Virus record (IMG/VR): IMGVR_UViG_3300025313_000065
Span: 1-38,031 of that record
DNA: 38,031 nt
DNA from: a virus
Direction: 5' to 3' (one strand)
The position numbers were made by a program, and so were the translations under genes. Below, piece by piece: positions 1 to 38,031 of the stretch (positions are counted from its first letter, which is position 1; each line of letters begins with the position of its first letter). The notes beneath the pieces are model-generated. The model was not told the DNA's origin, did not search any database, and saw nothing but the letters and a program-made list of their open reading frames with translations.

Positions 1-210
1 GTTGGCGGCGGCGTCGGCGGCGGCGTAGGTGGCGTCGGCGGCGGCGTAGGCGGCGGCGTGGGCGGCGTCGGCGGCGTAGGTGGCGTAGGCGGCGGCGTAG
101 GTGGCGTAGGCGGCGGCGTAGGTGGCGGCGTGGGCGGCGTCGGCGGCGTAGGTGGCGTCGGCGGCGTAGGTGGCGTCGGCGGCGGCGTAGGTGGCGTCGG
201 CGGTGTAGGC
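1..210 (-). repeat. GC-rich codon repeat coding for Ala/Tyr/Asp/Thr hexads
   Basis: About 70 consecutive codons are nearly all GCC (Ala), interrupted every second to fourth codon by TAC (Tyr), GAC (Asp), ACC (Thr) or CAC (His) when read on the minus strand. The commonest unit is 18 bases long. The plus-strand reading would be a Gly/Val repeat. The regular spacing of Tyr/Asp suggests an amphipathic helix. The array continues off the left edge. Confidence 0.85.
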
Positions 211-612
211 GGATTCCTTCGTGCGGTCAGTTCCGTCGAGCCAATTTTTCGCCCAGTCTGCAAATGATTTTCTTTTGTAGACTTTGAGCGCGCAGAGAAT
301 TCCGAAGTGGATTTTCGCTTCGAGTGAAATCTCCGGCAACTCGACTGTCTCGAATGTCGTACCGGATTGGCACCCGGACTTTGTCCCGTCGGAGATGATT
401 TTACCATGCGGGACGAACCGCCGCGCGATGAGACTGTCGAAATTCCTATGTGCTGGATTCATCAGCACCGCGAGAATCGGATCTGAGTAGAAGTGGATGA
501 CCGTGTCAGAACACAATTCCATCATCCCACCGCGCGCGGCGTGAGTGACGCCGTTGCCCCAGGTCGTGCCGCCGAGCGTTCGGTTGTTAGAATCCATCAA
601 TTTGACGTTCAT
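1..612 (-). CDS. Phage protein with alanine-rich repeat tail (C-terminus beyond left edge)
   Basis: The frame is open on the minus strand from ATG at 612 to the window edge, so the protein is at least 204 residues and incomplete. The first 130 or so residues are ordinary globular sequence (MNVKLMDSNNRTLGGTTWGN at the start) and end in a Trp-rich stretch around WAKNWLDGTDRT. From there to the edge the protein is almost only Ala, Tyr, Asp, Thr and His in short units such as ADATYA and AAAHAA. Such Ala-rich helices occur in phage and plasmid proteins of unknown function. The start overlaps the stop of the upstream SWIM gene by four bases (ATGA), so translation is probably coupled. It is the last visible gene of the early operon. 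I do not recognise a function. Confidence 0.7.
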   Translation of the reverse strand, partial: MNVKLMDSNNRTLGGTTWGNGVTHAARGGMMELCSDTVIHFYSDPILAVLMNPAHRNFDSLIARRFVPHGKIISDGTKSGCQSGTTFETVELPEISLEAKIHFGILCALKVYKRKSFADWAKNWLDGTDRTKESAYTADATYAAADATYAADATYAADAAHAATYAAAYATYAAAYATYAADAAHAAAYAAADATYAAADAAAN

Positions 613-1037
613 TTCACACCTACTTTCCAATTCGTTTGTTCAAGGTGAATCATCACAGCCATTTGGTGCTTGCAGATAAATACCTGGTCAATCGCGCTGG
701 AATGGTTTTTGAGATAGTCCTGGCAGTTGCAGGTATGCTCGCGCGGATTCACCTGGTAGAAATGGTTCGCGTCGTTCTGCGATGCGATTTGATAGTTGCC
801 GTTGAACAGGCGGTCGATATGATTGCGCTCGGCAATCTCAATCGCTTTTTCCGTTCGGGTTGCATCCACGTTCCATTTCAACGCGAGACGGGTCGCGATT
901 TGGCGCGGGGTTTCGGTCAAGTTTGGGTTGTGGATCGGTTCGCCGGTCACGAGCATTCGAGGAAGTGAGTCCATTGTGATTTCCATTCTGCGCCGGCTCT
1001 GCGGTGCGGCACTGACCGTCTCAATGGTAAAGGCCAA
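609..1037 (-). CDS. SWIM zinc-finger protein
   Basis: A 142-residue protein with a C-terminal SWIM zinc finger: Cys103-x-Cys105, then Cys122-x-His124, the CxCx(n)CxH pattern of that family. SWIM fingers bind DNA or proteins and occur in recombination-associated proteins and transposases, so a DNA-metabolism role is likely; the exact role is unknown. The first TTG (1037) lies directly after an in-frame stop and has AGGA about ten bases upstream. An ATG at residue 18 (position 986) is the alternative start. The gene follows the 55-residue gene closely, and its stop overlaps the start of the Ala-rich gene. It is probably transcribed from the promoter at 1222-1249. Confidence 0.75.
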   Translation of the reverse strand: MAFTIETVSAAPQSRRRMEITMDSLPRMLVTGEPIHNPNLTETPRQIATRLALKWNVDATRTEKAIEIAERNHIDRLFNGNYQIASQNDANHFYQVNPREHTCNCQDYLKNHSSAIDQVFICKHQMAVMIHLEQTNWKVGVK

Positions 1038-1040
1038 ATC

Positions 1041-1208
1041 TCATTTTCCTGTTCTCTCCCACAAAATTGTCGCGCGTTGCTCAATTGTCAACTTTCGCAA
1101 CACTTGGCGATACTGTTCTACGGTTTCAAAGCGACAGGGCACTCTAAAGATAAAGCCGCTTTTCTTGGGTGCGCCGCGCCTGTTCGTTTTGGGTGTTTTG
1201 TTTGTCAT
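1041..1208 (-). CDS. Small basic protein, 55 residues
   Basis: ATG at 1208 opens a 55-residue frame ending in TGA at 1041-1043. The protein starts MTNKTPKTNRRGAPKKSGF, a basic arm of the RRGxPKK type often found ahead of small phage DNA-binding proteins. A predicted helical region rich in Arg, Gln and Glu follows (VEQYRQVLRKLTIEQRATIL). There is no Shine-Dalgarno sequence. The start codon lies 13 bases downstream of a consensus -10 box, so the mRNA leader would be only about seven bases. It is the first gene behind the strongest-looking promoter in the window, and the palindrome in that promoter could be its own operator. DNA-binding regulator is a guess. Confidence 0.6.
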   Translation of the reverse strand: MTNKTPKTNRRGAPKKSGFIFRVPCRFETVEQYRQVLRKLTIEQRATILWERTGK

Positions 1209-1221
1209 TTTATTCAATTCA

Positions 1222-1249
1222 ATTATAACACAAATACCCCTTTTGTCAA
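1222..1249 (-). promoter_or_regulatory. Sigma70-type promoter
   Basis: On the minus strand TTGACA (1244-1249) is followed after 16 bases by TATAAT (1222-1227): both hexamers match the sigma70 consensus exactly. The expected start of transcription is near 1215, seven bases before the ATG at 1208. It should drive the 55-residue, SWIM and Ala-rich genes. Confidence 0.8.
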
Positions 1250-1255
1250 GGGGTA
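1235..1255. promoter_or_regulatory. Perfect inverted repeat over the -35 box (operator candidate)
   Basis: TACCCCTT (1235-1242) and AAGGGGTA (1248-1255) form a perfect 8-base inverted repeat around a 5-base centre. The centre and right arm contain the -35 hexamer of the minus-strand promoter, so a dimeric repressor bound here would block RNA polymerase. It lies between genes and has no U-tract, so an operator is more likely than a terminator. Confidence 0.6.
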
Positions 1256-1320
1256 CTTGAAAATTTAAGGTTCCACCTCGCGCTGGAGCATCACGAGGAC
1301 TTGGGTACGTGTATAGGTTC

Positions 1321-2313
1321 TCACGATACCTGCTCCATTCGTTTCCGCCGCGCGCGTTCCAGCGGCGTCAACGTCTCATCAGTCTCCGCATTGCCATTAT
1401 CCGAACCTGTTATCCCCACTGTTTTCAGCGTGAGTACTGATTCCTCTTTCTCGCGCTCAATCTCCGCGAGCACGATCTTGATCTGCTCGCGTGACAGTTT
1501 CTCGCGGAACGGTTGGATTTCTTCATCGCTTGGCGTTTCACCCGGCGCGGGACTATGTAGATTCGCGGGGCTTTGCAAATAATCGCGAATTGCTGATGGG
1601 GTCGCGCGCGGCAGGCGGTAGGGTAACCGGCGCGTGACCTTGAATTGTCCATTCGCGAATTCAATTGCGCCGAGTTGTTCTTTCATCACGAGCGCCGCCG
1701 GCACCGGCGCAAAATCGCCGGGTATCATCACGAGCGTTAGAATCGAAAGTTCGTCCCAGCGATCCGCGCCTTTAATGTTGAATGAGTTCACGACCTGCGC
1801 GCCGCCGGCCCAGCGGTTGCGGATGTGTGCCGTGACGCTAATCAATTTCACTCCCCGCGACCACAACACGTTACAAATCGCCTCACTGATGAGATGATTG
1901 ACCACGCCGCCCTGGCCGCCGTAGCGGTTCGCGGTGATGTTCCCCGCGTCCATCCCGAATTGTTTCGCGTACTTCGCGGCGTTACGCGCGGCCTCCGCTT
2001 TCATGGCGGTTTCGAGTGGCGCGGTGTTGTCGATGATCGCATGAGTGAATCGACCCGTTGGTAGTTTCTCAATCTCCTGGATGAACACGTCATAGATTCC
2101 CAGCCCGCCGCCGCTCGCGCGCTCCGTCACTGGCACGTACAATCCAAAATGGAGTTTAGCATCCAGTCCCTCGCCCTTCTTCTCGAAATCGAAAAAGGCG
2201 GTCAATGCTGGGTTCTCGATTTGTGACACGAAATAGGATTTGCCGATGCCGCGATAGCCGGTGGTCTTGGTCACGCCGCGTAGTTCGTCCGGTAGAATAG
2301 ATTGGTTTGTCAT
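1321..2313 (-). CDS. Sak4-like RecA-fold ATPase (AAA_24 type)
   Basis: A 330-residue protein with Walker A GYRGIGKS at residues 19-26 and Walker B FTHAIIDN at 89-96 (Asp95). The compact fold with Walker A near the N-terminus and Walker B about 70 residues later is that of phage nucleotide-binding proteins related to Sak4 single-strand annealing recombinases. The last 90 or so residues are charged and probably helical (PGETPSDEEI onward), with no recognised domain. The ATG has GAGGAG nine bases upstream. It lies downstream of the membrane protein gene in the early operon. With the XPF-type nuclease of the same operon it could form a recombination or replication set. A different P-loop ATPase role is possible. 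Confidence 0.75.
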   Translation of the reverse strand: MTNQSILPDELRGVTKTTGYRGIGKSYFVSQIENPALTAFFDFEKKGEGLDAKLHFGLYVPVTERASGGGLGIYDVFIQEIEKLPTGRFTHAIIDNTAPLETAMKAEAARNAAKYAKQFGMDAGNITANRYGGQGGVVNHLISEAICNVLWSRGVKLISVTAHIRNRWAGGAQVVNSFNIKGADRWDELSILTLVMIPGDFAPVPAALVMKEQLGAIEFANGQFKVTRRLPYRLPRATPSAIRDYLQSPANLHSPAPGETPSDEEIQPFREKLSREQIKIVLAEIEREKEESVLTLKTVGITGSDNGNAETDETLTPLERARRKRMEQVS

Positions 2314-2344
2314 TGCGTCTCCTCGTAAATGACGATCTTGATTC

Positions 2345-2371
2345 CCTCGCGCGTCTCGATCAAGCGCGAGG
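2345..2371. other. Hairpin between two early genes
   Basis: CCTCGCGC (2345-2352) and GCGCGAGG (2364-2371) are perfect 8-base arms around 11 bases. The hairpin begins directly after the stop codon of the membrane-protein gene. On the minus transcript no U-run follows, so it may stabilise or slow the transcript rather than end it. On the plus strand TTATTTT follows, which would resemble a terminator for any antisense transcript. Confidence 0.5.
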
Positions 2372-3016
2372 TTATTTTGCTTGCGCGCGTTTGGCGCGGG
2401 CGATCTCCAGCGGCGTCTGGGGCTGAAAAGGGACTGGGACGGTTACCGTCTCCGGCGCGCTCGCGCCATCACTGGGAACGATGGTTGCTTGAATCGGTTC
2501 GGGTTTCGACGTTGGCTTGCGAACAATCGTTTTCGGCTCTTCGATTGGAGCAGAGATAGATGCTAGTGCGGCGATGACGACTCCAAGCGGCGGCATAATC
2601 GCAACCATTAGCGCCCACAAAAAATAGATTTGCTCACCGGCGCTGAATCCGAATATCTGGATCGTGCGGAGCGTTGCCGCCATTTCCGTTTTGCTCATCG
2701 AAGTAATGATGTACGGGGTGATCACGGTCGTTTCGATGAGCAGCATCAAACTGACGCAGCCAATTAAAATGTGTCCAATCCGCCGCATCCATCCCAGTTT
2801 GCTGTTGAGAAATGATTGGATGGTGTCAATGCCGTAGGTGATCGCGAGCATGATAGCGATGCCGCGCGCGGCGGAAGTGAGCGAAAATGAATGGGGCAGC
2901 ACATATCCGAAAAGGTTCGTGATTTGATACGGGTCTGCTTCGCCGGTCGCAGAAACCCATTGATCGATCATGACAATGAGTAAAATGGACGGAATGAGCC
3001 AGCGGGGTATTTTCAT
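2372..3016 (-). CDS. Four-helix membrane protein
   Basis: A 214-residue protein with hydrophobic segments at roughly residues 5-20, 45-65, 80-105 and 128-155, followed by a hydrophilic tail of about 55 residues rich in Pro, Thr and Lys. The tail ends in LEIARAKRAQAK, which resembles the ARRKRMEQ end of the neighbouring ATPase. The start ATG overlaps the stop of the small Cys gene (ATGA), indicating coupling. No catalytic motif is visible. Membrane proteins in phage early operons are sometimes exclusion or anchoring factors, but nothing here points to a particular role. Confidence 0.65.
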   Translation of the reverse strand: MKIPRWLIPSILLIVMIDQWVSATGEADPYQITNLFGYVLPHSFSLTSAARGIAIMLAITYGIDTIQSFLNSKLGWMRRIGHILIGCVSLMLLIETTVITPYIITSMSKTEMAATLRTIQIFGFSAGEQIYFLWALMVAIMPPLGVVIAALASISAPIEEPKTIVRKPTSKPEPIQATIVPSDGASAPETVTVPVPFQPQTPLEIARAKRAQAK

Positions 3017-3210
3017 TTATTTGTTTTCCCTTTTTTGTCTTTTATGTCTTGTTGAGATGATTTCGGCGTACAGCGGTTAGCGCGTCGATCTTTTTTAAGG
3101 AACTCCGCTATTTCATCATCAGCTACAAACAGACCGCACCGCGCGCACTCTATGCCCAGGAAATCTTGCATTGCGCGGGAATGGATTACTGTTTGCCAGT
3201 CATGTTTCAT
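3013..3210 (-). CDS. Small Cys-containing protein, 65 residues
   Basis: The chosen start is ATG 3210, which has a strong AGAGGAGG upstream and overlaps the stop of the nuclease gene by four bases (ATGA). A longer in-frame reading upstream would run inside the nuclease gene without its own ribosome binding site. The protein has one CxxC pair (ECARCG, residues 21-26), a further Cys near residue 48, and a lysine-rich end (DIKDKKGKTNK). It may be a half zinc ribbon or a metal-binding partner of the nuclease. The function is unknown. Confidence 0.6.
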   Translation of the reverse strand: MKHDWQTVIHSRAMQDFLGIECARCGLFVADDEIAEFLKKDRRANRCTPKSSQQDIKDKKGKTNK

Positions 3211-3992
3211 TCGTTTGCCTCCTCTTGAATTGACGTGCGAAATAAAATCTCGTTCTCGCCTAGTCCCAAAAGCTGGATCGATTTTTCGATGATACCACCT
3301 CCGATGCCAGCGACTTTGCAATATTCTGGACTGTGCCGGTCAGAGAGATAAGTCAGACAATTCGCCAAAGTTCCCTGCGAGTCGAGCAGCGCCCGCGCTC
3401 GCTCCGCGCCGAGCAGTGGGAATTGCGCGAGAATGTCCAAGCGCGGATCACTGCGAAACAGAATTTGTTGCGTCGGTCGGATGATTTGTTTCGCCGGCTC
3501 TTTCGCCAATCGTTCGAGTCGCATGACCCAGCACTTGACCCATTCTCCTATCAATCCATCGCGACCCAGGATTGACACCATGCCGCCGCGCAATTGCCAC
3601 CAGCACAATGCGCCATCGACCGCGTTCCAGCTGAATCCTGAATCCTGTCCATCCACGATACACTGTCCCTCCCGATTCGCTTTGAGGTCCGCGACGATGA
3701 GCAGCCAGGGTCGCGAGGTATGCTCGCGCATCCGGAATAGGATTTCTTCTAGGTCTGGAATCGAGGATGTGAAATCGCGGCCGCGCTTGACTTGGACGAG
3801 CAAGCCGTCGCGCAGGTGTTTGTGTAGCGCGGTGCGCGACGGTAAAGATTCATTTACTATACTCATCCTGGGTTGTGATAGTGGACTGACGAGCAAGTCT
3901 GCGCCGGTCATGGTCTCCAATCCCGGCAAAACTTGGGAGTCCGCGATCACAGCCTGCGTCCATTTAGTTACATCATTGGTGCGGTAGATCAT
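3207..3992 (-). CDS. XPF/ERCC4-type nuclease with C-terminal helix-hairpin-helix
   Basis: Read from ATG 3992 this is 261 residues. Residues 30-160 follow the ERCC4 nuclease pattern: GADLLVSP where XPF proteins have the GDY acid, then LLVQVKRGRDFTSSI at 64-78 where they have VERKxxxDxxxSI, then a strand RPWLLIVAD. Residues 184-243 are a double helix-hairpin-helix of the XPF/UvrC kind (LAQFPLLGAERARALLDSQG and VAGIGGG). The usual ERK is QVK, so the catalytic Glu is replaced by Gln67, while Lys69 and Asp73 remain. The frame stays open upstream through a GACCNC repeat with only GTG starts. ATG 3992 is preferred because the domain begins just after it, although its ribosome binding site is weak. 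Expected role: cutting branched DNA in replication or recombination. Confidence 0.72.
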   Translation of the reverse strand: MIYRTNDVTKWTQAVIADSQVLPGLETMTGADLLVSPLSQPRMSIVNESLPSRTALHKHLRDGLLVQVKRGRDFTSSIPDLEEILFRMREHTSRPWLLIVADLKANREGQCIVDGQDSGFSWNAVDGALCWWQLRGGMVSILGRDGLIGEWVKCWVMRLERLAKEPAKQIIRPTQQILFRSDPRLDILAQFPLLGAERARALLDSQGTLANCLTYLSDRHSPEYCKVAGIGGGIIEKSIQLLGLGENEILFRTSIQEEANE

Positions 3993-3995
3993 TTT

Positions 3996-4121
3996 GACCC
4001 CGACCACGACCACGACCGCGACCACGACCGCGACCGCGACCGCGACCCCGACCGCGACCACGACCGCGACCGCGACCGCGACCCCGACCGCGACCCCGAC
4101 CACGACCCCAACCACAACCAC
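3996..4121. repeat. Hexanucleotide repeat, 21 units of GACCNC
   Basis: Twenty-one tandem hexamers, GACC followed by AC, GC or CC (the last two begin AACC), fill the space directly upstream of the nuclease ATG. The unit is a multiple of three, so the nuclease frame stays open through it on the minus strand as Val/Ala/Gly codons. The plus strand reads as Asp-His/Arg/Pro repeats. It may be a hypervariable spacer, a protein-binding array or an N-terminal extension. Confidence 0.85.
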
Positions 4122-4160
4122 GAGATCAGGGATGAGCTTCGAAGCATGATCGCGTTCATT

Positions 4161-4505
4161 TCACTGCACCTCAATCAGTAAATTAGGTCGTGGCATTGAG
4201 GCAATCATGCCACCGAAATAGATAAACGTCGTTCCGCATGGCTCGATTTCCGTTGCCTCTGATTTGCCTGAGATGAATTCGTTGAATCGTCCAGTGTCCG
4301 GAATCCAGGCAGCGTTTTCCAATTGCACACCTTGAGCTGATACCGCGCGTACTGTACCGACATAGTAGTGTGTCGCAGTCTGGATAAAGTACTCCTTGCC
4401 AATCTCGAATGGATGATCTTGTGCCGGTCGCAAATTCACATTTTGAGATGTTTGAGATTTCGGAACATAGATTGTTCCGTCAATCGTGATTTCATCTTTT
4501 TTCAT
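4161..4505 (-). CDS. Phage protein of unknown function, 114 residues
   Basis: The protein starts MKKDEITIDGTIYVPKSQ and has a beta-rich core, GKEYFIQTATHYYVGTVRAV, followed by VQLENAAWIPDTGRF. I recognise this arrangement from uncharacterised phage and mobile-element proteins: a small beta domain with the motif AAWIPDTGRF. The ATG has GGGAG eight bases upstream. It lies between the 253-residue gene and the nuclease repeat. No catalytic residues stand out. Confidence 0.65.
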   Translation of the reverse strand: MKKDEITIDGTIYVPKSQTSQNVNLRPAQDHPFEIGKEYFIQTATHYYVGTVRAVSAQGVQLENAAWIPDTGRFNEFISGKSEATEIEPCGTTFIYFGGMIASMPRPNLLIEVQ

Positions 4506-4780
4506 TTTGCTCTCCCTGTTTCAACTTGGATAATTGCAAGTTTGGGCGGGCCGGGCTTGATACCGACTGAGACAGAATAGATGGTTACTGTCGCCGCGCA
4601 TCCGACGGTTTACTTCCAATCACTGAGACTGGAGTCGCTCCCACCCCCGGTCGGTCCGGGGTAACAAGTCTGACTGCTTCATCGTGCAGTTTCTCGCGCC
4701 ATCGGTATCTCGCGTGTCCATCCACGCCGCCGCCCAAACTTTTCGCTCCGCTCTGCTCCGCTCAACCCTGCTTCATTTTG
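4506..4780. other. Intergenic segment with a GC hairpin, no convincing gene
   Basis: This gap lies between two minus-strand genes. It contains a hairpin with six GC pairs, CCCCGG (4645-4650) and CCGGGG (4656-4661), and a 5-base loop. A minus-strand frame at 4585-4737 (TTG start, 50 residues) and a start-less frame ending in the ATGA at 4505 are both open, but neither has a good start and ribosome binding site together. A small gene broken by a frameshift cannot be excluded. Confidence 0.4.
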
Positions 4781-5542
4781 TCATGCTCTTCCAAATGACG
4801 CGACCACCGCGTCGATCTCATCAGCCGTCACGCCGATTTCCTCGCTGCGCTTCGCCAGCGCGGCCTTGACGATCTTCTCCGGCTTGTCGGCATATTCGGC
4901 GGCCAGTTGCGTACGCAGCTTTGCCCAGTCGGATTCCATTCCGACCCAAGCTGCTGGCACTGAGCCGTTCGCGCTCGCGACTTTCGGCGTAGGACTTGCA
5001 GGATTGTCGCCGGCCGCTGCGGCCTCGGCGGCTTTTTCGTTCGCGTATTTCTCAGCGACGAACGCGATGAGATCGGGAACCTCTTCGCCGGCCTGATTTG
5101 TTTTCGCCTTGCCCTTCGCCTTGCGATTCGCGAAGGTCTCATCGAATTCGGGCTTGAACGAAACGCGCGCCCAGTGCTCGCCGAGCTTGTCGATACCGGC
5201 CGTGCCCAACGCCGGCAGAACGATTTCCTTAAACTCGCGCGTCCACAACGAGACGGTGAAATAGCGGTCGCCTTGCCAGGTCACATCGCGACCTTTGACC
5301 GAATCTTTATAGACAATCGTCTGGAATGACGCGGTGGGCTTACCGAGGGCTTGTGCTTTTTCTTTCGCCGCGGCCTTCGACTTCGCGTTGTCAAAGTCGC
5401 AGGGGAAAAATGAATCGGCGTTGGACAGACCCGCAACGAAAACTTTGTAGCCCGTTTCGAGCTTGACTTTGCCGATGATGCCGCCGCCTGAGGATTCCTG
5501 TTGCGCGGTGGCGGTTAATTGACTGACTAGACTGTTTGACAT
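4781..5542 (-). CDS. Early phage protein of unknown function, 253 residues
   Basis: The chosen start is ATG 5542, with AAGAGGAG upstream; a longer in-frame reading would overlap the regulator gene. The protein begins MSNSLVSQLTATAQQESSGG and has an ordered region to about residue 150, including YKVFVAGLSNADSFFPCDF, GRDVTWQGDRYFTVSLWT and EHWARVSFKPEF. A linker rich in Ala and Pro and a helical C-terminus follow. It is the second gene behind the early promoter and lies in the same operon as a Sak4-like ATPase and an XPF-like nuclease. A single-strand-DNA-binding or recombination-accessory role is plausible from context only. I cannot name a family. Confidence 0.6.
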   Translation of the reverse strand: MSNSLVSQLTATAQQESSGGGIIGKVKLETGYKVFVAGLSNADSFFPCDFDNAKSKAAAKEKAQALGKPTASFQTIVYKDSVKGRDVTWQGDRYFTVSLWTREFKEIVLPALGTAGIDKLGEHWARVSFKPEFDETFANRKAKGKAKTNQAGEEVPDLIAFVAEKYANEKAAEAAAAGDNPASPTPKVASANGSVPAAWVGMESDWAKLRTQLAAEYADKPEKIVKAALAKRSEEIGVTADEIDAVVASFGRA

Positions 5543-5591
5543 ATCTACTCCTCTTGAATTTTGTTCCCCTAGGGGGCGTTCGGGGATTGAG

Positions 5592-5795
5592 TTAGGTGAC
5601 TTTGATCTTGTTTGCCTTGCCATCTCCTTTGCCAATTGATAGCTTCGCGGACTGCGCTCCCTCAATCAGAGGCAATACGTATTCAAGAATTTGCGTGATT
5701 GCATCTGCTTGAGTAACCTTGCCGCGCGCTCTGTCGAAGCGATCAAAAAGGTCACTGGAAATTCTGACGTTGAGTTGTCTGAATTCTTCTTCCAT
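5592..5795 (-). CDS. Ribbon-helix-helix-like regulator, 67 residues
   Basis: The N-terminus FRQLNVRISSDLFDRFDRA, followed by TQADAITQILEYVLPLIEG, fits the strand-helix-helix order of Arc/CopG-type DNA-binding proteins, with a basic lysine-rich tail. The ATG at 5795 has GGGAGG six bases upstream. It is the first gene of the minus-strand early operon and lies next to the divergent promoter region, so it could control both early and late promoters. The fold assignment rests on pattern only. Confidence 0.6.
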   Translation of the reverse strand: MEEEFRQLNVRISSDLFDRFDRARGKVTQADAITQILEYVLPLIEGAQSAKLSIGKGDGKANKIKVT

Positions 5796-5824
5796 TGCGC
5801 CTCCCGATATAGTTTTGCACTCTA

Positions 5825-5853
5825 TTTCTACTACATTTCTGCTAGTTTGTCAA
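5825..5853 (-). promoter_or_regulatory. Sigma70-type promoter for the early operon
   Basis: On the minus strand TTGACA (5848-5853) lies 17 bases before TAGAAA (5825-5830). The -35 box is perfect, the -10 box matches four of six. The first gene starts 29 bases further on and has a strong Shine-Dalgarno sequence. Confidence 0.6.
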
Positions 5854-6002
5854 GTGGCAATTTGCGTCAAGCCCAATCCTATGTGAAATCATACACGCGG
5901 GGTCATTTTCTCGCCTCTCAGGGGTTGTGGCGAGCAGGTTTTTGGAGATTTCGCTTAAGTTCCCTTATCTTCCCATGTTGGTTTTCGGCGCAAATTGGGC
6001 TA

Positions 6003-6031
6003 TTGCCAAATCCGGGAACGGGTAGTATAAT
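6003..6031 (+). promoter_or_regulatory. Sigma70-type promoter for the plus-strand operon
   Basis: TTGCCA (6003-6008) and TATAAT (6026-6031) are separated by 17 bases. The -10 box is perfect, the -35 box differs by one base. The first start codon lies 14 bases after the -10 box, which predicts a leader of only about eight bases. Confidence 0.65.
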
Positions 6032-6045
6032 GGTGGCATGGTAAG

Positions 6046-6180
6046 ATGAATGATCTCGTTTTCGCTTTCCTGTTCGGCCTGGCAATGGTGGTGATTATCT
6101 ACATCATCACCCGCATTGCAATCCAACACGAAAGAGACGATCCTCAACGATGGCTGCCCCCACCTCCCAAAATCAAGTGA
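6046..6180 (+). CDS. Single-span membrane microprotein, 44 residues
   Basis: The protein is MNDLVFAFLFGLAMVVIIYI followed by ITRIAIQHERDDPQRWLPPPPKIK. One hydrophobic helix covers residues 4-25 and a charged, Pro-rich tail follows. It is the first gene after the plus-strand promoter, with a very short leader and only a weak AAG upstream. Its end overlaps the next gene by 31 bases. The function is unknown; a small membrane modulator is a fair description. Confidence 0.55.
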   Translation: MNDLVFAFLFGLAMVVIIYIITRIAIQHERDDPQRWLPPPPKIK

Positions 6181-6806
6181 CTAAATTCTATGATGCCGTT
6201 CCCGCGTCTCACACACAAACTCGCGAGTTGGCACATGAGTTCACCGCGCATTTCATCGGCGCGCTGCCGGGCTTTGCATTTGTCGCGACGGTATTCATTG
6301 TCGCGTTGGGCGTAGCATCGTGGGCATGGATTGAAATGAGTTCATGGGTTTTGCGCACGATGGCGCTCGGCGCGTGCGGCGCGGCATTGGCTATCGGCGT
6401 GTCGTTTGGATTCTACACGTGGTTCGGCTTCGATACGCTGCGAGACGAGCGCAAGGACGTACAAGCTGAATCGCGCTTCCGGCAGGCGGAACTGGAGTTT
6501 CGCCTCGAGCAAATGCTAGACATGCCACTCTTGACAGATGGCGCGGGCAACGTAGGCCAAACACCTGATGCATTTGTAAACCACTTGGATGAGTTCGCCA
6601 ACCGGTTGAGCGTGTTTGGCGATGACGAGAAATCCAGGTCGCATTGGTTGAAGGCCGATGGCGCGAACGAGGACTATCGATTCAAGGACGGCCAGCGTAT
6701 CAGCCGGGGTGAGTACGAGCGCATCATCCGGGCATTGGAGATTCGCGGCCGGCGCAAAGGTAGAGCCGGTGAGCGCTCTACCCCACTCTCGGAAATGGAA
6801 GGGTAG
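6150..6806 (+). CDS. Two-span membrane protein, 218 residues
   Basis: A cytoplasmic start of about 35 residues is followed by hydrophobic segments at about 36-60 and 68-92, then a charged helical region (residues 95-130, QAESRFRQAELEFRLEQML). The C-terminus holds ISRGEYERIIRALEIRGRRK, which resembles a short helical binding motif. ATG 6150 lies inside the end of the upstream microprotein, so translation is likely coupled. No known family recognised. Its position ahead of the packaging genes gives no clear job. Confidence 0.6.
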   Translation: MAAPTSQNQVTKFYDAVPASHTQTRELAHEFTAHFIGALPGFAFVATVFIVALGVASWAWIEMSSWVLRTMALGACGAALAIGVSFGFYTWFGFDTLRDERKDVQAESRFRQAELEFRLEQMLDMPLLTDGAGNVGQTPDAFVNHLDEFANRLSVFGDDEKSRSHWLKADGANEDYRFKDGQRISRGEYERIIRALEIRGRRKGRAGERSTPLSEMEG

Positions 6807-6836
6807 GGGGGCTTGGATAAGCACGAATTCCCAACC

Positions 6837-6869
6837 TATCCAGGTTATCCAGGTATCCAGGTATCCAGG
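6837..6869 (+). repeat. Four copies of TATCCAGG in tandem
   Basis: Four perfect 8-base units lie between two genes, the first and second separated by one extra T. They are at 6837-6844, 6846-6853, 6854-6861 and 6862-6869, just ahead of the GAGGG that serves the next start codon. The unit is not a multiple of three and the segment is non-coding. Slippage here could change spacing to the next gene, or the copies could be protein-binding sites. Confidence 0.7.
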
Positions 6870-6889
6870 TAAAGAGGGAATTGGATTCT

Positions 6890-7096
6890 ATGCTGCCCGA
6901 ACTAGCTAGTACGACCGCCCTAGACCCGGCGCGGATTTCCGAAGCGATTCCGGTTGGACCCGACGACCTAGCCGACCGGTTGCTCCGCAGAACGATCTAC
7001 CTCATCGCGCTGTTTCCATCCGCCTACTTTTGGTGGATGCTGTTCGATTTCCTTTTCTTCCACTCGTCCTATGAGGCGCGCGGGGTGACGGAATGA
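6890..7096 (+). CDS. Small membrane protein, 68 residues
   Basis: ATG 6890 is preferred over TTG 6881 because GAGGG is too close to the latter. The second half holds one strong hydrophobic segment, TIYLIALFPSAYFWWMLFDF, rich in aromatic residues. The stop overlaps the next start (ATGA). The function is unknown. Confidence 0.5.
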   Translation: MLPELASTTALDPARISEAIPVGPDDLADRLLRRTIYLIALFPSAYFWWMLFDFLFFHSSYEARGVTE

Positions 7097-7233
7097 GATA
7101 CGCCAACGAGAAACCCATCTGCGAGTTCTGCCACTCCCGCTGTCCGCTCGACTGCTACGGTACTTTGATCTGTTACGAATGCATCCTTAAATTCCTGCGC
7201 GCGCTCACGGAACAAATTGATGAATCTCACTGA
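7093..7233 (+). CDS. Six-cysteine small protein, 46 residues
   Basis: ATG 7093 overlaps the upstream stop. The sequence MRYANEKPICEFCHSRCPLD continues with CYGTLICYECILKFLRALTE. Six Cys at positions 10, 13, 17, 21, 27 and 30 include two CxxC pairs, which suits a zinc-binding fold. The end overlaps the following gene by 14 bases. Tiny zinc proteins of this kind are common near phage terminase genes, but the role is unknown. Confidence 0.55.
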   Translation: MRYANEKPICEFCHSRCPLDCYGTLICYECILKFLRALTEQIDESH

Positions 7234-7387
7234 ACTCACGAAAAAGAAACTCGAACTTTATCACGAATTACTTTCGCTCCCTCCAGATCAATTGATGGAT
7301 GTTGATCCTATTCTATTCTGGCTCCGCGTCCTCGCCCTCTCCGCGCCGTTCCTATTTATTATATGGCTCATCGTAAAAAAACATTAA
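7220..7387 (+). CDS. Small membrane protein, 55 residues
   Basis: A charged helix, MNLTELTKKKLELYHELLSL, is followed by one membrane span at about 32-52 (LFWLRVLALSAPFLFIIWLI) and a short basic end. It overlaps both neighbours (14 and 25 bases), as expected in a tightly coupled operon. The function is unknown. Confidence 0.5.
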   Translation: MNLTELTKKKLELYHELLSLPPDQLMDVDPILFWLRVLALSAPFLFIIWLIVKKH

Positions 7388-7809
7388 CCGTAAGAGGCAC
7401 AAACGGTAAGCAAACGAATTCGGGAAGGTTCCAAAAGGGAAATAAGTTTGGATACCGTTTCAAGCCGGGCTATGACCCTAACCGCAATTATCACGGGCGA
7501 CCGAAAGATCATGATGAATTGCGCGATCTGATTCGAGATGTGGGTAGAGAGATTGCGGAGAATGATCCATCTAAACGAGCGCGCATTTACAACCTCATTG
7601 AAAGAATGTTCGAGTCTGAGATCGCGGCTGACCATTCTAATATCCTGGAGCACGGCTGGGGTAAAGTTCCACAACCCATTGACATTAACAAGATGACCGA
7701 TGCTGAACTTGTCGAATTCATCCAGAAGTCACTTGGAATCAGTGGCCTTGGCGTTGGAGGAAGCCCAGCGCCGGAACCTGATTCAGAGAATAGCCCAACC
7801 CCAACGTAA
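7363..7809 (+). CDS. Putative terminase small subunit
   Basis: A 148-residue protein directly ahead of the large terminase gene. Its N-terminus is basic and Gly/Asn-rich (RFQKGNKFGYRFKPGYDPNR, then HGRPKDHDEL), in the style of the RFKKGxSGNPxGRPK arm of small-terminase-like proteins. A helical part (LRDLIRDVGREI) and a Pro-rich end follow. The small subunit recognises phage DNA and loads it on the large subunit. The last 110 bases overlap the large-terminase frame. The call rests on position and the N-terminal pattern. Confidence 0.55.
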   Translation: MAHRKKTLTVRGTNGKQTNSGRFQKGNKFGYRFKPGYDPNRNYHGRPKDHDELRDLIRDVGREIAENDPSKRARIYNLIERMFESEIAADHSNILEHGWGKVPQPIDINKMTDAELVEFIQKSLGISGLGVGGSPAPEPDSENSPTPT

Positions 7810-9094
7810 AAAGTCTTTCGAGTTTCGCGGCAATAATTTAACAATCCAATCCTGGGTCAACCCACCGCGACCGGCGGAATTTATTCTGGAAGGCGCGTCA
7901 GAAACCGGCAAAACGTACGCGTCGCTCAATCTGCTGGATGCGCTGGCGCGAAAATACTCTAACGCGCGTCTCGCGATGGTGCGTCAGTATCACGTGGATA
8001 TTCCCGCGACGGTTTGGGATATTTACAAACGCGAGTTCATCGAGACGAGCGGTGATGTGAAAATCTTCGGCGGCGAGGGTGCGCTCTTCGCGGAATACCC
8101 GAACAAGTCGCGCGTGTGGGTCGTCGGAATGGACAGACCGGGGAAGGTTTTGTCCGGCTCGTTGGATGCGGTCTATTTCAATCAATGCGAGGAATCGAAA
8201 CAGGACGGGTGGGAAATTCTCTCGACGCGCACGACGGGACGCGGCGGCGTCATTGTCCCAGGTATTTTGTTCGGCGACATGAATCCCGCGCCGCTGACGC
8301 ACTGGATTTACTCGCGCGAATCATCGGGCAAATTACAGATTCTCAATAGCACGTTCAAGGACAATCCGAAACTCTACGACGCGCAGGGCAACGTTACGAC
8401 CCAGGGTCAGGAAACACTTGCGCGACTCTCGAATCTCACGGGCGTCTTGCGCGCAAGATTGTACGAAGGCAAGCGCGCCAGTACCGCCGGTTTAGTCTAC
8501 AATGAAGTCTGGGATGAGAACGACGGAAGCGTTACGGAACAAGCGGGATACCAGGAAGGCGCGGGCGAAATCTTTTGGGCGTGCGACGATGGCTATTCCG
8601 CCGGCAGCGCGCCCCAATCCGCCGGACGCGATTTGCAGACCGGCTATTTTGTCGCCGATGCGCATCCCCGGGTTTTCCTATTATGCCAATTGCGACCCGA
8701 TGGGACTTTGAATGTTTTCGCGGAATCCTATCAATGCCTGGTGTTGACCGATTCGCACATTTCAGCAATACTCGAATTACCTTATCCGCGCCCGACGTTC
8801 GTCTCGCACGGTCCGGGCTCGGCGGAATTCCGCGGGCGCATCATGGCGGCGCAGATGATGCCGATGCAATGCACCGAACAGGTCGATACGACGATCAAGG
8901 AATTGAGAGCGTGGCTCGCGAAAGATTCAAACCAGGTTCGGCGCGTGCGTGTCCATCCGCGTTGCCGCCACCTGCGCGCTGAGATGTTATCCTATGCCTA
9001 CGATCCACAGACCCAGCGGCCAATTAAGCGTTTCGATCACGGACCGGATGCACTTAGAGGATTATGCTGGATGCTTAGATTGCGTAGGAGTTAG
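7700..9094 (+). CDS. terL: Terminase large subunit
   Basis: A 464-residue packaging motor with ATPase and nuclease parts. Walker A is GASETGKT at 65-72, a variant form usual in terminases. Walker B is LDAVYFNQCEE at 155-165, with Glu164 as the catalytic residue. The nuclease half shows ACDDGYS (Asp296-Asp297) and, near the end, FDHGPDALRG with Asp446 and Asp450, the usual late acid pair. It drives DNA into the prohead through the portal and cuts it. ATG 7700 lies deep inside the small-subunit gene and has no good ribosome binding site. A GTG at 7742 is an alternative that still leaves the P-loop intact. Confidence 0.9.
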   Translation: MLNLSNSSRSHLESVALALEEAQRRNLIQRIAQPQRKKSFEFRGNNLTIQSWVNPPRPAEFILEGASETGKTYASLNLLDALARKYSNARLAMVRQYHVDIPATVWDIYKREFIETSGDVKIFGGEGALFAEYPNKSRVWVVGMDRPGKVLSGSLDAVYFNQCEESKQDGWEILSTRTTGRGGVIVPGILFGDMNPAPLTHWIYSRESSGKLQILNSTFKDNPKLYDAQGNVTTQGQETLARLSNLTGVLRARLYEGKRASTAGLVYNEVWDENDGSVTEQAGYQEGAGEIFWACDDGYSAGSAPQSAGRDLQTGYFVADAHPRVFLLCQLRPDGTLNVFAESYQCLVLTDSHISAILELPYPRPTFVSHGPGSAEFRGRIMAAQMMPMQCTEQVDTTIKELRAWLAKDSNQVRRVRVHPRCRHLRAEMLSYAYDPQTQRPIKRFDHGPDALRGLCWMLRLRRS

Positions 9095-9096
9095 TT

Positions 9097-9231
9097 ATTG
9101 ACACTCTGCGATCAAAAAAGGACTGGGAAAACAGAAGATGTCAAAGATGTGGACATATCTTCCAAGTGAACCGATATGCTTCAACACGGTTTTGTTCTAA
9201 GTCTTGTGCGCGACGGTCAAGAAATGATTGA
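9097..9231 (+). CDS. Putative zinc-ribbon microprotein with ATT start
   Basis: A frame of 44 codons between terminase and portal reads IDTLRSKKDWENRRCQRCGH then IFQVNRYASTRFCSKSCARR. CxxCG and FCSxxCARR form a typical four-Cys zinc ribbon of the kind found in small phage proteins and HNH-associated modules. There is no ATG, GTG or TTG in frame. AGGAG at 9086-9090 is correctly placed for an ATT at 9097. A CTG at 9106 is the other candidate. The coding sense is supported by the motif, the start by spacing only. Confidence 0.45.
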   Translation: MDTLRSKKDWENRRCQRCGHIFQVNRYASTRFCSKSCARRSRND

Positions 9232-9243
9232 GACGCTAACCCC

Positions 9244-11106
9244 ATGCCCATCGAATACGACGTAAAGAAATATTCCGTCACGCGCGACGACGAAACCCAG
9301 GTACCGGTGTTTCACTGGATGCTCAACCCGTCCTGGGTCAAGTCCGGTGGATTGCCAGCGTATTGGTCGCCGGCGCGCGACTGGTATTTGCGTCAACTGC
9401 TCTATCAACCCTATCACGATTTCTGGACCGGCGCGGTCGGAATCGCGATTGCGAAAATGTCATCGCTCGACTGGAAAGTCGAAGGCGAAACTCCCCGCCT
9501 ACGGCAACAGGCGCAAGACCTCCTCATGCCGTTTCTCACCGATGAGTTATCTAAACATCTCCAAGATTTTCTTCACACCGATAACGGCGCGTTTATAGAG
9601 ATTGTCAGAGCGTCGAAGGGCGGTGGCTCGCGTATCCTAGGTCTCGTGCATCTCGATTCCCTGCGCGTCACTCGCACCGGCGATTCCGAGATCGTCGCGT
9701 ACTATCGCGACGACAAGGGCGCGGAACATGAGTTGCGTCAGCATCAGATTGTCATGCTCGCAGATATGCCAAGTCCCAGCGCGACGCATTACGGCATCGG
9801 ACTCTGCGCGGCCTCACGCGGTCACGGCGCAATCAAGAAACTCGAAGCCATCGAGCGATACATCTACGAGAAAGTTTCCGGTGAGCGACCGCTGGCGGTA
9901 GACATGGTGGGCGGCGTCAGCGAACCGCAGCTCCGCACCGCGATTGAATCCGCGAAGGAAGATAATCGCGGACGTGGGAACATTCAATACATGGGCGCGG
10001 TGGTTGTGCCGACGTTGAGCGACATTGCGATCACGCATACTAGGATCAACTTCGCGGAATTGCCGGACGGATTCGAATACGAAAAGCAATTCAACAACTG
10101 CGCGCTATTGACTGCGAACGCCATCGGTCTCGACGTGCAGGATTTGCAGCCGCTCACCGGTAGACCGTTAGGCAGCGGAGAGCAATCGCAAATCCTGGAG
10201 GACAAAGCGAAGGGCAAGAATCTCGCCGCGTGGCGCAAGCAGTTCACGCACCAATCGAACGAGTGGATGGTTGCGGACACGATCATCTTCGCCTTCAGCG
10301 GCAAAGACCTGCGCGACCAGAAACAACAGGCCGACGTATTCAAGCTGGATGCGGATGCGGTTGGTAGTCTGGTTGAAAAAGCGATTCTCAATTCGGGTCA
10401 GGCGAAGCAAATCCTCGCGGACTTGGAGATGATTCCGAAAGAGTTCGTTCCCGAGGATGTAACGTCAAGTGAATCGCTCACCGATGAGGAAAAGGAATCC
10501 GCCGAGCCGGAGCCAGTTGCAATTACACAAGCGCGCTCGATTCGCGAGGTCACATCCGAATATCGCGACGGGCTGAATCGTTTCATCGCCGATACGCTCG
10601 TAGGGCGAATGGATGCAACGGACATGGCGCGTGCACATCGGGCATTGATTCGCGAAACCGCGCCGCGCGTTTATGTAGAAGGTTTACGCGCGATGGGAAT
10701 TGACGAGGATGAAATAGATGTCGGTGATCGTGAGGTTATCGCCGGTTGGATCGCGGAACAAGTGACACACGTTCGCGACTTTGCCAACGCGACAGTTGAC
10801 GCGCGCAAGGACAAAGCCGCGCAGTCCAGCATCGCGGAGCGCGTGACACTGTGGGTTGAAGCACTCAACACGCTCGGTAACCTTGCGCGCGCCTCGGCAC
10901 AATCCAACGCATCGGGGACGTGGACACTGGGACGCACGAAAGAGCATTGCGATACGTGCAACGGACTGAACGGCGCGCGCCATCGGGTCAAGTGGTTTAT
11001 CTCGCGTGGCTACGTTCCCCGCGAGCCAGGTTCAGAGACCTTGCAATGCAACGGCTACAATTGTGAGTGTCGTATCGTGAGTGACGATGGACGCCGCCTA
11101 CTCTGA
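9244..11106 (+). CDS. Portal protein fused to Mu F-like head morphogenesis domain
   Basis: A 620-residue protein. Residues 1-400 match the plan of HK97-type portals: a mixed alpha/beta wing, then the helical region around NNCALLTANAIGLDVQDLQP. Residues 440-620 resemble the SPP1 gp7/Mu F domain, ending in the metal-binding cluster CDTCNGLNGARH and LQCNGYNCECRIV. The portal forms the twelve-fold vertex channel; Mu F proteins sit in the head, and some are fused to portals. It follows the terminase as usual. No Shine-Dalgarno precedes the ATG, so translation may depend on coupling with the upstream zinc microprotein frame, which ends 12 bases earlier. Confidence 0.85.
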   Translation: MPIEYDVKKYSVTRDDETQVPVFHWMLNPSWVKSGGLPAYWSPARDWYLRQLLYQPYHDFWTGAVGIAIAKMSSLDWKVEGETPRLRQQAQDLLMPFLTDELSKHLQDFLHTDNGAFIEIVRASKGGGSRILGLVHLDSLRVTRTGDSEIVAYYRDDKGAEHELRQHQIVMLADMPSPSATHYGIGLCAASRGHGAIKKLEAIERYIYEKVSGERPLAVDMVGGVSEPQLRTAIESAKEDNRGRGNIQYMGAVVVPTLSDIAITHTRINFAELPDGFEYEKQFNNCALLTANAIGLDVQDLQPLTGRPLGSGEQSQILEDKAKGKNLAAWRKQFTHQSNEWMVADTIIFAFSGKDLRDQKQQADVFKLDADAVGSLVEKAILNSGQAKQILADLEMIPKEFVPEDVTSSESLTDEEKESAEPEPVAITQARSIREVTSEYRDGLNRFIADTLVGRMDATDMARAHRALIRETAPRVYVEGLRAMGIDEDEIDVGDREVIAGWIAEQVTHVRDFANATVDARKDKAAQSSIAERVTLWVEALNTLGNLARASAQSNASGTWTLGRTKEHCDTCNGLNGARHRVKWFISRGYVPREPGSETLQCNGYNCECRIVSDDGRRLL

Positions 11107-11302
11107 TAGACTCTTTACATCCAGTCCGAATCCTAGTATAATATCCTCGGATTGGTGTCCTCATCCGGACTGGATTAGGCTGGAGTTGGACAGTGGTAAG
11201 CTCGTCGCGATGTTCGACCCGAAAAGGGGATTGCTCCAGGTGCGCGTGCGCGGCGAGGAAAAGATTTTCGATTTGGCCGCACTGACCTATTCTCAAATTT
11301 AG
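11087..11302 (+). CDS. Small protein after portal, 71 residues
   Basis: The gene begins inside the end of the portal gene (ATG 11087; GTG 11081 is in the same frame). The second half is beta-rich: WIRLELDSGKLVAMFDPKRG, then LLQVRVRGEEKIFDL. In many phages with a Mu F domain a small protein of this size follows, often of the Com type, but only one Cys is present here, so a zinc finger is not supported. The function is unknown. Confidence 0.5.
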   Translation: MDAAYSDRLFTSSPNPSIISSDWCPHPDWIRLELDSGKLVAMFDPKRGLLQVRVRGEEKIFDLAALTYSQI

Positions 11303-11347
11303 TCTTTTGACCTGCGAACTGAATACGCGCTGATAGCGCAAGCCCAG

Positions 11348-11388
11348 GACGCCGAGAGCGTTACGATCTCTCGGCGTCTTTTGTTTTT
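11348..11388 (+). terminator. Intrinsic terminator inside the morphogenesis operon
   Basis: An 11-base perfect stem, GACGCCGAGAG (11348-11358) and CTCTCGGCGTC (11368-11378), has a 9-base loop and is followed by TTTTGTTTTT. GGAGG for the next gene begins immediately after the T-run. A weak promoter-like pair, TTGACC (11307-11312) and TGATAG (11331-11336), lies just upstream, so a short attenuated leader is possible. Confidence 0.85.
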
Positions 11389-11397
11389 GGAGGAACT

Positions 11398-12861
11398 ATG
11401 CCATACACCGTATCGGAACCACCGGCCGCGTTCGAGAAACTGCCGGACCATGCGATTGAAATTGGCGTCGCCGCGTTCAACTCGGCGTACGACGGCACGT
11501 GTGCCGAGCGCGAGGATCGCGAGTCCTGCGCGATGGCGATTGCGTGGAGTGCCATCAAGACACAGTACGAGCAGAACGACGCGGGCGAGTGGCATGAAAA
11601 AGAACAGCGAGGTGCAATGAATCCATTCCGAAAACTATTCGAGCAAGTCCGCGCAGTATTCGAGCCACACCTAACCGAGCGCGCTATTTCCATGAGTGAC
11701 CTACAAGATAAAATTTACGGGACTCTCTATCCTCCAGGCACTGAACGTGACCCAGAGACCGTGCTCGACCCCATCGACCTGTACCACGAAGGCAGCGAAA
11801 TGTATCTGCTCTGTTCGGGTCAGGGCAGAATCTGGCGCGTCAACGTGACCCTCGGCGCGGATGATTCCGTGACGCTGGGAGAGAGAATCGAAATCCCCAT
11901 CCCATCGAGTGAATCGCGGAGCGTAACGGTCATTCGTCAGAAGGATGGCAAAGCGCGTTGGCTTGCCATCGCCGCAACCGCCGCGCTAAATCGCGATGGT
12001 CAGATCGATTCGCGCGCGCTGTTCGATTCGTTCATCGCGCGCGCCGAGGAGACGAAGGAATATCCCGAACTGCGATTCTACCATCAGGGCGATTTGATTC
12101 GTTTCGGTCAGGCGGATTATCTCGCGCGCGACGACGCGCTCTACCTCGCGGCGGGAACGTTCGATGAGACCGACCTCGCCCGCGCCGCGATGGACGCGCT
12201 CGAAAAGGATTCCCAGGATTGGGCGACCTCGATTGGATTCGATCCACTTGAGAAACCTACGTTCATCGAAGTGGCGCGCGGCGTGAAGATTCCCGTTTAC
12301 ACCAAAGGCGAAAATATCGAAATCTCGATTGTGCCGGTGGATCGAGCGAGTTCCTTACTCACGTCCATCGGCGTAACCCAGGAGGTGAAGAGAATGAGAA
12401 AAGAAGTTTACGAGGCGCTCGTCAAGCTGGTTGGCAAGGATAATGCCGAACCGTTCAAAGACCGCGCCGATACCGCCAACCGCGCCGCGCAGAATATGGT
12501 GACGCGCGACGTGGATGAAGAAAAACTCATCGCGGAAATCGTCAAGCGCGCCATGTCCGCTGAGGAAATCAAAACGATGGTCGAGCAGATGGCGCAGATG
12601 CAAACGATGCTCGCGGACATGGCGAAGCAGATGGGCGCGGCGGTCGAGGAATCGAAAACCGTTCAGCAGGCCATCAACGCGGTCGATGCGCGGTTGAAGG
12701 AATTGGAAGGCGAGACCCCGCGCGGGTTCCGCGCGAGCCAAGCCGCGTCAACTGTTACACGCGACGCGAACAAGAAACCGCACGACGACCCGAAGAAAAG
12801 TTACTTCGAGACCTTCGTCAATCAAATGGTCTTGGGTCAGCCCGAAAATCCTACGAAGTGA
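11398..12861 (+). CDS. ChaB-like domain fused to putative prohead protease and scaffold
   Basis: A 487-residue protein with three parts. Residues 1-70 match the ChaB pattern: LPDHAIEIGVAAFNSAYDGT, MAIAWSAIKTQYEQ and WHEKEQ. Residues 220-310 hold RFYHQGDLIRFGQADYL and WATSIGFDP, which resemble the His and Ser-containing blocks of phage prohead proteases. Residues 350-450 are a long charged coiled coil (EIVKRAMSAEEIKTMVEQMA) typical of scaffold or delta domains. The ATG has GGAGGA at ideal distance. It lies between portal and capsid gene, where protease and scaffold belong. The protease assignment is tentative because the full catalytic set is not certain. Confidence 0.65.
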   Translation: MPYTVSEPPAAFEKLPDHAIEIGVAAFNSAYDGTCAEREDRESCAMAIAWSAIKTQYEQNDAGEWHEKEQRGAMNPFRKLFEQVRAVFEPHLTERAISMSDLQDKIYGTLYPPGTERDPETVLDPIDLYHEGSEMYLLCSGQGRIWRVNVTLGADDSVTLGERIEIPIPSSESRSVTVIRQKDGKARWLAIAATAALNRDGQIDSRALFDSFIARAEETKEYPELRFYHQGDLIRFGQADYLARDDALYLAAGTFDETDLARAAMDALEKDSQDWATSIGFDPLEKPTFIEVARGVKIPVYTKGENIEISIVPVDRASSLLTSIGVTQEVKRMRKEVYEALVKLVGKDNAEPFKDRADTANRAAQNMVTRDVDEEKLIAEIVKRAMSAEEIKTMVEQMAQMQTMLADMAKQMGAAVEESKTVQQAINAVDARLKELEGETPRGFRASQAASTVTRDANKKPHDDPKKSYFETFVNQMVLGQPENPTK

Positions 12862-12904
12862 AAGAACTCACGGAGAGCCATCATCTATCTGAGGAGGTTT
12901 GACA

Positions 12905-14332
12905 ATGGACGTTGATTATAAACAACTCGCCCGCGCGCTCATCCAGGAATCGAATGGCGGCAGCGTGCAGCGCAATGTGCCATCCGCGACGCCCAACGCG
13001 ATCATGGGGCACGGACGCGGCGGATTGTTCTCCCACTTTGCGTTGGAGAAGCCAATCTTCTCCGCGATGGTTCTCCCGATTCGCGGCTTGCAATCTATCC
13101 TGCCGACGAAATCCGCGAACACGGTAAATCCGCTTTACGGCATTTTCACCGGCGTCACGGATTCGACCGGCAGCGAGCCAGTTGGACCGTGCGATGATCC
13201 GCCGTACGCGGGCTTGTCGAAACTGTGTATGCATCAGTTCGTATTCGGGCGATACTCGCGTCAGACGCGCGTCTTCGAACTGGATGCGTTCGGCAAAATC
13301 CAGGATCGCGGAGATCACCTGGACTTGCAACTAATGAACAATCCGTTCGATGAGGGAAATCCAAACGTGCCGACGATTCCAGGAATGGGGAATCCAGTCG
13401 GGAACGACATCGCGAAGGGACTGTTCGAGTTCGGTACGATTTGGTCACGCGACTTTGCTCCGCAAATCTACACCGGGAATCCAACCAACAACACGCTCAA
13501 CAACGGCTACATGGAATTCTACGGGTTGGACATTCTCATCAACAGTGGTTATCGCGACGCGGTGACCGGTGTTGTTTGCCCGGCGGCGGATTCCTACGTT
13601 AAGAGTTTCGGCAACCTCAACGTCGGAACGGCCTGCACGACAATGGTGCAGGACTTGACGTGGATGATGCGCGAGCTGAGAGACCGCGCGGATCGGATGG
13701 GATTGTCCCCAGCATCCTGGGCACTCGCGATGCGCCCGACGCTGTTCTACCTCATCACCGAGTGCTGGCCGTGTTCGTACTATACCTACCGCTGCACGGA
13801 CAGCGCGGGCGGAACGTCGGTTGTGGACGCGACCGATTCGGTCAACCTGCGCGACCAGATGCGCGCGGGATCGTACCTCCTAATTGACGGCGAGAAAGTT
13901 CCCGTAGTTCAGGATGATGCGATTGCTGAGACCAACGTCGGCGCGGGCGTTTACTCCTCGCAAATCTACGTCGTGCCGCTGAAGGTTTTGGGAAACACGC
14001 CGGTAACGTACTTGGAGTATTTTGATTACTCCTCGCCGAACGGTTTCCAAGCGGCGGCGCAGGCGTTCGCACCCGGCGGGTTCTTCGACGTGTCAGACGG
14101 CGGTCGCTTCGCATGGCATCGTAAACCACCGAACAACTGGTGCGTCCAACTCATGGCGAAAACCGAGCCGCGTTTGTTGTTGCTCACGCCGATGATCGCG
14201 GGTCGGCTGACCAGCATCCGCTATACGCCGGTTGTCCATGAGCGCGACTGGGATCCGAGCGGAACGTACTATGTGGATGGCGGTGGCTACAGTCCGCAGA
14301 CGCCTCCGAGTTACTACAGTCCGCAAGCGTAA
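12905..14332 (+). CDS. Major capsid protein
   Basis: A 475-residue protein in the capsid position, after protease/scaffold and with the best ribosome binding site of the head module (GAGGAGG). It lacks an obvious signal peptide. The length, the Gly/Asn/Pro-rich loops and elements such as WALAMRPTLFYLITE and SYLLIDGEKVPVVQDD fit the HK97 fold. The C-terminus is Tyr/Gly/Ser/Pro-rich (GGGYSPQTPPSYYSPQA) and may be exposed on the capsid surface. ATG 12905 is used rather than TTG 12899 because of ribosome binding site spacing. A strong hairpin follows. Confidence 0.75.
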   Translation: MDVDYKQLARALIQESNGGSVQRNVPSATPNAIMGHGRGGLFSHFALEKPIFSAMVLPIRGLQSILPTKSANTVNPLYGIFTGVTDSTGSEPVGPCDDPPYAGLSKLCMHQFVFGRYSRQTRVFELDAFGKIQDRGDHLDLQLMNNPFDEGNPNVPTIPGMGNPVGNDIAKGLFEFGTIWSRDFAPQIYTGNPTNNTLNNGYMEFYGLDILINSGYRDAVTGVVCPAADSYVKSFGNLNVGTACTTMVQDLTWMMRELRDRADRMGLSPASWALAMRPTLFYLITECWPCSYYTYRCTDSAGGTSVVDATDSVNLRDQMRAGSYLLIDGEKVPVVQDDAIAETNVGAGVYSSQIYVVPLKVLGNTPVTYLEYFDYSSPNGFQAAAQAFAPGGFFDVSDGGRFAWHRKPPNNWCVQLMAKTEPRLLLLTPMIAGRLTSIRYTPVVHERDWDPSGTYYVDGGGYSPQTPPSYYSPQA

Positions 14333-14348
14333 CGGTTTTGAGTTTGTC

Positions 14349-14381
14349 ATCCTGGGATGGGTTCTGTTACCATCCCAGGAT
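14349..14381 (+). other. 12-base perfect hairpin after the capsid gene
   Basis: ATCCTGGGATGG (14349-14360) and CCATCCCAGGAT (14370-14381) pair perfectly around 9 bases. There is no T-run, and GGAGAG for the next gene follows at once. It is better suited to stabilising the capsid mRNA end, or to reducing read-through, than to full termination. Confidence 0.75.
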
Positions 14382-14391
14382 CGGAGAGCAA

Positions 14392-15321
14392 ATGAATACA
14401 CTGGTCACAGGCGGCGCGGGCTTTATCGGCTCGCACATCGCGGATGAGCTTTTGCGCGCGGGGCATAAGGTTATCGTCGTCGACGATCTATCCAACGGTT
14501 ATCGCGAGAACGTTCCCGCCGCGACACAGTTCTACTGTGCCTCAATTCTGGATGAGATAGATGTGCCGACCCTTGCGCGCGATCACCAGATCGACATCAT
14601 CTTCCATCAAGCCGCGCAACCTAGCCTGCGTAGGAGCATCGACGACCCGGAGTTCGATGCGGAAGTCAATATCCTGGGAACTCTGCGAATGATCATGCTG
14701 GCGAAGAAACTCGGCGCGCACTTGGTCTTCGCCTCAACCAGCGCGGTCTATGCACCAGATGCTCGCCCGCCTTTCTTCGAGGACGATGGAGACTATCGAC
14801 CGAACCTGCCTTACGGCATCGCGAAACTAGCCGCAGAAATGTACATCAAGAATTCCGGAGTCAGCTATACCATCCTGCGTTATGGCAATGTCTACGGTCC
14901 GCGCCAAGCCCCGGTTGGCGAGAACCAACTCATTCCTCACTGTATCCGGTTCCTGAACGGTGAGGAGTCAGACTTTGCCATCAATGGCGATGGCGAACAG
15001 ACGCGCGATTTCATCTTCGTCAAAGACATCGCACGGGCAAACTTAAATGTCGGTGGATTGAAGATGCACGGAACATTCAATTGCGGGACTGGGAAGGGAA
15101 CGAGCGTCAATCGAGTGTGCGAGATATTGGCGCAGATCGCGGGCAAGCCGAATGAGTTTCTGCATCGCGCAAGTAAGGTCGGCGAAGCACAGCACAGCGT
15201 CCTCGAAACGCATCGCATCCAGCGCACCGGTTGGCAGCCGCTAACGCGCCTCGAAAATGGATTGAGGCATACCTGGGAATGGCATGTTGGAAACTACGCT
15301 AGAGCAACAGACCTGGCTTGA
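14392..15321 (+). CDS. NAD-dependent nucleotide-sugar epimerase/dehydratase
   Basis: A 309-residue extended SDR enzyme. The NAD-binding motif TGGAGFIGSH lies at residues 6-15. The catalytic set is ASTSAVY (114-120) with Tyr141-x3-Lys145 in PYGIAK. LRYGNVYGPRQAP and an RDFIFVKDIARANL segment mark the sugar-nucleotide-binding half of UDP-glucose epimerase-like enzymes. Substrate could be UDP-glucose, UDP-GlcNAc or a uronate; the sequence does not decide. ATG 14392 has GGAGAG upstream. It is the first gene of a sugar-modification island placed between capsid and head-tail joining genes, and it overlaps the next gene by 38 bases. Confidence 0.9.
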   Translation: MNTLVTGGAGFIGSHIADELLRAGHKVIVVDDLSNGYRENVPAATQFYCASILDEIDVPTLARDHQIDIIFHQAAQPSLRRSIDDPEFDAEVNILGTLRMIMLAKKLGAHLVFASTSAVYAPDARPPFFEDDGDYRPNLPYGIAKLAAEMYIKNSGVSYTILRYGNVYGPRQAPVGENQLIPHCIRFLNGEESDFAINGDGEQTRDFIFVKDIARANLNVGGLKMHGTFNCGTGKGTSVNRVCEILAQIAGKPNEFLHRASKVGEAQHSVLETHRIQRTGWQPLTRLENGLRHTWEWHVGNYARATDLA

Positions 15322-15853
15322 GGGTCTGAAGGAATTCGATGGCGGCAACCGCCTCGCGATTATGGCGGTGTTCGCCGCGTTCGGCGAGCCAGTTTCCTAC
15401 CTCGACGTGGGTTGTGGGACAGGCGCGATGGTCAGGCTCGCACGGCAGCTCGGCATCAAGGCGCACGGGGTCGACCTGTTGCCGAACGATTCGGAATGGA
15501 TTCGTCAACACGATTTGAGCTATCCGTTCGATTGGGGTTGGCAGTTCGATTTGGTTACATCGATTGAAGTTGCGGAACACATTCAACCCGAGTTCGCGAA
15601 CGTGTTTTGCGATACGCTGGCGAAGCACGTCAAGTTAGGTGGGAGGCTCATTCTCACCGCCGCGATTCCTGGCCAGGTCGGATACAATCACTACAACTGC
15701 CAGGAGCCGGAATACTGGCGCGAGCGAATGTTATCACGCGGTCTGCGGTACGCGCAGGCGGAAACGCTGAGACTGGTCGAGATGTGGACACATACGCACA
15801 TGGCGACCCATTGGCTCGAAAAGAATTTGCAGATTTTTCGGCGCGAGGTATGA
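15284..15853 (+). CDS. Class I SAM-dependent methyltransferase
   Basis: A 189-residue Rossmann methyltransferase. Motif I is VSYLDVGCGTG at residues 37-47, followed by the acidic HGVDLL loop, then FDLVTSIEVAEHI and LKLGGRLILTAAIPG-like motifs (here VKLGGRLILTAAIPG). The size and the AEHI motif are those of Methyltransf_11/23 enzymes, many of which act on sugars or small molecules in glycan clusters. Because it is sandwiched between an epimerase and a glycosyltransferase, a sugar O-methyltransferase is a reasonable inference. It is translationally coupled to both neighbours. Confidence 0.85.
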   Translation: MLETTLEQQTWLEGLKEFDGGNRLAIMAVFAAFGEPVSYLDVGCGTGAMVRLARQLGIKAHGVDLLPNDSEWIRQHDLSYPFDWGWQFDLVTSIEVAEHIQPEFANVFCDTLAKHVKLGGRLILTAAIPGQVGYNHYNCQEPEYWRERMLSRGLRYAQAETLRLVEMWTHTHMATHWLEKNLQIFRREV

Positions 15854-16572
15854 TCTATCCTGACTTGACGATTTGCATTCTGACCTGCCGCCGTCCCTGG
15901 TATGCTGCCATGACGCTGAGCGCGTGCAAACAAATTCAGTATGCGGGCAAGGTGAAATTCCACATCGCGGATGGTGGAAGCAATCCGAACGACTTTCAGT
16001 ATTTTCAGAAGATTGCGGACGGGCAGGAATTGACGATTGAGACCGTGGGCAATCCGTCCTGGATGATAAATTCCTGCGCGCATCATGGTGGCGAAATCTG
16101 GGTTATGGCGGTCGATGATATGTGTCCGCGTTTTCCATTCGACATTACACCCGATGTAGATTTGCTACTGACCCATCCCGAAATAGGATGCGTGCGATTC
16201 TCGCGGTTGGCATTCTGGGGAAGCTTGGGAGAAGACCCAGAAACGAGCGCGGACTTGGTAAAATGTGACGGGATGCATTGGTGGCGTATCGACAAAGCCC
16301 GCAGCAAGGATTCCTACATTTGTAGCGTCGGATTTCATCTGTATCATCGGCGATTCTGGGATACGTATGGAGACTTGGAAAAACCGGCGCGCGCGAATGA
16401 GTTGGGACACGCGGAGATGATTGCAGGTGAGCGATTTCGGATGAAGGACGGTCCAACGATTGCCGTACCGATGCGTTTCGGTCAAGACGCCGGCGAGTTT
16501 CGCGAACCGATCTGGCATTTCGGAATCTGGCGCACGGATGAACTGACGAAAGTCGCTCGCTCGCGATTATGA
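15850..16572 (+). CDS. Family 2-like glycosyltransferase (GT-A fold)
   Basis: The chosen ATG 15850 overlaps the previous stop (ATGA) with GAGG upstream, giving 240 residues. DLTICILTCRRPWYAAMTLS at the start is the usual first strand and helix of GT-A enzymes. KFHIADGGS supplies the nucleotide-binding acid. WVMAVDDMC at 84-92 supplies the DxD-like metal site (Asp89-Asp90). The C-terminal half has a LYHRRFWDTYGDLEK segment like the acceptor part of family 2 enzymes. The acceptor and sugar are unknown. Confidence 0.75.
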   Translation: MIYPDLTICILTCRRPWYAAMTLSACKQIQYAGKVKFHIADGGSNPNDFQYFQKIADGQELTIETVGNPSWMINSCAHHGGEIWVMAVDDMCPRFPFDITPDVDLLLTHPEIGCVRFSRLAFWGSLGEDPETSADLVKCDGMHWWRIDKARSKDSYICSVGFHLYHRRFWDTYGDLEKPARANELGHAEMIAGERFRMKDGPTIAVPMRFGQDAGEFREPIWHFGIWRTDELTKVARSRL

Positions 16573-17105
16573 AACTGCATCTATGTTGCGGTGATGTATA
16601 CCTACTCGGTTACGTCAATGTAGATCGAGTGGGCTGTATCGTGAATGGCAACGTCATAGATTATTATCCGACTGACTTGGCACACTATTACCAGAACCGC
16701 ATTATCGGATTTCCGAAAACAAATTTCATTGATGAACAAGTTGACGTAACTCGGTTTCCATGGCCGTGGCTGGATGTAGAAGAAATCGTGATGATTCAGG
16801 CCATCGAGCATTTTACACCAGAAACCGCGCGGCGAATTGTCTCGGAAGCCAGACGAGTTCTAGTTCCAGGCGGGAGATTACTGATTGATTTCCCGGACAT
16901 CGAAATGACTGTGAGACAATTTGCCCAAAGCGATTCAGTAAAATGTATGCGCTATATCTACGGGAGCGAGCGCAATCCACACCTGAATGGTTTCACGCGT
17001 GAGAGTTTCATTGAATTGTTGGGGCAGGGCTGGAACGGAATTGAATTCAGGGAAATTGTTCAGCATGACTATCCAGTAATCGGCTGTGAGGCAATCAGAC
17101 TGTGA
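16569..17105 (+). CDS. SAM-dependent methyltransferase-like protein
   Basis: A 178-residue protein starting MKLHLCCGDVYLLGYVNVDR, which is motif I of the Methyltransf_11 type (usual form LNLGCGxxxLPGYxNVD). Later motifs are EEIVMIQAIEHFTPETARRI and LVPGGRLLIDFPDIE. Such short enzymes occur in glycan and capsule gene groups. One Gly of the G-C-G loop is Cys here (LCCG), which is tolerated in this subgroup. The start overlaps the upstream stop by four bases, and its own stop overlaps the GTG of the next gene. Confidence 0.8.
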   Translation: MKLHLCCGDVYLLGYVNVDRVGCIVNGNVIDYYPTDLAHYYQNRIIGFPKTNFIDEQVDVTRFPWPWLDVEEIVMIQAIEHFTPETARRIVSEARRVLVPGGRLLIDFPDIEMTVRQFAQSDSVKCMRYIYGSERNPHLNGFTRESFIELLGQGWNGIEFREIVQHDYPVIGCEAIRL

Positions 17106-19846
17106 AACTTTTTCTCGAACCGCATTTCACGAAAGAGGACACGGGCGATGGCGGAATCCGCCGTGTGGTCGAGGCGCAGCAGAGATACCTGTTGGAGTTT
17201 GGAGTCGAGCTGGTCGATGATATCGCGCAGGCCGAGATTACGGCGGGACATGGCACATTGCGACCGCTGAAACCCGGCGCGCCGTTCGTTTCCCACTCAC
17301 ACGGGATGTACTGGTCGGATTACAAGTGGTGGAACAGCGAAGAGAATTGGAATCGGCACGTTATCGATACGCTGGTCTGCGCGGACGCTGTGACCGTGCC
17401 GAGCGAATGGGTCAGACTAGCGTATTCCCGTGGGATTCTCAAGGATGTGCGAACGATCCATCACGGCGTCGAGGTTTCCGAGTGGCAGCCGACCCAGGAT
17501 CACGGCGGCTACGTTCTATGGAACAAACCGCGTTACGATGCGGTGAGCGATCCGAACGAGATGTTTCACCTCGCGGAGAGAACGACCGATGTGCAGTTCT
17601 TTTCGACGCTCGGCAACAAGTCCTTCGCGAACGTCAAGACCATCGGACGCTTGCCGTACTCGCAAATGAAACCTTACGTCCAAAACGCCGGCGTTTATCT
17701 CGCGACCGCGCGGGAAACGTTCGGCATCGGCACGCTGGAGGCATTAGCCAGCGGCGTTCCTGTTGCTGGTTGGCGGTACGGCGGTCAGCGCGAAATCATT
17801 CGCGAGGGTGAGACCGGCTATCTCGCGGACTATGGAGACTACGACGCGCTGGCGGATTGCGTTCGCAAATGTTTCGCCGAGCGCAAGCGGCTATCCGAGA
17901 ACGCGCGCGCGGACGTAGAAGCGCGCTGGCAGTGGCGCGATAAGATCGAGCAGTACGCGATGCTCTATGCCGAGGTTCTACGCGGATTTCGCGTTAAGCC
18001 CCAGGTCTCGATTATCGTCACTTGCCACAACCTCGCCAAATATCTCCCGGATGCACTGACTTCCGTTGCGGCGCAATCGTTCACGGATTGGGAATGTCTC
18101 ATGGTGGACGATGCGAGCGCGGATGAGACGCCGAAGGTTGCGAAGGAATGGGCGCGGAAGGACAAACGATTTATTTCCTTGCGCTCTGACGAAAATCTGA
18201 AACTCTCGCGCGCACGCAACTATGGATTCGCTAACTCGAACGGCAAATACATCATCCACCTCGATGCGGACGACCAGTTACCGCTCGACGCGCTCAGGCT
18301 CTTGACCGACGCGCTCGACCGCGATCCGAATTTGCACATCGCCTACGGCTCGCTCGACCTGATTTCCGAGGATGGACAGACGCGGCAAAAGAATCCCTTC
18401 CCAGTTCATTTCAACTATCTCGCGCAAATGGCGCACCTGAATCAGCTACACTACGCCGCGATGCTACGTCGTGAGGTTCTGACCCAGGTCGGCGGCTACC
18501 GCGAGCGGATGTGGCGCGCCGAAGATTCGGAGTTATGGTGTCGCGCGACCTCGTTCGGATTTCGCGCGATGAAAGTCACGGAAGAGACAACGATTCTATG
18601 GCGATTCCGCGCAGATGGTAAGAGCGCAACAGAGCGAAAAACCTATCCAGATATTGACGGTGATTGGACGGCGGATTTCCCCTGGGCGACTGCGCACAAT
18701 GCCCAAGATGGGATGCAACGACTGCGCGCGAATCAGTTGGGGATTCCCAGTAATATCGCAATCCCGTTCGCCGCGCCCGTCGAAAGCCCGAAGGTCTACC
18801 ATCGCGAGAATCCTCTGATTTCGGTTATTATTCCGCTCGGCGAAGGTCACACACGTTACGTGATTGATGCGCTCGATTCGCTCGTCGCACAGACGTTCCA
18901 GAATTGGGAAGCGATTGTGGTCAATGATAGCGGTGAGGAGGTCGAGCGAATCCCCGGCGCGCCGTACGCGCGCATCGTTGCCGCGCCGAAGAAATTGGGC
19001 GCAGGCGGCGCGCGTAACCTCGGATTGAAATATGCTCGCGCGCCGTTCGTCTTTTTCCTCGATGCGGATGATATTCTCAATCCAGATGCGCTGACGCTGA
19101 TGCTCGCCGAATATGCCAAGAACAAAACGAGTTACGTTTACTCGGGTTGGCACGTTGTCAAGCCCGACGGCACGACCCAGGATTTCGACGCGCCGGAGTA
19201 CGACGCGCACGCGTGGTTCAAGCGCGGGCAGCACATCGTCAGCGTGCTGATTGCAACAGAAGACGCACGCGCGATTCAGTTCGACGAGACCATGATCGGC
19301 TTCGAGGATTGGGATTTCTTTTTGCGCTGTGGTACGCAGGGATTCTGCGGTACGCCGCTCAACCGAATTCTCGTCACCTATCGTCATTTCGCCGGGCGGC
19401 GGAGCATCAAGGCGCGCCCGAGCCACGCGGAACTGGTCAAGGAAATAAAGTCCCGTTATCAGGATTTCATCGGAGGAAAGAAGGCTATGACTCCCTGTTG
19501 TGGCGGAAACGTCAAGGCGCGCAATTCGATCCAGGCGGTGAGCGCGAGCGTGTCCGCGTCCCAGGCACAGAAAAATGGTTTTGTGCGGATGCAGTTCATC
19601 GGCACGCGCGCCGCGCCCGTAACGTATTACGCCAATAAACATCCATATTCTGGTGGACTGATGGCCGAGTTCAAATTCGTGGACGCGCTGCCGGAGGATG
19701 TGACGATTCTCGAATCGACTGGGATGTGGCGGCGGGTGCAGGTCGCTCCGCCGGTGATGCCAGTTCCGCTCGCGCCGACTCCGCCGCCTGAGATCGTCAA
19801 GGAAAAAGTCACGGCGATACGCGCGCGAAAAAAGGTTGCGGCGTGA
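17102..19846 (+). CDS. Three-domain glycosyltransferase (GT4-GT2-GT2) with virion-type tail
   Basis: 914 residues from a GTG that overlaps the previous stop. Residues 1-295 are a GT-B enzyme of family 4 with the E-x7-E motif ETFGIGTLEA (Glu205, Glu213). Residues 300-520 are a GT-A family 2 domain: VSIIVTCHNLAKYLPDAL and HLDADD (Asp388, Asp390). Residues 572-790 are a second family 2 domain: ISVIIPLGEGHTRYVIDALD and FLDADD (Asp654, Asp656). All three keep their key acids, so all may be active in successive sugar transfers. The last 119 residues differ: MTPCCGGN, then VRMQFIGTRAAPVTYY and FVDALPEDVTILESTG, resembling small phage head proteins. An internal start there is described separately. 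Confidence 0.85.
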   Translation: MKLFLEPHFTKEDTGDGGIRRVVEAQQRYLLEFGVELVDDIAQAEITAGHGTLRPLKPGAPFVSHSHGMYWSDYKWWNSEENWNRHVIDTLVCADAVTVPSEWVRLAYSRGILKDVRTIHHGVEVSEWQPTQDHGGYVLWNKPRYDAVSDPNEMFHLAERTTDVQFFSTLGNKSFANVKTIGRLPYSQMKPYVQNAGVYLATARETFGIGTLEALASGVPVAGWRYGGQREIIREGETGYLADYGDYDALADCVRKCFAERKRLSENARADVEARWQWRDKIEQYAMLYAEVLRGFRVKPQVSIIVTCHNLAKYLPDALTSVAAQSFTDWECLMVDDASADETPKVAKEWARKDKRFISLRSDENLKLSRARNYGFANSNGKYIIHLDADDQLPLDALRLLTDALDRDPNLHIAYGSLDLISEDGQTRQKNPFPVHFNYLAQMAHLNQLHYAAMLRREVLTQVGGYRERMWRAEDSELWCRATSFGFRAMKVTEETTILWRFRADGKSATERKTYPDIDGDWTADFPWATAHNAQDGMQRLRANQLGIPSNIAIPFAAPVESPKVYHRENPLISVIIPLGEGHTRYVIDALDSLVAQTFQNWEAIVVNDSGEEVERIPGAPYARIVAAPKKLGAGGARNLGLKYARAPFVFFLDADDILNPDALTLMLAEYAKNKTSYVYSGWHVVKPDGTTQDFDAPEYDAHAWFKRGQHIVSVLIATEDARAIQFDETMIGFEDWDFFLRCGTQGFCGTPLNRILVTYRHFAGRRSIKARPSHAELVKEIKSRYQDFIGGKKAMTPCCGGNVKARNSIQAVSASVSASQAQKNGFVRMQFIGTRAAPVTYYANKHPYSGGLMAEFKFVDALPEDVTILESTGMWRRVQVAPPVMPVPLAPTPPPEIVKEKVTAIRARKKVAA
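19487..19846 (+). CDS. Possible internal in-frame gene for a CCGG-type virion protein
   Basis: Inside the large glycosyltransferase gene, in the same frame, ATG 19487 is preceded by GGAGG at 19472-19476 with a 10-base spacer. It would give a 119-residue protein starting MTPCCGGNVKARNSIQ. Small phage structural proteins often begin M-x(1,2)-CCGG and contain an IGxxxxxxxY...YVDxxDxxxL pattern, here FIGTRAAPVTYY and FKFVDALPEDVTIL. The end is Pro-rich and basic. It may be made alone, only as part of the enzyme, or both. Confidence 0.5.
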   Translation: MTPCCGGNVKARNSIQAVSASVSASQAQKNGFVRMQFIGTRAAPVTYYANKHPYSGGLMAEFKFVDALPEDVTILESTGMWRRVQVAPPVMPVPLAPTPPPEIVKEKVTAIRARKKVAA

Positions 19847-20121
19847 TAGAGTTCATCATCGCCGCGCTCGCGGTGTATCGCGTGGCGCGAATGATCGCGC
19901 TCGAAGACGGATTGTTCGACGTGTTTGCGCGATCGCGCGGTTGGGTCATTGGCAAGTTCGCGCATTTCGAGCAATCGCACTGGGTCGCGCGCGGAGTCCA
20001 ATGTCCGTTGTGCATCGGATTTTGGCTGGCTTTGCTGGGCGCAGTTATTATCAATCATTGGGAATGGTGGCTTGCAATCGCCGGCGCACAGACTCTACTG
20101 CAAAAGTTAGAGAAGGAGTAA
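19843..20121 (+). CDS. DUF1360-like small protein
   Basis: A 92-residue protein: FIIAALAVYRVARMIALEDG, then VQCPLCIGFWLALLGAVIIN. The pairing of YRxxRxIxxDxxxxxFR-like and CPxCxGFW segments is characteristic of the DUF1360 family, found in phages and some bacteria. Two hydrophobic parts suggest membrane association. The start overlaps the end of the glycosyltransferase gene (GTGATAG). The function is not known. Confidence 0.75.
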   Translation: MIEFIIAALAVYRVARMIALEDGLFDVFARSRGWVIGKFAHFEQSHWVARGVQCPLCIGFWLALLGAVIINHWEWWLAIAGAQTLLQKLEKE

Positions 20122-20127
20122 TCACCA

Positions 20128-20610
20128 ATGGCAACCTACAATAAATTTAACCAGTTCGTCGAGGATTTGGCGAATGGCGTACACAACCTCTCAACCAATA
20201 CACTCAAACTGTCGCTGTTCGTTCCCGGCGCACCCACACCGCCCAACGCCGCTGATGCCGATGTGAATACGACTCCATCACCTAATCAGTTAATCGCCAC
20301 TTCCAACATTAATGAAATTGCGTCCGGCAACGGCTATACTGAAGATGGCGAGAGCGTAACCATCACGACCAACTCGCAATCTGGCGGCACGTATACGCTC
20401 GCCGCAAATCAGGTGGTGTGGACCGCGGGACCGGCGGCGATGGCAAATTTCCGCTATGTAGTTCTCTACAATATCACCGCTGGCGCGGCGGGCACACGGC
20501 CAGTGATCGCGTGGTGGGACTACGGCTCGACGGTCACGCTCAATAACGGCGAGACATTTACCGCCAAGTTCAACAATACGAATCCTGGGACGATCTTCAC
20601 CCTGGCATAA
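20128..20610 (+). CDS. Virion protein, decoration-like
   Basis: A 160-residue protein starting MATYNKFNQFVEDLANGVHN. This opening, followed by LKLSLF, NINEIASGNGYTEDGESVT, ANFRYVVLYN and WWDYGSTVTLNNGETFTAKF, is a pattern I recognise from many tailed-phage structural proteins of the head-joining region. It is beta-rich and has no Cys. A capsid decoration or head-tail role is likely. A clean AGAAGGAG ribosome binding site precedes it. Confidence 0.75.
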   Translation: MATYNKFNQFVEDLANGVHNLSTNTLKLSLFVPGAPTPPNAADADVNTTPSPNQLIATSNINEIASGNGYTEDGESVTITTNSQSGGTYTLAANQVVWTAGPAAMANFRYVVLYNITAGAAGTRPVIAWWDYGSTVTLNNGETFTAKFNNTNPGTIFTLA

Positions 20611-20622
20611 AGGGAGATGGAA

Positions 20623-20811
20623 ATGAGCGAAGTCAATGAGTGTTGCAAGAATCCCGATAACCTCGCGGTGATCGAGCAGCGTGAAGACAAGGTGCAAGGT
20701 GCAACGATGACCGTGCGGCAATGCCAGGTCTGCCAACGCAAGCATTACGAAATGCTCATTGACCCGATTCCGCTCAAAACGGAAATCACCGGATTAGGTC
20801 CATCAGTTTAG
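20623..20811 (+). CDS. Small zinc-ribbon phage protein
   Basis: 62 residues from ATG 20623, chosen over ATG 20617 because GGGAG sits six bases before the former. CCKNPDNLAVIEQRED, TVRQCQVCQRKHYEMLIDP is a widespread phage pattern: a Cys pair at the N-terminus, a CxVC pair and a following RKHYE. Four Cys suggest one zinc. It lies in the head-joining region directly ahead of a repeat-rich structural gene without any gap. The role is unknown. Confidence 0.7.
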   Translation: MSEVNECCKNPDNLAVIEQREDKVQGATMTVRQCQVCQRKHYEMLIDPIPLKTEITGLGPSV

Positions 20812-22776
20812 ATGGCTGATGCTCAAGTCCTTGATAATGTCAACGTAACCGAGAACACAGCGAATAGCGCGACCTGGGTTGATGGCGCGACCATCGCGGC
20901 GGGTAGTTTCACCGCGAACAAGGAATATCTCATCGTTGCCATAATCAGTATGAAAGGCACATCAACCCAGTTGGCGGGCACGCGCTTGGTGCATGGCACG
21001 ACACCGACCGAATTTACCGATGCGGTCTCGGCAACGGAAATGACGGCAACGGACGTACGGTTGACGCAATTATATCTCTACCGCTTCACGCAGCCCGGCA
21101 CGACCGAATTGGTGAAGTTGCAGTTTAACAATTCAGACGGCACAAATGTAATGACGCACCAGTTCTCGCGCATCATCGCCATCAAGCTGAGCGATGACTT
21201 CGTTGAGAACACGGATTTTAAGTGGAATGAAATCACCACAGACGGTGCTGATGCGGCGACTTACACCAATCGTGCGACGGTCACACTTACGGCGAATGGG
21301 TCGGATCGCTGGCTGCTCATCGGCCACGCGGTCAGCGTCGTCGGTGCAGCGAGTGTGGCGCATTCTCTGCGTATCGAGGACTCAGTCGGTCCGACTTACT
21401 ACGGTGCAGACAGTCGATTGTCAAAGGATACCGACGACCAGTTCTCAGTGGGGTACTGGGTTGCGTTCGTTCCAACCAACGCATCGCACACGTTCACGTT
21501 GCAAACGCAATCGGCGGCGAGTACGTCGGTTATCTCATCCCGGATTTTCGCGCTGAACCTGTCAAAGTTCGCGCAAAGCGCGGCGGCGTACACTGCTGGA
21601 ACATCAACGCCTGCCACATCGCCATCGTGGACGACCGTCGAGACGCTCTCGCCTAATCCGAGCGCGACGGGCAATTGGGTTATCCTGGCGAACGCGCTGG
21701 TCGCTCCCCTCACGACCGACAGCGTGGTGTCGCGCCTGCAAATCAATCCCGATGGCGGCGGATTGGTCAGCGACCCGAACTACGGTGATGATGCGCCGGA
21801 CAATGTAAATAATTCCAACACGAACTTTGGCATTTTTCACCTAATGTCGTTGCGCTCGCTGACGAGTGGAGCGGCGCGGGCAATTAATTTCGACTGGCAG
21901 AAGGCGGGCGGATCACCGACCGTGAAAGAGCGAGCCCTGATTGCGTTCTCTGTCGCGCTGGCATCAACGGGTTACACGCTCAACATTGCCGCGGGCAGTT
22001 TCGCACTCGGCGGCGTGGCGGCGACCACGTTGAAAGCAAGTTTGCTCAACCTCGCGGCGGGTGCATATACCAAGACTGGACAGGCGGCAACGCTGTCAAA
22101 GGGTTACAACCTTAACGTTGCGGCGGGATCGTTCGTCATTAGCGGACAGGACGCGACCTTCCTCCGCACCTACATGGCTAACCTCGCGGCGGGGTCATAC
22201 GTAGACTCTGGCGCGGCGGCGGGAACGCTCGCGGATCGGTTGTTATCTGAAGACCCAGGTGTATATAGTCTCGCCGGGCAGTTGGCTGAGTTGCTCGTCG
22301 CGCGAATGACGAACGCGAGCGCGGGGAGTTACGTGCTGGATGGAAAGATTGCCACGTTGTTGCAGGACAAGCAACTCGCCGCGCTCCTGGGCGCGTATGG
22401 ACTCACCGGCTTTGCGGCAGAATTCACGATTGGGACGCCTGGGGCATTCTCGATGAACGCCGAGCCGGGCGCGTACACTATCGCCGGGCAGAACGCCGCA
22501 TTGCTCATCGCGCGGACCCTCGCGGTGAACCTGGGAATGTATACGCTGGATGGAAAGATTGCGCAACTGATAGCCGAGCGCGCGCTCAACGTAGAGCCAG
22601 GTGTTTATGCACTCGTAGGTCAACCAAACTCACTATTGACCTCGCGTGCGCTCAATTTGGCAAATGGTGTGTATGGTCTGACCGGCTATCCGGTAACTCT
22701 CACCTCGACTGGTGCCGGGGTGATTCTAATGCGGCGCACATTGCAAAGGCGTGTGGGGTCACGGAGTCCGAGCTAA
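20812..22776 (+). CDS. Structural protein with eleven GxYxLTGxxA-type repeats
   Basis: A 654-residue virion-type protein. Residues 1-385 are beta-rich, with Ser/Thr/Asn-rich stretches and no enzyme motif (TWVDGATIAAGSFTANKEYL near the start). Residues 388-633 form eleven repeats of about 21 residues of the form LNxAAGSYxLxGxxAxLLxxR. Such repeats are common in prokaryotic phage structural proteins and probably form a beta-stack. ATG follows the previous stop with no gap. It may be a capsid-surface fibre or decoration protein. Confidence 0.7.
   Translation: MADAQVLDNVNVTENTANSATWVDGATIAAGSFTANKEYLIVAIISMKGTSTQLAGTRLVHGTTPTEFTDAVSATEMTATDVRLTQLYLYRFTQPGTTELVKLQFNNSDGTNVMTHQFSRIIAIKLSDDFVENTDFKWNEITTDGADAATYTNRATVTLTANGSDRWLLIGHAVSVVGAASVAHSLRIEDSVGPTYYGADSRLSKDTDDQFSVGYWVAFVPTNASHTFTLQTQSAASTSVISSRIFALNLSKFAQSAAAYTAGTSTPATSPSWTTVETLSPNPSATGNWVILANALVAPLTTDSVVSRLQINPDGGGLVSDPNYGDDAPDNVNNSNTNFGIFHLMSLRSLTSGAARAINFDWQKAGGSPTVKERALIAFSVALASTGYTLNIAAGSFALGGVAATTLKASLLNLAAGAYTKTGQAATLSKGYNLNVAAGSFVISGQDATFLRTYMANLAAGSYVDSGAAAGTLADRLLSEDPGVYSLAGQLAELLVARMTNASAGSYVLDGKIATLLQDKQLAALLGAYGLTGFAAEFTIGTPGAFSMNAEPGAYTIAGQNAALLIARTLAVNLGMYTLDGKIAQLIAERALNVEPGVYALVGQPNSLLTSRALNLANGVYGLTGYPVTLTSTGAGVILMRRTLQRRVGSRSPS
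21973..22710 (+). repeat. Eleven tandem 21-residue coding repeats
   Basis: Degenerate repeats of about 63 to 66 bases encode units with the consensus xLNxAxGxYxLxGxxAxLLxxR. They differ at the DNA level and are best seen in the protein. Clear units include LNLAAGAYTKTGQAATLSKG and LAVNLGMYTLDGKIAQLIAE. Confidence 0.8.
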
Positions 22777-23132
22777 TGGAAGGGTATCTCAAACAATCTA
22801 CCGCAATCGATATTACGGTGCTCGTCATTGATTCAACCGATCACATCACCGGCAAAACCGGACTCGCCGGCGGGCTGACCATCTACGCCAGCAAAGCTGG
22901 AGCCGCGCCGGGTCTGATCACGCCGACTGTTACGGAAATCGATGCGGTCAACGCGAAGGGATTGTATAAACTGGCTCTGACGGCGGCGCATACGAACACG
23001 CTAGGTGAGTTGCAAATCCACATTACGGCAGCGGGCGCAGACCCGGCAGATTACAAATGGCAGGTTGTGTCGGAAATACCGGGCACGATTGTGACGCTCA
23101 ATGCTGAAATCACGGAGATTCATACCTCGTGA
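22776..23132 (+). CDS. Beta-sandwich virion protein, 118 residues
   Basis: The protein MEGYLKQSTAIDITVLVIDS, then DHITGKTGLAGGLTIYASKA and LYKLALTAAHTNTLGELQIH, follows a pattern common in tailed phages: a single Ig-like beta domain with TGKTGL and HTNTLGELxxHITA motifs. The upstream stop overlaps its ATG, and its stop overlaps the next GTG. It is probably a small virion or head-joining component. Confidence 0.7.
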   Translation: MEGYLKQSTAIDITVLVIDSTDHITGKTGLAGGLTIYASKAGAAPGLITPTVTEIDAVNAKGLYKLALTAAHTNTLGELQIHITAAGADPADYKWQVVSEIPGTIVTLNAEITEIHTS

Positions 23133-24493
23133 GTACAACGGCAATCCATTTCACTCTGCGAGTTGGCGCGATTCTGACGAACGCGACTTCGGTCGTGTTG
23201 CGTGATCCAACGGCAACCTATGGCGTGCGCCGTACGGATAACCTCGCGGTCGTGGTCGCAGCGGGTCAGGCGTTGACCAATATCTCTGTCGGAAACTACG
23301 AGTACACGTTCACCGATCCCGCGCAGGGGCTAACCTACAACTACTGGGTCGAGTTCGTCTACAACGGCGATACGTTTCGCATCGAACAGGACATTTCGGG
23401 CGGAACGGGCGGCGGGGTCTCAACGGTTATTCCGCTCGCGTTACCCAGCGCGTGCATATCGCTCCCGCGTTATGCGGAAATTCTCGAACTGGATGAGAAT
23501 CAGTTCTGGGGCTTGAACGACGGAACGCCAGCGGATGGATGCAATCCGATTTGGACGGAGAACCAGCGCAAGCGCATCGCGCGCTATCTCGCCGAGGCGC
23601 AGGAGGAAATCGAACGCGTCACGGGCTATCCGCTTTGCCCGCGTTGGTTCACCGACGAGCAGCAATACTATTCGTTCCCCGTACACACGCGCTGGGGCAA
23701 GTTGCTTGACGTGGGATTTCGCAATACGTCGGTCGTCGCGAGCGCAACGGCGGTCAATTACGCGGCTGACCCAGCGTCTGTTACGGTTGCGACGACGGTC
23801 ACGGATGAATCGGAAATCAGAGTCTACTACGCGGGGAGCAATCGCGAAATCGTTCCCAGTGACGTTTCGATTTCGGGCGGCAACGTCACGATCCAGATTC
23901 CCTGGTGTCGCCTCATTAAGCCGGAGAATTTCAACAATCCGAGCGACGGTTGGGATTACAACGATGCGACGATTTACACTGCGACCGTGGATGTGAAACG
24001 AGTCTACAATGACCCATCGATTCAGGCGGGCTTGATTTGGCCGCACCGCCAGACCGTGACGTGCGATTGCGATTGCGCGGGGTGCTGCGGAACGTGCGGT
24101 GAGTATTCCGTGACGGCGTGCGAATATATCGTCAATCGCGAGGTGGGGACGTTGGACGTTTTGCCAGCGACGTTCTCCGGCGAAGCATGGACAGCCGATT
24201 GTCTGACATGCTACTGTGAAAATCCAACTCTCGTAAGACTGAACTATAAAGCTGGTCTCAATCCGATGACCTTGCAAGCCGAGGATGCCGTCGTGCGGCT
24301 CGCGCATTCCAAGATGCCGAATCCACCGTGTGGATGCGGATTCGCCAACGACGCGTGGACGCGCGACCGCGTGATACCGGGGACGCTGACCAGTGAACGG
24401 CTGAACTGTGACTTCGGATTGTCCGATGGCGCGTGGATTGCGTGGCGGTTTGCCAACGCGATGAGACTCCAGCGCGGGATGGCATTCGCGTGA
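23129..24493 (+). CDS. Cys-rich head-tail connector-like protein
   Basis: A 454-residue protein starting at GTG 23129. Residues 1-95 look like another Ig-like domain related to the upstream protein. Residues 105-210 hold LPRYAEILELDENQFWGLND and RKRIARYLAEAQEEIERVTG, typical of head-tail adaptor (gp6-like) helices. The rest includes a dense Cys block, TCDCDCAGCCGTCGEYSVTA, followed by ADCLTCYCE and PPCGCGF, more than a dozen Cys in all, which suggests metal binding or disulphides in the assembled virion. Its place before the neck proteins agrees with a connector role. Confidence 0.6.
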   Translation: MSTTAIHFTLRVGAILTNATSVVLRDPTATYGVRRTDNLAVVVAAGQALTNISVGNYEYTFTDPAQGLTYNYWVEFVYNGDTFRIEQDISGGTGGGVSTVIPLALPSACISLPRYAEILELDENQFWGLNDGTPADGCNPIWTENQRKRIARYLAEAQEEIERVTGYPLCPRWFTDEQQYYSFPVHTRWGKLLDVGFRNTSVVASATAVNYAADPASVTVATTVTDESEIRVYYAGSNREIVPSDVSISGGNVTIQIPWCRLIKPENFNNPSDGWDYNDATIYTATVDVKRVYNDPSIQAGLIWPHRQTVTCDCDCAGCCGTCGEYSVTACEYIVNREVGTLDVLPATFSGEAWTADCLTCYCENPTLVRLNYKAGLNPMTLQAEDAVVRLAHSKMPNPPCGCGFANDAWTRDRVIPGTLTSERLNCDFGLSDGAWIAWRFANAMRLQRGMAFA

Positions 24494-24503
24494 AAGGAAT
24501 TCT

Positions 24504-24731
24504 ATGGAAGGATTAACAGTCGGTCGAATGGTTCATTATGTCAAAAATTACCATGATGGACGTGGTATAAAACATCTTGCAGCAATTGTAGTTGATGTTT
24601 TGGATAGTAAAGGGAGTGTGGCGTTATGTATATTCCCACCTCAAGGTGGCATAATGCCAATTGAGGATTGCGGATTTGATGATCAGGATCGCAATCACAT
24701 TGGCACATGGCATTGGATTGAAAAGGCATGA
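24504..24731 (+). CDS. Small phage protein of unknown function, 75 residues
   Basis: The pattern LTVGRMVHYVKNY, then HLAAIVVDVLDSKGSVALCI, FPPQGG and GTWHWIEKA occurs in many phage genomes as a small conserved protein. The ATG has AAAGGAA upstream. Base composition is clearly more AT-rich than both neighbours and codon use differs, suggesting separate acquisition. The stop overlaps the next ATG. Confidence 0.65.
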   Translation: MEGLTVGRMVHYVKNYHDGRGIKHLAAIVVDVLDSKGSVALCIFPPQGGIMPIEDCGFDDQDRNHIGTWHWIEKA

Positions 24732-25231
24732 TTGCGGTTAGAGCCATCATGCCGAAGACGAAATTTAAGTCATCTATTTTCCGCGACGAGGTGCGCGCCG
24801 CCGCAGAGCAAATTCGCCGCGACGTGCTGCTTGATTACATCAAGACGGTTGAGACGTGGAAGCATCGACCGAAATTCGAGAGCGAGGTCAGATTGGGAGG
24901 TGGTGAGGTTCAGACCTCGGTCACAACGACTGACGAGATTTTCGGTTACGTTGAAAAGGGTACGCGCAAACATATCATTCGGCCCAGGAAACGCGGCAAG
25001 CAATTGTTTTTCAAAACGGGTGGCAAGCCGAAGACCCAGGTCGGCGTGATTCAATCTACCTCTGGATCGCCCGGTAAGAACCCGGTATTCGCGAAAGAGG
25101 TCAGGCATCCTGGGACGAAAGCGAGAAACTTTACCAGAGTGATTGCAAAAAAGTGGCAGCCGCGCTATACACGCGCGATCGAAAAGGCACTATCCATCGC
25201 CGCTGAAAAAAGCGGACACAGAATCAAGTAG
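24728..25231 (+). CDS. Neck/tail completion protein (HK97 gp10-like)
   Basis: A 167-residue protein. VETWKHRPKFESEV, then IFGYVEKGTRKHIIRPRKRG, KQLFF and VRHPGTKARNF match the HK97 gp10-like family: a (Y/F)VExGTxxHxI...P segment and a HPGTxAxxF segment. These proteins close the head-tail interface. It is in the expected position between connector and tail tube. A second ATG at 24749 is possible; ATG 24728 is favoured because it overlaps the upstream stop. Confidence 0.8.
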   Translation: MIAVRAIMPKTKFKSSIFRDEVRAAAEQIRRDVLLDYIKTVETWKHRPKFESEVRLGGGEVQTSVTTTDEIFGYVEKGTRKHIIRPRKRGKQLFFKTGGKPKTQVGVIQSTSGSPGKNPVFAKEVRHPGTKARNFTRVIAKKWQPRYTRAIEKALSIAAEKSGHRIK

Positions 25232-25242
25232 AGGAGGCTACG

Positions 25243-26724
25243 ATGTCGGAACCATTGAAATCTTCAGAGGGCAGTCTATTCCTGCAACTCTCCCCGGACG
25301 CCGCGCCAGAGTATTTCGGATGCGCCGACCTGGGAGACTTGCCCGCGCCCGTCGGTGACCAGACGCCGATCTACTGTCGCGGCACGGATGGGCTCGCCCG
25401 CATCATCGGCTCGACGCGCGCCGCGCCCGCGCTCGCGACGAGCAATATCACCGCGCTGATGTTCCCGGAATCGGACGTGATCGACCGTCTGAAGAATTGC
25501 ACGTTTGCGCTCTACGCCATGACGCGCAACTGCGGCAAAGCCGGGATTTTCCCGAACTATGTTCGGGGAACTATCGCGCATCATGCCCGTGTGACGAATC
25601 GCAATCGTCAGAACCTCGTCAAGATGGAAACGGATGACAAGGTTTTGCGCGTACTCGACCTGTCCTACTGGGGCATTTACGAGATTCGCGAGATCACGGC
25701 GGTGCGCCAGACGATTGCGGAAACGCGCGCGCTGAATGACATCGTTTTCGACATGCTCGATGAGTGCGCCGGCGACTGCGGTCCAACGGTCGAGCGCGAC
25801 GACAACGGCTTCATTGTCACAGACGGCGGAGTTGCTTCGCCGCCGAGCGATGCGGACGTGTGGCTCACCACGGACAAGGGTTCGACCTGGGCGAACGCGA
25901 CCGGCGCGGTGCCATCACCGTTTACTGGTGGCGACATTCTCTCGGCGGTGCGTTTCCAGGTGGACAAGGATACGTATCGCCTGTTAGTGGCGAGCGGTCA
26001 AAAGGCCGGGAATGCACAAGTCGCGTACTCGGATAACGACGCCGCGACGTGGACGACCGTCACGGTCGGCGCAACGGCCTGGGAAGGCGCGACCCATTCC
26101 GCCGCGCTGTTCGCGCTGGACAAGTCGCACATCTGGTTCGCGACGAGTCACGGCCGCGTGTATTTTTCCAGTGACGGCGGCGCGAGTTGGGCTTCGCAAG
26201 CTAGCGCACTGACGGCGAGCTTGGCGCGTCCGTTGAACGCCGTGTCGTTCTTCGACGTGCTAAACGGTTACGCCGTTGGCAATACGGACACCATCATCAA
26301 GACCATTGACGGCGGCGATAACTGGAGCGCGGTTACGTCCCCATCATCCGCGGACAATCTTTTCGCGCTCGAAACGCTGTCGAAGGACATGCTGATCGTC
26401 GGCGCGAGCGGCGATGGATTGTGGAAATCACTCGACGGCGGCGATACGTGGACGAGCGTCATATTTACCGGCCAGGGAACCACTGGCACGGTGCGCGACG
26501 CGGACTTTGCGCCGGAGAATGAACTGGTCGGGTTTATGATCCACAACACGAGCGCGCCGGTGGGAACGATTCACCGCACCCTCGACGGCGGGATATCCTG
26601 GGAACGCATCACGACCCCGACGAACCTGGGTCTGAATGCGGTTGTAGCAATCGATGAGAATACGGCGTTCGCGGTTGGCGAAGTGCAAGGCGGAACCGGC
26701 GTCGTAATCCGCGTTTCGGGGTAA
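25243..26724 (+). CDS. Tail tube-like protein with C-terminal Asp-box beta-propeller
   Basis: A 493-residue protein with a strong AGAGGAGG site. Residues 1-190 look like a tail tube domain: the position is right, and MTRNCGKAGIFPNYVRGTIA and LDLSYWGIYEIREI fit major tail proteins. Residues 203-493 contain six Asp-boxes: TTDKGSTW (209), SDNDAATW (263), SSDGGASW (309), TIDGGDNW (354), SLDGGDTW (396) and TLDGGISW (446). The regular spacing of about 42 to 55 residues indicates a six-bladed propeller of the sialidase/Ycf48 kind. It would decorate the outside of the tail tube and could bind surface glycans. The sialidase active-site residues are not evident, so binding is likelier than cleavage. 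Confidence 0.7.
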   Translation: MSEPLKSSEGSLFLQLSPDAAPEYFGCADLGDLPAPVGDQTPIYCRGTDGLARIIGSTRAAPALATSNITALMFPESDVIDRLKNCTFALYAMTRNCGKAGIFPNYVRGTIAHHARVTNRNRQNLVKMETDDKVLRVLDLSYWGIYEIREITAVRQTIAETRALNDIVFDMLDECAGDCGPTVERDDNGFIVTDGGVASPPSDADVWLTTDKGSTWANATGAVPSPFTGGDILSAVRFQVDKDTYRLLVASGQKAGNAQVAYSDNDAATWTTVTVGATAWEGATHSAALFALDKSHIWFATSHGRVYFSSDGGASWASQASALTASLARPLNAVSFFDVLNGYAVGNTDTIIKTIDGGDNWSAVTSPSSADNLFALETLSKDMLIVGASGDGLWKSLDGGDTWTSVIFTGQGTTGTVRDADFAPENELVGFMIHNTSAPVGTIHRTLDGGISWERITTPTNLGLNAVVAIDENTAFAVGEVQGGTGVVIRVSG

Positions 26725-26760
26725 TCCGAGATTCGCGTTGTGATTCGCGTTTCGGGATAA
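26701..26760 (+). repeat. Duplicated 3' end of the tail tube gene
   Basis: The last eight codons including the stop (26701-26724, VVIRVSG-stop) are repeated in the same frame at 26737-26760. The copies match at 20 of 24 bases and all four differences are silent third-position changes. Between them lie four codons, so read-through of the first TAA would add eleven residues. Confidence 0.75.
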
Positions 26761-26770
26761 AGTTTGTGAG

Positions 26771-26822
26771 CCTGTCCGAGGGGGCGCGCTGGTTGCTCTC
26801 CGGGCGTGTCCCTCTCGGCAGG
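26771..26822 (+). other. Long hairpin between tail tube and chaperone genes
   Basis: CCTG-T-CCGAGGGGG (26771-26784) pairs with CCCTCTCGGCAGG (26810-26822): 13 pairs with one bulged T and one G-U. The loop is 25 bases. No T-run follows; AGGAGAGC for the next start comes 8 bases later. It resembles the hairpin after the capsid gene. Confidence 0.65.
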
Positions 26823-26844
26823 AATTCAATAGGAGAGCAAAATC

Positions 26845-27477
26845 ATGTCAGACCTTTTCGGTACGAACGGGTCGGGGACATATACCACGAGTCGCGGCGT
26901 CAAAGTGACGTTCAACGGCATCGCGACCCTGATCGACGCGTTGCAGTCCTCGCTCAACGCGAAAAAGCCCCTACCGCCAACCTACGAAGTGAAATCCCTC
27001 GCGGGCAATTCCGAAATCCACGCGCACGACGGGACGACGCTGGAAACGGAGGCGGACCGCGCGGCGTGGTCAGAATTCCAAACGAAACTTACAACTTGGA
27101 ACGACGAATCGCAGCGTAGTTTGATGCGCCTGATTTTGTTGCGCGGGATTTCGGTCGAGTTGCCGAGCGATACGGATTGGGAAAAGCAGCAGGAATTCGC
27201 TGGCATCGCAATCCCCCAAGACCCAATGGAAAAACGAATGCACTATTTGCAAACCGAGGTGCTGGGAAGCGTGGCGGATTACCAGGCGATGGTGGTCGGG
27301 GTGATGCGCGTCTCGGGCGTGCCGGAGGACTTGCTCGACCAAGTAGAGGCATCGTTTCGACGTTCACTGGGGCGGGATGGAAATAAAGAAACTGCCGTTG
27401 CGGTTGAGCAAGTGGAAAGCATCGGCACGGTTCGAGCAAGCCAGTCTCGCCAACGAACTGGGAATACCGTTGAGTGA
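26845..27477 (+). CDS. Tail assembly chaperone, first frame
   Basis: A 210-residue protein between tail tube and tape measure, the normal place of the lambda G-like chaperone. The N-terminus has GTYTTSRGVKVTFNGIATLI, and the middle LMRLILLRGISVELPSDTDW is typical of these soluble helical proteins. The last 33 residues overlap the next gene and look low in structure (TVRASQSRQRTGNTVE). ATG 26845 has AGGAGAGC upstream. Confidence 0.65.
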   Translation: MSDLFGTNGSGTYTTSRGVKVTFNGIATLIDALQSSLNAKKPLPPTYEVKSLAGNSEIHAHDGTTLETEADRAAWSEFQTKLTTWNDESQRSLMRLILLRGISVELPSDTDWEKQQEFAGIAIPQDPMEKRMHYLQTEVLGSVADYQAMVVGVMRVSGVPEDLLDQVEASFRRSLGRDGNKETAVAVEQVESIGTVRASQSRQRTGNTVE

Positions 27478-27610
27478 GTTCGACCAATGGAATCCAGAGG
27501 ATAAAGCGTACGCCATCCAAGCGCGGCGTACGCGGCAGCGGATGGAATCCTGGGACGCGCAGCAAGCCGAGGATGAATTGAGAAAAAGTAATCTGAAGGG
27601 TAAACGGTAA
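27377..27610 (+). CDS. Tail assembly chaperone, second frame (T-like)
   Basis: A 77-residue frame in the +1 frame relative to the first chaperone, overlapping it by 101 bases. Its protein, LPLRLSKWKASARFEQASLA then DQWNPEDKAYAIQARRTRQR, looks like the lambda T-type second product. It may be made from its own ATG 27377 (GGGGCGGG just upstream), or as a fusion by frameshifting in the overlap, as in lambda G-GT. The overlap sequence CTGGGGCGGGATGG has no classical -1 slippery heptamer. Confidence 0.65.
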   Translation: MEIKKLPLRLSKWKASARFEQASLANELGIPLSEFDQWNPEDKAYAIQARRTRQRMESWDAQQAEDELRKSNLKGKR

Positions 27611-27611
27611 A

Positions 27612-29915
27612 TTGGCAACCGAACAGATAGGTTTAGAGGCTGTCCTACGGGACGCGGATTTCCAACGCGGACTCGCGGCGTATATACGCGGGGTTGACCA
27701 GGCGACCGGCAAAACCCAGGAAGGCGCGACGGGTATGTCAGTAATGGAGCGCGCCTCCACCGCGCTGGGCTCAGGTCTGTCAACCGTCGCGACGATTGCG
27801 GCGGGCGCGCTAACGGTTGGAATCACGGCGGCGGCAGCGGCGGTTGCTGGCTTTGCTCTTGCTGCAAAGACTGGCTTGGATGTAACAAATTCTATTGCGA
27901 ATGATTTAGATTCGCTTGGAGATAAATTTGGCTTGAACGCGGAGCAAGCCGGCGGTTGGGCGTTCCTGATGAAGCGGGTTGGCTTGACCGTTGAAGAAGG
28001 TTCATCGGGATTCGGTTTTTTTATTCGCGGACTGGATGCCGCTAATGACCGTCTGAAAACTGGCAAAAAAGAGTTGACTCCCTTTGAACAGTCCCTGAAG
28101 AAACTAGGAATCAGTGCTTTTGACACTAAAGGGAATCTGAAAACCTTTGAGCAAGTTCTGCCAGAGATTCAGTCCTCGCTTAAACAAATGAAGGATGGAA
28201 CAGCAAAAAGCGCACTCGAAATGGAATTATTTGGCAAATCGGGTGGTAAGTTCCATGATTTCTTAAATCAAGACATAGATATCAAACAAGCTTTGCAAAT
28301 CGTTGATGAAAAGGGATTGAAGCTAACTGATGAACAGGTCAAAGCGGCGATTGATTTGCAAATCGCGCAACGAGATTTAAGCGCGAGTTTAGAGGGCATT
28401 TGGAATCAAATCGGCATAGCGATTCTGCTGATCCTGAAAGATTTGACAACCGTGATCACGAAGGACATTCTGCCGGCATTTTCAACCTGGGTTAAGGAAC
28501 ATGCGCCCGCGTTGAATCAGGCTCTACGCGATATCGGCAAGTGGATTATCGAAGAAGCGCTACCTGCGCTTATTGATATGGGTCGATGGATTCAGAAAAA
28601 CTTGATACCATTCATTCGCGATATCATTAAGTTAGTGCAGGAGAACTGGCCGAAAATCTCGAAGGCGATTTCCGACGCGTGGAAGATTATCAAGCCGATT
28701 CTGGAAAAGTTAGGTGAATTCCTGTTCGGTCTCATCGATACGCAGAAAAAGACCCAGGCGGACGCGGCGAAGACCTGGAAGCAAATTTCCAAGTTCATTG
28801 AGGATGCATGGAAAATCATCGCGCCGATCCTCATCAAGATTTTCAAGGAATTGGACAAATTCCGAGACGAGGTTCAGCCGAAACTCGCGAAGGCGTGGGA
28901 TAATATCAAAACGAAGATTCAGCAGACCTGGGATTTCATATGGGATAAGATCATCAAGCCCATCGTCACCACGATTCAGAAATTCATTGAAGACCATCAC
29001 GAGGAAATCGAGAAAATCATCGGTGGCGCGTGGAAGCAAATCGAGGGGATATTTACCGTGGCGTGGTCGGCGATTAAAGGCATCGTCAAGGTCGCGCTGG
29101 ATATATTGAGCGGAGATATGGAAGCAGCCGGCGCGGACTGGCAGGAGATGATGAGTGGCATTTGGTCAGGCATTCAACTCATCTTCAGCGGCGCATGGGA
29201 CATTTTGCGGAATACTGTCGTCGCTGGACTAATCGCGATCCTGACCGCGATCTCCAATCAAGCCACAAGTATCCTCAACACGCTGCTCGCGCCGTTCAAC
29301 AACGCGATTGCCGCAATCCAAAATTTGAATTGGTCGGCGGTCGGCACAAGCATTGTCAACGCCATCACGACTGCGCTCAACAACGCGCTGAACGTTGGCG
29401 GTGCGGTGATGAACGCCATCATTAATCTAGTCACTGGGATTCGTGACCAAATTGCCGCGCAGTTCGCGTTTCTGTCACCGAACAATATCCGCGATGCCAT
29501 TGGGTTCGTGATCGGCAACGCAATGAACGCGGCCAGAGACGTTGGCTATTTCCTGTTGCAGGTTTACAACACAGCGGTTGGCATCTTGCAGGCACTAGCA
29601 GATCGTTTGATCATCGCGCCGCTCCAGGCGGTGGTGAACGCGTTCGGTACGATTCTGGCATATGCACTGGACAGCGTATTGCGACCGCTTGGTTTGCAGG
29701 ACTTGAACCCGTGGAAAAACTATCTCCCCGGCGGTGGGCTTTTCCCGTCGCAACTCATGCCGGCATTTGCGGGAGCGGGTGCTGGGAGTTCGTTCGTCAA
29801 TTCCAGCGCGATCACCAACAATTATTACAACCTGAATATCAGTTCGCTCGCGCCGACCTCGACGTTAATTTCCGATTTCGGGATTATGAAGTCGCTCGCG
29901 CAGGGTGGGGGATAG
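27612..29915 (+). CDS. Tape measure protein
   Basis: A 767-residue protein that sets tail length, starting at TTG 27612. The N-terminal part (1-50) is charged, followed by an Ala-rich hydrophobic segment at 56-90 (GALTVGITAAAAAVAGFALA). Residues 95-260 match phage tail tape measure proteins (NSIANDLDSLGDKFGLNAEQ, SALEMELFGKSGGKFHDFL). The centre contains Trp/Pro-marked helical repeats such as AWKIIKPILEKLGEFLF and TWDFIWDKIIKPIV, and the end is Gly/Asn-rich. The usual scale of about 0.15 nm per residue would give a tail near 110 nm. Confidence 0.88.
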   Translation: MATEQIGLEAVLRDADFQRGLAAYIRGVDQATGKTQEGATGMSVMERASTALGSGLSTVATIAAGALTVGITAAAAAVAGFALAAKTGLDVTNSIANDLDSLGDKFGLNAEQAGGWAFLMKRVGLTVEEGSSGFGFFIRGLDAANDRLKTGKKELTPFEQSLKKLGISAFDTKGNLKTFEQVLPEIQSSLKQMKDGTAKSALEMELFGKSGGKFHDFLNQDIDIKQALQIVDEKGLKLTDEQVKAAIDLQIAQRDLSASLEGIWNQIGIAILLILKDLTTVITKDILPAFSTWVKEHAPALNQALRDIGKWIIEEALPALIDMGRWIQKNLIPFIRDIIKLVQENWPKISKAISDAWKIIKPILEKLGEFLFGLIDTQKKTQADAAKTWKQISKFIEDAWKIIAPILIKIFKELDKFRDEVQPKLAKAWDNIKTKIQQTWDFIWDKIIKPIVTTIQKFIEDHHEEIEKIIGGAWKQIEGIFTVAWSAIKGIVKVALDILSGDMEAAGADWQEMMSGIWSGIQLIFSGAWDILRNTVVAGLIAILTAISNQATSILNTLLAPFNNAIAAIQNLNWSAVGTSIVNAITTALNNALNVGGAVMNAIINLVTGIRDQIAAQFAFLSPNNIRDAIGFVIGNAMNAARDVGYFLLQVYNTAVGILQALADRLIIAPLQAVVNAFGTILAYALDSVLRPLGLQDLNPWKNYLPGGGLFPSQLMPAFAGAGAGSSFVNSSAITNNYYNLNISSLAPTSTLISDFGIMKSLAQGGG

Positions 29916-29916
29916 C

Positions 29917-29988
29917 ATGAGGTGGATTTATGCACTGGATCGTTTTCATCCCACTTATCTTTATGGCGGGAAGTGGAACCATGCCTAA
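29917..29988 (+). CDS. Possible 23-residue leader peptide
   Basis: ATG 29917 lies two bases after the tape measure start-stop junction, with GGTGGGGG upstream, and reads MRWIYALDRFHPTYLYGGKW then NHA. Its stop overlaps an ATG at 29981 that is an alternative start of the distal tail gene. It could be a coupling peptide or merely the shadow of the distal tail gene's N-terminal extension. Confidence 0.25.
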   Translation: MRWIYALDRFHPTYLYGGKWNHA

Positions 29989-32140
29989 CCCGACCGTTCA
30001 CAATCCACGCTATGAGATCGTTACGCCGGATGGTTGGACGTTCGAGTTCGCGCCGCCGAATTATGCGGTAGACATCGGGTTCTTCGATGGTGGGGAACTG
30101 CCGCCGATTCAGCATCAGACCCAGGTTTTGTATCGGCAACCTGGCGCACTCTTGCAGAGTATTTCGATTCAGCCGCGCGTGGTGACGATCACGGGCGTAC
30201 TGAACGCGAAAACGCGCACGGAGTTGCACGAGTTGCGGGCGCGCTTGTGGAAGGCATTGCGTTGGAATCGGACGCTGGATGATCCGCCCGCGCCGTCCGT
30301 ATTTCGCTTTATTTTCAACGAACGGGTTCGCGAGTTGAACGTATTTCTGTTGTCCACGACGACCCAGGACGTGGGGACGGAAGAGACGAAACAGAACGCG
30401 GTCGTGCGGCTCGTGGCGTACGATCCGCTGTGGTATGGAGCCGCGGATCAATCCGCCAACCTGGCCACGTATCAGAACCTGAGCGTGGCATATATCGCCG
30501 GGAAGATCAACGGACTATGGAATTCGATGGGCGGCGGGGCAAATGGTGATATTTATACTATGGCGATTGCTCCGAATGGCGATGTATATGTAGGTGGTGC
30601 ATTTACAAGTATCGGTGGCGTAGCAGCAAATAGAATTGCGAAATGGGATGGTAGTACGTGGTCGGCTTTAGCGGCGGGGTTTGCAACAAATGTACTTACA
30701 ATTGCAATCGGGCCAGATGGAAAAGTTTATGCCGGGGGATTAACCAATCGCTTGGACTATTGGGATGGAGCAGCTTGGAATACAACTGGCACTGCTCCGA
30801 ATGGCTCGACACGCGCGCTGGCTGTTCATCCAACTACGGGGGACATTTACGCCGGGGGAACGTTTACCACAATTGGCGGCGTGGGGGCAAACCGAATTGC
30901 TCGCTGGAACGGCAGTGCGTGGTCGGCTCTAGGAACCGGCGGGGCGGACAATGCCGTGAGAGCAATTCTTATAGCAAAAAGTGGAACGCTTTATGCTGGT
31001 GGAGATTTTACCTCGATGGGCGGCGTTGCCAACACGGATGGACTTGCCTCTTGGAATGGGACAACTTGGGCTAGCGTCGGTAATACAAATGCAGTTGATG
31101 TCTATAAGTTTGCAGAGCATCCAGATGGAACCATTTACGCAAGTGGAATCTTTGCAACAATCGGCGGTGTTTCTGCCAACAATATAGCGAAATGGAATGG
31201 TGTTGTTTGGACACCTCTCGGCTCCGGTGTCAACGCAGCTTGTTGGTCTCTGGCTGTTTCTTCGGATGGACTATTGTATGCCGGTGGACTCTTCACTTCT
31301 GCAGGAGGACTTTCGCTGGCTGACCGTGTTGCCGTGTGGAATGGAACAAGTTGGGCTCAGTTGGATATTGATTTTCCGGGTACTCCGCTTGTTTATGCTA
31401 TCGGATTATTCGGTGCGAATCTTTACGTGGGCTTTGACACCACCGGGACAGCAGTTGTATCAAGCCCAACATCCACTGGGATTGACATTGATGGTGATTT
31501 TGAGTCCTTTCCTATTTTCACCCTCACCGGCCCTGGCACATTGCAATGGATCGAGAACACGGACAGCGCGAAAACAATGACGTTCAACCTCTACATCAAT
31601 GCCGGCGAGACCGTCACCATCGACCTGACCGCCGGTAACAAGTCCATCGTGAGTGACTGGCGCGGCAACCTGTTCCCCTACACGCCGCTCATTCCCAGTT
31701 CCGATTTTTCGACGTGGGCGCTGGAACCTGACCCCATCGCGGCGGATGGGCTGAACACAGTCGCGCTCATGATGACTGGCACGACGCCAACGGAAACGAA
31801 TGATAACAACAACCAGTTGAGCGGCTGGTCGAGCATCACCGGCATCACGCCATCCAACACTGACGCCGGCGGAAGAATGTACGCGAACATCATCGACCAA
31901 GGCGGCGGATTCTACAGCGTGAACCTCTACGACGATTCCGCGCGCACGCATCGCGTCGGATACACCGCCAGCTACAACACCAACGGGGCGAAAACCGTTC
32001 TGCCGGATAACGCGAGCGGGCTCGGCGGGACAATCACCGTGGACGCGCGCGTTGCCGCCGATTCCGATATCGTGGTTTTCTTCGCGACCGCGAAAGTAGA
32101 ATGGCGCGACGCGTACTTGAGCATCGACGAGGGAATGTGA
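29930..32140 (+). CDS. Distal tail protein with inserted beta-propeller
   Basis: 736 residues from ATG 29930 (GAGGTGG upstream). Residues 18-190 match the N-terminal ring domain of siphovirus distal tail (Dit) proteins: QPRVVTITGVLNAKTRTELH, RARLWKALRWNRTL and RLVAYDPLWYG. The galectin-like C-terminal part resumes at about 510 (GIDIDGDFESFPIFTLTGPG). Between them, residues 195-505 hold six repeats of the form GGxFTxIGGVxANRIAKWNGxxWSALGxG, a propeller. Residues 600-736 form a further beta domain. The N-terminal 17 residues are hydrophobic and unusual for Dit, so ATG 29981 (MPNPTVHNPRYEIV) may be the true start. It joins tube to baseplate and, through the propeller, may bind the host surface. 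Confidence 0.75.
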   Translation: MHWIVFIPLIFMAGSGTMPNPTVHNPRYEIVTPDGWTFEFAPPNYAVDIGFFDGGELPPIQHQTQVLYRQPGALLQSISIQPRVVTITGVLNAKTRTELHELRARLWKALRWNRTLDDPPAPSVFRFIFNERVRELNVFLLSTTTQDVGTEETKQNAVVRLVAYDPLWYGAADQSANLATYQNLSVAYIAGKINGLWNSMGGGANGDIYTMAIAPNGDVYVGGAFTSIGGVAANRIAKWDGSTWSALAAGFATNVLTIAIGPDGKVYAGGLTNRLDYWDGAAWNTTGTAPNGSTRALAVHPTTGDIYAGGTFTTIGGVGANRIARWNGSAWSALGTGGADNAVRAILIAKSGTLYAGGDFTSMGGVANTDGLASWNGTTWASVGNTNAVDVYKFAEHPDGTIYASGIFATIGGVSANNIAKWNGVVWTPLGSGVNAACWSLAVSSDGLLYAGGLFTSAGGLSLADRVAVWNGTSWAQLDIDFPGTPLVYAIGLFGANLYVGFDTTGTAVVSSPTSTGIDIDGDFESFPIFTLTGPGTLQWIENTDSAKTMTFNLYINAGETVTIDLTAGNKSIVSDWRGNLFPYTPLIPSSDFSTWALEPDPIAADGLNTVALMMTGTTPTETNDNNNQLSGWSSITGITPSNTDAGGRMYANIIDQGGGFYSVNLYDDSARTHRVGYTASYNTNGAKTVLPDNASGLGGTITVDARVAADSDIVVFFATAKVEWRDAYLSIDEGM
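30512..31445 (+). repeat. Propeller-coding repeats inside the distal tail gene
   Basis: Six coding repeats of about 130 to 150 bases. Five carry a recognisable GGxF(T/A)xxGGV and all carry W(D/N)G and a Trp eight or so bases further on. The stretch is distinctly richer in A and T than the sequence on both sides, and its codons end in A or T more often. This fits recent insertion or exchange of the segment. Confidence 0.7.
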
Positions 32141-33313
32141 GTGGGCGCGGAATTTTCCATCTGGTTTCTGCATCCGGCGAACGGGCTGACGATTGCCTTC
32201 ATCGAACAGTTTGCGGAACTGTCCTATACCAAAGTGGTCAACGCCGTAGGCGCGTTCACCCTCAAAGTTCCAGTCAACGCGCTTAAGATTGTACCTCTGG
32301 TGCCTTTCCTGCCGGGAATAACGCTCGAATTCGAGACGGTGATTGAACAGGACACACGCATCGTGATTTGGCGCAAGCCGGCGAACGGCGTACGCGCCAT
32401 CGATTTCGTTGGATTCGTGCGATACGTCGAAAAGAAAGCGGAAAATGACCAGGTCTATTTCGTCATGTCGGGCATGGATTTGAACTATTTGCTGGATTCG
32501 CGCATCGTGGCCTATTTCGCCGGGAGCGCGCAGGCAGACAAGACCGACCAGGCCGACGACATGATGAAAGCGATCGTACGGCAAAACATTGGCTCGGGCG
32601 CGACGGATCTGAACGGTGATACCTCGCGTGATCTTTCGTCGCGAGGGTTGACGGTGCAGGCCGATGTGGGGTTGGGAAATTCCATCAGCAAAGCGTTCGC
32701 GTATCGCAATGTCCTACTCGTTCTACAGGAAATCTCGGACGCAAGCCACGAGACAAGCGAATCGGGTTCCGTTTACTTCGGGATCGTGCCGCTGAATCAA
32801 GGTTGGGAATGTGAATTCAGAACAAACTTGCAGCAATGGGGACTGGATCACCGCTATCCATCCGGCGCAGCGGGCGCGGTCATTTTCTCGTTAGAATTCG
32901 GGGACTTGGCGGACGTATCGCGTTACACGGATTGGCGGCAAGAGACGACCTACGTTTACGCTGGCGGCCAGGGTGAGAATACCTTACGCGATATCCAGGT
33001 CGCGAGCGACACCGGACGCATCGGCGCATCGCCGTTCAATCGCCGTGAGGTTTTCGCCGACGCGCGCAACGTGACGACCAGCGCGCAGGTGCAAGACGCA
33101 GCAGAAGCGGCGTTGCGTGAGGGGCGGCCGCGCAATCTATTCTCCGCAAAATGGGTCGATGCGACGAAAGTTTACGGACGCGATTTTAACTTTGGGGATT
33201 ACATCACGGCGGTTTACCTGGGTGAGACCGTGGATTGTCGAATCGATGCCATCGTGGTGACAGTCGTTGGAAGTGTCGAGCGTGTAGACATTAATTTGCG
33301 GAGTGAGTCTTAA
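32141..33313 (+). CDS. Baseplate hub protein (ReqiPepy6 Gp37-like)
   Basis: 390 residues from GTG 32141, directly after the distal tail stop. FSIWFLHPANGLTIAFIEQF, AVGAFTLKVPVNA, GFVRYVEKKAENDQ and GMDLNYLLDSRIV follow the plan of Gp37-like hub proteins (tail-associated, lysin-like Tal fold without a hydrolase part). The C-terminal half includes RREVFADARNV and YGRDFNFGDYITAVYLGETV, seen in the same family. It likely closes the tail tip. Confidence 0.8.
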   Translation: MGAEFSIWFLHPANGLTIAFIEQFAELSYTKVVNAVGAFTLKVPVNALKIVPLVPFLPGITLEFETVIEQDTRIVIWRKPANGVRAIDFVGFVRYVEKKAENDQVYFVMSGMDLNYLLDSRIVAYFAGSAQADKTDQADDMMKAIVRQNIGSGATDLNGDTSRDLSSRGLTVQADVGLGNSISKAFAYRNVLLVLQEISDASHETSESGSVYFGIVPLNQGWECEFRTNLQQWGLDHRYPSGAAGAVIFSLEFGDLADVSRYTDWRQETTYVYAGGQGENTLRDIQVASDTGRIGASPFNRREVFADARNVTTSAQVQDAAEAALREGRPRNLFSAKWVDATKVYGRDFNFGDYITAVYLGETVDCRIDAIVVTVVGSVERVDINLRSES

Positions 33314-34023
33314 TGCAGTCTGAACAGGAATTGTGGCGCGAGATTGAACGGCTGAAGCGAATCTTAGATGTTCTGCATACGCAGGATTCTGCTGTCCCGG
33401 CATGGCGTAACTTGGGCGTGGGAACTGGAACCTATGCAAGTGCTTCTACGTTCACTGTCGTCGGTGATTTCACTGCATACATCAGAAAAGGGACGCGCAT
33501 CAAATGCACGAACTCCGGCACGAAATATTTCGTCAGTGCGACCGATTCCACTTTTGGAGGTGGAAACACAACCGTTACGGTTTTTGTCAATACGGATTAT
33601 GTCGTTGATAATGCGGCGATTACTGCAATACAATTTTCATACTGTGATCCTCCGGATTATCCGGGCTGGTTCAACTTTGCGGCGAATCCGCAGGGCTTTA
33701 GTGTCCAGCCGACGAACGTCGAATACCGTTTCTGGGTGATTGGAAAGATTTGCCATGTCCATTACTCAGAGAATACTAGTGGTACTAGCAACTCTACGAA
33801 TTTTACTTGTACTGCGCCGGTGGTTTCATCGAACCGGGCTGACTATGCCGCGAGGCAAATCATTGCCAGGTATCTCAATAACGGAACCGGCTCAACCGTT
33901 CCCGGTGTCGTAACAATTCTAACCAATTCGACGACCATCACTTTGAACACAGACGCAGCTCTAAATGGGTGGGCAGCGGCAAGTGGGAAGCGCGCATTTT
34001 TCGAGCTGGAGTATGAATATTGA
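33313..34023 (+). CDS. Tail appendage protein, 236 residues
   Basis: A short N-terminal coiled coil (EQELWREIERLKRILDVLH) is followed by a beta domain, ASTFTVVGDFTAYIRKGTRI, then KYFVSATDSTFGGGNTTVTV. This TFTVxGDxTxxxxxGxxIK pattern is common in phage tail fibres and baseplate proteins. The final 100 residues are Asn/Ser/Thr-rich. It overlaps the hub gene by one base. Probably a trimeric baseplate or fibre protein. Confidence 0.65.
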   Translation: MQSEQELWREIERLKRILDVLHTQDSAVPAWRNLGVGTGTYASASTFTVVGDFTAYIRKGTRIKCTNSGTKYFVSATDSTFGGGNTTVTVFVNTDYVVDNAAITAIQFSYCDPPDYPGWFNFAANPQGFSVQPTNVEYRFWVIGKICHVHYSENTSGTSNSTNFTCTAPVVSSNRADYAARQIIARYLNNGTGSTVPGVVTILTNSTTITLNTDAALNGWAAASGKRAFFELEYEY

Positions 34024-34032
34024 GATGAGGGG

Positions 34033-34728
34033 ATGAATGAAATGAATGTGGAAATCGACCCGCGCGCAACCTGGATCAAAATTGTGGACAGTGGCTTCGC
34101 GTATGGCTACAAAGTTCGTTATGTGCGCGGTCTCGATCCGACTGAAGGGAAGAATGACGTTCAGGTTTACGTTGGCATCATTGACGAACGAGGCATTCCG
34201 CAGATGGGTCGCCTGATTCATTTCGACACGATGCTATCCGATGGGACTGTAGATATTGTGGATTGGCTGCCGTCGCGTGAAGGCGGCGCGATCCGATTCG
34301 TTCAGGGCAGCAACGCGACGTTTTTCCCGGATGGCTCGCGTCCCGGACGCGAGCGCGGTCCGTACTTCACCTGGGTCGAGCACAAGGGAATTCCGAGCGA
34401 CAAGGTTCTAGGCATTGGCTTGCCGGTCAATTACCACGTATCGTATTACATCCAATTCGTCTACATCTCGCCGCCCGCACAGCCAGTTCCAGGTGAGACG
34501 GTCGAGCAAGCAACAATTCGCGAGGCTAAAGCAAGATCATGGATGCCCATTAACACGGATGGCGCGCTCTACAAGTTCGCGCAGAAGAATGGCTTGGGTT
34601 ATCCGCAGTCGGATGAGTTCGAGTTCCTTGTCGGCTCTGAAGTTTACGTTGGGCAAGTGTATAACCTGGGAATCGTCTACGTGAGGAAAGAGGACTGGGG
34701 CAACGTGCATTGGGTGCAAAAGCCATAG
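34033..34728 (+). CDS. Uncharacterised protein between tail and lysis genes, 231 residues
   Basis: Two parts are visible. Residues 10-150 are beta-rich (WIKIVDSGFAYGYKVRYVRG, GPYFTWVEHKGIPSDKVLGI), like a carbohydrate-binding or Ig-type module. Residues 170-231 include GALYKFAQKNGLGYPQSDEF then YVGQVYNLGIVYVRKEDWGN, resembling modules found beside cell-wall-acting proteins, but no catalytic motif of a known lysin is seen. It could be a tail fibre, a binding protein or an unrecognised lysin. Two ATG starts (34033 and 34042) share one GAGGGG site. Confidence 0.5.
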   Translation: MNEMNVEIDPRATWIKIVDSGFAYGYKVRYVRGLDPTEGKNDVQVYVGIIDERGIPQMGRLIHFDTMLSDGTVDIVDWLPSREGGAIRFVQGSNATFFPDGSRPGRERGPYFTWVEHKGIPSDKVLGIGLPVNYHVSYYIQFVYISPPAQPVPGETVEQATIREAKARSWMPINTDGALYKFAQKNGLGYPQSDEFEFLVGSEVYVGQVYNLGIVYVRKEDWGNVHWVQKP

Positions 34729-34734
34729 AGGTAA

Positions 34735-35358
34735 ATGAAGTCACGTCTCAAGCTCATCGGCAAGATTCCAGAGAGTTTCTACTCCGTTTTGAGTCACATG
34801 ACGGAAATACATGACGACTACTTACATGGACATAGTCAGCATGTATCCAATTTGGCCGTTGCGCTGGGAAAGCGGATCGGATTGCCGAAGGCTCAATTGC
34901 GATTTCTCTGTGCGGGCGCGCTGATTCACGACATTGGCAAGTTGGGCATTCCCGATTCCGTGATTAATAAACCTAGTTCGCTCACGCGCGCGGAACGGGA
35001 GATGATCGAGCGGCATCCCATCATGGGTTACGAACTAATTTCGCCGGTGGTGCATGAGCGTGAGGTACTCGAGATTCTACTTCATCATCACGAGAACTGG
35101 GACGGCACGGGCTACCCGGACAAACTGCGCGACGGTCAGATTCCGCTCGGCGCGCGCATCGTGCGCATTGCGGACACGTTCGATGCGATGACGGCACAGC
35201 GACCCTATCGGCCTGCGTTCACCGCGATTCAGGCGCTCGCGGAGATGCAGGAAGATAAAAGTTACTACGACGCGCGGCTCTTGGGGGAATTTGATCGGAT
35301 GATTCGTGAGCGCAATCATGCCAGGACTACTATTGCGCGCAAAGGCAAACGGTCGTAA
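34735..35358 (+). CDS. HD-GYP domain cyclic-dinucleotide phosphodiesterase
   Basis: A 207-residue stand-alone HD-GYP protein. Metal-binding and signature residues are intact: HGHSQHVSNLA (31-41), LIHDIGK with His65-Asp66, RHPIMGYELI with His94, HHHENWDGTGYPD (117-129) as the GYP signature, and ARIVRIADTFDAMTAQRPYR (140-159). The family hydrolyses cyclic di-GMP; the Vibrio V-cGAP members hydrolyse 3'3'-cGAMP. There is no receiver or sensor domain and no membrane span, so it would act as a free cytoplasmic enzyme. It is the first of the lysis-side genes, after the last tail gene. Phage use could be to change host motility or biofilm state, or to remove a defence signal. Activity and substrate are inferred. 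Confidence 0.9.
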   Translation: MKSRLKLIGKIPESFYSVLSHMTEIHDDYLHGHSQHVSNLAVALGKRIGLPKAQLRFLCAGALIHDIGKLGIPDSVINKPSSLTRAEREMIERHPIMGYELISPVVHEREVLEILLHHHENWDGTGYPDKLRDGQIPLGARIVRIADTFDAMTAQRPYRPAFTAIQALAEMQEDKSYYDARLLGEFDRMIRERNHARTTIARKGKRS

Positions 35359-35361
35359 AAT

Positions 35362-35685
35362 ATGGATGCGTTCTTAATCGCGATTCTCGATAAAGGCGTC
35401 GCGCTGGGCATTCCTGTGCTCGCGGTTGTGTTGTTCCTGTTCACGCGCGAGGTTAATACGCTAACGGTGACGATTGTCAAAGAGTTCGGGGAATTGCAAA
35501 TGGGTATAGAGAAGAATGTCAGCGCGGCATTGCAGCAGTCGTTGCAGAATCAGAATCGGTTGGGTGACCAGCACGAGCGCATGACCGCGCTGTTGACGCA
35601 ACAGACCGTGATTCTGACAATGCTCATTTCAGACCCGGACGCGCGCGGACAAATGGCGAAAAGTTTGCAGGAATTGGAAAAGTGA
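35362..35685 (+). CDS. Small membrane protein with coiled coil, 107 residues
   Basis: One hydrophobic span at about residues 5-28 (IAILDKGVALGIPVLAVVLF), then a Gln-rich soluble helix (VSAALQQSLQNQNRLGDQHE). This arrangement is seen in phage hemolysin XhlA-like and spanin-like lysis accessories. It lies four bases after the HD-GYP gene and before other membrane proteins. Lysis accessory is a position-based guess. Confidence 0.5.
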   Translation: MDAFLIAILDKGVALGIPVLAVVLFLFTREVNTLTVTIVKEFGELQMGIEKNVSAALQQSLQNQNRLGDQHERMTALLTQQTVILTMLISDPDARGQMAKSLQELEK

Positions 35686-35698
35686 ACTGGGGTGTATT

Positions 35699-35956
35699 AT
35701 GGTAAATGATGAGGCGCGCGCGTATCAAGATCGGTCTGGCTTTGTGAGATGGAAAAAGAGAGTTTCCTGGAAAGTGGGTCAGCATATCTGGCGCTTGCTT
35801 TATCCGGTAATTAGGACCGTTTACTTCCGATACCTGTTTCATAGACAAGATGGCAACCGGTGGATTGGAGGAATCAAAGAAGCGTCCTGGACATTTCTAT
35901 GTGGTCATGGCATTATTCATTCTCTCCACATAGGAAACATCTATTGGAAACTTTAG
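35699..35956 (+). CDS. Unknown small protein, 85 residues
   Basis: A basic, Trp- and His-rich protein, starting MVNDEARAYQDRSGFVRWKK and containing ASWTFLCGHGIIHSLHIGNI. No membrane span is certain; one weakly hydrophobic helix lies near the end. It is more AT-rich than its neighbours. I do not recognise a family; its position suggests membership in the lysis-side group. Confidence 0.45.
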   Translation: MVNDEARAYQDRSGFVRWKKRVSWKVGQHIWRLLYPVIRTVYFRYLFHRQDGNRWIGGIKEASWTFLCGHGIIHSLHIGNIYWKL

Positions 35957-35957
35957 T

Positions 35958-36770
35958 ATGAATGATATCGCTCTGACACCTCTCTCATTCGTGATTGTCT
36001 ACCTGTGCATTGGCTTGGCGGTGCATCAGTGGCAGCGGGCGCGACGCGTGCTGTTGGCGCGTATTCCGGTGACGATTGTCGTCGAGCGGCGGCGCAATGT
36101 GTGGACGACTAATGCCGCGTTCGCGCTGGTCGGCGCGGGCATCGCGACGATGGTATTCCTGGTCATTCTGCCGTTCTCGGCTGTGACCACGCGTACGCCG
36201 GTCAACGTCATAGTTCCTGGCACGCCGGGAGTTTATCCGACGGAGCATGCGCCAATCTTCTTTGTGGACACGCCCACGCGCGCGCTTGCCACGCTGACTG
36301 TGCCGCCACGGACTGGGACGCCAGTAAGTCGTTTGGTGGTAACTGCGACGATCACACCGACGGCACTGATTCTCGCGACGAACGTACCAGCAGGCAGTAC
36401 GTTACCTTCTACATTCTCGATTGGCGCGCCGCTCGCGACTGTTCCCGCGCTCGCGATTCCCACGTCAGGTGTGATTCCGACGATTCAATTGGCCAAACCA
36501 ACTGAACCGATTGTTCCGACTTCCGTCATAATGCCTACAGTTCAATTGGCAGCTCCGACTCCAGTCCCACCAACGCCGATTCCCGCGACCGCGATTCCGC
36601 CGACTGCAAAACCGCCAACAGCAATACCGGCAACGGTCAAGCCGCCGACCGCGGTCCCAGCAACGTCTGTTCCGCCTACTTCAGTCCCGGCAACCTCCGC
36701 GCCGCCTCAACCGCCGCCGGTGCAACCGACACAGCCGAAGGGCGGGCATGTGGGTGGGGCGTATCCATGA
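35958..36770 (+). CDS. Membrane-anchored Pro/Thr-rich protein, 270 residues
   Basis: Two hydrophobic spans (residues 7-24, 50-75) are separated by a basic loop (RRVLLARIPVTIVVERRRNV). About 190 residues follow that are dominated by Pro, Thr, Ala and Val and lack Cys. The last 60 form a degenerate repeat, PPTAxPAT/PPTSVPAT. Such tails span cell walls in bacteria and are common in Chloroflexota proteins. The topology, a short anchor and a long extended outer part, would suit a spanin-like or envelope-bound role. The stop overlaps the next ATG (ATGA). Confidence 0.55.
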   Translation: MNDIALTPLSFVIVYLCIGLAVHQWQRARRVLLARIPVTIVVERRRNVWTTNAAFALVGAGIATMVFLVILPFSAVTTRTPVNVIVPGTPGVYPTEHAPIFFVDTPTRALATLTVPPRTGTPVSRLVVTATITPTALILATNVPAGSTLPSTFSIGAPLATVPALAIPTSGVIPTIQLAKPTEPIVPTSVIMPTVQLAAPTPVPPTPIPATAIPPTAKPPTAIPATVKPPTAVPATSVPPTSVPATSAPPQPPPVQPTQPKGGHVGGAYP

Positions 36771-36925
36771 CCACGCTCTATATGGTAGTTCTGTTTCTCG
36801 CGGGGTTCCTATCGGTGCTGGCGTTTCGGAGTGAGCCAGACTGGAGGATGAAGATTGTGTTGGGATTCTGCGCGGCGATGGCGGGACTGATATTCGTTGC
36901 GTTCGCGTTGAGAATTTTGAGATGA
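36767..36925 (+). CDS. Two-span holin-like microprotein, 52 residues
   Basis: The protein is MTTLYMVVLFLAGFLSVLAF, a short charged loop RSEPDWRMK, then IVLGFCAAMAGLIFVAFALR. Two membrane spans in 52 residues with charged ends fit a class II-type small holin. The start overlaps the Pro/Thr-rich gene. The assignment rests on topology and place. Confidence 0.5.
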   Translation: MTTLYMVVLFLAGFLSVLAFRSEPDWRMKIVLGFCAAMAGLIFVAFALRILR

Positions 36926-36940
36926 GGAGGTGATGAGACA

Positions 36941-37075
36941 ATGCAAATCAACGGATCGTTTATTTGCCGACTCGCCGCGTTGATCGTGTTCATCCTGGGT
37001 CTGTTCGGCGTGTCGCTGTTCGGCAGTCCGGTTTTATTGGGGCTAGCGTTGTGGCTTTTGTCCACATTCCTATAA
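36941..37075 (+). CDS. Two-span membrane microprotein, 44 residues
   Basis: MQINGSFICRLAALIVFILG continues LFGVSLFGSPVLLGLALWLL. It is almost wholly hydrophobic with two spans divided by a Gly-Ser-Pro turn. AGGAGGT lies nine bases before the ATG. It may be a holin or antiholin partner of the neighbouring small membrane proteins. Confidence 0.5.
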   Translation: MQINGSFICRLAALIVFILGLFGVSLFGSPVLLGLALWLLSTFL

Positions 37076-37087
37076 GGAGAAATCGAA

Positions 37088-37486
37088 ATGGAATTACTCA
37101 CACAATTGTTCGGTCAGTTGCCGGGTCTGGTTGGATTCGCCGCGCTGTTCGTGGTGGTCAACAACATCGGCAAACTACGAGGCATCGTCACACCAGAGAA
37201 CGAGCCGCTGATTCAGGCGGGCGAAAGTCTGTTGCTTCTGGTCGCGTTGTATGTGACGCAGGTGCTGAATATGCCTACGCTCATCCCGGGATTCGATCCG
37301 AAGGCCGCGTATCTCGCGACCGCCATCGGCGCGATTCTGCAATTCCTGACGCAGTTCGGCGCACTGAAATTGGGTCACGCTATCGTACGCGGCGTGCCGT
37401 ACGTCGGTGCATCGTTCGAGTTTACGCGCGAGGTCAAAGAAATCAATCCGCAGGCCAAGTTGCTGGGGATGCCGAACGTAAGATGA
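37088..37486 (+). CDS. Holin-like membrane protein, 132 residues
   Basis: Three hydrophobic stretches, about 8-26 (FGQLPGLVGFAALFVVVNNI), 43-62 (AGESLLLLVALYVTQVLN) and 73-95 (AAYLATAIGAILQFLTQFGA), and a charged C-terminus match the layout of class I phage holins. TAAGGAG precedes the ATG at good distance. It is the last gene of the plus-strand operon, ahead of a terminator. It is the best holin candidate in the window, but no sequence motif proves it. Confidence 0.55.
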   Translation: MELLTQLFGQLPGLVGFAALFVVVNNIGKLRGIVTPENEPLIQAGESLLLLVALYVTQVLNMPTLIPGFDPKAAYLATAIGAILQFLTQFGALKLGHAIVRGVPYVGASFEFTREVKEINPQAKLLGMPNVR

Positions 37487-37497
37487 TGAAAACAGGG

Positions 37498-37524
37498 ACG
37501 CCACTCGAAATGGGTGGCGTTTTC
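37498..37524 (+). terminator. Intrinsic terminator ending the plus-strand operon
   Basis: ACGCCACTC (37498-37506) pairs with GGGTGGCGT (37512-37520), one G-U pair, loop GAAAT, followed by TTTC. The U-run is short. It lies between the last plus-strand gene and a converging minus-strand gene. Confidence 0.7.
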
Positions 37525-37552
37525 ATTCCAGTTACATTTGGCGTTTGTCTCA

Positions 37553-38031
37553 TTAGGTCAGTTCAAATTTGCTTTGGGTCTCTTTCAGGCAATGCGGCGA
37601 GAACCATATCGTTTCGCGATGGCGATTGACCTTGCCGCGCGTTTCGTTCGCGCTGGCTGACGCGTAGCCGCCGTCCGATTTCCATGAAAATTTCGACCAG
37701 CCGCGCGCGGCGAGTTCGTCGTGACCCTCGCCCGCGTAGCCACACAGTCCGATCCGCATAAGTGCATTCGATTCGTTGGCGATGCACCATTCGCGGACGG
37801 CGTGTGCTACGTCGCCGTCATCGTGCGTGTAAATGTTCATGTCGCGTCCCGCCTCGCTCGAGTATGGTGGATCGAGAAATATCCCGCAGGTTTGTTGCTG
37901 AGTACCCTCCTCGCCAGCCCAGGTTACGGCGGGTTGGAGTACGCGCAGCCAATCGCCGCAGCACACACGTACATTCCGCATCCGTCGCGCAAGCTGATTC
38001 AGGTATTCGTACAGCTGGCCGTTTTTTCTGT
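37553..38031 (-). CDS. DNA adenine methylase, C-terminal part (5' end beyond window)
   Basis: The frame is open to the right edge; from ATG 37981 it would be 142 residues, but upstream codons (NGQLYEYLNQLARR) continue the protein, so the gene is cut. CGIFLDPPYS carries the DPPY catalytic motif IV of D12-class N6-adenine methylases. VRVCCGDWLRVL precedes it, as in this family, and HRETIWFSPHC ends it. The SAM-binding FxGxG part should lie outside. The enzyme would methylate adenine in a specific DNA site, protecting phage DNA from host nucleases. It converges on the late operon terminator. Confidence 0.8.
   Translation of the reverse strand, partial: RKNGQLYEYLNQLARRMRNVRVCCGDWLRVLQPAVTWAGEEGTQQQTCGIFLDPPYSSEAGRDMNIYTHDDGDVAHAVREWCIANESNALMRIGLCGYAGEGHDELAARGWSKFSWKSDGGYASASANETRGKVNRHRETIWFSPHCLKETQSKFELT

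Follow-up and report, generated by a model that had tools for sequence, protein, structure and literature searches.

A predicted seven-bladed beta-propeller in the distal tail protein of a group of uncultured phages, with contents replaceable among relatives

The window, i.e., the whole 38,031-nucleotide stretch of viral DNA analysed here (IMG/VR record IMGVR_UViG_3300025313_000065), encodes a putative distal tail protein (Dit) that is interrupted by a seven-bladed beta-propeller, as judged from homology and structure prediction. In this virus group the propeller insertion is long established and fixed, with replaceable contents, and the evidence leans towards the view that Dit-borne propellers around the tail tip serve as a host-adhesion device, the contents of which are exchanged among relatives. 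The features concerned are collected in Table 1; P0001 denotes the Dit encoded by the ORF at 29930-32140, and L-numbers denote loci of relatives.

Table 1. Genes, domains, and predicted propeller blades in and around the Dit gene of the window.
Feature	Position	Strand	Details
Tape measure protein, upstream of Dit	27612..29915	+	phrog_58 6.6e-22
Dit-like protein with propeller (P0001)	29930..32140	+	736 aa; hydrophobic over residues 1-17; ATG at 29981 as alternative start
Ring (RIFT-related) domain	30002..30487	+	residues 25-186; hhalign to classic Dits E 1e-16
Blade 7, N-terminal part (composite, closing)	30473..30523	+	strands 182-198
Seven-bladed beta-propeller insert with linkers	30488..31471	+	residues 187-514; structural core 194-505
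Blade 1	30551..30667	+	strands 208-246, DSSP of model
Blade 2	30692..30784	+	255-285; B-C loop shortened
Blade 3	30809..30928	+	294-333
Blade 4	30956..31075	+	343-382
Blade 5	31097..31216	+	390-429
Blade 6	31241..31360	+	438-477
Blade 7, C-terminal part (composite, closing)	31391..31459	+	strands 488-510
Galectin-like C-terminal domain, first part	31472..31777	+	residues 515-616; hhalign E 6e-9 global, 3e-7 local
Extra beta module within galectin-like domain	31778..32071	+	residues 617-714, ~98 residues
Galectin-like domain, last strand	32072..32137	+	residues 715-736
Gp37-like protein (Tal/hub position), downstream of Dit	32141..33313	+	PF14594 5.2e-26; served as bait
Candidate tail fibre	33313..34023	+	position only; low GC3, 0.508

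The Dit gene usually lies between the tape measure gene and the Tal/hub gene. The order tape measure, Dit, Gp37-like was found in the window and in the relatives whose contigs span both neighbours, except L011 (157-4608), in which the tape measure gene is followed directly by the Gp37-like gene with no Dit in between. At the profile level, P0001 was matched by the Dit family phrog_33 (1.7e-9) and by phrog_106 (minor tail proteins; 1.8e-19), the latter aligning residues 25-611 of the protein to profile positions 38-273 only, with the repeat region as the gap, and Pfam Sipho_tail scored 23.1 bits on it, slightly below the cut-off of 24.2. Sipho_tail matched three of the 16 family members at 0.001, and SPP1_Dit (PF22768) matched five of the 16, P0001 not among them. 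Moreover, the Gp37-like proteins of 18 phage records matched that of the window, and in each of five cultured-phage neighbourhoods among these, the tape measure and Gp37-like genes flanked a single unbroken protein of 284-302 aa. Without its propeller columns, the family alignment matched five classic Dits globally (E 1.2e-24, 262 of 286 columns), and the propeller columns alone gave no match to them (E ~0.5, vs 1e-16 for the ring alone). The flanks thus align end to end with classic Dits (hhalign), indicating that an otherwise ordinary Dit has received the propeller in its ring/galectin linker, and the division of a Dit at this place, as proposed in the first-pass annotation, is borne out. 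As judged from sequence comparison, P0001 is a siphophage distal tail protein carrying ring and galectin-like domains in the Dit gene position.

A hydrophobic, signal-peptide-like leader (29930-29980 in the window) also precedes the Dits of L007, L016, L020, and L024, and contains a lipobox-like LAGGC in L024; the choice of the Dit start codon is uncertain, with the internal ATG at 29981 as an alternative. The module of ~100 residues within the galectin-like domain occurs in one copy in the window and L007 and in two copies in L008 (4277-6988) and L016 (229-2982), and is absent from the L002 and L012-L015 types. Pfam gave no match in any of six proteins comprising the downstream fibre-like genes and the Dit C-terminal module.

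Six repeats are present where they had been annotated from the letters alone (30512-31445, corresponding to residues 195-505); five of them follow the complete pattern GGxF..GG..(A)N.(I)A.W(D/N)G, loosely kept, and repeat 2 is a shortened copy (GGLTNRLDYWDG). The repeat region of P0001 was matched by Pfam DUF5122 (PF17164; 9.2e-11, 42.3 bits vs a cut-off of 27), and the family profile matched designed SAKe proteins (2.9e-24) as well as kelch-like proteins. The propeller fold claimed earlier was recovered in an AlphaFold2 model of P0001 built on a 16-sequence alignment (pLDDT 82.5, pTM 0.75; at least 85 in all ten-residue blocks of 181-510 but one), with seven blades although the repeats number six: DSSP assigned six four-stranded blades and then a composite seventh formed by strands 182-198 and 488-510. 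Since the composite blade draws strands from both linkers, the two termini of the domain come together. Model residues 194-505 were fitted by VIA-align to seven-bladed propellers (Z ~28, rmsd 2.4-2.8), including a ribosomal RACK1-position chain (9hl9; Z 28.2, rmsd 2.4, 265 aligned) and the designed v22WRAP-T (7bif; Z 28.0, rmsd 2.8). With the full model, the best Foldseek match in BFVD was A0A6J5MW16, an uncharacterised 596-aa protein of an uncultured Caudovirales phage (E 1e-29, 21% identity, 636 alignment columns), which is probably the same kind of protein as P0001, together with numerous proteins annotated as minor tail or distal tail. No match was obtained by phmmer of P0001 against PDB sequences, and a tblastn search of named phages with the full-length protein returned two records, Leptospira phages LE1, matching in the propeller part only. 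Among the strand classes of the propeller, the inner A strands varied most (mean pairwise identity 0.28 vs 0.54 for B strands). In L030 (3592-4617), the blades are near-identical (self-identity 0.66 at lag 49 vs 0.12-0.24 in the other 22), which suggests recent blade amplification or homogenisation.

Relatives were collected mostly with baits independent of the propeller, namely the Gp37-like protein (10 loci with the single sequence, 20 with the alignment), the ring (15 and 8 loci with alignments), and the gene at the tail-tube position (24 loci; of 17 of these records that were tested, 12 contained a ring). A propeller shared the reading frame with 34 of 39 distinct rings, and the remaining five were four classic cultured-phage Dits and L109, which ends at the contig end; the fifth classic Dit, that of Ceridwen, was missed by the ring profile and so lies outside this count. 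Hence, wherever the uncultured relatives offer enough sequence (34 of 34 distinct rings), a propeller of one kind occupies one and the same site, with an insert length of 328-369 aa in all 16 relatives measured; in L047, only the beginning of a propeller is visible. This runs counter to a recent date for the acquisition as a unit proposed in the first-pass annotation, and the search for the same Dit with other inserts found none of another kind among the relatives, the empty site being seen only in distant cultured phages. L004 was discarded as a relative Dit, its match being limited to the propeller with no Dit present. Profile searches of genome contigs for a prophage or host with the Gp37 and ring alignments, as short, strict patterns, returned no relative, and a scan with the tape measure protein of the window matched solely its near-copy contig. 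On a 143-kb viral contig (3300031566_000001), the related tail modules L010 and L020 lie ~75 kb apart.

Replacement of the contents was clearest between L007 and L008. Their nucleotide identity was 99-100% over 4355-5054, which includes most of the ring, fell to 91% and then 75% across the ring/propeller border, and was 47-76% in the propeller (5255-6321), 77-88% in the galectin-like part, and, leaving gaps aside, 52-67% in the C-terminal module; the Gp37-like gene returned to 85-97%, followed by 43-86% over 1.7 kb of fibre-like genes (L007:8201-9957). Synonymous divergence (dS) was 0.185 in the ring, 2.6 (saturated) in the propeller, and 0.64 in the galectin-like part, and within the propeller the A strands differed most (0.35 identical vs 0.72-0.79 in C and D). 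From these sequences, the difference reads as a replacement of the propeller from a diverged relative rather than as point mutation. Positive selection alone was rejected, the synonymous sites being saturated as well, and so was an assembly chimera, each allele being found again on other contigs (that of L007 on L006 and L010 at 99.7% and 99.9% identity, that of L008 on L009 at 100%). Across the group of L007, L008, L020, and L016, the propeller changes far faster than either the ring or the galectin-like domain; in L028/L029, all parts, propeller and ring included, have diverged to an equal degree. The idea of an exchangeable module therefore holds for a propeller replaced within near-identical flanks, but only the same propeller type was seen and no other insert, and the clear mosaic is that of the single pair L007/L008.

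In trees of 23 proteins, the large clades recovered from the propeller were also those of the scaffold, so that exchange is not rampant. In AU tests, the scaffold data rejected the propeller tree (0.0014) and the propeller data rejected the scaffold tree modestly (0.0455); the ring and galectin-like parts rejected each other's trees (3e-4 and 9e-12), a conflict at least as strong, which indicates that recombination is not peculiar to the propeller. The window propeller was sister to that of L030 (support 93), while the scaffold joined the window to the L007 clade (support 100). The scaffold data rejected the pairing of the window with L030 (AU 0.008), and the propeller data did not reject the L007-clade placement (AU 0.355); an exchange in the lineage of the window itself was accordingly not retained, the L030 pairing being suggestive but not significant.

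The base composition of the insert differs from that of its flanks, as annotated at first, but the insert is AT-rich only relatively (GC 0.511 vs 0.579 and 0.558; whole window 0.551). The shift resides in third codon positions (GC3 0.402 vs 0.713 and 0.721 in the flanks), and a scan along the gene placed the codon-usage transitions near residues 200 and 515, i.e., at the domain borders. With the window's own codon usage, corrected for amino-acid make-up, as the expectation, the propeller had a codon-usage z of -10.6 to -11.5, the most extreme among the genes scanned, followed by the start of the tape measure gene (27612-28700, -6.2), the fibre-like gene at 33313-34023 (-5.1), and 16569-17105 (-4.7). 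Among 23 Dits including that of the window, the propeller z was below -3 in 10, below 0 in 16, and above +4 in L033 and L048. The insert is common to relatives, and 13 of the 23 lack a strong downward shift (z at least -3), two of them being shifted the opposite way, which tells in part against the first-pass annotation; with the shift missing or reversed in several relatives, it is no constant feature of the fold, and an intrinsic codon bias of the propeller was rejected. The two lowest values were those of the window (-11.5) and L030 (-8.9), which fits a shared propeller source, short of proof. Odd base composition can mark turnover of domain content rather than the age of an insertion.

Dit forms a hexameric ring. 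By homology, the ring of the window Dit would cap the tail tube, with each subunit carrying one seven-bladed propeller between the ring and galectin-like domain, and the whole propeller could hang from a single linker, its start adjoining its end in the composite blade. Six propellers would then be placed, exposed, around the tail tip, and their most likely role there is to bind a repetitive ligand on the host surface, probably a glycan, their avidity aiding adsorption alongside the downstream fibre-like protein. It is the likely presence of six tip copies, together with the faster change of the propeller and the co-located change of the fibre genes and C-terminal module, that points to host adhesion. 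The variability of the A strands is as expected if the channel or rims carry specificity, although weak constraint would look alike. In evolutionary terms, the propeller probably entered an ancestor of the phage group and stayed, after which recombination between related phages would swap same-type propellers while the flanks stay alike, and a swapped propeller can bring foreign codon usage, as putatively in the window.

A further set of repeats lies at the major-tail-protein position (25243-26724), where the C-terminal part of the protein has BNR/YCF48-type repeats (Sortilin-Vps10 2.7e-12, PSII_BNR 1.2e-9). In a low-confidence model, residues 149-493 matched seven-bladed propellers (Z 29.9), and residues 1-153 had a pLDDT below 50, too low to support a tube fold. 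Relatives of this protein were found in 10 of 20 related records and at 24 viral loci, and a second propeller along the tail is possible from the model. An extension, which we entertain only tentatively, is a lineage of uncultured siphophages with a whole distal tail of seven-bladed propellers, with one per Dit subunit, six at the tip, and a YCF48/BNR-type propeller coat along the tube, the tip propellers being diversified by recombination as a host-recognition repertoire.

Alternatively, the propeller could be a structural adaptor that docks fibre-like proteins or stabilises the baseplate without host contact. In phage p2, a Dit arm anchors the receptor-binding protein. Dit insertions can serve baseplate assembly (PMC7291167), the propeller was never lost among the relatives collected, and the joint variation of propeller and fibre-like genes in L007/L008 would also fit co-varying partners. 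A scaffold, however, should be conserved, yet among L007, L008, L020, and L016 the propeller far outpaces both the ring and the galectin-like domain, and we regard the adaptor as unlikely but not negligible.

Propeller folds are also common among sialidases and lyases, and the insert might be an enzyme, i.e., a propeller-type glycan hydrolase or lyase that clears surface polysaccharide. Virginiamycin B lyase and a sialidase/fucosidase entry from Akkermansia are among the structural matches, and phage endosialidases with propellers are noted in PMC4901313. At the sequence level, in contrast, DUF5122, Rax2, and kelch-like repeats were matched and no catalytic family, and the high variability of the inner A strands is unlike an active-site channel, making an enzyme improbable. 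Least credible is the exchangeable module of the first-pass annotation in the form of a recently acquired cassette replaceable by any other module, which is favoured by the sharp codon-usage change at both borders and by the L007/L008 replacement but sits poorly with the uniform type and site among usable relatives, the near-constant insert length, the shared large clades, and the lack, among the rings collected, of any that sits beside a different insert.

Under the host-adhesion reading, the closest parallels are the evolved Dits of lactococcal, lactobacillus, and streptococcal phages, in which a large internal insertion likewise leaves the classic core conserved around it (PMC7291167, PMC10688798). 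Inserts of carbohydrate-binding modules (CBMs) in evolved Dits alter which exopolysaccharide hosts are adsorbed (PMC10688798), and such inserts are presumed or shown to aid adsorption and vary between relatives, an adhesive role that we infer here for the propeller. Unlike those CBMs, which occupy loops of the galectin domain and are present or absent, the window insert is a propeller in the ring/galectin linker and is fixed across the whole group; the second, unrelated module of the window Dit does sit within the galectin-like domain. CBM_4_9 was found in four of the 16 family members and not among the matches of P0001. By analogy, the window Dit most likely works like an evolved Dit without the CBM feature that defines that family. 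A whole extra domain at the same site, separating domain I (the ring) from the C-terminal domain, is described for the distal tail protein gp58 of mycobacteriophage Corndog in a preprint (PMC13252515), although that insert is a Rossmann-like alpha/beta domain and not a propeller.

Propellers are also proposed receptor-binding domains in phi11 Gp45 (five-bladed), PRD1 P2 (distorted five-bladed), and phiKZ gp131 (C-terminal, seven-bladed), as given in PMC4901313. These are separate fibre or spike proteins, in contrast to the propeller of the window, which is built into the Dit ring; phi11 Gp45, for instance, is a separate trimeric receptor-binding protein with five blades and a helical stem, whereas the window has seven blades inside the Dit and no stem. 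In the literature covered, largely without subscription papers, no description of a propeller in a Dit was recognised. The propeller would thus be a third type of payload in the Dit ring, after CBMs and the Rossmann-like domain, and one retained throughout a group of uncultured phages. Moreover, L007 and L008, with a near-identical scaffold and a replaced propeller, offer a natural experiment on which part of the tail decides the choice of host in phages outside culture.

Finally, the late gene region of the window encodes an HD-GYP-like protein (34735-35358; HD_5, 150 bits; motif HHHENWDGTGYP), and a cyclic-nucleotide phosphodiesterase is unexpected among phage late genes.

Follow-up and report, generated by a model that had tools for sequence, protein, structure and literature searches.

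The 38,031-nt window analysed here, an IMG/VR viral record from a tailed phage, carries a stand-alone HD-GYP protein (34735–35358, plus strand) at the end of its tail module, next to holin-like and other membrane genes. The product is predicted to be an active phosphodiesterase with a dinuclear-type metal site. Our preferred reading, in which we place about even confidence, is that this enzyme would be made late in infection, would linearise c-di-GMP before lysis and would thereby ease lysis or virion release. The evidence for it, read from sequence, consists of the predicted active site and fold, the place of the gene in the cassette, the repeated recruitment of such enzymes to the same place in other phages and, in one clade, purifying selection.

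The ORF begins with an ATG codon preceded by tagaggtaaATG (agaggtaa) and encodes 207 amino acids. The Pfam profile HD_5 (PF13487) extends over residues 18–182 (E value 7e-44; 150 bits, cut-off 27.2), and the top sequence matches in the PDB are V-cGAP3 (PDB: 5z7c; E value 6.6e-31) and PmGH (PDB: 4mcw; E value 1.2e-28). These values put the HD-GYP assignment far beyond chance; no PHROG family matched the protein. The primary structure includes His65-Asp66, HHHENWDGTGYPD at positions 117–129 and IADTFDAMTAQRPYR at positions 145–159, as well as the metal ligands H33, H65, D66, H94, H118, H119 and D147. The sequence HHExxDGxGYP is present, with GYP at residues 126–128. The first-pass annotation had described a complete HD-GYP protein with no sensor domain, and both points are confirmed: all of the motifs that it named are present together with the metal ligands and a fold matching known HD-GYPs, and HD_5 takes up residues 18–182 of a chain of only 207. 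The trinuclear subclass of HD-GYPs is distinguished by an eighth ligand, a Glu residue (reviewed in PMC8177086). In alignments, Tyr29 of the window protein replaces this Glu (E185 of PmGH), which leaves the protein outside the trinuclear subclass, and a dinuclear-type site is therefore expected.

An AlphaFold2 model of the protein, made with 14 phage relatives (pLDDT 92.2; pTM 0.88), is closest among solved structures to PmGH (PDB: 4MCW; VIA Z 24.4), DvhD (PDB: 9RBZ; 23.7) and PA4781 (PDB: 4R8Z; 23.5), followed by Bd1817 (19.5), V-cGAP3 (PDB: 5Z7C; 18.7), PgpH (14.8) and other HD folds (about 12 or less). The results from Foldseek are concordant with this ranking. Eight contacts with c-di-GMP have been reported in the canonical site of DvhD (PMC13090378), and these map by alignment as Y523-Y29, L577-L83, K582-R88, Y621-Y127, M646-M152, R650-R156, Y652-Y158 and E668-D174, the window residue being identical or a conservative replacement at every position. 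The mapping appears to fit c-di-GMP but is not proof, since the last position varies across the relatives and DvhD also binds 3'3'-cGAMP, more weakly than c-di-GMP (PMC13090378). D174, the guanine-contacting acid, varies among the HD-GYPs compared, so the sequence does not single out c-di-GMP, in agreement with the earlier statement that the substrate cannot be told from the sequence. A Gln residue has been implicated in the cGAMP preference of PmxA and is not conserved in the V-cGAPs (PMC8177086); no readable determinant of cGAMP preference was found in the window HD-GYP sequence. The main substrate is most likely c-di-GMP.

The genes of the phage include those for the terminase large subunit (7700–9094), the portal (9244–11106), the tape measure (27612–29915) and a Gp37-like minor tail protein (Sipho_Gp37/phrog_538; 32141–33313), the last of which locates the cassette to the end of the tail module. 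From there on, the genes considered are all on the plus strand. A 231-aa protein (34033–34728; pLDDT 37 in a single-sequence fold) is encoded directly upstream of the HD-GYP gene, with 6 bases between its stop and the HD-GYP start. Three bases after the HD-GYP stop follows the gene for a 107-aa partner (35362–35685) with an N-terminal TM helix (residues 8–26) and then a coiled coil, an architecture referred to here as TM-CC. This coiled coil is predicted to be cytoplasmic, and the charges after the helix are ambiguous (two basic and two acidic residues). The partner matched no family in Pfam, PHROG or NCBIfam, BhlA/UviB/XhlA included, and had no match in the viral contigs searched with it. The same gene run continues with an 85-aa ORF (35699–35956), a membrane protein whose TM helices are N-terminal and whose long tail is rich in Thr and Pro (35958–36770), a 52-aa protein with two TM helices whose gene overlaps the preceding one (36767–36925), and a holin-like multi-TM protein (37088–37486). 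The last is homologous (E value 3.6e-6) to a holin-like protein whose gene adjoins the HD-GYP gene of another phage locus, L012. The earlier claim that the HD-GYP gene lies next to lysis genes thus stands for holin-like and membrane genes (35362–35685 and 37088–37486) but not for an endolysin, none being recognised among the window proteins tested. The gene order suggests that the HD-GYP protein would be expressed late.

Other parts of the window have features of their own. A sugar-related island (14338–19846) inside the structural block, right after the gene that follows a ChaB-domain protein, encodes a nucleotide-sugar epimerase, methyltransferase-like ORFs and a 914-aa multi-domain glycosyltransferase. 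The C-terminal half of a structural-region protein (25243–26724) matches Sortilin-Vps10/BNR repeats, and a propeller-like tail-region protein (29930–32140) contains many repeats of the type YAGGxFTxxGGVxANxIAKWNGxxW.

Scans of viral contigs, in which a first set of loci was gathered through similarity to HD-GYP, using patterns that lean towards HHHENWDG-like motifs, revealed further stand-alone phage HD-GYPs of about 190–215 aa that share 30–45% identity with the window protein. The best cellular matches measured were nearly all long multidomain proteins. Of 17 phage loci with a stand-alone HD-GYP, 16 have a TM-CC gene abutting or overlapping the HD-GYP gene (the window, L002–L007, L012, L017, L020, L021, L025, L029 and L055–L057; the exception is L026/L027), the IMG/VR contigs possibly being fragments. 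Usually the TM-CC gene is the downstream one, in many cases with an overlap of 4 bases; in L012 it is upstream. The partners are about 105–185 aa long, with a coiled coil and a single TM helix at the N- or C-terminus, as called from hydropathy and composition, and they form several sequence families that look unrelated, so that the feature they have in common is the architecture. In nearly all of 14 partners, the coiled coil is predicted to be cytoplasmic from the basic residues that adjoin the TM helix. Assignment of the partner as an Rz-type spanin was rejected, because the flanking charges place the coiled coil in the cytoplasm. In a mechanical count over 16 loci, nine of 325 genes were of the TM-CC type and eight of these nine were directly downstream of the HD-GYP gene (binomial p about 4e-9), a value which is indicative only, since the class was defined after examples had been seen. 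Holin-like multi-TM genes and endolysins (GH25, M23) are found near the HD-GYP gene in many loci; a GH25 lysozyme comes directly after it in L026/L027 and after the TM-CC partner in L017, and an M23 peptidase comes directly after it in L012. The claim of a stand-alone HD-GYP protein in the late or lysis region of a phage is strengthened by the recurrence of this position in many distinct phages, with at least three origins, while its wording "late-expressed" draws on gene order.

Upstream of the HD-GYP gene of L006, a GH25 lysozyme is fused to a NAGPA phosphodiester glycosidase domain (5360–7231). HD-GYPs from jumbo or T4-like contexts (L041, L047, L049, L059 and L060) and from L014 were not lysis-linked and served only as outgroups. 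In L014 (5878–7510), likely prophage-flanking host DNA, the stand-alone HD-GYP gene is followed by one that by eye looks to be of the PilZ/YcgR type. Three faecal GenBank records named "Bacteriophage sp." (L160, MT835525; L162, MT835472; L163, MT835719) were left out, as the surroundings of their HD-GYP genes look bacterial.

In a reciprocal test, three partner families were employed as the sole queries, and this gave six further loci in which the upstream DNA was readable. An HD-GYP gene was directly upstream of TM-CC in four of them, with the architecture REC-HD-GYP in L147 and L158, PAS-HD-GYP in L152 and stand-alone in L151; profiles support REC in L147 and PAS in L152, and L158 has response-regulator matches. 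In the other two, TM-CC is kept without HD-GYP and the slot holds a small unrelated ORF (L156, 3741–4004, 87 aa; L157, 3253–3480, 75 aa), which indicates that HD-GYP is an accessory and not an essential part of lysis. The partner-first loci thus indicate that TM-CC is a lysis-cassette gene independently of HD-GYP, which is a frequent accessory before it. An obligate HD-GYP/TM-CC pair was rejected, given the two loci with TM-CC alone and the recombination at the junction that unlinks the genes.

This recombination is visible in several pairs of loci. The DNA of L151 and L152 is 95% identical exactly from the start of the partner on, yet their HD-GYPs have unrelated architectures; the same junction pattern is seen in L057 and L147. 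Conversely, L029 and L057 have only the HD-GYP in common, and the HD-GYPs of L055 and L056 are 97% identical, their partners 61%. HD-GYP and TM-CC are thus recombined at their junction in both directions. The tree requires lysis-linked HD-GYPs to have arisen independently at least three times: in a clade of seven (support 100/100), in the group with the window HD-GYP (95/91), and in REC/PAS-linked HD-GYPs within a Chloroflexota clade (100/99) that share 58–60% identity with cellular proteins. The catalytic residues H..HD..H..H..D and GYP are conserved in all 21 lysis-linked HD-GYPs, and the position of His119 holds His in 19 and Gln in two. Among five close relatives, all in the clade of seven, dN/dS is 0.08–0.14. 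Repeated capture together with purifying selection points to an activity that is useful in the lysis-linked position.

For three relatives, host capture from Chloroflexota is suggested, and phages of this kind probably infect members of that phylum. A TerL search in Chloroflexota genomes gave matches in four of 301 at about 33% identity, too weak for a host call. Partner searches in 400 Chloroflexota genomes found no prophage for two families and one weak match for the third (L164; E value 1e-4), a result that says little because the search lacked a positive control. In a sample of Chloroflexota genomes, the GGDEF domain, associated with c-di-GMP, was found in 102 of 121, often in many copies per genome, and a SMODS cyclase, which represents one CD-NTase family only, in 9 of 121.

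In the proposed mechanism, the HD-GYP protein would be made from the late tail-to-lysis gene run, beside the membrane-anchored coiled-coil protein, and would linearise the c-di-GMP of the infected cell a short time before it lyses. Adhesion, polysaccharide or envelope programmes that depend on c-di-GMP would collapse with its loss, and this collapse might ease lysis or virion release, to the benefit of the phage.

The anti-CBASS function that the first-pass annotation had offered as a second possibility is less favoured. The enzyme would in that case degrade 3'3'-cGAMP or another CBASS-type nucleotide once late proteins are sensed, a function that we judge unlikely. Its closest PDB sequence match is indeed a cGAMP phosphodiesterase, V-cGAP3, some HD-GYPs cleave c-di-GMP as well as 3'3'-cGAMP (PMC8177086), and HD-GYPs of jumbo phages have been predicted to act against nucleotide-based defence (PMC7824862). 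However, in the comparison of folds V-cGAP3 scores lower (Z 18.7) than the c-di-GMP HD-GYPs (23.5–24.4), and some relatives in the same slot that group with cellular HD-GYPs of Chloroflexota have intact-looking REC or PAS domains, which are more in keeping with signalling enzymes than with a tool dedicated to counter-defence. In addition, few of the sampled genomes of the inferred host phylum have a SMODS cyclase, which represents one CD-NTase family only. The REC/PAS-linked relatives and the GGDEF and SMODS counts together favour c-di-GMP removal over an anti-CBASS function.

Distinctly unlikely, in our estimation, is a timer in which HD-GYP and TM-CC jointly gate the holin according to the cyclic-dinucleotide level or, in some phages, to REC/PAS input. 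The tight and often overlapping pairing, the predicted cytoplasmic coiled coil and the finding that one TM-CC gene can be preceded by HD-GYPs of differing architecture would agree with such a device, and for phage VP882 on surfaces the outcome, lysis or lysogeny, is reported to change with the c-di-GMP level (PMC11315295). Yet the pair is unspecific, its members being swapped at the junction both ways, and TM-CC also occurs without HD-GYP. We find it improbable that the HD-GYPs are hitchhiking morons which land at a tolerated tail/lysis insertion point and have no lysis-related role. That L156 and L157 have other small ORFs in the slot and that the module is exchanged as a cassette would be in line with this, but one enzyme class has been captured at least three times in the same place with its catalytic residues kept and a dN/dS of about 0.1, and the partner-first searches gave four of six, although the first set came from HD-GYP searching. 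It is very improbable that the window protein only binds, for example as a sponge for nucleotides, or that it has another specificity, for example as a phosphohydrolase acting on a different substrate. Although HD-fold proteins are chemically diverse (PMC8177086) and DvhD is an HD-GYP that binds without cleaving (PMC13090378), the window protein keeps all of the HD and HH ligands that DvhD has lost, and HD folds not acting on cyclic dinucleotides score far lower (Z about 12 or less).

Second-messenger chemistry is tied here to phage lysis by comparative evidence and not by one gene, and this evidence suggests that phages gain something from removing a cyclic-dinucleotide signal late in infection. 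If late c-di-GMP removal is correct, probable Chloroflexota phages manipulate c-di-GMP at the moment of release. A wider proposal, which we hold to be unlikely, is that a cyclic-dinucleotide-controlled lysis module has been built repeatedly, the holin/endolysin slot taking bare, REC- or PAS-HD-GYPs beside TM-CC; the second-messenger state would then have a part in the timing or the manner of lysis. The module's small size would allow it to be studied in a laboratory strain.

Phage HD-GYPs are already known, and a recurrent role in lysis cassettes was not found described; a search of open-access full texts found no HD-GYP linked to a lysis cassette, its one match being, by title and abstract, a review on signalling in agriculture, and the passages of PMC7824862 consulted describe no such location for the jumbo-phage enzymes. 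The window protein resembles PmGH of Persephonella marina and PA4781 in fold, metal-ligand set and GYP loop, with about 30% identity. Those c-di-GMP phosphodiesterases are, however, multidomain cellular proteins assigned to the trinuclear clade, whereas the window protein is a bare phage domain with Tyr29. V-cGAP3, the 3'3'-cGAMP phosphodiesterase of Vibrio cholerae, shares the HD-GYP motif and is the best PDB sequence match, but has a 463-residue chain with two HD regions and a lower structural score. The HD-GYP of Microcystis phage MaAM05, one of the jumbo-phage enzymes, is likewise phage-encoded, but by a longer gene (1389 bp) without lysis neighbours. Lysis proteins of the BhlA/UviB or XhlA type have one TM helix and a cytoplasmic coiled coil and occur with a holin and an endolysin. 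The TM-CC partners resemble them in architecture only, that is, in the single TM helix, the predicted cytoplasmic coiled coil and the location near holin and endolysin genes.
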